Translations under genes and position numbers: made by a program
Source: Austropuccinia psidii
Lineage: Eukaryota > Basidiomycota > Pucciniomycetes > Pucciniales > Sphaerophragmiaceae
NCBI GenBank assembly: GCA_023105745.1
Contig: JALGQZ010000008.1
Coordinates: forward strand, 44,699,618 to 44,763,617
Direction: 5' to 3'
DNA length: 64,000 nucleotides
Notes under the pieces: generated by a model
Seen by the model: only the letters and a program-made list of their open reading frames with translations
Database searches by the model: none
Told to the model about the DNA's origin: nothing
Shown: positions 1 through 64,000 of the stretch, piece by piece
Position numbering within the stretch: the stretch's first letter is position 1
Layout of the letters: every line of letters starts with the position of its first letter

Positions 1-2
1 TG

Positions 3-2931
3 ACCCACAACCAAACTGAAATATGTTGTGACAGGTCTGGCACCCCAAATCCCAGCAAAGGCCCCTCCAAAACAGTCATCTCAAGAAAGCTTGACTGTCC
101 TTTTAGACTTTATGCCAGGAAATATGCCTAGAGTACCACTTGGACTTGTAAAGTCAAAAATCCTGAACATAGCCATGATGCCACTGAAAATATCATGGCA
201 CATCCTGCTTTCAGGAAATTCAATGAGCAATAAACATCCCAAATTTCTCAAATGTCTGAATCACTGCTCATTCCAAGGAAAATTCAGTCCAAATTATGCC
301 GCCAGAGGGAGTCTGACAGGCCTGTAATCCTTCAAGACATTTACAACCAAGTCAAGAAAATCAAGAAAGACAAACTGCAAGGCAGAAGGCCCATTGATGC
401 TCTTATTGAAACTCTCAAAGAAGACAATTTTGTTTGGTCCTCTGCAAGGGATTCTGAGGGACACATTCCCTCCTTGTTTTTTACTCACCCCTTGGCCATA
501 AAACTTCTTCAAGGCTTTCCTCATGTCATTCTTATGGATTTTACTTATAAAACCAACAAGTACAAAATGCCCCTTTTTTATACTGTTGGATTCAGCTCAA
601 GCAATAAGACCTTTTCTGGGGCTTTTTGTTTGATGAAGAATGAAAATGAACCTTCATATACTTTGGCATTAAATCAATACATAGAAAAGGTCCTCAACAA
701 CACCAATCTTGTTCCCCCTCCAGTTATTGTTATTGACAGGGATCTGGCCTTGAAAAACTCTATTAAGAAGCTCTTCCCAGACTCCAAAGTCATGCTATGC
801 ATTTGGCACATCAACAAGGATGTATCTGCTCATTGAATGAAGAAAATTGGTCATGGAACTGATTTTGAAAATTTTATGGGCCTTTGGAATCAAGTAATAT
901 ACTTCTTCACTTTATTTCACTTTTTTTCTTATTATTGTCTTTATCAATGACTTTGGGATTCATTTCTCAGCTTATGTATTCATCCACTGAAAAGTCTTTC
1001 AAAGAAAACTGGAAGAAGATTCAAAAGCAAGTCAAAAATCCTGAGGTCTTGAAATATTTGGAAAAGACGTGGCTTCCTCTAAAGGAGTATTATTTGCCAG
1101 CCTGGACCAACCACCATTGCCACCTGGGTGTGGGCTCCACCTCCAGAGTTGAAGGTGCCCATTCCATGGTTAAACTTTGGCTCCAAAAGTCTACTGGTAC
1201 TATCCTGGAGGTATTCAGGGCTCCCCACATGGCATTCAGAAAACAATTTATTGAAATAATCAACAGAATCTCCAAAGAAATGATTGTCCATGTCAATAAT
1301 TTTCCTCCACACATCTGTGCCCTCAATGGCAAGGTGTCTCATTATGCTCTTCAGTTTTCCTTTGAAAATTTCAAAACAAAATTTCCTCCAAATGAAAAAT
1401 GCACCAACAAATACAACAATTATAAAGGCCTTCCTTGCAAGCATAAGACCCAAAAGGCATTTGCCAAGCTCCAAAGGCTTGAATTATCAGACTTCCATCC
1501 TCAATGGCATTTTAATTTGCCTGTGAGGGTTTTTTAATTTCTTATTATTATTATTTTTCTTATTAACGGATTTTATTTGTCATATTCTTCTCAGGCCGGT
1601 TTTCAAGGTGATGATCAAAGTGTTAAAAAAGAATGAATGAATGAAGACATTGCAGAAGACCTGTTTCAAAGACCAATGGCAGAAATCACTCCAATACTTC
1701 AGCATTTTCAAGATGTTTTGACTGGAAAAGTCCCATTTGATCAAATTCCTAAGAGTCAATAGGATGATCAATATTATGAAGACCCTTTAGAATGCAATAA
1801 TATCTGTGGAAGACCCCAAGGAGCCAAGAATAAAAACAAAAATCAAAGCAAAAGAGAACCTTCAAGATTCAAAATTATTGAAAGTCAATCCAAGAGAAGA
1901 GGAAGAACCCCCTCAAAAGTGACCAGTACAACAACGTCAAGATCCCAGTCAAATGTCCCCTCTCCAATTATGGAAGTGGACTCATCTGAAGATTCTGAGG
2001 ACTCATTATATAAATCCATCAGTTCATCAGATTCACTACCCTCAGCAACTGAATTAAATAAATCAGAAGTAACCCTTAGAAGGTCCAGAAGATTGGCAAT
2101 TGGAAGCAAAACCTCACAAAGAAAATCACACAAGCCTGCCACCAGTTTGAATATCTACGATGCAATTGACTTGAACTGTGAGCATTGTCAAAGCAATTAT
2201 CACACAAGTGATGAATGCTCCAAGCTGTTTGTGAGTTTCCAATTCTTTTTAATGTTATTTTCTGTTGTTTATTTTGATATTTATACATTTTTGAACTTAT
2301 TTTATCAGATAACTGGCTCAGAAGACTTTCCAAAGTTTCTATTGAAATACACCTTCAAGGCCATCAATGTCCAGGGTGATGGAAACTGTGGCTACAGAAC
2401 AGTATCCCACTTCATTTACAAGACTTAAGATCAATTGGCTGATGTCAGAGGTGACTTGGCTGAAGAAATTCACCAAAATCAAGACCTTTATGAAGCCATG
2501 AACACCTTATTTCCCTCATTATCCTCTTATTGGAAATAATTGAATGGTTTGAAGATGTTGGCCAGGCTCCAAAAAGCAAGTGGATGTCCATGCCTGACAT
2601 GGGGGATCCAATTGCAAATAAGTATAAAAGACCAGTTTTCTTTTATTCCACAGCCCAATCTTTTTCCTTTTTCCCTTATTTCTGTCCTCCCAATGATAAT
2701 CCCCCCATTTTCATCTGCTTCTTGAATAGTTGTGCTCATTTTGTTCCATTGGACATCATCATTTCAAAAGTTTATCCAGTCCCTCCCATTACTGTGAACT
2801 GGGAGATTCATGCCCAAACACAAGCCCTGGGGTGGGCTGATAAATTTGAGAAACACAGAATGTTGTATTTGTCCAATCTTCCTCCCCCTCTCAGAAAAAA
2901 CCCACTATTTTGGAGGTTAATTCTGATTGAA
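3..2931 (+). pseudogene. MULE transposase with FAR1 DNA-binding and OTU domains, decayed
   Basis: This is a Mutator-like transposase gene whose 5' end lies outside the window. Reading from base 3 gives a FAR1-type zinc finger (CPF near 95-105, WTCKV, then HSH near 165-175) and a linker with IYNQVKKI. The MULE core follows, with LMDFTYKTNKYKMPL near 530-570 and VIVIDRDLALKNS plus CIWHIN near 720-815. Introns 894-970, 1523-1594 and 2231-2308 have GT/AG borders and keep the frame. A GRPQGAKNK AT-hook-like stretch (about 1810-1840) precedes an OTU cysteine-protease-like domain with QGDGNCGYR (about 2370-2395) and its histidine in CAHFVPLD (about 2732-2755). Breaks: in-frame stops at 129, 231, 834, 1634, 1760 and 2426, and a frame change near 2530. 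The protein cannot be made whole. Family assignment is firm; the exact ends are not. Confidence 0.88.
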
Positions 2932-2934
2932 TGA

Positions 2935-3600
2935 TTTTTGTATATACAATTTATGCCAATTATCCCCCTCCTCAGTCATATTTATTTCTTAAATCCCACC
3001 TCAGTCTCCTTTTTTATCAAACATGTGGAACTTTTGAACTTGAAAATAGTCATATTACACACAAGAAAAAAACACTCATTGCGCCTTCCCTTGTTGTCCC
3101 ACCAAAAGAATTTTCCCAATACATGAGCTTCTGGTTCTTTATTGTCCAGATTAAACCCTTCAATTTAAAAAGAAATGAAGGAAATTCATAAGTAGGAAGT
3201 TATTAAATTCACCTTTTAAAAATAGGCATATTACAATGACGGGAAAAAACATTTGAAAAAAAAACCCTTTTTGTGCCTTCACTTGTCCCACCCAAATAAA
3301 TTCCCAAAATTATGGGATTCTAGTGCTTTATTCTTCACATTGAACCCTTCATTTCAAAAAAAAATGAAGGAAATTCATAAGTGGGAAGATTTTAAATGAA
3401 TTTTTGAAAAAAATATGCCATTTTGGCATATTGGTCAAATTGGTGAAATTTGGCAAACAAAAAAATTTTGAAAAAAATTGTGCTTTTTGACATGCCAAGT
3501 CGGGAAAAATATGGCAAAAAAAAATTAAAAAAATCCTCAAAACTGAGCCTGAGGAATTTTTTTTGAAAAATAAGGTCACTTACGTGTTTTTACTAAAAGC
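2935..3600. repeat. AT-rich 3' flank with two diverged direct repeats
   Basis: No gene is visible. A stretch of about 165 bases near 3040-3203 recurs, diverged, near 3228-3393. Both copies carry a (g)cgccttc/gtgccttc...ttgtcccacc segment, a ttctttattgtcca/ttcttcaca segment and AAATGAAGGAAATTCATAAGT. The second copy also has a short palindrome, CCTTCATTT (3346-3354) with AAATGAAGG (3362-3370). It could be the terminal part of the MULE or an unrelated repeat. Confidence 0.5.
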
Positions 3601-3623
3601 TTACATGTGTTTACCAACACCCT
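3600..3623. repeat. Relic MITE terminal repeat
   Basis: The string TGTGTTTACCAACACCCTAA here is nearly the same as the right ends of the two complete MITE copies at 17000 and 21750. No left arm is recognisable nearby, so this is probably a terminal-repeat relic on which the adjoining microsatellite grew. Confidence 0.5.
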
Positions 3624-3869
3624 AAAAATAATAAAAATAATAAAGATCAAAAACAAAAAAAATAATAAAAATAATAAAAATAATAAAAATAATAAGAATA
3701 ATAAAAATAATAAAAATAATAAAAATAATAAAAATAATAAAAATAATAAAAATAATAAAGATAATAAAAATAATAAAAATAATAAAAATAATAAAAATAA
3801 TAAAAATAATAAAAATAATAAAAATAATAAAAATAATAAAAATAATAAAAATAATAAAAATAATAAAAC
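3624..3869. repeat. (AAAAATAAT)n nonamer array
   Basis: About 24 nearly perfect 9-bp units fill 3656-3869, with an irregular start from 3624. Single-base variants (AAGAATAAT, AAGATAATA) mark individual units. Open frames on both strands here are by-products of the repeat. Confidence 0.95.
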
Positions 3870-3929
3870 AGAAACTCTTGATTAACATGAAGGATAAAAG
3901 AACATATCAAATAAAGAAGTCCAAAATTG

Positions 3930-4278
3930 GTTCTTGTATGACTTCAAGCTACAGGGTGGTTTCCAAATGTCTAATATTAGTCCTTCTATGACTTTAAACT
4001 ACAGGGTAGAAATCTGAAGGCTAAAATAAGTCCTTGAATGATTTCAAACTACAGGGTAGAAACCTTAAGGCTAAAATCAGTCCTTGAATGATTTCAAACT
4101 ACAGGGTAGAAACCTTAAGGCTAAAATTAGTCCTTGTATGACTTTAAACTAAAGGGTGGTTCCCAGATGGCAAAAATTTGTCTTTGTATGACTTTAAGCT
4201 ACAGTGTGGCTTCCAGAAAGCCAAAATTATTCTTTGTATGACTCAAACTACAGGGGTAGCATACCAGAGGGCTGAATA
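3930..4278. repeat. 50-bp tandem repeat, seven units
   Basis: Seven units start near 3930, 3981, 4031, 4081, 4131, 4181 and 4231. The consensus begins TCCTTGTATGACTTTAAACT, continues with ACAGGGTGG and ends in GGCTAAAATTAG. Units at 4031 and 4081 are almost identical; the outer ones are diverged. Two weaker relatives occur near 4405 and 4477. The block lies just before the decayed Gypsy coding region and is probably part of its LTR or leader. Confidence 0.85.
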
Positions 4279-4621
4279 TGCAAGTAAAGTAAAGAAATAA
4301 AAAAAATCAAGATATCAAGAGTCAAAACAAAATTGAATGATATAATAATGAAAGCTTCAAGTAAGACAGAAAACTTTGCATTTGTGTAATTCTGAACTAG
4401 GTTTCTCAAAATTCCTTGTATGACATGAAGCTTCAGGATTTGGTATACCTAATATACTGGGTTTTATCCACCCAGGGGTAAAGTCCTTGCATGACATAAA
4501 TCTCAAACTAAAATTTCATTATGAGAAAAAGGAAAAGATACTGAAGAGAATGTTTTGATTTTCACTAAAAAAAATAAAGAATAATATTATCAATTGATAC
4601 TTTTAGCCAGCCTAAAGAATC

Positions 4622-7600
4622 ATGGAAGCTCAAGCAAATGCAGAAAAATATAATTCAGTACTCCAGAAGCTTCAACCATTCAATGAAGGTATTCCTCAAG
4701 ATCTGAGTACACCTTTGGAAAAATCTGAATTAACAAGAGATCCATATGAAAAACCCCTATCACCTAACCCACCCCTATTTATTGAAATGTCAAATGTTAA
4801 AGAGAAAAGAATTTTAATGATCAATTTTGTACTATCTGGATGGTTGACAGAGGAATAAATTGAGTTATTGAGAATTTTATATTATTAAGGCAGAAGGCCA
4901 TAGCATTTTTTGAAGAAGAAAGAGGTGTACTAAAACATTCTTATGGAAAACCTTGTAAAATACCAGTTATACCACATTAATAATGGAAAAATAAACCAAT
5001 ACTAATACCAAAATTCATTTTACCCCATTTCATTAAACTAGTAAGAGAAATAATACATACAGGACTCTTTGAAAAATCAACATCAAGCTATAACATCCCA
5101 GTATTTTGTGTGATAAAACCCAATGGAAAATTTAGAATATTTCATGATCTTCAATACCTCAATAAAGGTAAAATAAAAGATGCAGGATTTCCACCAAATG
5201 TTGATGGGTTTGTAGGCTCATTTTCAGGAAGAGCATGTTATGGATTAGGAAATGATGAAAGAAAACTGGATATTACTACAAGACCACTTCCAAAATTTGA
5301 AAAATAACTTAGAATACTTTATCTTAACAGACCAACTCAAGGAGAAACAAAATCTGTGGTGGTTTATCAAGCACAAATGACTTGGATAATTCAGGTTGAA
5401 ACACCAGAGCACATTTAAATATTTATATATGATAGAGGTATTAAAGGACCCAGATTGATGTATCAGCACAAAAAATTGAGGGATAACCCACTCATAAGAA
5501 GATTTGTTTTGGTATATGCAGTAGAATTAAAGGAAATACTTTTCAGAATAGAAGAGGAAGGACTCACAATTTCAGGATCAAAACTTGCATGTGGTGTTCC
5601 AGCACTTGCCATTGTGAGGCATTTTGTATCTTTGGGAGGAAGAAAAATTTCAAAACAGAAATTAAACAAGATACAAAATGGGCCTAAACCAGCAACCAAG
5701 ATAGAAGTTAGGGGGGCTTTAGGACTATGTTTGTATTTCAGAATGTTTATGACAGACATTTCACACACTGAAGTGCTATTGAGAAGATTGACAAGGGAGG
5801 ATGTATTGTGGAAATGGGGTGAAAACCATGAATAATCCTTTATAAAACTCAGAAAGATAGTAGGAGAAGAAATTACTTTGAATAAATTGAATTATGATAA
5901 AGGGTCGGGGAAAATAAAATTAGCTATAGGTTCAAGTTAGATTGCAGCTGGTGCAGTTTGCTTTAAAGAGGATGAGAATGGAAAGGATAGACCAGTACAA
6001 TATGAGTCAGTAACATTTCCCAGACTAAAATTCAAATACTCTCAGCCAAAATTAGAATTGTGTGGTGCAGCAAGAATACTCAAAAATTTTCAAACAATAT
6101 TATGGGGGAAACACTTTGAGCTTCAGATTGATGCTAAATCTTCAATAGAAATGACCAATGCACCAATGACAATATTGGTGGCATTCATTCGGCTTTTTTC
6201 ATTTGATCGTTTACACAAAAAAGGGAAAAAATTTACTATTCCAGATGTATTATCAAGAAGACCAAAAGGAGAAGACAAAGAAGAATGTTAAAGGGATGAT
6301 TTTGATGAAGAGGAGGATTGGATCAAACCTCATCCAGAATTTGGCCTACAAGAAGTAAATTCAAGCAAAGTGAAAAAACTATCAAGAAATAAAGGAAATA
6401 TGAATATTCCAATAAAGCAGTAATATTTGAAGACTTTGGAAAAGCCACAAAGTATTGGAGAATAATAATTCAATAAAAGTAAAAAAAGATAAGTAAATTT
6501 CTATCTAGAAGTAGGGAAGCTGAAAAGAAGAAATCAAGAACATCCACAAATAGCTTTATGCAATTAAAAAGCACAGAAACAGATACTAAAGAACAAATAA
6601 AGAATTGGGGAATAGAGGGGAAACAAAACATGCAGTAGAGTTAAGAAAAGATATTGGTGGGAAGGAATGAAAAAGATAGTAAAAAATGGGTCAAATCAGG
6701 TCAAGAATGTCATAAAAGGAGTCATTTGCAACAAAAAGAAGGGAATATATCTGTAACATCTACTTCATTTGGAAGAGCAGGCATAGATGTGGCTCATATG
6801 GAGGCAGGAAGATAGAAATACTTAGTGGTAGCAAGAGATGACTGTTCAGTATGGCCAGAAATTGTGGCATTATCAAGGCTAACTGCAAAATCAGTCTTAG
6901 AATGGTTTACATAAGAATTGATCTTTAGGTATGGAGATTCAAAATAAATTACAGTTGATGCAGGATCAGAATTTGGAAAAGAACTACAAGAAGTAGTGAA
7001 AAGAGAAGAATCAAGAAGAAGAATAACTACACCTTACTACCCATAATAACAAGGAATGGTTGAAAGAGGGCATAAGAAATTAAAAATATGCCCTTGTAAA
7101 AATATGTGGTTAAAATGGCTCCAAATGAAAATAATACTTACCAATTGTGACTTTTACAGATGGAATTTCAACAAAAAGATCAACAGGATACTTTCCATTT
7201 GAAATTCAATTTTCTCAGCAAGCTGTTTTTCCAATTGATATTGGAACAAAAACATATCTAGCCATTTAATGGAATAAAATATCAGCAAGAGAAGAACTAT
7301 TGGGAGCAAGAACCATACAGATTGCATTGAAAGAGGAAAGAGGATTAGCACAATGAGAAAAATTAAGAGATTCAAGATGCAAATCAGTCCAATTTTTGGA
7401 CAAAAATATGGAACATGGACTGAGAAATCCACTTGAAAAAGGCGACTTGGTATTAGTTTACAATAAACCACTTGAGTCACCATGGGGTTTAATCTTCACA
7501 AATCACTGGAATGGACCTTATAGAATTATCAATAAATTGAATAATAAAAATTATGAGCTTGAAGAATCAGATGGTACCACACTAAGCTTGCAAGAAAATT

Positions 7601-7644
7601 TGCAGCAAGTCACATCAAGATGTTTCATTCCAGAGGAAAGATAG
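4622..7644 (+). pseudogene. Decayed Ty3/Gypsy polyprotein (second family)
   Basis: Fragments of one plus-strand Gypsy pol follow each other in the right order. Reverse transcriptase: VIKPNGKFRIFHDLQYLNK (5107-5163), KDAGFPPNVD and FSGRACYGLG up to 5307, then 5410-5835, where the catalytic box reads IYDRGIKGP, so the first Asp has become Tyr. RNase H: YSQPKLELCGAARIL and FELQIDAKSSIEM (about 5900-6290), with the first acidic residue replaced (LAIGSS). Integrase core: GIDVAHMEAG (about 6785), VDAGSEFGKEL (about 6955) and TPYYP..QGMVERGHKKL (about 7030-7083). C-terminal domain: 7396-7644 with LEKGDLVLVY and WNGPYRI. Many stops and frame changes separate the pieces. It is a different family from the element at 45209. 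Confidence 0.85.
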
Positions 7645-9362
7645 TTCAATCAAGTTCACAGTCAGACATTGGAAGCAGTGAAGAAACTAAAGCTGAAGAC
7701 TGAATATTGGAGGGAGAAGAAATTGAAAAACAAAATGAATATCATTAATGTTGGAAAGCTTCTCAACTTCAATGCTGGTGACAGCATTAAATGGGGAGGA
7801 GAATTTGGTATTCCATACCAATTATACCAGCTTCAAGCTTACCAATAAAAAAATGATAATAAAAATTATGCAAAATATAGCTACATGTTAAAACTATAGG
7901 TTTCACACAGACATATACAATACACATCCTCAAGATCTTATTCAAACAGTGTAAAATAACAAAGATTCTTCACTTTATTGTATCATCAATAGAAAATTAT
8001 GAAATTCAAAGGAGTTAATCCAAATACAGATATATAGCAATAGACCACAGCATAAGAACTGTATTTCCCCCACCATGATCCAATTGAAAGAAGAAAGAAC
8101 TCAAGTCTATGCAGAAAACTACAATATATTTTCTAAGAACAAAGGTTTTCTTAGTAATAATAATACATGTTAAACTTGATAGAAATGCTACAATGCTAAG
8201 ATAAAGCCACCAGAAAATTTCCCTCAATACTTAATATAAAAGCTAAGGTTAGTAATTAATTATATACAGGAAAATAAAAAAAATACTTTCCCCACCTTTA
8301 AGAAAATTCCACCCTCTGAATTCTCCCAAAGATATCATATGAATAGAAAAAATATCAATTTTCAGGGGCTTCATTTTGTCCACTGTCTTGGAAAAAAATC
8401 AAATCTCCCCAGCCAAATTATCTCAATAAAATCAAATGATTTTCATAAGAAAACCACTACCAGCATAATTCTCTCAGCAAAAATGTTGCTACACCAAAAC
8501 TACACATCTCACAAGCTAAAACATCTCAACTATGATTTTTCAAAGTCCACTGTTTTCAGAAGCTCTATGGAGGCCCAAAAGGTATGAATAGAGGTCCTCT
8601 CTCCTTCATTTTTCCAATGATCATGGAACAAATTCCCACTATCCAGGATCATGACAATCCCTGAACTAGCAGGATATCTAGAATAGTAGTGATGTTTTGG
8701 TCATAAAAATATCAGTACCCTTTCTCAGTAGCTTAATATTGTTAAGAATTAGTAGTATAACTGTATTTAAGGTCAGTAGCTTAGTATTTTGAAGAAATAG
8801 TAGTTTAACTGTAGTTAAAGCTTACTAGCTTTGATAAGTACCTTAGTATTTTGAAGAATTGTAGTATAGCCATAGTTAAATCTTAGTTGCCTTGCTCATA
8901 AGCTTATTATCATTAAAAGAACAGTAGTAGTAATATAAACTCAGTGTTGAAAAAAATTATTAAAGAAATATTGAAGGAATAAAATCCATTAGTCTTATTA
9001 TTATTAATAATATTAAAAAAACTATTATAATCAACATAAAGCCATAAAAAAATATACTCTTATTATTTTTGTTCAAATGACAGAAAAACTTTTTTTTATT
9101 TTATCAAAAATTTCAGTTTTAAGTTAGAGTTTTCACTTTAGTGTTATTGATAGGTCTGATTTGGAGACTGCTTATAAGTATTCTCTATCTGTTAAAGAAA
9201 CAAATTTTATTTCATTTTGTGATTCTCTTTAGGCTGACCATTCACCTTAATCTTGAGGGGCAGCTAATACATCTTAGCACCCATGGTTATTGGACAATTC
9301 TGAAATTCAAAACAGACTTACCAAAATTTCCCCCTCAAGGTACTTTCTTATTCCATCCCACA
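7645..9362 (+). repeat. 3' end and LTR remnant of the decayed Gypsy, with internal tandem repeats
   Basis: After pol comes a purine run, AAATGGGGAGGAGAA (about 7790-7804), placed as a polypurine tract, and then TTTGGTATTCCATACCA. This matches the start of the solo LTR at 9551-11410 read on its minus strand, so 7807 onward is probably the 3' LTR. From about 8722 to 8940 some four diverged units of 50-62 bp share CAGTAGCTTAGTATTTTGAA and GTAGTATAACTGTA. No convincing gene lies here, and the LTR's far end is not clear. Confidence 0.5.
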
Positions 9363-12300
9363 CCATTTACTTTTGAAGTAATTCTTGTGGGTGTCATTTT
9401 CAAGAATTTGTCATGTAAATTAAATAATTCATTGTGGATTTGAAAAGAACATTCAAAATGAGTTATTTAATAATGATGGAAAGTTTCTGGAGGAGTTTTT
9501 GTTTTATTCTGAACCATTGATTATTTCTTCCAAAGAATTTCCATTACTACTGTGGGAACTCCTCTTGTTTGGGATTAAAATGAGGCAGTACCTGGAGGGG
9601 TAAATCACAGGTGACTAGTTTTGAATTGCTAATAACTCCTGTAACCAAGGGTGGCAAGGGTGTATTGCCTGCCCCTCCTAAAATACTGAACAAAATCTTC
9701 CTTGGAGCTCACAAACCAAAATAAAATTAGTAAGTGGCTTTGCAACTGCAGAAGACAAAATTCAGAAGTCTCAGATCAGACCTATTCAATAAATAATATA
9801 AAAAATAATGTCAGTTATTTTGGTTAAATTTGAGATTTTAATGAAATACTTGTCTGATTAATTTTAATATTTTTGGTTAAATTGAGGTGAGTTGTTTCTT
9901 CTTGGTGATAAATCCTTGGTAAGATGAGTTATTTAAGGTTTTCTAGAAAATTTGATGAGTTTGATAAAGGTAATTTTGTTAAGTTAAAGTTTTAATATAG
10001 TGAAATAATTTTTTTAAAGGTTTGTTATTTTTTTTAAGAGTGGTTAATAATAGGATAAAATTGTATTTGTTAAATTTAAGAGGTAAGATTCTTTGATATT
10101 GTATTTTATAAAGGGGTAAGTAATTTTAAGATATTGATAAATGGTGTTAATTTTACTGGATAAAATATTTTAATAGAGTAGTAATCCCAATCTTGGGTAC
10201 TGGGTAATTTTTATTTTTATTTTAATAATAATAAGACTCCACTGAGCTTAGCTACTGGGTAATCTTTAACACTATACTTCCACTGAGCTTAGCTACTGGG
10301 CAAGTAAAATTTCACTATAATTTTCTGGACTACCTCCCAGGTGAGGGATGAATTATTCCTATTCCTCTACTGTGCAGGGGATATAATGTGCATGGGGGGG
10401 GAATTTAAAATTTGGAGGGAGAGAGCCTCTCTATTTATACCTTTTGGGAGCCTAGAGGGCCCTCCATGGGAGCTGTCTTTATCCACTTTAATTCCTCTTG
10501 ATCTCATCATGTGACTCTTTTTTTGGTGAGGACCTTTCTTGCATGGGTCAGGTGATTTAAGGTTTGGTGATAATTTTCTCTCTGCACAGCCTCCATTTAT
10601 CACATGATTGTCTTTTGATGAACTAATTATGGTGTGATATTCTTGAATTTTCCTTGCATACATGAGGTGATTCAATTTTGGCTGGGGATTTTTGTTGTGC
10701 ACAGCCTCTTTCTTGTCACATGATATTCTGTTGGTGGATGCGGTATCACATGATGACCTTGTAATTCCTTTGCATATCTCCTATTTTAGGTTTGGTAGAA
10801 GTGGCTGTGTAATTTATGCAGGTGTCACGGTTGTTTTTCTTCTTTTTGAACTTTAAAATGAAGTCAGGTGATAATTTCTTGTACTGGTGAATTTACTGTT
10901 ATGTATGAGATGATGTGATTTTTGAGTTTGACACATTCTGTGCATAGTCATGTGGTTGAGATTTAATTAAAATGGTGTACTGCATGAAGCCTGTTGTAGC
11001 TAGCTTTAGTTTGCATGAGGTGATTAGTGGTGTAAATAAATCTGATTCTGTTTTAAGGTTTCAAGAGGGGTTACTTTGGATATAAGATAAGGTACTCCTG
11101 TGGCTGTAAGGGGGTGTAAAGCTGGGTGGGGTGTGTAATTTACAGGGTGGTACCTTATTTGTTGTAACTAGTTTACTATGTGTAAATTGATTTTTAAATA
11201 TGCATAATGAAATTGAATAATTTATTTAAACACATACACTTCCCTTTGGTGCCTGTGCCATGTTTTTATGAGTTAAATCCAGCTTCTTGCTGTAAAATTG
11301 ACCTTTTGGTGGAAAATTTGAGTGTAAGTCTGCCTGTAGGCTGGACTTACTGCTGTTTTGGGGTACTATGATCTTGAGCCTGGTGAAAAAAAATGGTATG
11401 GAATACCACACTACATGTTTTTTTATAAAATCAATCTCCATTTTTAATTTGTGGAAGTGCAAGCCATGTCCAGATGGGGTGAACACAGTTGGAAGGGGAT
11501 GGAAATTATTTTGGAGACAAAATCAAATATACCATAGGTCCAGGTGTCAAGATCATTTACATCTTGATTTTGCTTATTTTAAACTACATCTTGAGCTACA
11601 ATGACATTGGTAAAAAATATAAATTGTTGTTTTGTATTTGCAGAAGTCCATTTGAGTTGAATAAGATTTTGTAATTTTGCAGCTTGCATTAATGATTGAT
11701 TTTCATTTTCAGCTAATTTAGAAAAATTACAAATTCTAGAGTAAATTAATCCATCATATTCTTTAAGTTTGGACTGTTGGTTATTATCTGTTTCAACTTG
11801 ATGAGGACTCAAACCAGGTTTTTGGGATTAAAAACCCGAAATATTCTAGATTAATTAGCAAATACTAAAATAAAAAGTAAAAAAGATGACACACCTGCAG
11901 ATTTTCCAGAATCAGAACCAAGACAAAAGCCAATACCTTTCACAATTCCACCTAGTACATGTTTATTGGTTTTAATTTCTTTTCAATTTTGGGATAAGGT
12001 CTTTTAAGATTTGAGAGTGGCCAGAAGAATTATAAAATGGGTTGATTTCATAAATTATGACAGGTAAGAATGGCTTTTTGTTTTTATCAATGATTGCATA
12101 AGGATGGGGTGAAGTGCTTAAAGATGGAAGTATCAATCATGTGGAATTGGCTGCTTTCTTGTAGATTGAGATGGCTGAGATTTCTTTATATGCTCTGTTG
12201 TAATGGCCAAGGTGAGGCTTGATATTTTTCGAATCATGGATATGTTGTCTTTGGCTTTGGGTAAGCTTTCTTTTATTATTATTTTTGGTATTATTAACCT

Positions 12301-12373
12301 CGTGATGTTCTATATTTGGTTTATTCCTAATCATTAAATTGAGAGGAGTAATAAGAGTTGCATCATTTTTCAA
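9363..12373 (-). pseudogene. TET/JBP-like dioxygenase pseudogene, copy A, split by a solo LTR
   Basis: Read on the minus strand from the ATG at 12373, the translation matches copies B and C: MKNDATLITPLNLM, then IEHHEVNN, NPFYNSSGHSQI, an intron-like gap, SKLAENENQSLMQAAKL, FTNVIVAQDV, NKQNQDVNDLDTWTYGIF and FTPSGHGLHF. The solo LTR at 9551-11410 interrupts it. The C-terminal part resumes at 9363-9550 with MEILWK, ITHFECSFQI and LFN.HDKFL. Compared with copy C, the metal-binding HxD reads NQD and the distal His is lost (MVQNKT). There are several stops. It is dead as a protein. The assignment to Fe(II)/2-oxoglutarate oxygenases is by inference from the aligned motif order. Confidence 0.62.
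9551..11410 (-). mobile_element. Solo LTR inserted in dioxygenase copy A
   Basis: The block starts TGTGGGAACTCC and ends GGAATACCACA. Joining the bases on either side restores the reading seen in copy C at 62.4-62.7 kb, which lacks the block. Flanks are ACTAC on the left and CTAC on the right: a 4-bp duplication, or 5 bp (ACTAC) if the right end is at 11409. On the minus strand its start, GGTATTCCATACCA, resembles the 3' LTR start of the decayed Gypsy at 7807. The motif CACTGAGCTTAGCTACTGGG occurs twice, near 10239 and 10281. No coding capacity is seen. Confidence 0.75.
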
Positions 12374-12405
12374 ATCATTCTGATGATGTGATTAATCTGG
12401 TTAAG

Positions 12406-12700
12406 TCCTAACCATGAAATCATCAGAATTATTTTCAGAGTGAGGGAGAGGAGAAGGGGTTTTTTTTGAGTTTGAATTATGAGGGAAGGGGGGTTAAATT
12501 AGATTAAATTGAAAATGGAGCCCTTATAGATTATCCACCCCTATATAAACAAATCATTAAAGAAGTTGAAAAAACAATTAAACAAAATCATCAGCATGAT
12601 CCAATATCATAATAAAAGGATAAATATTAAAACAATTATCCATGATTCCATAATTATACAGAAATTTAGAAAAAAAATATCAGTAATTATCATTATGAAA
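12406..12700. other. Upstream flank of dioxygenase copy A
   Basis: No gene. The sequence aligns with 18130-18480 and with 63590-63770. Shared marks are CTGATGATGTG, AGTCCTAACCATGA, a purine-rich GAGGGAAGGGG run and CTTATA..TTATCCACCCCTA. On the minus strand this is 5' of the dioxygenase ATG, so a promoter or leader role is possible. Confidence 0.45.
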
Positions 12701-13708
12701 TAAAAATAAATAAAAATAAATAAAAATAAATAAAAATAAATAAAAATAAATAAAAATAAATAAAAATAAATAAAAATAAATAAATAAAATAAAAATAAAT
12801 AAAAATAAATAAAAATGAATAAAAATAAATAAAAATAAATAAAAATAAATAAAAATAAATAAAAATAAATAAAAATAAATAAAAATAAATAAAAATAAAT
12901 AAAAATAAATAAAAATAAATAAAAATAAATAAAAATAAATAAAAATAAATAAAAATAAATAAAAATAAATAAAAATAAATAAAAATAAATAAAAATAAAT
13001 AAAAATAAATAAAAATAAACAAAAATAAATAAAAATGAATAAAAATAAATAAAAATAAATAAAAATAAATAAAAATAAATAAAAATAAATAAAAATAAAT
13101 AAAAATAAATAAAAATAAATAAAAATAAATAAAAATAAATAAAAATAAATAAAAATAAATAAAAATAAATAAAAATAAATAAAAATAAATAAAAATAAAT
13201 AAAAATAAATAAAAATAAATAAAAATAAATAAAAATAAATAAAAATAAATAAAAATAAATAAAAATAAATAAAAATAAATAAAAATAAATAAAAATAAAT
13301 AAAAATAAATAAAAATAAATAAAAATAAATAAAAATAAATAAAAATAAATAAAAATAAATAAAAATGAATAAAAATAAATAAAAATAAATAAAAATAAAT
13401 AAAAATAAATAAAAATAAATAAAAATAAATAAAAATAAATAAAAATAAATAAAAATAAATAAAAATAAATAAAAATAAATAAAAATAAATAAAAATAAAT
13501 AAAAATAAATAAAAATAAATAAAAATAAATAAAAATAAATAAAAATAAATAAAAAAAAATAAAAATAAATAAAAATAAATAAAAATAAATAAAAATAAAT
13601 AAAAATAAATAAAAATAAATAAAAATAAATAAAAATAAATAAAAATAAATAAAAATAAATAAAAATAAATAAAAATAAATAAAAATAAATATAAATAAAA
13701 ATAAAAAA
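12701..13708. repeat. (AAAAATAAAT)n decamer satellite, about 100 units
   Basis: An almost uninterrupted 10-bp repeat about 1.0 kb long. Few units differ: AAAAATGAAT near 12816, 13031 and 13361, AAAAATAAAC near 13011, AAAAAAAAAT near 13551, and an irregular block near 12780. The 380-codon open frame on the minus strand is a product of the repeat. Tandem copy B lacks the array; its corresponding site (about 18430-18530) holds only short A-rich sequence. Confidence 0.97.
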
Positions 13709-14181
13709 TAATTATCAGCTATGAGGATCATTAAGAAATTATAAGACAAAAAAAAGGGTAATTGTTATTTATGATTAATGGATTAAAAAAATGAAAATGA
13801 AAATTATTTGTAATTATCATGATAAAATAAAAAAATGAAATGAAATGAAATAAATATCATTTATGATACTCAGAAAAAAGAATGGTTAGTTATGATTCAT
13901 AAATTGAAAAAAATCAAAAAAAGGAATGAATCATTAAAAAGGCAATATAAAAACAGAATATTAGTATTGAATTTTAATTGTCAAAAAAAAAGTAAAAAAA
14001 AATGATGAGGTGATGAGTTATCATCATCAGAAAAATAAAAAAAATCAGTTTTTGAAAACAATAATCAAAAAAAACAGTATCAAAGTCGGCAAGCTTATTT
14101 GAAAAACAAAAAAAGAATTAAAAAATATTAATTAATTAGTTAAAAATTGAAAAAAAGGATCCACTTGATTTGAAGAATAAA
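13709..14181. other. AT-rich spacer
   Basis: No gene. The spacer aligns with 18520-18943 in copy B. Shared words include TCAGTAATTATCATGATGAA and GATGTGATGAGTTATCATCATC. Confidence 0.5.
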
Positions 14182-14224
14182 AGCCTTAGGACCTCCCAGA
14201 GGCCTGTTTGGGAGGTTCTAGGCT
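14182..14224. repeat. Conserved hairpin, copy A
   Basis: AGCCTTAGGACCTCCCA (14182-14198) pairs with TGGGAGGTTCTAGGCT (14209-14224) around a 10-base loop, with a one-base bulge and few mismatches. Copy B keeps the same hairpin at 18944-18986, so it is older than the duplication. The core ACCTCCCAGAGG recurs in the palindromic array at 35.0-36.6 kb. Confidence 0.75.
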
Positions 14225-14819
14225 AACTGGGGGATGGATGGTGGGAGGGTGAGTTGAGCTGGTTTGGTATAGGAGAATGGTGGAGTTGGTGGTGATGGGG
14301 TGATGATGCTGTTGATGAACCTGTTCAAAAAAATTGACAAAAAAAGCTGACCTAGTGAATTTTTTACTGAAAATTATAAAACCCAAAAAAATCACTTCAA
14401 AATTTTTTTCAAAAATCTAAAAATAAGAAAAAAAATCAATTTCAATTAAAGAGTGAAAATTTTACCAGGTTTTTTTTTGCAACAGAAATATTTTGGTGGA
14501 AATGAAGCAGTTTTAATTAAAAAAATCAAAAATGAAGGGGCAATCCAAATGAATTTAAAAAAAAATTGAAAAAATTAAAAATTAAAAACTCAGAGGGAGG
14601 ATTCAAATTCAATTTGAAAAACTTGGTCATTGGTCTTTGGCACATGAAATTTCAATGCAAAATTTTCCCAAATTTTTAATTTTGTAATAAATTGCAATTC
14701 AATTTCAAAACATAAAATCAATTTAACTTTTTTTCCCCCTTGCAAAAAACATCATTTATATTTGACAAATCACCCATTTTCAAATGATTACACATCATAT
14801 ATCTAATAAATTATATTTT

Positions 14820-15990
14820 ATTGATTAATTTCACAATTCCTTCAAGCTCTGCAATTGGACTTCTTGCTGACAATGCTGCTATAGTGAGATCCATATGGCA
14901 TTTATTTTCTTTTGGCTCCAATTCCCAATTCCACTTTTCTTTTTCCAAATTCATATTTCATCTTTTTTTGTTTCTCATCAAACTCCCTTTTTTTGTAACT
15001 TCACTTCTTTAAACAATTTATTTTCCATATTCCTCACTGTCTCTTCATGCCACCTCTCCTTGTCCGACTCAAAACAAGTATTATCACTGGCTTCACAGGA
15101 TAAGAACCATACCATTTGTAAGTAGGACTTATCAGAGTAACAATAATTTCAAGACATACCCTTTTGGCATTATTCAAGAAAATTCGCATATGTAGGTGCA
15201 AACATATCCATCGATCTTTTCATAGATCCACTGTTGTCTTTCAAGCTGGGGGTCAATTCTTTATTAAACTTTTGTGTCAAATTTGTTATTTAGTTACTTA
15301 GATTGTCAAAGAACAAATAATCAACATTGTATTTCATAAATATCAGGCTTATACATACTTACTAATTCATCTTGCATGTTTTTGGCTTGAACAAAGTCAT
15401 CATAATCATTGAGCAAAGAATCAACATTGAGAGGTGATGAAAAAAAATAATTCTCCTTTGCAAAAAGCAATTAGATTTGATTATCTCAGTTAAAAAGAAA
15501 GATATATGATGACTTACCTTATTAATCAAAAGATCATCATCATTATCACCATTCAAGCTGTCTTTCTCTTGAAAATCATAGATTGCAATGGGATTGATAT
15601 TTGGCTTGTTGCCAAAGAGCACATCCATTTCGACATAGAAAGGACACATAATTTTGAGCTTTTCACTAAATGATTTTATTCCTTTACTATCATCTTCTTT
15701 GGTTAGTCCAGCCCCAGTTAAATTTTCAATTTTTTTTTGCTGCCATATACTTCTTTTTATATGTTTTCCATCAATATTAGATACTGCTTGAGCTAAGTTT
15801 TAGGCTGTTTACCTCAATTGCAATGATCTGAAACCCATGCTGATCTTACAAAGAAGGCCTTCCAATTGAATTTGAACCACTAGTACCAAAACATGACTCA
15901 AATTTGAATTTTATTGGAAGCCAAAGAATTATGGATAAATAATCAGTATGCATTAAGAGACCTGATGGATGAGGAAGGCCTGAGGTTATC
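14820..15990 (-). pseudogene. SANT/Myb-like transposon protein, copy A, decayed
   Basis: The minus strand gives parts of a trihelix/SANT-like DNA-binding protein of the kind found as the second gene of PIF/Harbinger elements. Visible pieces are IGRPSL, KKKYMAAKK, TGAGLTKEDDSKGI and KLKIMCPFYVEMDVLFGNK, followed by an acidic stretch (15362-15720). Downstream, 14830-15250 corresponds to the charged, coiled-coil-like tail that is clearer in copy B. Stops and frame changes are frequent. It lies in the same orientation as dioxygenase copy A and upstream of it. Confidence 0.62.
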
Positions 15991-16261
15991 TTCATATCTG
16001 ACTTGATGTGTTTTTATTTTGCCAAGGAATTATTATATGGATGAATAAAAATAAATGGATTGTAAGCTTTTTGGTCAGATTGTCAAAAATGCAGTGTGTA
16101 ATAATATGTTGTACAGTGGTGAATTTTCGATACTCATTTGGGTTAGGTTTCAAACTGAAATCTTATATGCATGGGATTTGATGAAAATACCAGGTGACTC
16201 AGTTAAAATGGCATGTGAGTTACACATGAAAGCCCAGGATTTAGTTTTGGTATTTTGAATC

Positions 16262-16309
16262 CAAATTCAATGTAATTTTAAGGTGGTAATTTGTTACTTT
16301 TACACCCCC
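16262..16309 (-). repeat. Harbinger-type terminal inverted repeat, copy A
   Basis: On the minus strand this begins GGGGGTGTAAAAGTAACAAA. It matches GGGGGTATCAAAGTCACTAA in copy B and AGGGGTGTCAAAGTTACCAA at 60731. The SANT-like gene starts a few hundred bases inside it. The flank TATTA on the plus strand fits the TTA/TAA preference of Harbinger elements, but the exact duplication is uncertain. Confidence 0.55.
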
Positions 16310-16641
16310 TATTATCTTATGCTTGTTTTTGATATTATATTATATTTTCATTTTTTTTGGTTATTATGATTCATTAATTATTAAAAATTAATCCAAGAAT
16401 TTAAAATAATAATTAATTCAATTCATTTAATCATTATTTCCCATCTTTGACTTATTTTATTTATAAAATTTTCAAATATAGATATATATATATTTATCTA
16501 AATCTTAAAAATCTGTAATCTGTATAATTTCATGTTCTTTTTTTTCTTTTTTCAAGAAATTAATACATAAATAAATAGATCAATAGAATTTCTTTTTGAA
16601 ATTTTTTTTTGGGGGGGGAAGAAAAAAGTAAAATGAAATAA

Positions 16642-17000
16642 TGGTTTTCGTTAACACACATAATGTTTTAATAAAAAATACATAAGCTATTATTTTTTTT
16701 TACCAATTGAGGGCTAAAAATATTTAGTTTTATGGTAAAACATATAAACAAGATGGTTTTTTTAAAAAAAAACTCAAACTAAGTTTAAGGATATAATTTT
16801 AATTTATTTTAGTTTTTTTAAATTCTGTGGTGACTTCTCAAGAACACAGAATCATTCTGTATTTTTGTTTTATAATTTTTTTTATAACCTAGTTTGAGTT
16901 TTTTTTTTGAAAGAAGAAAACATCTTGTTTATATTTTTCAATATAAAATTATGTGTTTTTGGCCATAAATTGGAAAAATAATGTGTTTTTACCAACACCC
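16642..17000. mobile_element. MITE with long inverted arms, copy A
   Basis: The left arm GGTTTTCGTTAACACACATA and the right end TTTTTACCAACACCC are the outer ends of arms of about 150 bases. Inner arm words are CATATAAACAAGATG on the left and CATCTTGTTTATAT on the right, plus AAACTCAAACTAAGTTT and ACCTAGTTTGAGTTTT. The unpaired middle carries TTCTCAAGAACACAGAATCATTCTGTA. It has no coding capacity. Copy B is at 21391-21750. Confidence 0.78.
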
Positions 17001-17492
17001 TAAAATAATTATGATTTTATGTTGTTTTTTTTTACAAATAATAAATAATTAATTATTAAAATAATTTCATTTCTTTCAGGCTTTTATCTTTCATTTTTTA
17101 ATTTCTTTATTTTAAGAAACAAAAGAATATTATTATGATTATTTTACTAAGGAGTTCAATTTCTTGATTTATTCATTTTTTGATGAGAAGGGTATTTTTT
17201 TTAATTCTCAAACTTAAAATGAATTTATTTGTATTCAAAATAGAATTTGTGACTTATGACTTTGCAAAGTCTAATTAATATATACATGTTGATCTGATTT
17301 GTGATTAAGTCAACAGGTAGGAGGGGGATTATGAACTTGAGGGTTCATTTGTGCAGAACTGTACTTTATCTAGATGTCTTTCAAAGTAAAATTTGAATTG
17401 ATACTAAAGTCACGATGGATCCAAGGTAAATCCAGTGGTTTTTTTGATTGGTTACTTTATAGGTAAAAGCAACTTGACAAGCAATCATTGAA
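17001..17492. other. AT-rich flank up to the duplication junction
   Basis: No gene. The sequence aligns with 21751-22232, including CATGTTGATCTGATTTGTGA, TGTGCAGAACTGTACT and AGGTAAAAGCAACT. At about 17492 alignment with the end of copy B stops and copy B itself begins. Confidence 0.6.
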
Positions 17493-17499
17493 TGAAAAG

Positions 17500-18128
17500 A
17501 TTAATTTGTCATATTGTTCAAGTTTTGACCATTTTTTATTGTCTGTTTCAATTTAATGAAGAGTCAAACCCGGTTTTTGGGTTTAAAAACCCACAATCTT
17601 CTAGATTAATTAGCAAATAATGAAATAAAAAGTACAAAAGATGAAACACCTGCAGACTTGAAAGAATCAGAACCAGGACAAAAGCCAATAACTTTCATAA
17701 TTCCACCTAGTACAATCTTATTTGTTTCAATTTCTGTCCAAATTTGGGATAAGGTCTTTTGAGATTTGATAGTGGCCAGAAGAATTATCAAATGGGTTTA
17801 TTTCATAAATTACAACAGGTAATAATGGCTTCTTGGTTTTATCAATGATTGCATAAGGATTGGGTGAAGTACCTAAAGATGGAAGTTTTAATCGTGTGGA
17901 ATTGGCTGATTTCTTGTAGATTGAGATTGTTTAGATCTCTTCATATTCTCTGTTGTAAGGGCCAAGGTGAGGCTTGACCTTTTTTGAATTATGTATATGT
18001 TGTCTTTGGCTTTGGGTAAGCTTTCTTTTATGCTTTGTTTTGGTATTATTAACCTCATGATGTTCTATATTTGGTTTATTCTTAATCATTAAATCAAGAG
18101 GAGTAATAAGAGTTGTATCATTTTTCAA
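17500..18128 (-). pseudogene. TET/JBP-like dioxygenase pseudogene, copy B, N-terminal half only
   Basis: From the ATG at 18128 the minus strand reads MKNDTTLITPLDLM, IEHHEVNNTK, LTQSQRQHIH, KPHLGPYNREYEE, then NPFDNSSGHSQISKDLIP and GGIMKVIGFCPGSDSFKSAG, equivalent to copies A and C. After an intron-like GTGTTTCATC the reading continues briefly and is cut off at the duplication junction. The metal-binding half is therefore absent. This copy best preserves the region before the catalytic core. Confidence 0.6.
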
Positions 18129-18943
18129 ATCATTCTGATGATGTGCTTAATATGTTTAAGTCCTAACAATGACATCATCAGAATGATTTTCAGATTGAGA
18201 AAAAGGAGGAGGGGGTTTTTTAAATTTAAATGATGAGGGAAAGGGGGTGAAATTAAATGACATTGCAAGTAGATCCCTTATAAATTATTCACCCCTAAAT
18301 TAACAAATGATTAAAAAAGTTAAGAAAGTATGAAAATTAATCAAAATAATCAGAATTATTCAATATCATAATAAAGAAAAGAAAAAATCCAAAAAAATTA
18401 GCCATGAATTCATAATTATACAGAAATAAAATAAAAAAATAATAATCAGTAATTATCATTATGAAACAAAAAAATATAATTAGTAAAAATTAATAAGAAA
18501 AAAAAATAGTAATGGTTATTTATGAGTCATGAATTATAAAGAAATAGAAAATGAAAAACATCAGTAATTATCATGATGAAATGAAAAAAAATAAAATAAA
18601 ATAAATATCAGTCATGATCATCAGAAAAAAAAGGAGTGGTTAGCTATGATTCATGAACTGAAAAAAAATCAAAAAAAAAGGAATGAATCATTAAAAAGGA
18701 AATATAAAGAAATGAAATTGGTATTAAAATGAAATTGTCAAAAGAAAAAGTAAAAAAAAATGATGATGTGATGAGTTATCATCATCATAAAAATAAAAAT
18801 AAAAATCAGTTTTTGAAAACAATAATCAAAAAAAAAAAGTATCAAAGTCAGAAAGATTTTATAAAAAACAAAAAACAATCAAAAAATATTAACTAATTAG
18901 TTAAAAATCACAAAAAAAGATTCCAATTTATTTGAAGAGTAAA
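18129..18943. other. AT-rich spacer, copy B
   Basis: No gene. It is the counterpart of 12406-14181 without the decamer satellite. Short A-rich runs and an ATGAAATGAAAA-type stretch are present. Confidence 0.5.
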
Positions 18944-18986
18944 AGCCTTAGGACCTCCCAGAGGCCTATTTGGGAGGCTCTAGGCT
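18944..18986. repeat. Conserved hairpin, copy B
   Basis: AGCCTTAGGACCTCCCA (18944-18960) faces TGGGAGGCTCTAGGCT (18971-18986) across a 10-base loop. The left arm is identical to copy A, and the right arm has one change. Confidence 0.75.
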
Positions 18987-19579
18987 GACTGGGTGGTGGA
19001 TGGGTGAGTTGAGCTGGATGGGTGATGGGGGGTGGAGCTGGAAGAGATGAGGGTGATGATGCTGTTGATGAACCTGTTCAAAAATAATAATAAAAAGAAC
19101 TGACCTAGTGAATTTTTTACTGAAAATTATGAAACCCCAAAATATTTTAAAAATACAAAAAAAATAAAATAAAATAAGTTTCAATGAAGGAGTTGGGAGT
19201 GAAGGAGTAAAAATTTTACCAGGTTTTCTTTGAAACACAAGTATTTTGGTGGAAATTAAGCAGTTTTAATTTAAAAAAAAAAAATAAAAATAAAGGGGAA
19301 ATTCAAATTAATTTTAAAAAATAAATGAAAAAAAAAGAAAAATAAAAAACTTGGAGGGAGGCTTCAAATTCAATTTTTGTAAAACTTGGTCATTGGTCTT
19401 TGGCACATAAAATGTCAATGAAAAATTTTCCCAAATTTCAAATTTTGGAATAAATTTCAGTTCAATTTCAAAGAATAAAATCATTTTGAAATTTTTTCCC
19501 CAATTTCAAATAAATCTCATTTATATTTTACAAATCACCCATTTCAAAAGGATCACATTTAATATACCTAATACATTAT

Positions 19580-20776
19580 TTTTTATTGATCAATTTCAGG
19601 ATGCGTTTGAGCTCTGCAATTGGTCTGCTTGATGACAATTTCACTATAGTGAGATCTATCTGGAATTGCTTTTCCTCCAGCTCCAATTCCCAATTTCACT
19701 TTTCTTTTTCAAATTCATATTTCATCTTGTGTTTTTTCTTGTCAAACTTTCTTTGTTTTTGTAGCTTCACTTCTTCAACCTGTTGATTTACCATATTCCT
19801 CACTTTCTCTTAATGCCACCTCTCCTTGTCCCACTCCAAACAAGCATTATCACTGGCTTCAGAGGATAGGAACCATACTATTTTTCAGTAGTACTTATTA
19901 AATTAACAATAATTTCAAGACATACCCTTTTGCCATTATTCAAGAAAACTGGCAAATGTAGGTTTAAACATATCCATTGACCTTTTCCTAGATCCACTCT
20001 TGAAATTCAATTTGGGGTTCAATTCTTTATTATGCTGTTGTTTTGAATTTGTTATGGATCTACTTAGGTTTTCAAAGGATAAATAATAAACATTGAATTT
20101 ATAAATATCAGGCTTCAACATACTTACTGATTCATCTTGCAGGTTTTCTGCTACAGCTAAGTCATCATTGTTATTAAGCAAAGAATCAAGATTGGGAGGT
20201 GATTCCAAAAAATTATTCTCCTTTAAAAGAAAAATTAGCTTTAATTATCTCTGGTAAAAAGAAAGAGAGATTAATAATTATTATTTTAAGCAAATGATTG
20301 TCATAATCATCATCACCATTTAAGCTGTCTTTTTCTTGAAAATCATAGCTTGAAATGGGAGTGAAATTGGGCTTGTGGCCAAAGAGTGCATCCATTTTGA
20401 CATAGCAAGGACACATAATTTCAAGCTTTTCACTCATGGATTCAATACCTTCACTCTAATATTCTTTGGTTAGTCCAGCCCCAGTTAAATTTTGAAATTT
20501 TTTTGCTGACATATACTTCTTTTTATACATTTTCTATTGATCTCAAATGCTTCTTGAGCTAAGATTTAGGAAATGTTGTAATTTTTTGTTGACCTCAATG
20601 GCCATAAGCTGAAACACATGCTTCTTTGAAAAAGGAGGCCTTCCAATTGAAGTTGAACCACTAGTACTAAAACATGACTTAAAATTTAATTTTCTTGAAA
20701 GCCAATGAATTATGGTTAGATAATCAGTACAGATTAAGTGATCTGATTGATGAAGAAGCCATGAGGTGATCTTCAT
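19580..20776 (-). pseudogene. SANT/Myb-like transposon protein, copy B, decayed
   Basis: The minus strand gives LTIIHWLSRKL, GRPPFSKKHVF, KKKYMSAKK, LTGAGLTKE and MSEKLEIMCPCYVKMDALFGHK (20213-20776). Then follow an acidic linker, DLAVAENLQDESVSMLKPDIY, SRKRSMDMFKPTFASFLE (19936-20208) and a Lys/Glu-rich helical tail (about 19600-19850). This order, a trihelix-type DNA-binding head with a coiled-coil tail, is typical of the DNA-binding partner encoded by PIF/Harbinger elements. The head carries CPxYxxMDxLFGxKPN, also seen at 15.6 kb and 30.7 kb. Internal stops and frame changes make it a pseudogene. Family assignment is by motif recognition only. Confidence 0.66.
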
Positions 20777-20929
20777 ATCTTACTTGATAGGTTTTTCTTT
20801 GGCATGAGTAATTATTATATTAATCAAGAAATATAAATGGATTGTAAGCTTTTTGGTCAGATTGTCAGAAATGGAGTGTGTAAGGATAACTCATACAGTT
20901 TTGAATTGTGAATACTCATTTGGGTTAGG

Positions 20930-21071
20930 TTTCAAGCTGAAATCCCAGATTCATGGGATTTGATTAAAATACCATGTGATTTACACATGAAAAACCCAGA
21001 ATTTATTGTTGGGATTTGGAAGCCAAATCCCATGTTATTTCAAGGCGGGATTTAGTGACTTTGATACCCCC
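20930..21071 (-). repeat. Harbinger-type terminal and subterminal repeats, copy B
   Basis: Read from 21071 on the minus strand, the end is GGGGGTATCAAAGTCACTAA. Within 140 bases inside it, the word AAATCCC/GGGATTT occurs five times (near 20940, 20955, 21013, 21025 and 21043). A similar cluster follows the terminal repeat at 60731. Confidence 0.6.
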
Positions 21072-21390
21072 TATTATATCATCTTTTTTTTAATATTATA
21101 TTATATTATCATTTTTTGGGTTATAATGAATTATTCATTATTAAAAATAAAGCTAAAAGTTCAAGAAAAAATTAATTCAATTAATTTAATCATAATTTTT
21201 TTATCTTTTACTCATTTTCTTTATAGAAGTTTCAAATATATATATATCAAAATCTCAAAAATCTATAATCTGTATAATTTCATGTTTTTTTTCTTTCAAA
21301 AAATTAATAAATAAATAAATATATCAATATACTTTCTTGATAATATTATTTTGTTTTTGGTTTTTTTTTGGAAGAAAAAAGTAAAATAAT

Positions 21391-21750
21391 GGTGTTGGTA
21401 AACATACATAATTTTTTGATAAAAAATACATAATCTCTTATGCATTTTTACCAATTTATGGATAAAAACATGCAGTTTTATGGTAAAACATATAAACAAG
21501 ATGTCTTTTTTTTTGAAAAAATCCTTGAACTAAGTTTGAGAATATCCTTTTAATTTATTTTTGTTTATTTATTCTATGGTGGCTTCTCAAGAACACAGAA
21601 TTATTATGTATTTTTGTTTTATATTTTTTTAAAAACTTAGTTTGAGGAGTTTTCTTTTGAAAAAATAAAACACCTTGTTTATATGTTTTAATATAAAATT
21701 ATGTGTTTTTGGCCATAAATTGGAAAAATCATGTGTGTTTACCAACACCC
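21391..21750. mobile_element. MITE with long inverted arms, copy B
   Basis: The ends are GGTGTTGGTAAACATACATA and ATGTGTGTTTACCAACACCC. The arms pair over about 150 bases, including TTTTTACCAATTTATGG against CCATAAATTGGAAAAA and AACATATAAACAAGATG against CACCTTGTTTATATGTT. Total length is 360 bases with no coding sequence. AAATAAT lies close to both ends, a possible but imperfect target duplication. Confidence 0.82.
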
Positions 21751-22232
21751 TGAAATAATTATGATTTTATGTTTGTTTTTTTTGAAAATAAGAAAGAATT
21801 AAATATTAAAATGATTTTATTTCTTTGAGATTTTTTATTTTTCTTTTGTAATTTCTTGATTTGAGAAAAAAAAAGAATATTATTATGATTATTTTCCTAA
21901 GGAATTCAATTTCTTGATGTTTTTTTTCTTGAATTTCAAATTTAAAATGAATTTATTTGTATTCAAAATAGAATTTGTGACTTATGACTTTGGAAATTCT
22001 AGTTAATAGATACATGTTGATCTGATTTGTGATTTGGTTGACAGGTAGGACGGGGATGATGAACTTGAGGATTCATTTGTGCAGAACTGTACTGTATCTA
22101 GATGTCTTTCAAAGTAAAATTGAAGTTTATACTAAATTCATGATGGAACCAAGGTAAATCCAGTATTGTTTTTTTTTGATTGGTTAGTTGATAGGTAAAA
22201 GCAACTGGACAAGCAATCAGTGGATGAAAATG

Positions 22233-23546
22233 GCTTTAATGACTATAATCAGACGAGTCTGGGGTGTCTTTGATAATTCTTTTGAATAAGATGCCAAGTA
22301 AGGATTGCGGTGAAAAAGAGTTGAGGTCTTGTGGAAGTTAGATAGCGATTATACCTAGGTATTGGCATAGGAAAGGTGCATTGAACGCCGTCAAGAGCTT
22401 GGGGTCTTGATGGGGAAAAGCCGTGCCCTGGAGAGGGTGTTGGGGCATGAAGTCCAGCCTGCTCTTGAAAATAGCAACATTAATACATCAATGTGGCGGG
22501 CTTAGATTAATTTAACAAGCAAAGCAAAGTAAAAATTCTAATTTTTCAATTAAGAATGGCCAAAATGAAATGTTTTTAAAATCTTCATTAAAGGTCTTTT
22601 GCTAAAATTGGCAATTTGGATGATGGTGTTATCGATTTAGAAATTATTGAGAATCTACTGAAATTAGTGCAACAATGTTTCAGCTAAGCTAAGTCCCAGG
22701 CTCCAGCAGAGCAACTTGCCCCTTTCCACAGGTTAGCCTATTTCTATTTTGACTCAACCCTGCCGCCGGCCCATATTGTCGCTGGGAGGTCGGGACGTGC
22801 CATCAAGCCATATCATATCTGGCTAGGATACTTTTTCCAGCTTCTGGCCAACAAAGGTGTGTACACTGTATGACCACTATACCGTATCCTACTGTTGCAG
22901 ATACAGCAAGATTTGTGGTGTCTTTATCATGAGGCGCCATAGCTGATCAGGATTCTGATAATAGCTCTCATCTTGGGGAGGTCTCTATATCTTGTCAGTC
23001 CCCAGTCTGCACCCTGCGGCTGGGCTGGGGAGGTGAGATGATCCCAAGATTTTAATGATCTGGCTAATCTGGCTGATCTGCCACTGCTGCTTCTGCTGTT
23101 TCTGCTGCTTCTGCTGATGGCTGTTTGATGATCATCCACTGAGACAGTTGAAGAATTGGCCTCGACGGCCTCGATGGCCTTGCTTGAATTTCTAAGCCAC
23201 CATCTCTCGCTTATCGAATAAAAGCGGGCTACAATATTCCCGCCGTCTGCCTTCTGCAGTGCTTGCAGCGATTTATCAGTGGGCTGAATTTTGAGTTGCT
23301 TACATAATCAATCCACTCAAACCTTGAAACTCCGACCACGCGCAAATTCAAACTCAAAGGGCGCGCCAAATCAGCTGAGCTGAGTTTCGGTCGATCCATT
23401 TATTCCCTTTATTTTTGTTTTTATTCTTCTTCGCCTTCGCCTTCTTCCGACTTGTTCGTCATCAAGACAAGACCAGCTCATTCGGCAAGGCTCGGACAAA
23501 ACGATATCGGGATCAGTTTCATGTTAACGACCTCATCAAGCTCATC
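22233..23546. other. GC- and CpG-richer single-copy-like flank of the host gene
   Basis: Base composition changes abruptly here. GC-rich words such as TGCCGCCGGCCCATATTGTCG and GGGCGCGCC appear, in contrast to the CpG-poor repeats on both sides. A CTGCTTCTGCTG-type trinucleotide run lies near 23082-23115. On the minus strand, 22930-23140 is open and Ser/Arg-rich but lacks an ATG, so it may be an exon of a divergent gene or chance. The last 150 bases before the downstream ATG end in a pyrimidine-rich run (23395-23450) that could hold the transcription start. Confidence 0.5.
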
Positions 23547-24628
23547 ATGATTTCGATATCAAAAAGGAAGAGGAATCTAACGACGCCTACCATCATCAAC
23601 TCAAATCATACTCAAGAACATGAACTTGATCATCATGCATTAAAACATAAACCGCTCCTATCTTCGGCTTTGAATCCCAAGTCTTCAAATCATCGCTCTT
23701 CTTCAATCTCATCATCTCATGACTATCATCAACTTAATTCAATCTATCAATCATTTCCCCCTTCATTTACTCCTTCCATAAAAACTTATCATCATCATCA
23801 TCATCTTTGTAAGCCTCAGAACAGTAATCGTAAAGAATTGAGATCAAACACTCCATCCATCCTACCACGCTCAACTAGCGCACTCAGCAAAGTATCCTTT
23901 GGATCTTTTAGATCTTTCAATTCTCAGTTTAAACTTAAAATTCAATCATCCCTTAATCAATTCATTCAATCAACCAAGTCTGAGCATCCTTCATCACCTC
24001 TATCAAAAAAAATCAGAGATGAACTCGATTGGGCAAGCTTAAGAGCCGAATATGAGTTACAGTTAGCCAGAGGTTCAATAATAGAGAGATGTTTAGTTCA
24101 AGTTTATCTTGGTCAAGAAGTCACCAAAATTGGAAAAAAATGGATCGATAGAGTCGTAAGAAGCTTCCTTTCACTCTTCATTCACATCTTATTTTGCTCT
24201 AACATCAATTCAATCTTCAGTGGACACTTGCCGATAGACTAAGCCCAGCCTTACCTGCTGTACTCAGTCAATATTCTGCCAACGGCTTGATACCGTTACT
24301 CTATCCATTAAGGCATTCATTACATCAATTAGGTATCAGTTTACCCTATGATTTTAGGCAAGATGATAAAACAATGTCAAGATTCAAAGAATTAAGGCAA
24401 ACCTTGGAAAGAACGATTTGGTTCGCCGAGTTGATTGAGAAAGTGATTGAAAAAGTCAGTCAAGTAGGATTAATTAAATTCGAGCTAGTGGGTTTACACA
24501 AGGCATTTGAGCATGAAACCGTAATTGAATGTCGCTCGCTCGAAGAGGAAATCTTCATCATATCAAATTGGTCAGGTGAAATCAAGGGCAAAACCGGTAG
24601 CGGTAACAATTGGCGAGGTCTAATCTGA
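23547..24628 (+). CDS. Hypothetical host protein, two exons
   Basis: I do not recognise this gene. Exon 1 is 23547-24155 and exon 2 is 24221-24628, separated by a 65-base intron with GTAAGA...TTCAG borders that keeps the frame. The protein is 338 residues. The ATG at 23547 is the first in its frame after the pyrimidine-rich leader. Residues 1-150 are low-complexity and rich in Ser, His, Asn and Lys. From about residue 150 the chain looks folded and helical (LDWASLRAEYELQLARGS, GQEVTKIGKKWIDRVWTLAD, LYPLRHSLHQLGISLPYD, TLERTIWFAELIEKV) and ends GKTGSGNNWRGLI. The frame is open throughout, codon use is mixed and the CpG content is higher than in neighbouring repeats, so I take it as an active host gene. 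No transmembrane segment or signal peptide is evident. Confidence 0.75.
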
Positions 24629-25400
24629 ACAAAATTCCTTATTTATTTAGCATTTTATTTAAATTTAACTTGTTTATGGTGTTAGTCAAAGCAAGGAAAA
24701 AGGATCAGTTGACATTTTGTTTATCCCTGTAAATTATTTTTCTTTGATTTTTTTTATTTGTTTTAAACATATATCTGTTTGTAGGATGGAAAAGAAGGGG
24801 TATTGCAATCGTTATTATTTAATTGAAGAAGTCATTAACGTCAGATGCTGGCTTGAGCTGAAAGAATCTTAAGATTAAATATGTTGGACCACTATGGATT
24901 CTTTGGATTAAATTAATTCGCAATGGTTTTTTCGCAATGGTTTTTTTTCTCAGTTAGGGCTTGCAAATTTTCAGAAACCATTGGGCTCCAATAGCTGAGT
25001 TTTGCCACAAGTTGGGGTCAAAATACTTTTCAGATCCATCTTAAACATACATTCACACCCTGACCTAAATACCCAGATCTGTGTCATACATACATCTGTG
25101 TTGGTTTCATCACATCGAGGTTTTTTGTTTACCGATTTTATTCTCTGCTTAAAAGCCAAAGCGCTTGGGGTAAGATGGATGGCATGCCACATAGTACATG
25201 CCCTCTGAGTATGCACAGGCATGTTAAAAGGGGCTCAAATCCCAGGAGTATACCCTTATTTGTACTCTACTGAAAAGGATATTTCTCCTGAGTTCTTACA
25301 TCGATAGTCCAAATTTTGATGACATGTTACAATTATTGCTGAAGATGATTTGCTCTTGGAAACAAAACTGTAAAGCTTTCTGAAATGTGAATAAGATTCA
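24629..25400. other. Downstream flank of the host gene
   Basis: This is probably 3' UTR and intergenic DNA. Composition falls back to AT-rich by about 25.4 kb. The 24950-25250 part is more balanced and open on both strands for 68-83 codons, with nothing recognisable in either reading. Confidence 0.4.
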
Positions 25401-28400
25401 TTTTATCCAAAAAAAAAAGACAAAATTAACTTTGTTAACTGTTTTTTTTTAAAAAAAAAAAATTGGAAATTAATTTTTTTTTTAAGAATTAATTAAATTT
25501 TGTTCAAAAATTAAAGTATATTTTTTAAAAAATAAAATATAATATAATATAATTTTTTTTTGTAATAAAACATTGCCAAAAAAATAATCAAATAGGAAGG
25601 TAAGTAATAATAGTAGAAGAATGAATATCTCAAAAAAATTCTTTTAATTTTTTTTTCTTAAATTATTAATCATCAATCTCTCAACCAAAGAACCCCAAAT
25701 CAACTCAGTGTTAAAAACTTGAAGAAGTCTAAAAACCTTCATGCAATCTTAACCCAGCCTAATCATTTATATAGAATTAATTGGATGAATATCAAGTCAG
25801 ATTTCAATTTGTGCTTTGGAATTAATAATTCAACATTCATTGGAAGGCCTTAAATGAATAAATTTCCAATTCATATGCTATTTTCATTATTATTTGTTTT
25901 AATTTTATTGATTTTTAGAATTAAATTGAAAATTTAAAATTTAAAATCTATTAATTTATTCAATTTGAAGCTACAAATTTCATTATAAAATTTCTATTTT
26001 TTTTATAATTGAAAAATTAAATTCCTTAAGATTTAATCTTCAATATTCAGTTGTTTTTGTTTTTTCTTTGACTTATTTTAAATTAAACAATTTCAATTTT
26101 TATTATCCTTAAAAAAAACACTAAATGATTTTCTTTTTTCAATTTCAAATTTGAATTTTTTCAATAAAAAAATAAAAATCCAAAAAAAAAGTATAATCAC
26201 TTTTCTTTTTAATTATCTAAAAAAAAAATTCTTAGCTTAAATTAGTAAATATATATATATATATATATAAACAAATTCGATCATTGAATTTTAAAATATT
26301 TGATTTTCAATTTTTCTCAAGATATTTCATTCTCAAATGAAACTCAACAAAAAAAAATAATAATCACTTTTTTTTCAAAAATTCAAATCAAAATTATAAT
26401 TCTTTCAACAAAATTCTCCACACAATTTTCATTTATATTTTTTTTTTTCAACATAAAATAATTTTATTTGATTAATTTTTATTTATAGGTAAATGGTTCT
26501 TTTTTCATTTTATCTTTTTTTAACATAATTGTCATTGCACATCAAAAACTTCCTTCCACGAATCCCAGCCTCTCCCAATCACCTCCTACTATATTCTATG
26601 GAACTGCTAAATTGATTTAAAATTGACTTAAAAGGCTCTTAGAATCAATTCTCAATAAATTGACTAGTTTTTCTGATATATATTTTGTCTTGGAAGCTAT
26701 TGAAGCCTCTAAGACAATTCTTATTTTATTCTTTTAGTATTAAGAGCTTGAAGACCAATAATTCTTTATTTTTTTCATTTTCATCAGAATTTTTATGCTC
26801 CTGTTATCATTTTTTTCCTCTTATGGGGGTGGATTATTTGGGCTGTTTTTTCCTACTTTAACATTATCCTCAAAATTCAAAAAAAATCTCCTATCACTTC
26901 CATGTGAAATTCTAATGATGATGTACTTGTTAAAAGAAAACTTCTTTAATCATCAAGAGATTAATTATTAATAATTTGTCAATGAAAATTCACATAAATA
27001 AACAAAAATCTTGACCTGAAAATGTAGAATAATGAAAAATTTGAGAAGTGATACCATTGAAGCATGTAAGTAATGTTCAATAATACCAATGAGAAAACAA
27101 ACCATCATCAAACACAGTTAAAACTCTCTTGAATAACTCCCCCTCAAAAAATTCTTGTTAATTGATTCAACTAATTTTAAACACCTTTCAATAATTATTT
27201 ATCAAAATAATCAATTTGATGATATTCCAATACTAAAAAATTCAAAATATTAATAATAGGAAATTAATTTTAGAAATCATGAAAGGTATTGGATTTAGAG
27301 AAGGATCCAATTCAGGAAAATCTTCCAGAGTTTATCCAAGCTTACCAAATATGTAAGTTAAGCATCTTGAATAAGATAATAACAATTGGAATTATTTTAA
27401 TTGAAGTATTCTTATATTCCTTAAAGAATGAATTAATTATGAAAAAAAGAGAAAATAAAAATAAAATAATAATCAAAGAATACATATTACCAAATGTAGA
27501 TCAAACTGAATGGTTCAAAAATTCTTCATAAATTATTATAAAAATAAATGGATTTAATAATAACTCATATAAAGATGAGAATTATTTTAATAAATGTATT
27601 TATGATATTTTTTTCATTTATCAAAAAAAAAAAAGAATTTTCTGTTCCAGTTTTAACACCAATAAATTCAAAAAGACATGGTTTAATTTTTACTGAACTA
27701 AAATTTTAACTAAGATTTTAAAAATAAAATGATATAATTTAAATTTTTCCTGGAATAAATTTAAAATTATTAATTAAAACTTGAAACCATAAAATTAACC
27801 AAATTAAAATAAAAAACTTATTAATTTTTATAAATCATTTTTTAATTAACTAAAAATTATTTTATTTTAATAAGAATTTTATGGAAATTTAATCTTCTGA
27901 AGTTAGAAAAAAATAATTTTATCAAAAAGATTATGAACCAAGAAAGATGAACAAAAAATTAAAAAAAGGAAGAATTTTAACTATCTCAAAATTTATTATT
28001 TTAAATCCTTGTAAATATTTGATTTGAAAATTAATTTACAATAAAATGATCAAATTTTTGTCTTAAGTTCAACTTTATTTACTATTCATTATAAAATTCC
28101 AAGGTAAAAGTTTTCATCATTTCTTAAATATTAAAATATTTCTTTAACACTAAGATATATTAAACATTTTTGTATTATGAGGTATATTATTTCTTGAAAG
28201 ATATCAACCTATTGATATACTCCTTTCAAAAACAATTTATCTAACATAAAAAAGATCAAATTTGATTTCAGAAATAATTCCACCTCTTGTCTGTTTCATA
28301 TTTTATCTATAATTTCTTTGAGTGAATGTAATTGTATTTCAAATTTAAAAACTTCATATTTTATATCAACCTAAGATCCTGAAATACAAATTGTAAGATT

Positions 28401-30440
28401 ACTATTATGGTCACTTTTGATTTAAATTTACTATTTTCAATAAAGTCTTAATTATTTGAATAAAAATCAAAAGGTGAATTTTTAAATTCTCATATTTTGA
28501 TAAGAATTGGTGTCATTCAATGAGCCAGAGAAACCAAATATTAATGAAATGATCTCTTTTTTTATATAAAAAAACTAGATTTATTTAGATTAAATAGATT
28601 TATCTTCCAAATTCACTTCCAATTACATCTCAAATACTTATTTTGAAATTATACATACATTTTTTTTACAATAAAAATAAACCTCAAAATCGTTACTGGG
28701 TATTTTTTTTAAAATTATATAAATATAAATTAAATGAATAAAATATATCTTGTAAGCCTTTCCTCTTGTATCAACTCATAAAATATAGCCTTATTTTGTA
28801 AATTTGGCCATAATATTCTTTATCTCTTGTAATTTAATAAGCATGAAATCATTTAATTTCTATATATAAAAATGGAACATCTTCTGACTTGAAAATGAAT
28901 CCCTATATCCTCAATGAGAAAAAACTTTCATCTGATTCTGGTATTGATAAATATACGGCACATTTAATTGATGGGAAATTTTCCTTGAAGCTCAGGCATT
29001 TTCTAAAATTGGGTCATCTTGAAACAGCCGGACTAATATAGCAAATAAATCATGGATGAAATTTACATAAGTACCTAAATTTATCAGTGTATTAATTGGT
29101 AAAGCCATTATATGTGTATATTGAAGTAGTGGGGTTAAAATTATTTTTCATGAAATAAAATATTGCACAAATTTAATTTGAAATAAGAATTTCTTCTTAT
29201 ATTACAGAATAAGAGTTGAACTTTAAATATTGTGTGAAATTTCAATAATTCTAGTTCCTGAATGAAATATTTTTAAATTAATTCTTTTAAAAATGATTTA
29301 AATTCAGTAAATTTGAATATATATTTTAAAATGAATTATATGATCTAATCTTGTATAAATTAAATTAAATCAAATTTACTTGAAAGTGGTTTTTAGAAAA
29401 TATGAGATTTGAAAAAAACAAAAAAAAAAAAAATTAAGTACTAAAAAACATGTTTTTTTTTTTCTTCTTTTAACTAAAATAATATTAATAATTAATTTTA
29501 GGAAATTTATTAAATCCCAAAAAAAAAAAAAAAAAAAAATTAAGATTTTTCTTAAAAAAAATATTTTTTTTTTTTGATTTTGAATTCAGAATTCAAAATT
29601 TTGAGAATTAATTAATAATAATTGCAACTATAATAAATTTAATTAAAATATTAATATATTTTTTTTTAAAAGAATTAATTATTTTTTAAGAGAAAAAGAA
29701 ATTCAATTTATTTAAAATGCAAGAAAAAAAAAAGATAAAATAATTAAGATTTTTTTTTTTTTTTTTAGATTAAATATAAATTAAAGATGAAGAGTAATTA
29801 ATAGTTAAATATATTTTTTAAAAAAAAACAATTAAATTCAATTTAATTTATTCAAGAAAATTCCTCATTATTAAAGGAATTAATTTCCTTAAATAATAAT
29901 AATAGTAATAATATTTTTTTTGAAATGGATTTCATGAATAAAAATGGTCTAATTTGATATTATTCAATATGAATATTTATAAAAATGATAATAGCCCCCC
30001 TCAGAGCTGTAAAACATTGAGTTAATTGAATGCGGGATCTTGAGCTAAGAAAATATTCATATATATATAAATTTTTTGAAGTTGAATAACATTAAATATT
30101 GAACTTTGAACAAATGAATTTTGATATTAATTAAATATTGTTATTTCATAGACAAGTGAGGATAGATTATAAAAACTAACCTCAGAAGCAGGAATTATCA
30201 TCTTTAGAATAAATTACATTTGAAGTGAAAAAAAATCTACAACATCTCAATTATCTTCCATATTGATATTATCAATTGAGATTGAAATCCAATTCCACAA
30301 AAACAACCCTCATCTGAAAATTTATCTAAGGCTGTCTCAAAATCCTCTGTAAATCTTACAAATTCCAAATATTTTGTTATAATAAGCTGGCTTAAATTTA
30401 AGTAAAGAAGAATTTTGTGGCTTGTTTTGAAAATTTTGGA
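25401..30440. other. Extremely AT-rich 5-kb region without recognisable genes
   Basis: Long A and T runs dominate, and a (TA)n run lies near 26248-26270. An 80-codon frame at 27289-27531 has no recognisable motif and is followed by many stops. Short GC islands such as ACTCCCCCTCAA (about 27136) and AGCCCCCCTCAGAGCTG (about 29993) resemble polypurine tracts or element ends on the minus strand. It may be a graveyard of old retroelements, but I cannot assign any of it to a family. Confidence 0.45.
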
Positions 30441-31640
30441 AAGCCCTCAGCTGGATGCCCACCATTATCAAAGAAAGTTGGATGTCAATTGATGGCAAAT
30501 TAAGTCAACAAGAGATCCAAAAATAGATTGAAGCTTACACCCAACAATATGAAATACTGATAGAAAAATTATAAAAAGAAAAATATTTTCAAAGCTCCAC
30601 TGGGGAGGGAGTTACTCATGATGAAAACAAAAAGGGTGTTCATACAAGGGCTCAAAAACTGGAAAGTATTTTCCCATGCCATCATAAAATGGATGAGCGT
30701 TTTGGTAACAGGCCAAATATAATTCCAATGGAAATTTGTAATCTACCAAATATAGATTCAATTGAGTTTCTTAAGTCTTTGGATAGTGATGAAGTATGTG
30801 ATATCTTCTATATATTTTCAGATAAGACTCAAATTACTCAGTAGATTATTAGGTAAAATCTTCACATATCTCCCAATAAAACCCAAATGATAATGAAAGT
30901 GATTAAATATATGCTTATGGGTATGTAGAAGAGGATCAAGAGCAAGACTATGCTGTATTTTATAACTATTTTCAATTATCTCTTGCATTATTATAATATT
31001 TTTGTAATTCAGATGAATAGAGGAAAGAAGCATACTCATTCAGTAACCTCACAGATTGATCCAACTTTTATTATGGATATTACTGATGAGGGTTTGAACA
31101 AGGATGGAAACGTGGAGTCATCCGCGAAGCCTGCCCTTTCTACTCCCTCTAAAAGTCCTATCAAGCATGAATAATTAAAGAATTTGAATCCCAAGAGTGG
31201 TTCATCAAAAAAAGAAAATGACTCCATTCCATCATATGCATGCCATGAGGGTGATCAGTAATAATTTTGATATCTTTAAATAGAGGTTATCTGAGATTAT
31301 TATTTCAAATAGCACAGAATAAAAGTGAGATTGCAAAATTGGATTGGGAGAAAATGAAGTGGAAAGAGGAGAAGGAGGTTGAAATTAAGTGAATTGAGAA
31401 TGCTGAGGTCCAGAATAAACTAGAAATATCATTTGAAAGGGAAAAAAAAGAGAAGAAATTTAATTTTGAAGAAAAGAAATTGAAAACAAAGAGTGATTTT
31501 GAAGAACACAATCCGAGTCTTCAATTGAATTCTCAAAATTATCAAAAAAACATGAGCTTACCATTACAATTTTACAATTCAATTTGTCAGAAACAGAGCT
31601 TGATTCCATTATGAATTTAATTAACAATCAGTGATGTTAT
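30440..31640 (+). pseudogene. SANT/Myb-like transposon protein, copy D, decayed
   Basis: The plus strand shows WMSIDGKLSQQEIQK, GEGVTHDENKKGVHTRAQKL, FPCHHKMDERFGNRPNIIP and LPNIDSIEFLKSLDSDE (30465-30800), parallel to the trihelix-type head of copies A and B. A possible intron, 30921-31012 (GTATGT...TTCAG), leads to MNRGKKHTHSVTSQ (31013-31171). A Lys/Glu-rich coiled-coil-like tail follows (about 31320-31560) and ends near MSLPLQFYNS. Stops occur within both halves. It converges with the dioxygenase-like gene that starts at 32707. The likely role of the ancestor was DNA binding for a Harbinger transposase. Confidence 0.6.
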
Positions 31641-31899
31641 TAATACAATAGTGCAACATATTTTGGACTTTAATAGATGTTCAAGGAAATATATGTGAAT
31701 TACTTATTTGGTGTTCCATGACTCAATGCAAATTGAAAACCCAAGATGCTTTTTGGAATCCATAGGGTATTTTAACTTAATATTTTATGTCAATTTCAAT
31801 ATTCATTAGTGGTGATTTACTTAGTATATAGAGGATTTAATAGCTATGAGTGGGGATTAATATCTCAAATACTAAAAGAAAATGCTAGTTACTCTGACA
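31641..31899. other. Spacer between convergent pseudogenes
   Basis: AT-rich, with no gene or repeat recognised. Confidence 0.4.
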
Positions 31900-32707
31900 A
31901 AAATTATCAGATTTTATTATCATGAGAAGTACAAAAACATACTAATACTTTGGAAACCTGCAAAGAAAGGCCCAAGCATGTATTGGTACAAGTAAAAATA
32001 GAGCTTTCAGTATAATGAATAAAATCCTTGGCCCTCCAAATGATTCGACATATTCCATTAGTTTGAAAAACATCAACTGCAAAGTTATTTTCAGGAAATA
32101 TAAAACACCAATTTGATACTTTATCAGTTGGATTTTTATTGATTAATCCATTGATTTTATCAACTTTAATCCACCATTCAGGTATTTATGTGGATTTTTG
32201 AAAACTTCATTTTTGGTAAATGCCAAAGATGATGAAAAGTCTTGAGGAGTTACATCATCATGAACAGTATTGGAAAAAGATGGAAGCCCATTATTTAGAA
32301 CTTTTTGTTGTGCTTCGATAAAGAGTTCAGAGGCTTCATGTTGACATTTTTTTTGAAAGGTGAAGTACTGCCCTGGCTAGCATTGGTTACCAATCATTCC
32401 AGTCTTGAATTTTCTTTTTGATCTTACTTGTCAATCCATAACATCCAATGCTTTCATTCTTTGTAATCGATTTCCCCCATCCAAGATACCACATTTCAGC
32501 TGAGAGTATCTTCTTATTTATTTTAACTTTCTGTAAGTATTTTTTCTCTTGAAATAAGGTGTGTGAAAGGTGATTAAATTCAATTTTATCTTCTGGAGTA
32601 ATTTGTGAAAATGGCAAAAAGTCTATTATGGCAATTAAAGTTTTATTTGGGGAAAAGACAAGGGTGGACTTTGAGGAAATAGTGTGGAATTGACCATAAT
32701 TATTCAA
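31900..32707 (-). pseudogene. TET/JBP-like dioxygenase pseudogene, copy D
   Basis: The minus strand opens from 32707 to 32387 with LIAIIDFLPFSQITPEDK, LSAEMWYLGWGKSITK and IGCYGLTSK. In successive frames it continues with ASELFIEAQQKVLNNGLPSF, FSSSLAFTKNEVFKNPHKYL (about 32185-32250), NGICRIIWRAKDFIHYTES (about 32000-32060) and TCLGLSLQVSKVL (about 31950-31990). The order (sheet-rich N-part, HxD site, IIWRAxxxxHxT, then TxLGxSxQ) fits TET/JBP-type Fe(II)/2-oxoglutarate oxygenases known from basidiomycetes. The HxD Asp reads Tyr, and the Arg expected before LGxSxQ reads Cys. Sequence identity to copies A-C is low, so this is a separate lineage. Frame changes make it non-functional. Confidence 0.62.
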
Positions 32708-33012
32708 AAATGAAAAAATTTCCTTGGAATTCTATGATTTGTATATTTCTGGATTAATATATTTCCATTTTGAAAATTTCCTCTTCCTACTTTTGTGAGG
32801 GTAACATCAGATAATTCAGAAGAATCATCAGCATTATCATCCGAATTATGGAAGGCTTTTGAGGTGGATGGTATGAGCTTCTGAATTCTGTCTAAAAAGG
32901 AATTTAATAAAATTAGAATTAAATGTTGGGAATATTTTATTCTATGATGTGAAACACCTATAAGCTGAACCTATTCAGTATATGATATGGTCACAGATCT
33001 TACAAGGTCACT
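32708..33012. other. Flank upstream of dioxygenase copy D
   Basis: No complete gene. AATCATCAGCATTATCATCC near 32822-32843 would encode an acidic stretch on the minus strand, so the dioxygenase N-terminus may extend here. Confidence 0.35.
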
Positions 33013-34925
33013 TGTGAGCCTTGAGGTATATTTTACATACCCAAATAGGCCACAATCATCTTAAAAATAAAATCTGAATTATGCATAACTAATAAGTCAT
33101 GCATATGTCCACAATTCATCATTTTTGATTTCAGAAAAGATCAATAAATTTTTATTGAGTAAGTAAATCCATAGATTTAAGGCCAGATTTGGATTCTACA
33201 CAAAAATTCACCTAGGGTAGCTCCATAGAGTGAATAAGCTCAAATTAACTCTTTGAGATGGTAATATGGAAAATACTTCAACACCACATCAAAGATCTGT
33301 AAAAAGTTTTGTTTTTCTTAATTTCACGCCAAAATAATGGGAATGTGAGAAATCCCATGTTACATATACACTAAGAATAGTGTTATTCATGTTTTGGGCT
33401 CTTAATATCATGGTATTCTTACATGGACTTTTGGTACACCCATAGGGGATATCTCACTTGAAGCTTAATTTTCTATTTTGACGTGAAGAATAGGAAAGGG
33501 GGACAAAAGACATTCAAGAGAGCCAGGACACCCAGCTTCTGAGGCCTCAGAGACATGGACAACTCCAAAGCTTGGATCCATGGCTAATCTTGGCCTAATC
33601 GGTAAACTAAAACCTTTTGGGAACTTGGTTACCATGTTACAACTACAGTAAATCTTAAGAAAATAGCAAATAACCTGCTATTTTGACATGCCAAGGAGGT
33701 AAAGAGCTACTTAGACTCCTTTAACCATGTAAATTCTTAATGAATTTCCATGGATAAACCCCAAAAGAGTAATTAAAACCCTTTTTGGACTTGTATCCAT
33801 TGATTTACCTCATAGCAACCAGTTAAACACTGATATTTGCAATTCTATGTAGAAATGAGGTAAAAACTTCAAAAATTCATTAAAAATACAATTCTTAATG
33901 AATATCTCTGAAACTTTTAGTACCAATAGAGAACTGTATTATCTATGGTAAAACCAAAAAAATATGGTTTTACTAGTAAAATTCAAAGTTTTACTTACAG
34001 TCCATTTTTGACTATTCTATGTGAAACACTGAATTTTCAAAAATTAACAGTAATTATAACCTGTGATGAAGTTTCCAATAACATTGATAGCTTTGGGAAA
34101 TAAATGATTATTTTGGAATGAAAGAATATTTACAGATGTTAATCATTTTATTTTTAACCATATTGGGGTTGGTAGTCACGTAAAAGCATCAATTAAGTAA
34201 TTATGATAATCTTACATGACAACAGATGATGCAATCAATAATCCAAAAAGGTTTACTGTTTTCTCACTCACTGGTTTTTCATTTTTCTCCATAGCACGCC
34301 TCTGTGAGCTGTTGTTGACTTAAAAGAGGCCTCCTCTTGCTGTTTTTTCCACATCATCATCATCATCTTATTATCCATTTATATCATTGTTACCAACAAG
34401 TACATATTAGTTAAAAGCTATTCTTAAGTGTTTCAATTCTTTCAGAATCCATCAGAAATACTTGAAATCATATAATCCAACTATATATTGTTGAAATACT
34501 CTTATACATTCATTTTGATCCTTTAAATCCACAATTCTATGTCAAGTCTCTCTATCTTATCTTTCAATAAGTTCTTTGGAATATTAGTGAGTGATTTATC
34601 TTTAGTTCTTAAAGTTTTTCTCTAAAATTAGTTTTCTTCAAGAATTATTGTTATAATTATTCTTGCAAAAGATAATTATATATTAAAATAATTTTATTAT
34701 TTTAATAAAAAGAAGTTTTATTATTGAAATCTTCTAGTAATTGATTCTTGTAGACAATTACTTTCTCACTGTTAAAATAACTAGTAGTGCTTAACACGTG
34801 AAAAAAAATTCTTTAATTATTTGATTGTGGTTATAATAGCACTTTTTTATTATATTTTGTAAGAACAGTCATAGTACTTTTTATTAATAGTAATATTATC
34901 ATTAGCTTCATAGGCACATCTTACA
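33013..34925 (+). mobile_element. Solo LTR of the young Gypsy family
   Basis: The sequence starts TGTGAGCCTTGAGGTATATT and ends GCACATCTTACA, like the 1921-bp LTRs of the element at 45209-55598. It is 1913 bp and diverged by some percent by eye. TCACT flanks it on both sides (33008-33012 and 34926-34930), a clean 5-bp target duplication. No internal region is attached, so it is a solo LTR left by recombination between two LTRs. Confidence 0.95.
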
Positions 34926-34984
34926 TCACTAATGGTTGTATAATATCACTAACATTTGATTATAAAATGATCTCACTTGCCTTG

Positions 34985-36600
34985 CAATTTTACTTTTCTT
35001 TCAATAGCCTCAGCAACTCATTTTTTATGTCTCTTACTTTGGTAAACCATTCTATTTGTTCAAGGAAATGATAAAATACTTGAAAAACCACTTCCCAGAG
35101 GTACCAAAAGTGGGAGAGAGCAAACATAAGAGTAAGAAAACTTACATTTCCTTTGTTTTTTGTAAAGCAAATAACAAAATACTTTGAAAAATTACTCCTA
35201 GATGTACTGAAGGTGAGAGTGATAATAATAAAATGAAAACTTAACTTACCTTTTTTCATTTTTTTAAAAGGAATTAAGAAAAAACTCAAAATAAAGCTAA
35301 AAATAAATTAACTAAAGTACCATTTAGAGGTACTGAGAGTAAGAGTGAGCAAGAGATCAAAAAAAAACTAAAAAAAATTTTCAACAAAAATAAAATTTAA
35401 TTGATTAAAGTACCTCCTAGAGGTACTGAGAACCAGAGCAAGCAAAAGAAAAAAAAACTCACCTTTTTTTGTTTTTTTTTGAAAGAAGTTGAAAAAAAAC
35501 TAAAAAAAATTAATTAGAGTAAATCTTAAAGGTACTGAGAGCCAGAGAAAGCAAAAGAACAAAAAAAAACAAAAAAAAACTTACTTTTTTTTGTTTTTTT
35601 GAAAGAAATTAAGAAAAACTAAGAATTATAAATTAATTAAATAAAGTACCTCCTAAAGGTACTGAGAGCCAGAGAGAGCAAAACCACAAAAAATCTACTT
35701 TTTTTGATTTATTTTGAAATAAATTAAAAAACTCAAAAAGTAAAAAATAATTAATCAGAGTACCTCCCAGAGGTACTGAGATCCAGAGTGAGGAAAACAC
35801 AACAAGAAACCTACACTTTTTTTATTTTTTTAAAGAAATTTCAAAAACTGCAAAATAATTAATTAGAGTGACTCTTAGAGGTACTGAGAGCCAGAGAAAG
35901 GAAAAGAACAAAAAAAATGACTTTTTTCTTGTTTTTTTGAAAGAGCAAGCAAAAACATAAAAAAACCCTACTTTTTTTGTTTTTTTTTGAAAGAAATAAA
36001 AAAATGAAAAAAATAATTCAAGTACCTCCTAGAGTACTGAGAGCCAGCATGAGCAAAACAACAAAAAAAACTTACCTTTTTTTTTTTCAAAAAAATTAAT
36101 TAAAGTACCTCCTAGAGGTACTGATAGCCAGAGAAAGAAAAAGCACAAAAAAACCTACTTAGTTTTGTTTTTTTCTGAAAGAAATCAAAAAGAGTACCTC
36201 CGAGAGGTACCAAGAGTGAGTTCAAGAAAAATAAATAAAAACTACTTGCTTTTTTTGTTCTTTTGAAGAAAATAATAGAAAAACTAATAAAAGTACAGAA
36301 AGTGAGAGAAAGAAAGAAAAAAATCAAAAAGAACAACTTAACATTTTTCCTCATTTTTTCAAACAAAAAACACAAAATAAAATAATAGAAAGAACTCTAA
36401 AGATGAATTTCAAGCTGGAAGGCCTTCCAGAGGTATTGAGAGTGAGAATAAGGCAAAAAAACTCATTCATTCAGTTATTTTTCCCAAAAAATTGAAAAAG
36501 AAATTGGAAAAATTAGGTGAGAATGCCTACTAGAGCTTATGAGAGTGAGGCTAATTTTGGAATTTATTTTTCAAAATAGGATTTCAATAAAAAAATTAAC
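34985..36600 (-). repeat. About 14 degenerate units with a palindromic core
   Basis: Units of roughly 85-125 bases start near 35087, 35207, 35320, 35410, 35518, 35645, 35759, 35870, 36020, 36104, 36194, 36294, 36420 and 36525. The best conserved part is AGTACCTCCTAGAGGTACTG followed by AGAGCCAGAG; the first 19 bases are self-complementary (AGTACCTC / GAGGTACT). On the minus strand many units show a donor-like GTAAGT, GTGAGT or GTAGGT, then a T-rich stretch of about 40 bases ending TGGCTCTCAG just before the palindrome. The array lies directly after the stop of the minus-strand Harbinger transposase. Confidence 0.85.
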
Positions 36601-36736
36601 AGAACAAAACAAAAGTTAAAATAAGAATGAAAAATTGGGCAGAATGGCTTCAACAAGGAGCGTTTGTATTGTTTTTATAAATGAAAATATTTAACTATAT
36701 TAAAAAGATGCTTGAGTTCATAAAAAATAATTAAGA

Positions 36737-39700
36737 TTAATTATTATACCAATCCAAAGTAAATGGTTTTATTTTTTGCTGGATATTTGGTCCTATTCCA
36801 ATATGCTGTCCTTCATTTATTACTTGCAGCTCTGGTGGGTCTCCATCATAATACAGTGTGAGCCATTGGTCACCAATTTTTGATAATAAATTATGTAAGA
36901 GTACACAGGTCATTACCCAATTCAATTTTTTTTGAATATCTTAAGGGCCTTTAATTTGAAATCACATTTTCTGAAAACTGGACCAAAGTAATTTGAGCAT
37001 ACCAATGGCATGCTCAATACAGACCTTTGATTGAGAAACACAATAGCTAATGTGAGCCTTAGAGGTATTTTCATATACCCAAAAGACCACAAATGATAAA
37101 TTAAGATACAAATAAAAATAAAATAAAATAATTTATGTTATAAAAATAAAAAATTGAAATATAAATACAAATTTATATTTAAAAATCAAAATTTAATTAT
37201 AATCTAAAAATAAAATTACAATAAAACTTAAAATTATGAAAATACATTTTTACTTGTAAAAATTAAGTAAAAAATGAATTTTTTAAAAATTATGAAATTA
37301 AAATATTTTTGGTAAAAATTTATATAAAATATATTATAACTTTTCATCCAATAAACAAACATAAAGAAATTATCACACCATTGGATTCCTCATAATAAAT
37401 AAAGTGGGGTCACTTCTGGATGAAATTTCTGTAACTCAACTCTAAATAAGCTTAAATTAAGTTTATAGTATTTTTTGTACAAAAGTATGAAAATCCTCAA
37501 AACCTTAATTTAATTCACACCACATGTGGTTTTAACCATCAATTTTTGTGTTAAAATTGAGGTGTTGTGTTTAGTTTAGAAGTTATGAGGAATTGAAGTA
37601 TTTTCAATTGAAATGTCAAAATGTGCACGTGTATTACATAAGTGAACTTTAATTTACATATGAGGTATCAATTACTACAGATGTGTAATTAAAAACTCAA
37701 TTAAATTACATATGTAAATTATAATTGTATTACATGATGAGGAATTAAAGAAAAAATAAATTGGAAAGATTAATTCTGAGGGGGGGGGGGGAAAAGACAC
37801 TCTAGCTCTACAGGGGAGCTAGACCCCCAAAATCCTTGCTGACTTACGTGGGATGTCAAAATTCATGCAAAAGTTCATTACTTGTGGCCTGGAATTGAGT
37901 CACAGGGTCTGTGACTCAATTGATGATGAGGTTTTGATACCAACCAGGGTAGTTCTAACTGCTGCCAAGAGGGTAAAACTACCCTTAAGTTAAAATGGTG
38001 TTAGTAAAAACAGTTTGAACTGGCTTCTACGCCTCTGACACACATTCCGACGTGTTTTAAAGGCTCTAGACCAGGTATTGCTATAGTAATGGCTGATCTA
38101 AGGGTCTAAAATGGCTAAAACCAGGGTTCAATGATGCCATGATTGGCTTTTTTGTTGTCAGAGTGTTTTCCACGACTGACAAGAGTAAAATTTACTTTTG
38201 GAGTAAGAAAATTGATGGCTATAAAGGAATGTCTTCTTTGGCCCACTTTTCTCCTCATGTTAGAATCTTTTCCTTTTATAATTAGTTTAAACACTGTTAA
38301 ACCAATCAGTAAAAGATTCCAGCCACCCTTTTTAAATCATTTTAAACCTTTTACCACATGAAAAAATCATTATAATCATTTTTTGTAACTCTTATAATTA
38401 TTTTACCCCTTGAAAAACCCCAAAAGTGAATTAAAGCATTGTTCATCACTGTTAACTTTGTCACTTTGTTTCCAAATTCACTCTGGTCACTTTTGGGCAT
38501 GTTTTCTCTTTAAATATCTTTTTAAAGAATTTTTTCTTTAATTAATTGCTTGCAGCTCTTTGCTCAATTAATTCCAATTGAAATTGCTCTTGAAGAAATT
38601 TCTTTTGTAGCCTTAAATATCTCTTGTAGAGTATTTTTGGATAAATCTTTATTGTTGGTAAAACAATAAATTTTTATTAAATTATTGCTTTATACTTACA
38701 AAGTCAAAAACAATAAAATTGGTGTGTTTTCTCTTAAAAATACTATTTCTTACTATCTTGAAATAATTTTACCTTATAAAAATTTTGAGGACAGGAAAAG
38801 TACTTGATATTTTATCAAAGTTTCATATCCACACCTTACAGCTAAATTCTTGTTGATCATTGTTTTGGTTCAAGTCTCCTTTATATGATTTAATAATATT
38901 ATTTGAGCTTGAATATTCTGAATCAGCCAGTAAGTATTGATTTTTGGAGAAGAATTGTTCACGATTTTTGTAAATATTAATATGCTGGAATACTCTTGAG
39001 TCTTGAGCTGAGCCTGGAAGACCAACATGTAAGGCTAAAAAGAGCTTACTCACATCACAAAAAAGCTTAATCTAAATTGAGTAGCTATCCCAAAAAATAC
39101 AATTGATCATTTGTATATATCAATCTACATAACATGTTGAGGTAAATACTTGTGCTTTATATCAAAATACACTTCTGAATCATTGGGTGGCCTTTGAGAT
39201 AATGATATAAAGCTTCCATCAATAAAACCACTCCAACAAGGAAATCCTTCTTCTTGCATCACCTGAGATAGCTCCCTGAATTCATGATAATTTGGCCATG
39301 CAAGATAAGATAACTTGTGTTTTAATAATGATGCAATAATTATTTTGGTGTAAAGGATGACATTCCCCTGAACAATTCCAAACAGTGCCCCAATACTTCC
39401 AATCAGAGATCCAGTACCATTTCTCTCAAATTGGCAAAGCGCTACAGCTAATTGTATACAAATATTGCATTTATTTAAATTTGAATTTTTATGGAAAATT
39501 TTGTCCAAACTGATAAGTTGGAGGAAGTCTTGAAAGCTTGTATACAAGGTTTGACATAGTTTCTTAAATTTCCATCAAAGATGGTAAACCTGCCAAATCA
39601 CTACTTTGGTAAATATATAGTGGTTGGTGAAGCTTAGGGTTGGTTAGATATTATTTTTCATGGAAATAAATGAGTAAGAGAATGTCTTTCTCAAGATCTT

Positions 39701-39786
39701 ACTTGGTATCATATCCAAATTTGTAAGCATATTCAGCTGTCTGTAAATCTAAAAAAATGTGTTTGCATTGTGAGCTAGGGGGCATG
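36737..39786 (-). pseudogene. PIF/Harbinger transposase, split by a solo LTR
   Basis: This encodes a DDE_4-type endonuclease. From a minus-strand ATG at about 39786 the reading runs through ICIQLAVALCQFERNGTGS and WPNYHEFRELSQVMQEEGFP. The first catalytic Asp follows in SGFIDGSFISLSQRPPNDSE (codon at 39218-39220), then the second in GSAQDSRVF (about 39000). LLADSEYSS and IKSYKGDLNQ follow. The solo LTR at 37051-38840 interrupts it, and the protein resumes with VCIEHAIGML, the catalytic Glu (codon 37013-37015), and WVMTCVLLHNLLSKIGDQW, ending at 36737. All three acidic residues survive, but stops, frame changes and the insertion inactivate it. An intron probably lies near 39060-39130. Its SANT-like partner may be the gene at 30.4 kb. 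Confidence 0.85.
37051..38840 (+). mobile_element. Solo LTR inserted in the Harbinger transposase
   Basis: The 1790-bp block begins TGTGAGCCTTAGAGGTATTT and ends CCACACCTTACA. GCTAA lies on both sides (37046-37050 and 38841-38845), a 5-bp target duplication. Its start matches the young Gypsy LTR start, but the body differs. It is closest to the LTR of the old minus-strand Gypsy (40872-42549), sharing CATACCCAAAAG.CCACAAA and, at the other end, the complement of TGTAAGGTGTGGA. A G12 run lies at about 37779-37790. Confidence 0.93.
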
Positions 39787-39789
39787 TTG

Positions 39790-40871
39790 AATTGAGAAGA
39801 GAAAATGAATTTATATTTAAGTTATCAAAACAATAGGGGATTTGAGGGAAAAAACTTGAGTTTATTGAGATTAAAACTCCACAGATTCTGAGGTGTGATA
39901 TTTACAAAACACTCAGAATTAAATCTAGTATTTAGGTTTACAAAACCAAGGTGTTTTTGTCATGGAATTTTACAGCTTTGAGGGGGACTAATATAAGGGA
40001 ATTAGTAATTTGATTCAAGTCTTTATGAAAATTTACCAAAAATGGGCTCAAATTATTTAGTTTTTGATAAATTGATATAAGGAGGGCCTGATTTTATTTT
40101 TTATTTTTTTGAAAAAGTACCAATTATTAATTAAATGGAATCCCCTCCAAGAAACACTCAAGAATTATATATTTTTTACAATAATGAGAAATAAAATATA
40201 TCATTTACAGAATGTAGCTTTAAAAATAATTTGATTATATAAGAAGAATTGTTGGTAAAAAATTTTTAGGGATCCTCAATATGAGCTGAAATCATTATGG
40301 TCTCAAAAATTACAAACTTTAAGAATTATCTGAAATCATACATAATGATTAAGAAATTTTCTGAAGTAAAATGAATTCAAAATTTCCCACAAGATTTCTT
40401 GACCCATCATTTTCACCAAAAAATCCATATTGACACCTGGATAACTCTTTTTATGTTATTTTAAAAAAAGACTTCTGATTCACAACATAGGATTTAAAGT
40501 CCTTTATGGAGATTTAGGATCTAAAATAAGCTTTAATATTTGAGCTAATATTTTGAAAATAAATCAGCTACATTCAAAAAGATTTAGATGGAGACAAGCT
40601 TTATTAATAGTTCTAATATATTTAAGCTCAAATTATTCTCTCTTCAATATGCACAAAAAGGATTTGAAATTGCTTATATTTATAAAAAATTAGAGCTAAC
40701 CTTATGGGATATCTGAAAAATAATTATTTATAAAGTTCCTTTCCTGAATTAATTTCCTTTGGTAGAAAATCTCATTGGGAAATTTGGCTTAAGCTTATTC
40801 AGATTGATATCAGATATTTAGGATTTAAAAAATACTACAGAAGGAATTTATATTGCTCTAAATACTAGGAT
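39790..40871. other. Noncoding AT-rich spacer
   Basis: No gene recognised. It is the region upstream of the Harbinger transposase ATG and may include that element's terminal sequence, but no clear inverted repeat partner was found. Confidence 0.4.
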
Positions 40872-42549
40872 TGTAAGGTGTGGAAATGAAGCTTTGATTA
40901 AAATGAAAATTATGTAAAATGGTAATTTTCAAAGTTACAAAAGAAAAAAAATCCAAATATCATTTCTTTCAAATTTCTTAGTATTAAAAAATAATATCTT
41001 AAATATTTATTTTATTACCAAAAATACTCTAAAAAGGAAATTCATTCAAGAGGAATTTACATTGGAATTAATTGGGAAGATATCTGCAAAAAATAAATAT
41101 CAGATAAAAGTTCCTAAGAATAATATCAAAGAGAAAACATTCCCAAAAGCAACCAGAGTGAATTTGGAAACAAAGTAACAAAGTTTGCAGTGATGAAAGA
41201 TGCTTTAATTCACTTTGGAGAGGTTCAAGGGTAGAATGATCATAAAGAGTTAGGAAAAATGAGCATAACTTTTTTCCACATGGCTAAAAGGCTTTAAATA
41301 ATTTGAAAATTCCTTTTGGAATATTTTAGTTTTTGCTTATAAAGTGTTTAAACTAATTATAAAAGGAAAAGATTCTAACATGAAGAGAAAGGAGGGGAAA
41401 AGGAAGACATGATTTTATAGCCACCAATACTCTTCCTGAAAAAGTAAAATTTACTATAATAAGCTGTTAGAAACACACTGAAAAGAAAAAAGTAAATTAT
41501 GGACTCATTGAACCCTGGTTTGGACCAAAAAAGGGCTGGTTTTAGTCATTTTGGTCCCTAAAACTAGGAATTGCTATAATAATAGTTGGTTTGAAACCTC
41601 CAAAGCACATAATAATGTGTGTAAGTCACTTTAAGACTGGGTAAAACTGGTTTTATTAACTTTGTCTAAATTTATTGGTGGCTTTACCCTCTTGGAAAGG
41701 GTTAAAACTTGCCTGGATGGTATCAAAATCTCATCATAAATTGAGCAACAGACCCTGTGACTCAATTATAGGCTAAATGTGATGATATTTGCATGAAGTT
41801 TGACATCCCAGGCCTATCAGAAAGGAATTTGGGGGAGTCTAGAACCCTTAGAGCCAAGGAGCCAAGATTCCTTTCCCCCCAAAATCAATTATTCCAATTT
41901 ATTTTTCTTCAATTACTCATAATGTGCGATACTCAAAAAATTAGATATGTAATTCAATCAAGAAATTACAGTAAATAACTGTAATTATGAATTCCACTTA
42001 TGTAATATATGAACACATTCTGACATTTAAATTGAAAATACTTCAAATCCTCATAGCTTTGAAACTAAGCACCACAACTTAATTTTAACAGAAAAATGGA
42101 TTGTTAACACCACATGTGATGTGAGTTGAATTGAGGTTTGGAGTATCTTAATATTTTAACACAGCAAGTACCAAAAACTTAATTTATGCTCACTTAGAGC
42201 TAAGCTGCATAAATTTCATACAGAGGTGATCACACCTGATTTTTTATGAGGAATTTATTGGTGAGATATCTGTGGTATGTTTATTTATTGGAAAACTAGT
42301 TGTAATAATTTTCATTAACTTTTTTCCAAAAATATTCTATTTTAAATATTTTTGTTGAAAATCCATTTTTACTTTATTATTTCAGGTAAAAAAATGTTTT
42401 TCATATACATTTATTATTAAAATTTAGTTATGGACTTTATTTTTATATTCAATCTTTGTTTTGAAAAATAAATTTATTACATTTAATTATAGCTTTTTTT
42501 CAATTCTTTGTGGCCTTTTGGGTATATGAAAATACCTCCACATCTCATA
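40872..42549 (-). repeat. 3' LTR of the old minus-strand Gypsy
   Basis: The plus-strand left end TGTAAGGTGTGGAAATGAAG is the complement of the LTR 3' end seen at 38840. The right end, TTTTGGGTATATGAAAATACC..CATCTCATA, is the complement of the LTR start. Just outside, CCTCCCCCTAAAAT (42553-42566) is on the minus strand a polypurine tract, AGGGGGAGG, as expected before a 3' LTR. It is therefore attached to the internal region at 42550. Confidence 0.8.
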
Positions 42550-45208
42550 TTACCTCCCCCTAAAATAATAAAATTAATTTTTAGTATTGCTATTTATAGT
42601 GTGCCTAAGCCTTCTTAGAATCTTGGTAGCCTCAAGTGTATCTTTTTTGATACAAATTCATCTTAACAAGATGGATAGCTGTATCTGAAAAGGAATTCCC
42701 TCATCTTAGTCTTCAGCTTTCTTTTTTTGAGAACTTTGGTAATTTCTATAGTACAAGATTTTTCAACAGGATTTATATTCTTGGAAACTTATTACTCAAG
42801 GGGGATTATTCATAATCACCAGATTATTCAGTTTTGTTAATCTTACTGGAAAAGTAGAAGGCTTCTTGCTAAGTTCTCCAGATAATTATACTTGTACAGA
42901 ATGTTCTCCATGAAGGGCTTAAATTAAAAAAGGCCCCAAAAAGAATTCTTTGAGATTCTTCATCCTTTGATTTTATTGAGGTTGGTAATTAATAAAAGTA
43001 CCAGGTCCCCTACCTTGAAATTTGGAGTATCATGTGACTTATCCCATTTGTCTTTGGCATATGAAAATGAGTCCTCCATGTATCTTAATTCATGCTTCCT
43101 AGCTTTCTCTAGCATTCCTTTGAAGCTAGCAGCTGTGGGATGTATCTAAACCAAATCTTTCCTCAAATAATCATGGGGTAGTCTGGAATTTCATCCTTTA
43201 TCTAGAATAGCAGGAGTCTTATTGGTACTGGAATGGCTAGATTTTCTATATTCTAGCTCCAGTGAAGGAGAAAGGGTACAAAAACTATGGGTCAATCAAT
43301 CACAATATCTGAGATCCAAGACATATGCACAAAGTATTCCAACCATGTCTTCCAAGGTATGTATCATTATTTCATCTAAGCCATAAGCTTGTGAGTGGCA
43401 ATCTGTAGAGAAAGATAATTTGGTCCCAAAATATTGGTGAAGATTTGTTCATAGTGCTCAACTAAATTTGAGATCTATTTCACTAATAATGTTTGTAAAT
43501 ATTCCAGTCCATAAAACTACTCTAATCCATATTAGAATAGCTGTATCATCTTTGTGATGTGGTAGGAAGATTGGAGTATTTCTAAATTTGTGAAGAATTA
43601 CTAGGAAATCATTATAGCTTATTTCACCCCCTGATGTTAGACCAGCTGCCCAATCCATATCAAAAGTCTCCCAAAGTATACTGGGTTCTTGGATTTTTAT
43701 TGTATTTTAAAGTATTTTCCCAGTGGATTTATTGGCTTTCTGACATCTGTCACAGGTCTTTCAGTATTATGAAACATTCTTTTGCCACCATATTCAGGCC
43801 TTGGTCCTTTCTCTTTTCCTGAGAAGGGGCTTTTTTTGGCACTATTTTAATAAAATATTAATTAAGGACATAACCACAGATTTAATAACACAGGTGTGTT
43901 CTTTCTATGAGAGAATATTACATAAAGTAAGTGAAATATTTCTTCATAATATGACTTTTTCCATATTTGATCCAAAGGATGTGTCAAGGAATTATCCTCA
44001 GAATCTTCAGCAAGTAATTGACATAAGCTGATACAACCATTTTATTTAGTATGAAAGCTCCTTACTTCTTCAAAGAAGGTAGTGTTTAAATATTTAGAAA
44101 TATTTTGTTCTGTTGCAATTTGTGGAAAAACGTTTTCTGGAACATAAGAAGTATTTGAAATATTTTTTGGTAATGGACATCTGCTTAATTAATCTTAGTT
44201 TTTGTGAATATTTCCATCTTTGTGTAATGTGGTCATATTTCCTTTATATTCATTATTTTCCATCTGAGAATATTTCTGTTGGGTTTTTAATTTTCAAGAG
44301 TGATTTTACAGTGGTAAAATCTGGTATGAATTCAAAAACAAATCCTTCAAGGGAATAATTGAGTTTTTCCAAGTCCAAAAGAAGGAATAGATATTCCATT
44401 TGACTTTTTTAATATCTGTATTCAGCTAGTTTCATTTTACTAGATATAAGACATATGGCTCCTTCAACATATTTTCATTGATAATTTTGACTTGATGAAG
44501 TTCAGCTCCTAGTAAATCTCCTTAGGAGCATATCTAAAGATTAAAGGGTAGGTCAAAATATGAAATTAGTAGTAGTGGAGAAGTTTTTAAGGCTTTTCTA
44601 AGTGATTGAAAAGCTTTGAGTATTTGAAGTTATTTAAAATACTGTATATTTGTCTCACAGCTTATAAAGCAGTCCTGAAATTAATAAAATATCTTTAATA
44701 TTCTGTCTGTAAAAGCCATAAAAAGCTAGAAATTATTGGAATTTTGTTCTTGTTCTGAGGCATGGGATTTGATAAGACTTCTTCTAATTTGTTTTTGTTT
44801 ATTAAAAGAGGTAAACCAGATGATAAATGTCCTAGTCCTCTGAGTTCTTTGAATTCAAAGTGACATTTCCTTAAAAAAATATTCATTTTTACTGATTGGA
44901 GTTTTCCCAAGTCTTAGAAAAATAATAATGTCATCAATATAGCTGATCAACCATCCCTCTAAAGGTTTCTCAGGAAAAATTGCATTAATCATTCTTTGGA
45001 AGTGTGGAGGTTCATTTTTGATACCAAAAGGAATCATCAAGTATTAATATACTCTAAAATGAACAATAATTTTTGAATATTCTCTTGCTCTTGGTGTCAC
45101 TAAGTTCTGGTGTAGTCTCTTCAGGAAATACATAGTGCTGATGTAAGCTGCTTGAGATATTTGAGTAAGTGAAATCTGGATTTTTGGTATGGGGTACCTG
45201 TCTGCGAA
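42550..45208 (-). pseudogene. Old Gypsy pol, C-terminal part (RT C-half, RNase H, integrase)
   Basis: The minus strand carries pol remnants homologous to the young element. Reverse transcriptase: IPFGIKNEPPHFQRMIN, EGWLISYIDDIII with the YIDD box intact (44855-45040) and LGHLSSGLPLLINKNKLEEV (44695-44910). RNase H remains lie between 44.0 and 44.7 kb. Integrase: MDWAAGLTSGGEISYNDF, NTPIFLPHHKDDTA and NIISEIDLKF (43458-43658), where the expected SDRDPKF motif is altered. At 45208 the frame is cut by the young Gypsy and continues at 55599 on the other side, restoring a NIYTFA/DRYPIPKIQ reading. Many stops are present. Confidence 0.88.
45204..45208. repeat. Target-site duplication of the young Gypsy, left
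   Basis: GCGAA here is repeated exactly at 55599-55603, directly outside the two LTRs. Confidence 0.97.
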
Positions 45209-47129
45209 TGTGAGCCTTGAGGTATATTTTACATACCCAAATAGGCCACAATTATCTTAAAAAGAAATTTTGAATTATGCAAAACTCATAAGTCATGCAT
45301 ATATCCAAAATTCATCATTTTCAATTTCAGAAAAGATGAATAACTTTTTATTGAGTAAGTAAATCCATGGATTTAAGACCAGATTTGGATTCTACACAAA
45401 AATTCACCTAGGGTAGCTCCATAGAGTGAATAAGCTCAATTTAAGTATTTGAGGTGGTAAAATGGAAAATACTTCAATACCACATCATTAATACCACATA
45501 AAAGATCCGTGAAAATTTTTGTTTTTCTTGATTTTTAGCCAAAATAATGGGAAAGTGAGAAATCCCATGTTACATATACACTAAGAATAGTGTTATGCAT
45601 GTTTTGAGCACTTAATATCATGGTATTCTTACATGGACTTTTGGTACACCCATAGTGGATATCTCACTTTAAGCTTAAATTACTATTTTGACGTAAAAAA
45701 TAGGCAAGGGGGACAAAAGACATCAAAGAGAGCCAGGGTACCCAACTTCTGAGGCCTCAGAGGCGTGGATAGCTCCAGAGCATGGATCCATGGCTCATCT
45801 TGGCCCAATTGGTAAACTAAAACTCTTTGGGAACTTGGTTACCAAGTTACAACTACTGTAAAACATCAGAAAATAGCAAATAACCTGCTATTTTGACGTG
45901 CCAAGGAGGTAATGAGCTACTTACACTCCTGTAACCATGTCAATTACTAATGACTTTCCATGGATAAACCCCAAAAGAGTAATTAAAACCCTTTTGGGAC
46001 CCATATTCATTGATTTACCTCATAGCAACCAGCAAAACACTGCTATTTGCAATTCTACGTAGAAATGAGGTAAAACCTTCAAAAATTCATTAAAAATACA
46101 ATTCTTAATGAATCTTTCTGAAACTTTCAGGACTAAAGGAGAACTGTATTATCTATGGTACAACCAAAAAGAATTACAGTTTTACTAGTAAAATTAAAAG
46201 TTTTACTTACAGTCCATTTTTGGATATTCTACGTGAAACACTGAATCTTCAAAAATTCACAGTAATTACAACCTGTGATGAAATTGGCAATAACATTGAT
46301 AACTTTGAGAAATCAATGATTATTTTAGAATAAAAGAAGATTTACAAGTGTTACTCCTTTTATTCTTAACCATATTGGGGTTGGTAGTCACGTAAAAGCA
46401 TCAATTAAGTAATTATGATAATCTTACATGACAACAGATGATGCAATCAATAATCCAAAAAGGTTTATTGTTTTCTCACTCACTGGTTTTTCAGTTTGCT
46501 CCATGGCACGCCTCTGTGAGCTGTTGTTGACTTAAAAGAAGCCTCTTCTTGCTGTTTTTTCATCATCATCATCTTATCAATTTATTAAATCTTTATTACC
46601 AACAAGTAAGTATTAGTTCAACTATTCTTAAGTGTTTTAATTCTTTCAGAATCAATCAGAAAGACGTGAAATCATAGAATCCAACTATATATTGTTGTAA
46701 TACTGTTATAAATCCTTTTGATCCCTTAAATCCACAATTCCACGTCAAATTTCTCTACTTTTATTATCAATAAGTTCTTTGGAGTATTAGTGAGTCATTT
46801 ATCTTTAATTCTTAAAGTTTTTCTCTAGTAATAGTTTTCTTCAAGAATTATCTTTATAATTATTCTTGCAAAAGATAATTATATATTAAAATAATTTTAT
46901 TATTTTGATAAAGAAGTTTTTTATTATTAAATTCTTCTTGTAATTGATTCTTGTAGACAATTACTTGCTCACTGTTAAAATCACTAGTAGTGCTTAACAC
47001 GTGAAAGAAATAATTTTTAATTATTTAATTGTGGTTATAATAATATTTTATTATTATATTTCATAAGAACAGACATAGTACTGTTGATTAATAGTAATAT
47101 TATCATCAGTTTCATAGTCACATCTTACA
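45209..47129 (+). repeat. 5' LTR of the young Gypsy
   Basis: It begins TGTGAGCCTTGAGGTATATT and ends AGTCACATCTTACA. It contains CATCATCATCATCTTATC near 46560 and the CTTAACACGTGAAAG element near 46993. Promoter and polyadenylation signals are expected here but were not pinpointed. Confidence 0.97.
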
Positions 47130-47249
47130 TTTGGGGGCCTGGCCGTGATTTTATCCATAGACTTGGCTTTAATCATATTCTAGACTTCATTTTTTGTGTT
47201 CAAAAAACCACCATACCTACCACATCTTACATTTGGGGGCCTGGCCGTG
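47119..47249 (+). repeat. Duplicated LTR-end/primer-site module
   Basis: The 29 bases at 47119-47147, spanning the last LTR bases and the primer-binding site, recur exactly at 47221-47249, a 102-base step. The second copy continues GTTTTTTGAACC instead of GTGATTTTATCC. The 3' LTR lacks this duplication because it lies in the internal region. Confidence 0.9.
47132..47149 (+). promoter_or_regulatory. Primer-binding site candidate (tRNA-Pro-like)
   Basis: TGGGGGCCTGGCCGTGAT starts two bases after the LTR. Its complement would be a tRNA 3' end with CCA, a C discriminator and a 7-base acceptor strand pairing with GGCCTGG. A C discriminator is characteristic of eukaryotic tRNA-Pro. The tRNA identity is inferred. 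Confidence 0.65.
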
Positions 47250-47621
47250 TTTTTTGAACCTTGTACCCTTAATTAATATATTTTTAAGCTCTAAAATATA
47301 TTAATTTAATTAATTTTTTTCTTTCAATTTGGAGTTAAAATATTTTTATTTTTGAAATTGTTTTAAAATCTTTTTCATTGAGGAATTTGGTTTAATTTTA
47401 TATTGTTTTTACACGTGGCTTTTTCACATCCAAAAACTTATAAAATTATTCTTTGAGTTACTCTGAATTAATTTTCATTCAAAATCTTAAATTTTAATTT
47501 TTTTTCTTTAAAAAGAATAATTTTTTTTTAATATTAAAAAAATATAAAACTTATAAAAAATCTTTAAAAAATATTTTAAAAAGTATAAAAAATAATTTTT
47601 TCTCTTTTATAATTTCTTTTA
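47250..47621 (+). other. AT-rich leader of the young Gypsy
   Basis: No gene. The leader ends in TTTTATAATTTCTTTTAG (47605-47622), a good 3' splice-site context immediately before the candidate exon at 47623. Confidence 0.5.
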
Positions 47622-47622
47622 G

Positions 47623-48610
47623 TGTCTTTAATCAAATACTGTGCAGCTGGCAACAGACTCAGTAAAAGATATATCACTAGTCCAGAATCTTCAGAAGCAG
47701 AATCTGAAGACAGTATTGAGGTGCAGATTGCTAAAAGAGGCACCTTATTCAACTCAGAAAAAGCTAAATTACCACCAAAAGGTGTGTATTTTATCTTATA
47801 TTTTCACCTTTTATCTTTAAATTGACGTGAAAATGGTGCATACCAGAAATGGAAGCAACTATTCAGTCCAACCAGATGGATGTGGACAAGGAAGAGGCAA
47901 GACCAAATCCAGAAGTGCCAAATCTTCCACAAGAAAGGCACATCTGGAGGATGCCAGAGTTGCCCCCCATTCCCCAAGGTCTGTACCAACAGATTTTGAC
48001 GTGAATTCTGAGCCTGAACTAATTTATGATAATATTTCCAGGGCTGAACCATTTTCAAGTGGCAGCAATAGAAATATATCAGAGCCAGTACAAAAATTGG
48101 TTCAGAGCAGCCAAAGAAGAGGAGTGGGAAATCTGCCCAAGCCTTTGGCAGGGGGCCATGAACTCCTACTTACACATCAAGAGCTTTCTGGGTCAGGAGA
48201 AGACCATAGAACTCTTAGGAGGTTGGAGCCCCCTGTCTTGCAAAGACAAGGTCAAAAAGATAAAGAATTGGTTGAAGAACCAGAGTCTTTTATCCATAGA
48301 CCAGAAGAAAGAATTGGAAATGACTCCAACTTTGGAGACAGAGGCACCAGTGGCATCTACCAGCTCCAAACCAGCTCCAGAAGTATCCAAGGACAAGCCC
48401 AAAGGACCTCAAAAGAAACAGAGAGGTCCCAAGAACCATCAAGGCAAGGGCAAAGGCAAAGCCAATTGGCACAGACCTTACCCACAAGGGTACAGGATCC
48501 CCAGATTGGAGCCTTCAGCCGTGGACAGTGTCTTCAATATGGCCAGAACTCTTATGGAATTCACAGCCAAAGAGCAGGAAAGGATGAACAGGACTTTTCC
48601 ACGCAAATAA
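47623..48610 (+). CDS. Candidate spliced protein in the alternative gag frame
   Basis: A second frame, +1 to the polyprotein, is open from 48026 to 48610 (194 codons) inside gag. Its translation looks more protein-like than the Gln/Ser/Arg-rich main frame: [39 protein letters not shown], a Lys/Pro-rich basic stretch, then [20 protein letters not shown]. An upstream open exon (47623-47781, ending KAKLPPKG) has a donor GTGTGT at 47782. An acceptor, TATTTCCAG, ends at 48041. Joining 47781 to 48042 enters exactly this frame and removes the polyprotein ATG at 47833. The start codon must come from an earlier exon, since 47623-47781 has no ATG. The splice is inferred; the overlap is observed. Function unknown; an accessory nucleic-acid-binding protein is possible from the basic stretch. 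Confidence 0.55.
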
Positions 48611-51600
48611 ATGATGTACATAGAAGTATTAGTGTAGAAATTGGCAAACTTGAGTCAAAGTTAAAGCAAATTACATTAGACATCAATGATTTAAAGAAAA
48701 ATGACAAGCAACATTCTGATTGGCATAAATTGACAACTGTCACCCTTGAGTCAATTAGCAATGCTTGTGAAAGAATTGAGAACCAATGTCAAAATAATGA
48801 CACAGAGGATCTTTCCATCTTTAAAGTAAATGATAGACTTAAAACTCTTGAAGACCATGTCTTACAAATAGTTAAGAACACCAATCAATTTGCTATACAT
48901 TTAGCAAAAAGTGACAGTGAAAGGCAGAAATTGAAGAATGAAATAATTGCAAGTGTGGAGCAAATTCATAAGAATCATGAACCACATATGCCAAGACATT
49001 CTACACCTTTGACTGAAGAAAAACTTTCTGTCAAAGAAAGTTTGACTCCATTCTTAGGAGAGAATGTTATTTCTGCAAAGGATATTCCCAAATTAGAAGA
49101 ATGGCCAACATTCTCTGGTGAAGGAGAATACAACCATATTGAATTCATCAGGACTATTGATATGTTGCAAGAAGACTTTAATATACCTGATGAAATCATA
49201 GTAGGAAAATTACATTGTTTGTTTACCAAGACTGCAAAGAAATGGTATTACAAGATGAGAATAGATCATGGAAGACATGACTGGTCTTGGTGGAAATCTG
49301 AAGTGATTACCAAATGGGCCAATAATTCTTGGAGATTTAAAATGGAGAATGCTTTTGAAAGTGCCATTTTTAACTCAGAAAAAGACAAACCACTTACTTG
49401 GTTCTTCAAACAGAAAGACAGATTATCTGCTTTACACCCAGATATGTCTGACACTATGATTAATATGAAAATATTAAGAAAGTGTGGAGGAGAACTGGAA
49501 CATGCTATCAAAAGCAGATGTGTGGAACCCTGTTCAACAGAGGACTACATTAATGCTATGGAAGATATCATTACCAGAACAAGAATTGGTAAAACTTGGG
49601 TTAGAAACCCAATAGAGTCCAAAATAGTCTCAAAGATTCCTAGAGAGGAAAGAAGACCAGAAAGACCTGTCTTGAAGTGTCATAAATGTGGAAGTACTTC
49701 ACATTTAGCCAACACTTGCCCTAAGAAGACAAAGATCAATGAAGTTCAAATCATTGAAGACATTCAGTGTACTGAAGAGAAAGAAGAGTCTGATCAAGAT
49801 TCTGCAGTCTCTGAAGATACACCAGTAGAGGACTATCCCATTGAAAACATTTCAGCTTTCTTTGAGGTCACAGAAGTCCATACCCACTTGCCACAGTACA
49901 GTGAGGATTGCTACAACCTGATCAATATCCAAGATGCCAGAATGTGTAAAACAAAACCTGCTAGAGGAAAGGGTTATACTGCTGGAGCATCCTGTATCAC
50001 ATCAGTTCTAATGAGTGATATTGAAGCCAAAGTGAATCTGGATACAGGGGCATTTTGCACTTGTATTGGCAAAGATTATCTTCAAATTATACTTCCTGAA
50101 TGGAAAAACCATCTATTACCAATAGAAGGTGTACAGTTCAGTAGTGCCAGTAACAATATGTACCCCTTGGGCATATTGGATACTAATATTGTATTCCCAC
50201 ATCCAGCAGGAAGTGTAAGAATGAAAACTGAGATTGTAGTAATGGATAATTGTACATCTCAGCATATCATTCTTGGAAATGATTACTTGAATATTTATGG
50301 TATTGATATAAATAACCATAAAGACAGATATTTCACAATTGGAGATAACAAAAGGCAAAAATTTGCTTTCTCCAATATGCCAAAACAGATATCTGTAGTA
50401 TCTTCTGTCAAAGATACTTACAAAGATGAATTTGTGTCTAAACAACTTGTTGAAGCACAAATTAATCCATCATTGTCACCAAAGATGAGGAATGAACTTA
50501 TTGATGTATTATATACATACAATAATGCATTTGCATCTGATAATGAACCATTAGGCGCTATAAGGGGACATGAAATTGATATTACTCTTAATATTGATAG
50601 ACCATATCCTCCAGTACTTAGAAGACCAGCTTATCCAGCCAGTCCCAGAGCTAGAGAGGCCTTGGAAAAACATATCCAAGAGTTGATCCAACTTGGTGTG
50701 CTAAGGAAAGTAGGCCATAATGAGGAAGTTGAAGTGACAACACCTGTTATTATTGCATGGCATAATGATAAGTCAAGAATGGTTGGAGATTTTAGAGCTT
50801 TGAATACCTACACAGTTCCAGATAGGTATCCAATCCCTAGGATCCAAGAAACCTTGACTCAATTGTCTAAAGCCAAGTATATAACATCAATGGATGCATT
50901 AAAAGGCTTCCATCAAAATGTTTTGACGCCTAAAGCTAGGAAATTACTTAGAATTATCACTCACTGTGGTATTTATGAGTATCTTAGAATGCCATTTGGC
51001 ATTAAAAATGCTCCATCTCATTATCAAAGAATGATGAATACCATCTTCCCCACAGAATTGTCTGAAGGATGGCTTATCATTTATATTGATGATATTATTA
51101 TATGTTCTGACTCATGGTCTTTGCACCTTGAAAGACTTGCAAGAGTACTTCATAAAGTTGCAGAAGTGAACATGAAAATTTCACTTAAGAAATGCAATTT
51201 TGGTTTTGAAGAACTCAAAGCATTAGGACATGTTGTTTCTGGTTTGAGCTTGGGTATTGACAAGAATAAAGTAGCAGCAGTGTTACTTAAGCCAATACCC
51301 CAGAATAAAAAAGAAATGATGTCTTTTCTTGGATTTGCTAGTTACTATAGGCAACACTTGAAAGATTTTGCAATTCTAGCCAAGTCACTTTATAGAATCT
51401 GTGATCAACAGACTGTATTTGAAATGACACAGGAAAGAATTAAAGCTTATGAGAAGATAAAGAAAGCCCTTACAGAAGCACCTTTACTCCTCATGCCTGA
51501 CTGGAATATTCCTTTTAAATTGTACATTGATGCATGTGGGGATGGATTAGGGGCAGCCCTACACCAAGTCCAAATTATTGATGACAAACCTACAGAAGGA

Positions 51601-53535
51601 CCAGTTTGTTATATCTCAAGACAAATCAAACCAACAGAAGCCAGATATGGTGCAAGCCAAATGGAGTGCTTATGTTTGGTATGGGCACTTGAGAAATTAC
51701 ACTATTACCTTGATGGCAGTGTTTTTGAAGTGATAACTGACTGTAATGCCGTGAAATCACTTCTTAACATGAAAACTCCCAACAGACATATGTTGAGATG
51801 GCAAATAGCCATTCAAGAATATAGAGGAAACATGACTATAGTTCATAAAGCAGGAAACATTCACAAAAATGCTGATGGACTTAGTAGATGGGCTTTAGCC
51901 AACACTCCTGATAACCCAGCTTATGTACCTTTGGAAGCTGAACCACAGATTCCAATTGAAGGGATTAGCATAACTGATATTGGGACTGAATTCTTTGAAG
52001 AGGTCAGAGAGTCTTATAAACAAGACAAGAATTGCCATATCTTGACTTCTTTATTGGATAAAGACTGCAAAGACACATCTTTGGTTAATACACTAGATGA
52101 AGTTTGGAAAAATTCCTATTCTGAAGGAAGATTTCACTTGTTTGATGGGATTATTTACCATAGAACAAAACATTCTTGTGTGATGACATTGTGTAGTAGA
52201 TTGCTCATCAATACCATTCTTCATGAATGCCATGATAGCATTTACTCTGGACACCTATCAGAAGACAGAACACTTGAAAAGGTGAAGAACTGTGCATGGT
52301 GGCCATCTTGGAGAAAAGAAACCATTGAATATTGCCATACCTGTGATAGATGCCAAAAAGCAAACAGGAGTACAGGCAAGAAATTTGGATTAATGATCCA
52401 TATTCAAGAACCAAAATCCCCTTGGGAAGTTGTTCACATGGATTGGGTCACAGCACTTCCTCCAAGTGGTGACAAAAGTTATAATGCTTGTTTAGTCATT
52501 GTAGACAGATATAGCAAAACTCCCATATTCTTACCATGTCATAAAGATGACACTGCTATGGATACAGCTCTTCTTTTATGGAGTAGAGTTATTTCTCATA
52601 CAGGGTTATTTAAGAATATCATAAGTGACAGAGACCCCAAGTTCACATCTGCACTTTGGACCAATCTTCATAGATTGTTTGGGACTAAGTTATCATTCTC
52701 TACAGCATATCACCCTCAAACAGATGGGCTAGCAGAGAGGATGATTCAAACTTTAGAAGACATGATCAGGAGATTTTGTGCTTATGGATTAGAATTTAAA
52801 GACTCAGATGGCTTTACCCATGACTGGTGCACTCTGATACCTGCATTAGAATTGGCATACAAGACATCAGTCCATTCTTCCACAGGACAAACTCCTGCTA
52901 TGTTAGAAAAAGGATGGAATCCAAGACTCCCAGCAGACACACTGAGGAAAGACTTGATTGACATTCATCCTACAGCTTCCAGCTTCATATTAATGCTTGA
53001 TAAAGTAAAACACCATGCAAAACAAAGTATGGATGATGCTTTTGATTATGCAAAACAGAAGTGGGACAAGAGTCATAAAGTACCAGACTTCAAAGTAGGG
53101 GACTTAGTTCTAGTTTCAACCTTGAATTTTAATAATATCAAAGGCCCAAAGAAACTTAAAGATTCTTATGTAGGACCTTTTGTTATTGTTGCCTTACATG
53201 GAACCAATGCAGTTCAAGTGGAATTGAGTGGTGAATTAGAAAATAAACACCCCACATTTCCAGTCAGCCTGATAAAACCTTATCAACCAGCTGACAAGGA
53301 ATTGTTTCCTTTAAGGAACCCAACTCCTTTAACTGTGCCCCCTGTGGAACAGAATGAAGACAGAAAGATAAAGAAAGTCATTAAAGAAAGGAGACTTAGG
53401 GGTAAAAATCAAAGAGAATATCTTGTCAGATATAGAAATCCAGTACATGAAGATGAATGGATGGCAGAATCAGAAATACCTGACTCAGATAAGCTCTTAA
53501 GAAGATTTAGACATGAAAGAAGGCCACAAGCCTGA
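47833..53535 (+). CDS. Gag-Pol polyprotein of the young Gypsy
   Basis: A single frame of 1900 codons. I chose the ATG at 47833 ([10 protein letters not shown]); an upstream in-frame GTG at 47827 is not a likely start. Order: low-complexity N-part; gag core with [21 protein letters not shown] knuckle C616, C619, H624, C629; aspartic protease LDTGA with D737; reverse transcriptase with YIDD at 1084-1087 and [15 protein letters not shown]; RNase H with D1233 and NADGLSRW; integrase HHCC finger ([19 protein letters not shown]) and core residues D1537, D1599 and E1635; [10 protein letters not shown] module; and a chromodomain-like end, [12 protein letters not shown] to [13 protein letters not shown] (about 1846-1895). 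All catalytic residues are present and there is no break. Gag and Pol are fused without a frameshift. From memory, close relatives are common among Austropuccinia psidii predicted proteins. Confidence 0.97.
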
Positions 53536-53665
53536 ATATGTCTATAAATGTGCTTTAAATTACTTGATCTGAGTAATGTGAAGAGGTTGGACAGTGGACA
53601 TTAACCCCCTTTTGGGGCCTTATTCTTTTTATCACTAATAAAATTGTAGTACAATTTTATTTTTT
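53536..53665 (+). other. Internal 3' untranslated stretch of the young Gypsy
   Basis: It holds TTAACCCCCTTTTGGGGCC (about 53601-53619), a short self-complementary segment (CCCC/GGGG) before the polypurine tract. No gene. Confidence 0.5.
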
Positions 53666-53677
53666 GGTGGGAGGGAA
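53666..53677 (+). promoter_or_regulatory. Polypurine tract
   Basis: GGTGGGAGGGAA ends directly at the first base of the 3' LTR, which is the expected place for plus-strand priming. Confidence 0.9.
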
Positions 53678-55598
53678 TGTGAGCCTTGAGGTATATTTTA
53701 CATACCCAAATAGGCCACAATTATCTTAAAAAGAAATTTTGAATTATGCAAAACTCATAAGTCATGCATATATCCAAAATTCATCATTTTCAATTTCAGA
53801 AAAGATGAATAACTTTTTATTGAGTAAGTAAATCCATGGATTTAAGACCAGATTTGGATTCTACACAAAAATTCACCTAGGGTAGCTCCATAGAGTGAAT
53901 AAGCTCAATTTAAGTATTTGAGGTGGTAAAATGGAAAATACTTCAATACCACATCATTAATACCACATAAAAGATCCGTGAAAATTTTTGTTTTTCTTGA
54001 TTTTTAGCCAAAATAATGGGAAAGTGAGAAATCCCATGTTACATATACACTAAGAATAGTGTTATGCATGTTTTGAGCACTTAATATCATGGTATTCTTA
54101 CATGGACTTTTGGTACACCCATAGTGGATATCTCACTTTAAGCTTAAATTACTATTTTGACGTAAAAAATAGGCAAGGGGGACAAAAGACATCAAAGAGA
54201 GCCAGGGTACCCAACTTCTGAGGCCTCAGAGGCGTGGATAGCTCCAGAGCATGGATCCATGGCTCATCTTGGCCCAATTGGTAAACTAAAACTCTTTGGG
54301 AACTTGGTTACCAAGTTACAACTACTGTAAAACATCAGAAAATAGCAAATAACCTGCTATTTTGACGTGCCAAGGAGGTAATGAGCTACTTACACTCCTG
54401 TAACCATGTCAATTACTAATGACTTTCCATGGATAAACCCCAAAAGAGTAATTAAAACCCTTTTGGGACCCATATTCATTGATTTACCTCATAGCAACCA
54501 GCAAAACACTGCTATTTGCAATTCTACGTAGAAATGAGGTAAAACCTTCAAAAATTCATTAAAAATACAATTCTTAATGAATCTTTCTGAAACTTTCAGG
54601 ACTAAAGGAGAACTGTATTATCTATGGTACAACCAAAAAGAATTACAGTTTTACTAGTAAAATTAAAAGTTTTACTTACAGTCCATTTTTGGATATTCTA
54701 CGTGAAACACTGAATCTTCAAAAATTCACAGTAATTACAACCTGTGATGAAATTGGCAATAACATTGATAACTTTGAGAAATCAATGATTATTTTAGAAT
54801 AAAAGAAGATTTACAAGTGTTACTCCTTTTATTCTTAACCATATTGGGGTTGGTAGTCACGTAAAAGCATCAATTAAGTAATTATGATAATCTTACATGA
54901 CAACAGATGATGCAATCAATAATCCAAAAAGGTTTATTGTTTTCTCACTCACTGGTTTTTCAGTTTGCTCCATGGCACGCCTCTGTGAGCTGTTGTTGAC
55001 TTAAAAGAAGCCTCTTCTTGCTGTTTTTTCATCATCATCATCTTATCAATTTATTAAATCTTTATTACCAACAAGTAAGTATTAGTTCAACTATTCTTAA
55101 GTGTTTTAATTCTTTCAGAATCAATCAGAAAGACGTGAAATCATAGAATCCAACTATGTATTGTTGTAATACTGTTATAAATCCTTTTGATCCCTTAAAT
55201 CCACAATTCCACGTCAAATTTCTCTACTTTTATTATCAATAAGTTCTTTGGAGTATTAGTGAGTCATTTATCTTTAATTCTTAAAGTTTTTCTCTAGTAA
55301 TAGTTTTCTTCAAGAATTATCTTTATAATTATTCTTGCAAAAGATAATTATATATTAAAATAATTTTATTATTTTAATAAAGAAGTTTTTTATTATTAAA
55401 TTCTTCTTGTAATTGATTCTTGTAGACAATTACTTGCTCACTGTTAAAATCACTAGTAGTGCTTAACACGTGAAAGAAATAATTTTTAATTATTTAATTG
55501 TGGTTATAATAATATTTTATTATTATATTTCATAAGAACAGACATAGTACTGTTGATTAATAGTAATATTATCATCAGTTTCATAGTCACATCTTACA
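53678..55598 (+). repeat. 3' LTR of the young Gypsy
   Basis: 1921 bp, same length as the 5' LTR and almost identical to it. The TG...CA ends are intact. Confidence 0.97.
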
Positions 55599-55603
55599 GC
55601 GAA
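55599..55603. repeat. Target-site duplication of the young Gypsy, right
   Basis: GCGAA, identical to 45204-45208. After it the old element's reverse transcriptase resumes on the minus strand. Confidence 0.97.
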
Positions 55604-57908
55604 AGTGTAAATATTCAATCATCTGAAATCCCTAACCATTATGGATTTTCTATTATGCCATGCCACTATGACTGGTGTAGTTATTTCTACTTCTGCACTA
55701 TTTCCAACCTTCCTTATTGTACCAAGGTCCAAGAGCTCCTTAATATGAAGCTCAAGGTCTTCTATTGATTTTGAGCTTTCTGGGTATGGAAGCCTCCTCA
55801 AGAGAGGTGGGTAAGGTATTTCAATGTTCAAAATAATGTCAACTTCATGACCAATAATTTCTCCCAATGGTTTTTTTATCTGAGGCCAAGGCTTTATATT
55901 GATAGAAAAGAGGAGAGATTTCTTTTTCTTGTATTTCAGTAAGATGGAGACTGACTTCAGCTTCATTTAGCTGTTCTGGTTTAAAATTATCCAAGTACAA
56001 GCTGAGTGGTGATACTTTATTTAATTTAATTTGTCTTTTCAAAGCTAAAAAGGAAAATTTATAGTTCTTGTTTTCACCAATAGTAAAGTACATGTCTTTT
56101 TTTGCTATGTGAATCTATGTAATACATGATTAAATAATTACTTCCAAATATAAAATGGGTACTAGAGCAGATTTCCATAAAAAAATCAACATTTATTCCC
56201 AAGTTTTCATTTATATGCGGGAATATGACAGTGGCTTCAAATTTTTTAAATGGCTGAATTGGATTACTTGAAATTTGAAAATGAATTCCAACAATTGGTA
56301 ACAATTGATCTTCAAAATTTGGTATGAAATTCTTGAGAAAAAATTCACCAAAACAAGAGAAGAAGGTTCCTAGGTCAAGGAAAATCTTAGTAGGTTTTTT
56401 ATCAATCACTTAATCTGTTATACAGAAATTTTGAGCTGTATACACTTTTCCTCTGTTTGGTTTGGTTCTCATAAGTTGTGTATCTTGAACTCTTGATAAA
56501 TCAAGATGACTGTTAGTCAGCTGTGGCAAGCAGAAGTAATATTCTGATATTTTAAATGTGACTCTGACATTTTCTATATAATTTTAGGATTCAGAAAACA
56601 TTGATGATTTATCATCTGAATTATCTTCAGGAACATAATCTTGCTTATAAGGCTCCTTTTAAATGCTAATTTAATTTATTTCACTTATTTTTGGAAATAT
56701 ATTGGTAAATATGTGGTAGTTTGGCAAATATGGCACTTTATGCTTGTATCTGAAAATCTATTTTTCATATTAATACAATTTTCTTTGAGGTTTCTGTCCA
56801 AATAAGCTTGCCAAGGTGTTGTGAGCCTTGTCATAAGATTCATCCTACTAGAACCAATTTTTGTTCTAGTGGTTACTTCCTCTAGTATGTAAATAATATC
56901 TTTTGCTGAAGGGTTTTGAGTACTCCTTGTTTTAAAAGCATGTTCCAAATTTCCTCCATGTTGTCTCAAACTGTTTTATTAATTATATAGTCTGACATGT
57001 CAGTATATAGTGCTTTCAGTCTATCTTTTGGTTGGCAAAACCATGGTAAGGCTCTGTCTCTTTCAGAATTAAATTTTTCATATTTGAATTCTGTTTAAAC
57101 TTTTAATATTCAAGAATAATTGGCCCATTTGTTATGAATTTGAATTTTCCATCAAGGCCACTTTTGGTGTTCATGTGCTTGTCTTAACTTGATATACCAT
57201 CTCTATAAACTGATTTGGTAAAAAAGGTGTTGAATTTTTCTGTTAAAAATCTTCCTGGTAGCTCAAAGTCTTCTTTGATCATGTAAATACCTCTGATAAA
57301 GTCCATATGGTCATATTCTCCTTGAACACTGAAGTGAGGCCATTACTTAAGATTGGGTACCTCTTCCAGAAGTGCTTTGCCCATTGATGGTTCCAAGCTA
57401 TGAAAAGACTTAGAAAATCCATTTTATATTTGTGAGATTTTTAAATAAACTAATTTTGGCTTAAAACTTATACCATCACTTTGATTTAGGGGTGTAGACA
57501 TTCTTGGCAAAGTGTGCAGTAATTGTTCAATTTCACTCAATATACTGTTATCACACCTAGTGGGATTCCTGGATTCATTTTTAAAAACTTGTATTAAATT
57601 GATTAATACAATTTTAGATATGCCTAATTTGATTTTAATTTCTTTCCATGATTCTGTTTGTCTAGGATCATCAGAAATAACTTAATTCAACTTCATTTTT
57701 GATTTTGATAATTACTTTTATGAAGTATCAAAACACATTTTCAGGGAAGTTTTAGTTGTATTTACTTCAGAAAATTAATTTGTGATATAATCAAGGATTA
57801 TCTTATGATATTCTCTGATGATACTCATGTATCTTTGTATTATTTCCTCAATAATGCTGTAATCATTAAATTTGGAATATCTGTTTATTGATTCTTTGAT
57901 AATGACAG
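55604..57908 (-). pseudogene. Old Gypsy gag core, protease and RT N-half
   Basis: The minus strand shows pieces that align with the young polyprotein. RT N-half: GHEVDIILNIEIPYPPLLRR and EVEITTPVIVAWHNRKS (55619-55966). Connection: MYFTIGENKNYKFSF (about 56093). Protease: FLDLGTFFSCFGEFF (about 56360-56400), where DTG has become DLG. Gag: LEHAFKTRS and a damaged CCHC reading CHICQTTTYLPIYFQ (56685-56969). Further gag, KALLEEVPNLK.WPHFSVQG and YDHMDFIRGIYMIKEDFELP, lies near 57240-57400, with MSTPLNQSDG near 57490. Stops and frame changes are frequent. Confidence 0.87.
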
Positions 57909-59326
57909 TGTCACAACCATGGCAATTCACTTCCTTGGATCCCCTTATGGCATATCAAGCCATAGTTCTCTTATGGCCAATTGGACATATCCATCACCAG
58001 TGATCAATATGGCCACGTCATCATCTTATGGACCTTTTATGGCCATTTGTGTTTTGGAGCCTTCATGGCCCTTCACCTCAATCCAGAACCCATAGCGGCA
58101 ATTTATGCCCAAATGGGTATTTCTGGTCATTTCCCTCAAAACCAGGGGAAATGGCCCAAATGGCTCTTTTGGCCATTTGGGCTCATAATGCGCATTTGCA
58201 CACTTTTGCGCATTTTGCGCACTTTGACACAAAGTGTCCAAAAGACACTTTCCCGCCTTTTGGACCAGTTTTTGGCTCAGAACCCAAAAGTGGCCAAAAA
58301 CCCCAAAGGGCCCAGAAACACCTTTCCAAGCTCTGAAGCCATCACATCCATCCTTTTCCCCTCTGCCTTTCCATCTCAAGACCTTTGGACGTAATCTTCT
58401 TGCCAATGAACCAATATGCCATAAATGATGTTATATATCATTGTACATCATTTTTCAACAGCAATTCAATGGTGGCAATATCAAATGGTCATTTAAACAT
58501 TCCAACATCTCATCACGTCATCAAGGCACCCAATCATTCAGAGGAATCATCAAGGCTCAAGAGCAAGTGTTTCAGTGTCAAAAGACCAATGACGCCATCA
58601 AGCAGTCATTGGTTATTCTCACTCCAAGTATTCCTTCCAATGGAATACTGTCAATTCATTCTCAAAGTGTATTCAAGAGGCAGTGCCAAAAGAAGTTGTC
58701 AAGTGTCAAAGCTCCACTCAATCCATCTTGGCAACCATATTCATTTCAATACAGTCTGGACCCATCATGAACTGTATTTCATTTTCAAGCATGGGAAGTT
58801 CACTCAACCCAATTCAATTTCAATATTAGCCAGCTGTATCAATTCCCAAAACAATCAATACAGATCAGTTTTCAGCCTGAAGAACTAAAGCTCCCAACTT
58901 TTCACATATACCGGCTACCCTTTCCACCCTGGGGGGTTTTTCCCCAGTTAATTAATATACTTTGATTTTATTTTATCTCTATTTTCTTTTCATTTTAGTT
59001 AAGCAAATACTGATATTATTAAGTCAGTCATTTAGCACCTTTCTCTTTCTCTTTCTTTGCCTGTCAATGGATATTTGGTGGTCATATCCTTACTAATTCC
59101 ATTATTCATTTTTGGCAGGTTGAAACAGTGATTAAGGACTTACTTGGTTGGCTCTTTGGCCATCTGGCTTCCCTTTCCTCTTTTGCATCTCATCTTGTAC
59201 CTGCATATCTTTTAGAGGAATTCATTCTTATTATCTTATTCTTTATTCTTTTGGAGTCTTCCAAGTGAGTTCCCTGATTGCTGAGTGCCAGGCCACTCTT
59301 GTATTTCCACTAGAGCCCCTGTGACA
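57909..59326 (+). mobile_element. Solo LTR of a third, GC-richer family
   Basis: The 1418-bp block starts TGTCACAACCATGGCAATTC and ends GCCCCTGTGACA; the outer TGTCACA/TGTGACA are perfect inverted ends. GACAG flanks it on both sides (57904-57908 and 59327-59331). It is richer in GC than its surroundings and repeats the words GGCCATTTGGGC and TTTTGCGCATTTTGCGCAC. Open frames of up to 137 codons on both strands have no recognisable content. It interrupts gag of the old Gypsy. Confidence 0.94.
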
Positions 59327-59331
59327 GACAG

Positions 59332-60570
59332 ATTGGTCATTCATTTTATTTGAAAATAAAGTGAAATTATTTGATGTTTCAAGGGTTCATTAATGTTTCA
59401 TTTATTTGGCTCAAAATTAGATTCTCTGTATTAATAGTGTTAAAAGTTCATTGATTCTTATTGGAAATATGACTTTTCATGTCATTTATGGCTCTATCAA
59501 AAAGATGGAATTCCATACAAAATCTCATGAATAATTTCTGATATTTTAGTCTGGCTTCCTCTCTTTTCTGATTTAAATCATAGTCCTTCCCATCTAAAAT
59601 ACATTTTCCATGGCATATTGATGAATATTTGGAATTCTTTAATGTTGGCTGTATGGTTTGTTCTCTAGTGCCTTTAATTTGCACCTTTTCTGAGCTTTGT
59701 GCTTCTTTATCACATTCAAATTCCTGCTGTTGGCCACTGGGGTAAGATTTGGCAATGTTTTGGGTGGTTGAGGATTGTTTTCCCTCAATTCTGCTTTCAG
59801 AAGCATCATGTTCTTCTTTTCCATAAATGGATTCCACCCACTCAGTACCTTTCAATTATTGGGATGGCCAAGAAACTTTCCCACATTCAGTTAAGAGCTC
59901 AAGAGGTTCTTCCAAAGGTCTGCTAGAATTTGATACTGTTTGTGCTGAAGTTGATTGCTTTATTCCTTCTGGCTGGATTTTTATATGTCCACTGAGGCTT
60001 CTTGTGGTGGTGTCAGATCTATTGCAAGCTAAAACAGTGTAATCAGCTTCAGAATGGAATAATATGTTGGTTTTGGCTTCATTCACTAACTGTTGTCCTT
60101 ATGTAAATGGTTTTTTTTGTCAGAATAAATTCTATAGCCTTTTTGAGAGCTGCTGACAGGTTATAGCTGACTCCTGATGTGTTTGAAGGCATAATTAAAA
60201 GCAAAAAGAATAAAAATAGGAATTTTACATCACAAAAAGATTAATTTCTAAATTGGCTCTGGTTGATTCTTCTGAGCTATAATAAGTGTTCTATTATTTT
60301 AAGAATTTACAATACTTCCTGGAATAATGCTAAGGACTTTGGAAGCTTTTTCAGGGTTTTCTTGTCTTACCCAATTTTAAGAAATGAAAATTAATGCAGA
60401 AAAAAATTATTTGAGTAGAAATAAGAATTTTTCAAAATATAAAATTAAACAAAGCCTCACCCATAATCTGAAAAAAGAATATTTTTTCATTAATTTTCAA
60501 GTTTTTTAGTATAAAAAATTAAAAAGCTAAAAAAATATGAGAGGTAATAAATAATGGCTGGGAACCACAT
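59332..60570 (-). pseudogene. Old Gypsy gag N-terminal part and leader
   Basis: The minus-strand reading at 60086-59448 aligns with the low-complexity N-part of the young polyprotein. The clearest match is GKCILDGKDYDLNQKREEAR against [20 protein letters not shown]. The +1 frame (59824-59639, then RIPNI and AMENVF.MGRTM) aligns with the alternative frame of the young element ([21 protein letters not shown]). The leader is at about 60090-60570. Several stops. Confidence 0.75.
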
Positions 60571-60730
60571 GTAGGGTGTGGATATAAAAATTTGATCAAA
60601 AAAAAAGTACTTTTCCTGTACTCAAAGCTTGTTTCAGGTGAGTTTGTATAAACATATTAATTTCAGAGTTTAAGAGAAAAACACACCAAATTTTTTAATT
60701 CAACCTTCTCAGTATAGAACCAGAATATTA
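60571..60730 (-). repeat. Partial 5' LTR of the old Gypsy
   Basis: TGTAGGGTGTGGATATAAAA, GTACTTTTCCTGTACTCAAA and GAGAAAAACACACCAAATTT match the complement of the LTR end at 38680-38840. The LTR is cut at 60730 by the Harbinger terminal repeat, so its remaining part should lie beyond the window. Confidence 0.8.
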
Positions 60731-60910
60731 AGGGGTGTCAAAGTTACCAAATCCCACACTCCAAATCCCAAGTTTTTTCTGGGCCAAATCCTGCATTTAC
60801 TTTTTGTGATTTAAGAAATCCCACACCTCAAGAGGTGAGGTATTTTGAGGTACCAAAACCCATGTTTAGATACTAGAATCCCATGTTTAGATTCACTTCA
60901 AGGGACATTT
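60731..60910 (+). repeat. Harbinger terminal repeat and AAATCCC cluster, element C
   Basis: AGGGGTGTCAAAGTTACCAA follows TTA (60728-60730), a typical Harbinger target. AAATCCC or AAATCC occurs at 60749, 60763, 60786 and 60816, and CACCTCAAGAGGTG (60825-60838) is a palindrome. Copies A and B have the same terminal sequence at 16309 and 21071. Confidence 0.72.
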
Positions 60911-60935
60911 TTACAACACACAACTCAGTAAGGGC

Positions 60936-62269
60936 ATGTTAAATTGCATAAAACTCCCCTCCTCTTGCATAAAATCTGAATATACTGGTCATTTATTAAG
61001 TTATTTTATTTCAAATTGCATTTTCTATACATCTTTTCTTCATTTACCATGCCAAAGGCTACCTTTACTTCAGAACCTAAACTCACTGCAGTTAATTGAT
61101 GCTCTCAACTATGATAGTGATTCTGATATCCAGGAAGATATAATATTATTTGATATGATAACATCACAAAGATACATCAATCCTCGTAGAAGATATCCAT
61201 CACATTACATGTATACAATGTATGATTTACAAACATTATCATCTGAAAATTTTTGAAAGATATGTAGGACCACACACAAATCATTTGAAGAGATGGTTGC
61301 AAAAATTAAAGCTGATAAAACCTTTCAAAACTCATCACAAAAAAACAGCACAATCCTGCCATCCAATTGGCTGTTGCACTATCAAGGCTAGGATAAAATG
61401 GAAATGGGGCTGCTTTGGGAAAGATTGGAATGTTATTTAGAATTAGCCATGGGAATATTGTGTTGTACATTCAAAGAGTGATCCAGATATTAATGAAGTT
61501 GAAGCGTAAAGTGATTGTGTGGCCAACAATAGAACAACAAAGAGAGATGTCCCAAGTAATTCAAGCAGAAGGCTTCCCTGGGTGCATTGGGTTTATTGAT
61601 GGGAGTCTCATACCATTATCACAATGTCCCCCCAATGATGGTGAAGCCTATTTTGATTGCAAAAAGGAGTCATCTGATGAATTTTTATTCTTTATTTCCT
61701 TCTTACTGATTGTTTACAATTAAGGTATTCTATGTCAATACAACTGGTTTGCAACATAAAGAAACAGTTCACTGCTCTACAAGTTGGGTGTACTGGGTCA
61801 CTTCATGATTCAAATGTCTATCAACATATGAAAATAGCACAAACACCTCAATAGTCAGTACTTACTTGCCGATTCTGCATATGCAAGCTCTCGTTGGGTT
61901 GTTCCAGCATATAAGGGAGTTTTAGCACAGAATGAAGACAACCGTTCTTTCAATTACTGTCTAGCAAAATTAAGAGTCAGAATCAAGCATGCAATTAGAA
62001 TTTTGAAGGGGCGGTGGATTTCTCTAAGGGAAATGCAAAATAAAATGAGGGATAATCATGAAATTGAATATTTTGTTAGTTGGGTTATTTCTTGCACAAT
62101 TTTACATAATATGTTAGCACAAATTGGCAATGAATAGTTTGATCTATATGAGGATGATGATACACCTCATGCAGAAAATTTGTCCAATAAGAACATTGAG
62201 GAAGATGTGGTAAATATGTGTGAAAAACTTAAAACAATTACTTTGGCATGGAAAGATAGTCAATTGTGA
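60936..62269 (+). pseudogene. PIF/Harbinger transposase, element C, inactivated
   Basis: This is a DDE_4-type transposase reading in pieces. Visible are LIDALNYDSDSDIQED, ITSQRYINPRRRYP, GNIVLYIQRVIQ and VWPTIEQQREMSQVIQAEGF. The first catalytic Asp is in GCIGFIDGSLIPLSQCPPND (codon 61598-61600) and the second in GSLHDSNVYQH (codon 61807-61809). LLADSAYASSRW, VPAYKGVLAQNEDN and LAKLRVRIKHAIRILKGRW follow. The catalytic Glu expected in RIEHAIG is Lys (codon 61985-61987). The end is ISCTILHNMLAQIGNE, then LAWKDSQL and a stop at 62267. An intron probably lies at about 61670-61723. With stops at several places and the lost Glu it is dead. It converges with the dioxygenase-like gene to its right. 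Confidence 0.87.
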
Positions 62270-62356
62270 ATTTCATCAGTACCATTGATTTATGTACTTA
62301 ATTTAATGGCATACAACGGAGTGGAGATGTTATTGATAAGATAAAACTATTTAAAA

Positions 62357-63575
62357 TCAATATTTCTTAGTTCTTTTTTGGTCTCTCATATTTCTTTCAA
62401 AGTACCCATTGACTTTGGAATTAATTTTGGTGGGTCTCATTATCAAGAATTTGTCACCTACATTAAATAATTTATGGTTTATTTGAAAAGAGAATCCAAA
62501 ATGAGTGATTTCTTTATGATAAATAATTTCTGGAGGTGGTTTTGTTGTATGATGAACCATTGTTGATGTCTTCCAAAGAATTTCCATGATTCCAGGTTTT
62601 TTTTGAAAAATAAATCTTCATTATCAATTCAGGGAAGTGCAAGCCATGTCCAGAGGGGGTGAAGACAGTTGGAAGGGGATGGAAATTGTTTTTTGATTCA
62701 AAAGAAAATATACCATAAGTCCAGGAATTGAGATCATTTAAATCTTGATGTGGCTTATTGAAAAATACATTTTGAGTGACAATGACATTAGTAAATGATT
62801 TGAATTACTGCTTTGAATTTGCACAAGTCCAATCAAGTTGACTGAAGTTTGATAATTTGGCTGCTTTCATTAATGACTTATTTTCATTTGCAGCTAATTT
62901 TGAAAAATGTGAAATTCTTGAGTAAATGAATTAATCATATTGATAAAGTTTGGACCATTGATTATTATCTATTTAAATTTGATGAGGAGTTAAACCTGAT
63001 TTTCTGGAGTAAAAACCTGAAAATGTTGTAATTAATTAGCAATTATTAAGATAATAAGCAAAAGAAGATCACACACCTGCAGATTTTCCAGAATCAGAAC
63101 AAGGACAAAACCCAATACCTTTCATAATGCCACCTAGGAGTTGCTTATTGGTTTTAATTTCTTGTCAATTTTGAGATAAGGACATTAATGTCATGATGAG
63201 GTTTTGGAGCATTTGAGAGTGCCCAGAAGAATTATCAAAAGGGGTTATTTCATATATGATGACAGGAAAAAAGGGCTTTGTTGATTTATCAATGAGTATA
63301 TAAGGATGGGGGAGAGTACTGAGAGATGGAAGTTTTAACCATGAGGAATTGGCTGATTTCTTGTCAATTGAAATGGTTGAAAAGTTTTCATATTATTTTT
63401 TTGAATGGCCAAGGTGAGAGATAATTTGTTTTCAATCATGAATGTGTTGTCTTTGGCTTTGGGTGAGTTATATTTTATTAATTGGTTTGGTATTTTTATC
63501 CTCATGATGTTCTATATTTGGTTTAGTCCTAACCATGAAATCAAGAGGTGGAATAATAGCTTTATTATCTTTCAT
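62357..63575 (-). pseudogene. TET/JBP-like dioxygenase pseudogene, copy C (best preserved)
   Basis: From a minus-strand ATG at 63575 the reading gives MKDNKAIIPPLDFM, LTQSQRQHIH, YEITPFDNSSGHSQM and GGIMKGIGFCPCSDSGKSAG. A 60-base intron follows (63017-63076, GTGTGTGATC...TTTTCAG), then VFTPENQV. Next come YSRISHFSKLAANENKSLMK, FTNVIVTQNVFFNKPHQDLN with HQD as the metal site (about 62755), NSWTYGIFSF, PTVFTPSGHGLHFPEL, GIMEILWKTSTMVHHTTKPP with the distal His (about 62555) and ITHFGFSFQINHKLFNVGDK (about 62450-62510). The position expected to be Arg reads His. Several stops and a poly-A frameshift near 62605 remain. The element continues past the window, where a SANT-like gene is expected by analogy with copies A and B. 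Confidence 0.66.
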
Positions 63576-64000
63576 ATAATTCTGATGATGTGCTGAGTCT
63601 GGTTTAGTCCTAACCATGACATCATCATATTGATTTGAAGAGTGAGAGAAAGAAGGGTTTTTTTTTGAATCTTAATGATGATGGAAGGGGAGTGAAATTA
63701 AATGAAATTGCCAAAAAAACCCTTATAAATGATCCACCCCTATATTAACAAATAAATGTTAAGAATAAACAAAAATTAAAAAAAGAATCATGTGTCAGTA
63801 ATGATAATCATCCAAAAAAAAGAAAATAATCATAAATTAAATATGATTATGACTAAAAAATGAAAATAAAAATAAATAATCATTATTGATTTGATATGAT
63901 GATTAAAAAAAAATAATCAGTCATCATAATAATCCAAAAAAAAAGAGAAAAAAAACAGAAGGGTCAGCAATCACAATGATCAAAAAATAAGATCAGCATC
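63576..64000. other. Spacer upstream of dioxygenase copy C
   Basis: This aligns with 12380-12560 and 18120-18310 (CTGATGATGTGCT, GTCCTAACCATGACATCATC, GATCCACCCCTATATTAACA). The last 200 bases are A-rich with repeated AATAATCAGT/AATCATC words, as in the spacers of copies A and B. Confidence 0.5.

Follow-up and report, generated by a model that had tools for sequence, protein, structure and literature searches.

A decayed Harbinger-type transposon carrying a TET/JBP-like oxygenase gene in Austropuccinia psidii, very probably of the published PHISTA lineage

The DNA analysed here (the window) is a stretch of 64,000 nucleotides, positions 44699618-44763617 of contig JALGQZ010000008.1, in a genome of the rust fungus Austropuccinia psidii comprising 1,015,390,075 bases in 84 contigs. 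Its right-hand end is occupied by a transposon, copy C, and remains of related elements (copies A and B, relics D and E) lie to the left of it. The features are as follows.

9362..12550, minus strand: oxygenase relic of copy A, interrupted between 9548 and 11405 (about 1.9 kb)
14817..16022, minus strand: third-gene relic of copy A
16274..16309, minus strand: inverted end of copy A, followed by TATTAT
17493..18323, minus strand: remains of the copy B oxygenase, limited to its 5' part
19579..20812, minus strand: third-gene relic of copy B
21036..21071, minus strand: inverted end of copy B, followed by TATTAT
25740..29241, no strand: relic E, older, with the layout of the main family (weak matches, 24-69% identity in short pieces)
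30402..39673, no strand: relic D, of a second family, with other repeats interspersed
60729..60730, no strand: left TA of the target-site duplication of copy C; the right TA lies just after window-equivalent position 66661
60731..64000, no strand: copy C as far as the window reaches; the complete element ends at window-equivalent 66661
60731..60766, plus strand: left terminal inverted repeat of copy C, about 35 bp, with 29 matches to the right end
60980..62266, plus strand: transposase gene of copy C, frame-broken, exons at about 60980-61651 and 61681-62266, with DDE_Tnp_4 in exon 2
62363..63719, minus strand: Tet-like 2OG-Fe(II) oxygenase gene of copy C, exons at about 63719-63072 and 63035-62363

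The end of copy C is marked by the 12-mer GGGGTGTCAAAG, which matches exactly at 60732-60743. With at most one mismatch, this sequence occurs three times in the window (0.24 expected), and the other two matches mark copy A's end at 16309 and copy B's at 21071. An earlier, sequence-only reading of the window had described a plus-strand transposase gene and a minus-strand TET/JBP-like gene converging within 100 bases of each other inside a terminal repeat. The coordinates confirm this arrangement: the two genes lie tail to tail, about 90 bp apart. The expectation that the element would continue past position 64000 was also borne out. The continuation (stretch L009) contains the third gene on the minus strand (L009 4869-6099) and the right inverted end at L009 6379, which is window-equivalent 66661, and the element is therefore 5,931 bp long. 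Its order is inverted end, transposase (plus), oxygenase (minus), third gene (minus), inverted end, with TA on both sides. When the flanks are joined without the element they read ATTATT, as they do in several other copies.

Copy C is decayed throughout. The oxygenase is broken by stops and a frame change, its analysed segment containing a stop and a second frame piece, and its HxD motif and the downstream HH are still legible. The third gene likewise has a second frame piece. The transposase has a frame change, and a Lys occupies the position of the Glu that we take to be catalytic.

Copies A and B had been read as adding a SANT/Myb-like gene and the other terminal repeat. A third gene and the inverted end are indeed present in both. 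They are not two insertions, as 11745-17453 matches 17500-22181 piecewise and the match includes about 1.1 kb of flank beyond the end of copy A. Independent insertions were therefore rejected in favor of one insertion that was tandemly duplicated, with B as the repeat of A. The copy A oxygenase has lost the His of HxD and the following HH, and no transposase match was found beside it. Relic E consists of a third gene (plus, 25740-25850), an oxygenase (plus, 27125-27961), and a transposase (minus, 29241-28269). Relic D consists of a third gene (plus, 30402-31631), a weakly matching oxygenase (minus, 32098-31943, E = 0.001), and a transposase (minus, 39673-36740). A hairpin at 37849-41810 was considered as a further copy and rejected; its ends (GGGATGTCAAA) are similar, but no TA adjoins them.

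The family assignments of the first two genes were made with Pfam. DDE_Tnp_4 matched the copy C piece 61838-62137 at 3.9e-11, while the other two of the three transposase pieces tried from this copy matched no Pfam family. Exon 2 of the transposase in L013, a full copy from elsewhere in the genome, scored 77.6 bits against a cut-off of 24.8, identifying a Harbinger-type DDE transposase. For the oxygenase, one of the two copy C pieces tried first (62514-62804) matched PF20515, the Tet-like 2OG-Fe(II) oxygenases, at 1.5e-4 and 22.3 bits, which is below the cut-off of 27; ten more pieces from copies A, B, and C gave no relevant Pfam match. The same family was found in exon 2 of L013 and of a second copy, L023 (92.8 and 94.5 bits), and exon 1 of these two copies had no Pfam match. 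All 31 proteins related to the oxygenase piece also have PF20515; 30 carry the name A. psidii (MF-1) and one is unnamed.

The end 12-mer is abundant in the genome, with 1051 and 1050 exact matches on the two strands (2,101) compared to 20 and 18 (38) for the reversed control. We listed 100 of these sites, all in approximately the first 65 Mb of contig C1, and every plus-minus pair less than 10 kb apart among them was taken as a copy. This gave 23 copies, a sample that favors young and complete elements because an exact 12-mer is required at both ends and wider pairs and single ends are excluded. All three genes were present between the ends in the same order and orientation in 20 of the 23. 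The remaining three are deletion derivatives or short copies. L027 is an internal deletion derivative, 98-99% identical to L013 in the parts it retains, that lacks the 3' part of the oxygenase (most of the gene) and almost the whole of transposase exon 2. L028 and L032 are 2.2-2.3 kb long and contain the ends and 82 bp of oxygenase exon 1 but none of the three genes.

The inverted ends are about 35 bp long and start with GGGGGTGTCAAAG. Of 24 elements (the 23 copies plus copy C), 21 have ends that align over 25-37 bp, and L018, L021, and L023 have ends that align over about 60 bp. TA was found on both sides of 21 of the 23 copies, the exceptions being L011 and L020, where it is missing on one side. 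In 19 of the 23, joining the flanks across the element gives AATAAT or the complementary ATTATT. The 3-bp TTA/TAA duplication proposed in the sequence-only reading was rejected, as none of the 23 copies has a 3-bp duplication. Copies are as much as 99.3% identical over the compared coding segments, and we infer that the element has moved recently.

Taken together, the ends, the TA, the protein domains, and the 20 complete copies support the central proposal of that reading, a Harbinger-type element with a TET/JBP-like gene inside its own inverted ends, and they supply the other full copies that it anticipated. Chance adjacency of the two genes was rejected, since all three genes lie within the ends in those 20 copies. 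Full-length copies consistently lacking the oxygenase, or ends that exclude it, did not occur in the sample of 23.

The same reading knew of no described linkage between Harbinger elements and TET/JBP genes. On this point it has been overtaken: Kojima 2025 (PMC12730594), published in December 2025, reports in the passages considered here TET+ Harbinger elements that make TA duplications, fifteen families in six rust species. The lineage is named PHISTA there, and its hosts are given as five Puccinia species and A. psidii. Since TET+ Harbinger elements from A. psidii are included, our finding is of a published kind in a species already known to carry it. Among the matches listed for the literature on PHISTA, Harbinger, and TET, the term PHISTA occurred in PMC12730594 alone, and neither the 2020 nor the 2025 A. 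psidii genome paper uses the word Harbinger in its main text. What is added here is the AATAAT/ATTATT site, the evidence of selection on the oxygenase, the decay at CpG, the deletion derivatives, and a sister family with its oxygenase on the strand opposite to its third gene.

To define the sister family we searched the genome with the relic D third gene (30402-31631) and kept the best 20 of 150 scored matches from 2,353 candidates; matches below these 20 may include the main family. The best 20 comprise the window's own locus and 19 others, 3.3 kb each, at 64-74% identity to the relic. Two of the loci, L035 and L036, look like duplicates. The third protein of this family is 40-46% identical to that of the main family. 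An oxygenase match was found in 11 of the 20 loci, at 26-34% identity over short pieces, and each lies on the strand opposite to the third gene; in the main family the two genes share a strand. One longer stretch, L053, has the third gene on the plus strand and the oxygenase and transposase on the minus strand, and its transposase is 50% identical to that of the main family. The oxygenases are thus more diverged (26-34%) than the transposases (about 50%) and differently oriented, and from this we suggest, tentatively and as somewhat less than an even bet, that two related PHISTA-like families captured or replaced their oxygenases separately and that each was kept by selection. If so, the oxygenase would be an anti-silencing gene recruited more than once, and what the element gains from it could be read from the substitutions that separate the copies.

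To assess selection on the genes we compared 21 copies (the 20 full copies and copy C; A and B were excluded) and scored changes relative to the commonest codon. Private changes, seen in one copy, were assumed to be mostly post-insertion and shared changes, seen in at least two, to be mostly inherited through active copies; the counts ignore the tree, and recurrent changes may sit among the shared ones. Segments of the genes were used, and a codon was counted if 12 or more copies covered it and one codon was in the majority; this left 157 of 167 codons in the oxygenase, 156 of 172 in the third gene, and 85 of 92 and 88 of 99 in transposase segments 1 and 2.

For the oxygenase, the ratio of amino-acid to silent changes was 203/58 = 3.50 among private changes (spectrum-weighted neutral expectation 3.9) and 66/44 = 1.50 among shared ones (Fisher p = 8.6e-4). 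Similar results were obtained for the third gene (private 152/49 = 3.10, neutral 3.41; shared 38/28 = 1.36; p = 0.0074) and transposase segment 1 (private 69/21 = 3.29, neutral 3.26; shared 12/12 = 1.00; p = 0.021). Transposase segment 2 gave no significant difference (private 76/24 = 3.17, neutral 4.48; shared 31/17 = 1.82; p = 0.17). Without CpG transitions the p values were 0.0011 for the oxygenase, 0.0060 for the third gene, and 0.012 and 0.23 for the transposase segments. The smaller proportion of amino-acid changes among shared than among private changes indicates purifying selection on the oxygenase, which therefore seems to have been kept during the activity of the element, and about as strictly as the third gene. 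Of the presumed metal ligands, the H and the D of HxD are each present in 19 of 21 copies, and the residues of the following HH in 18 and 20 of 21. Kojima 2025 (PMC12730594) states, in the part considered, that such genes are mostly undisrupted; the count of shared versus private changes is new here.

The decay of the copies is concentrated at CpG. Of 625 site-copy cells at CpG sites, 164 showed transitions, compared with 398 of the 11,589 at C or G outside CpG, matching the pattern expected from deamination of 5-methylcytosine. Seven copies share 97.6% identity or more with another copy in their coding segments, and in these the observed/expected CpG ratio was 0.30-0.41. Ten others have a nearest relative below 93% identity; nine of them, including copy C at 0.14, gave 0.05-0.14, and the exception was L031 (0.29). 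The stretches of copies A and B, insertions included, have ratios of 0.09 and 0.05. One CpG overlaps the codon for the Glu presumed to be catalytic in the transposase. This residue has become Lys in 8 of 21 copies, copy C among them; a silent change in the preceding codon is found in 6, the CpG is kept in 5, and another preceding codon is present in 2. In A. psidii transposable elements are reported to be hypermethylated at CpG, younger families more so (PMC12774611, in the section considered). Since young TET+ copies are already CpG-poor, any protection by the oxygenase must be incomplete.

From what is known of such families, the DDE transposase would cut the element out and insert it at TA, and the third protein, perhaps a divergent Myb/SANT-like one, may help the transposase find the ends. 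The oxygenase would oxidize 5-methylcytosine on the element, as its family, the methylation of the host, and the selection signal suggest, and copies might thereby escape or delay 5mCpG silencing and the ensuing C-to-T decay. Acting on the element's own 5-methylcytosine, the enzyme would serve the transposon rather than the fungus.

On whether the third protein is a DNA-binding partner of the Myb/SANT type, such as Nuwa and canonical Harbinger elements possess, we are evenly divided. Passages of Kojima 2025 (PMC12730594) state that the PHISTA third protein has no Myb/SANT domain. Relatives of the third protein found here all came from A. psidii MF-1 among the matches seen: four of four in one search and all 120 listed of 259 in a further one. 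Ten of them are 292-349 residues long, two being annotated as partial. With Pfam, nothing in the third proteins exceeded any cut-off, and no Myb family appeared at an E value of 1 or less in 14 of them. Sub-threshold matches to Myb_DNA-bind_4 were nevertheless seen in L013 (E = 0.26) and L023 (E = 0.23). Such matches recur over one and the same region of the profiles: at E values up to 10, 3 of 16 main-family proteins have one (best 0.092), as do 3 of 6 sister-family proteins (Myb_DNA-bind_3 or _4, E = 0.048-0.067). A low-confidence model has three longer helices in the Myb-matching stretch. On the other hand, none of these matches reaches a cut-off. The unrelated Rep3_N scores better (E = 0.011) in P0013, one of the three main-family proteins concerned, and the sister-family protein of L042 has three unrelated weak matches alongside its Myb match. 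Two of eight shuffled controls gave weak matches of similar E value (0.046-0.099) to unrelated families, and the two structure predictions are poor (pLDDT 60.7 and 46.6).

For the oxygenase, one possibility is that it is a passenger that came to lie inside the element by chance and has no role for it. Kojima 2025 (PMC12730594), where it treats the subject, regards the movement of such genes from one transposon to another as passive; L027 lacks most of the gene, and the two 2.2-2.3 kb copies keep 82 bp of it. We nevertheless consider this very unlikely, given its place within the ends in 20 of 23 copies, the selection against amino-acid change among shared changes (p = 0.0009), and the retention of the presumed metal ligands in 18-20 of 21. 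It could also be speculated that the enzyme acts on something other than 5-methylcytosine, such as another base, another modification (e.g. glyceryl transfer), or host genes. The passages considered in PMC12730594 place CMD1 among the nearest solved relatives and do not exclude other activities, and a sequence search of solved structures with L013 oxygenase exon 2 returned nothing at an E value of 1 or less. However, PF20515 is named Tet-like, HxD...H is mostly kept, and A. psidii has 5mCpG on its transposable elements (PMC12774611, as far as considered), and this alternative is therefore rather unlikely. An oxygenase that oxidizes 5-methylcytosine on the element is the reading we prefer.

Transposons that bring along a DNA-demethylase-like enzyme offer a natural test of how mobile DNA contends with silencing. 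The A. psidii genome adds copies both young and old, some of them lacking the oxygenase, and 5mCpG has been measured in this fungus, so that a comparison between copies can put the assumed anti-silencing role to the test. First steps in this direction are the selection signal and the decay at CpG, which reaches the presumed catalytic position of the transposase too.

Judged by its described features, copy C is very probably a decayed TET+ PHISTA element, of the TA-duplicating PIF/Harbinger (PHIS) branch of rusts. It shares with PHISTA (PIF/Harbinger-ISL2EU-Spy, Pucciniales) the Harbinger-type transposase, the TET/JBP oxygenase, the third protein, the TA, and the host A. psidii. At the level of description, we found no essential difference from PHISTA as set out in the passages considered in PMC12730594. 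Nuwa and canonical PIF/Harbinger elements also have a Harbinger-type DDE transposase and a further, possibly DNA-binding protein, which in Nuwa is a Myb/SANT protein, making two proteins in all as summarized in PMC12730594. In contrast to the present element, with its TA and its oxygenase, they make 3-bp duplications. The KDZ elements (Kyakuja, Dileera, and Zisupton) are likewise fungal transposons with a TET/JBP gene, but they belong to another transposase group and make duplications of 7 or 8 bp, according to the same summary in PMC12730594.

In 8 of the 21 copies compared (the broken copy C, read in the piece 61838-62137, and the matching place in the 20 full-length copies of the main family), lysine replaces the glutamate of the transposase that we take to be catalytic. 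One CpG spans the codon for this presumed catalytic glutamate and the codon before it.

Other relics, and a segment present in three copies, also lie within the window:

30402-39673, second-family relic (with the genomic loci L033-L053), oxygenase on the strand opposite to the third gene
25740-29241, older relic with the gene layout of the main family: third gene (+), oxygenase (+), transposase (-)
33010-34926, 45206-47130 and 53675-55599, three copies of a segment of about 1.9 kb

Among the best 20 of 150 scored matches, the oxygenase of the second family was opposite in strand to the third gene at 11 of the 20 loci. The latter two copies of the 1.9-kb segment are spaced 8,469 bp apart and were identical in the single 300-base piece directly compared.

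A large hairpin occupies 37849-41810, with arms of about 790 bp each (607 identities between them), termini of GGGATGTCAAA and a transposase relic between the arms. Inspection of the adjoining bases found no TA at either terminus.

Copy A and about 1.1 kb of its flank are included in a tandem segmental duplication (11745-22181), whose paired pieces share 75-88% identity. Copy A also carries an almost perfect tandem repeat of the ATAAAAATAA type, about 1 kb long (12695-13711), which was not seen at the corresponding place in copy B.

Elsewhere in the genome, two derivatives of 2.2-2.3 kb (L028 and L032) retain the ends of the main-family element together with an 82-bp piece of oxygenase exon 1. 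They are 95.6% identical across 1.9 kb and form a non-autonomous subfamily of this element.
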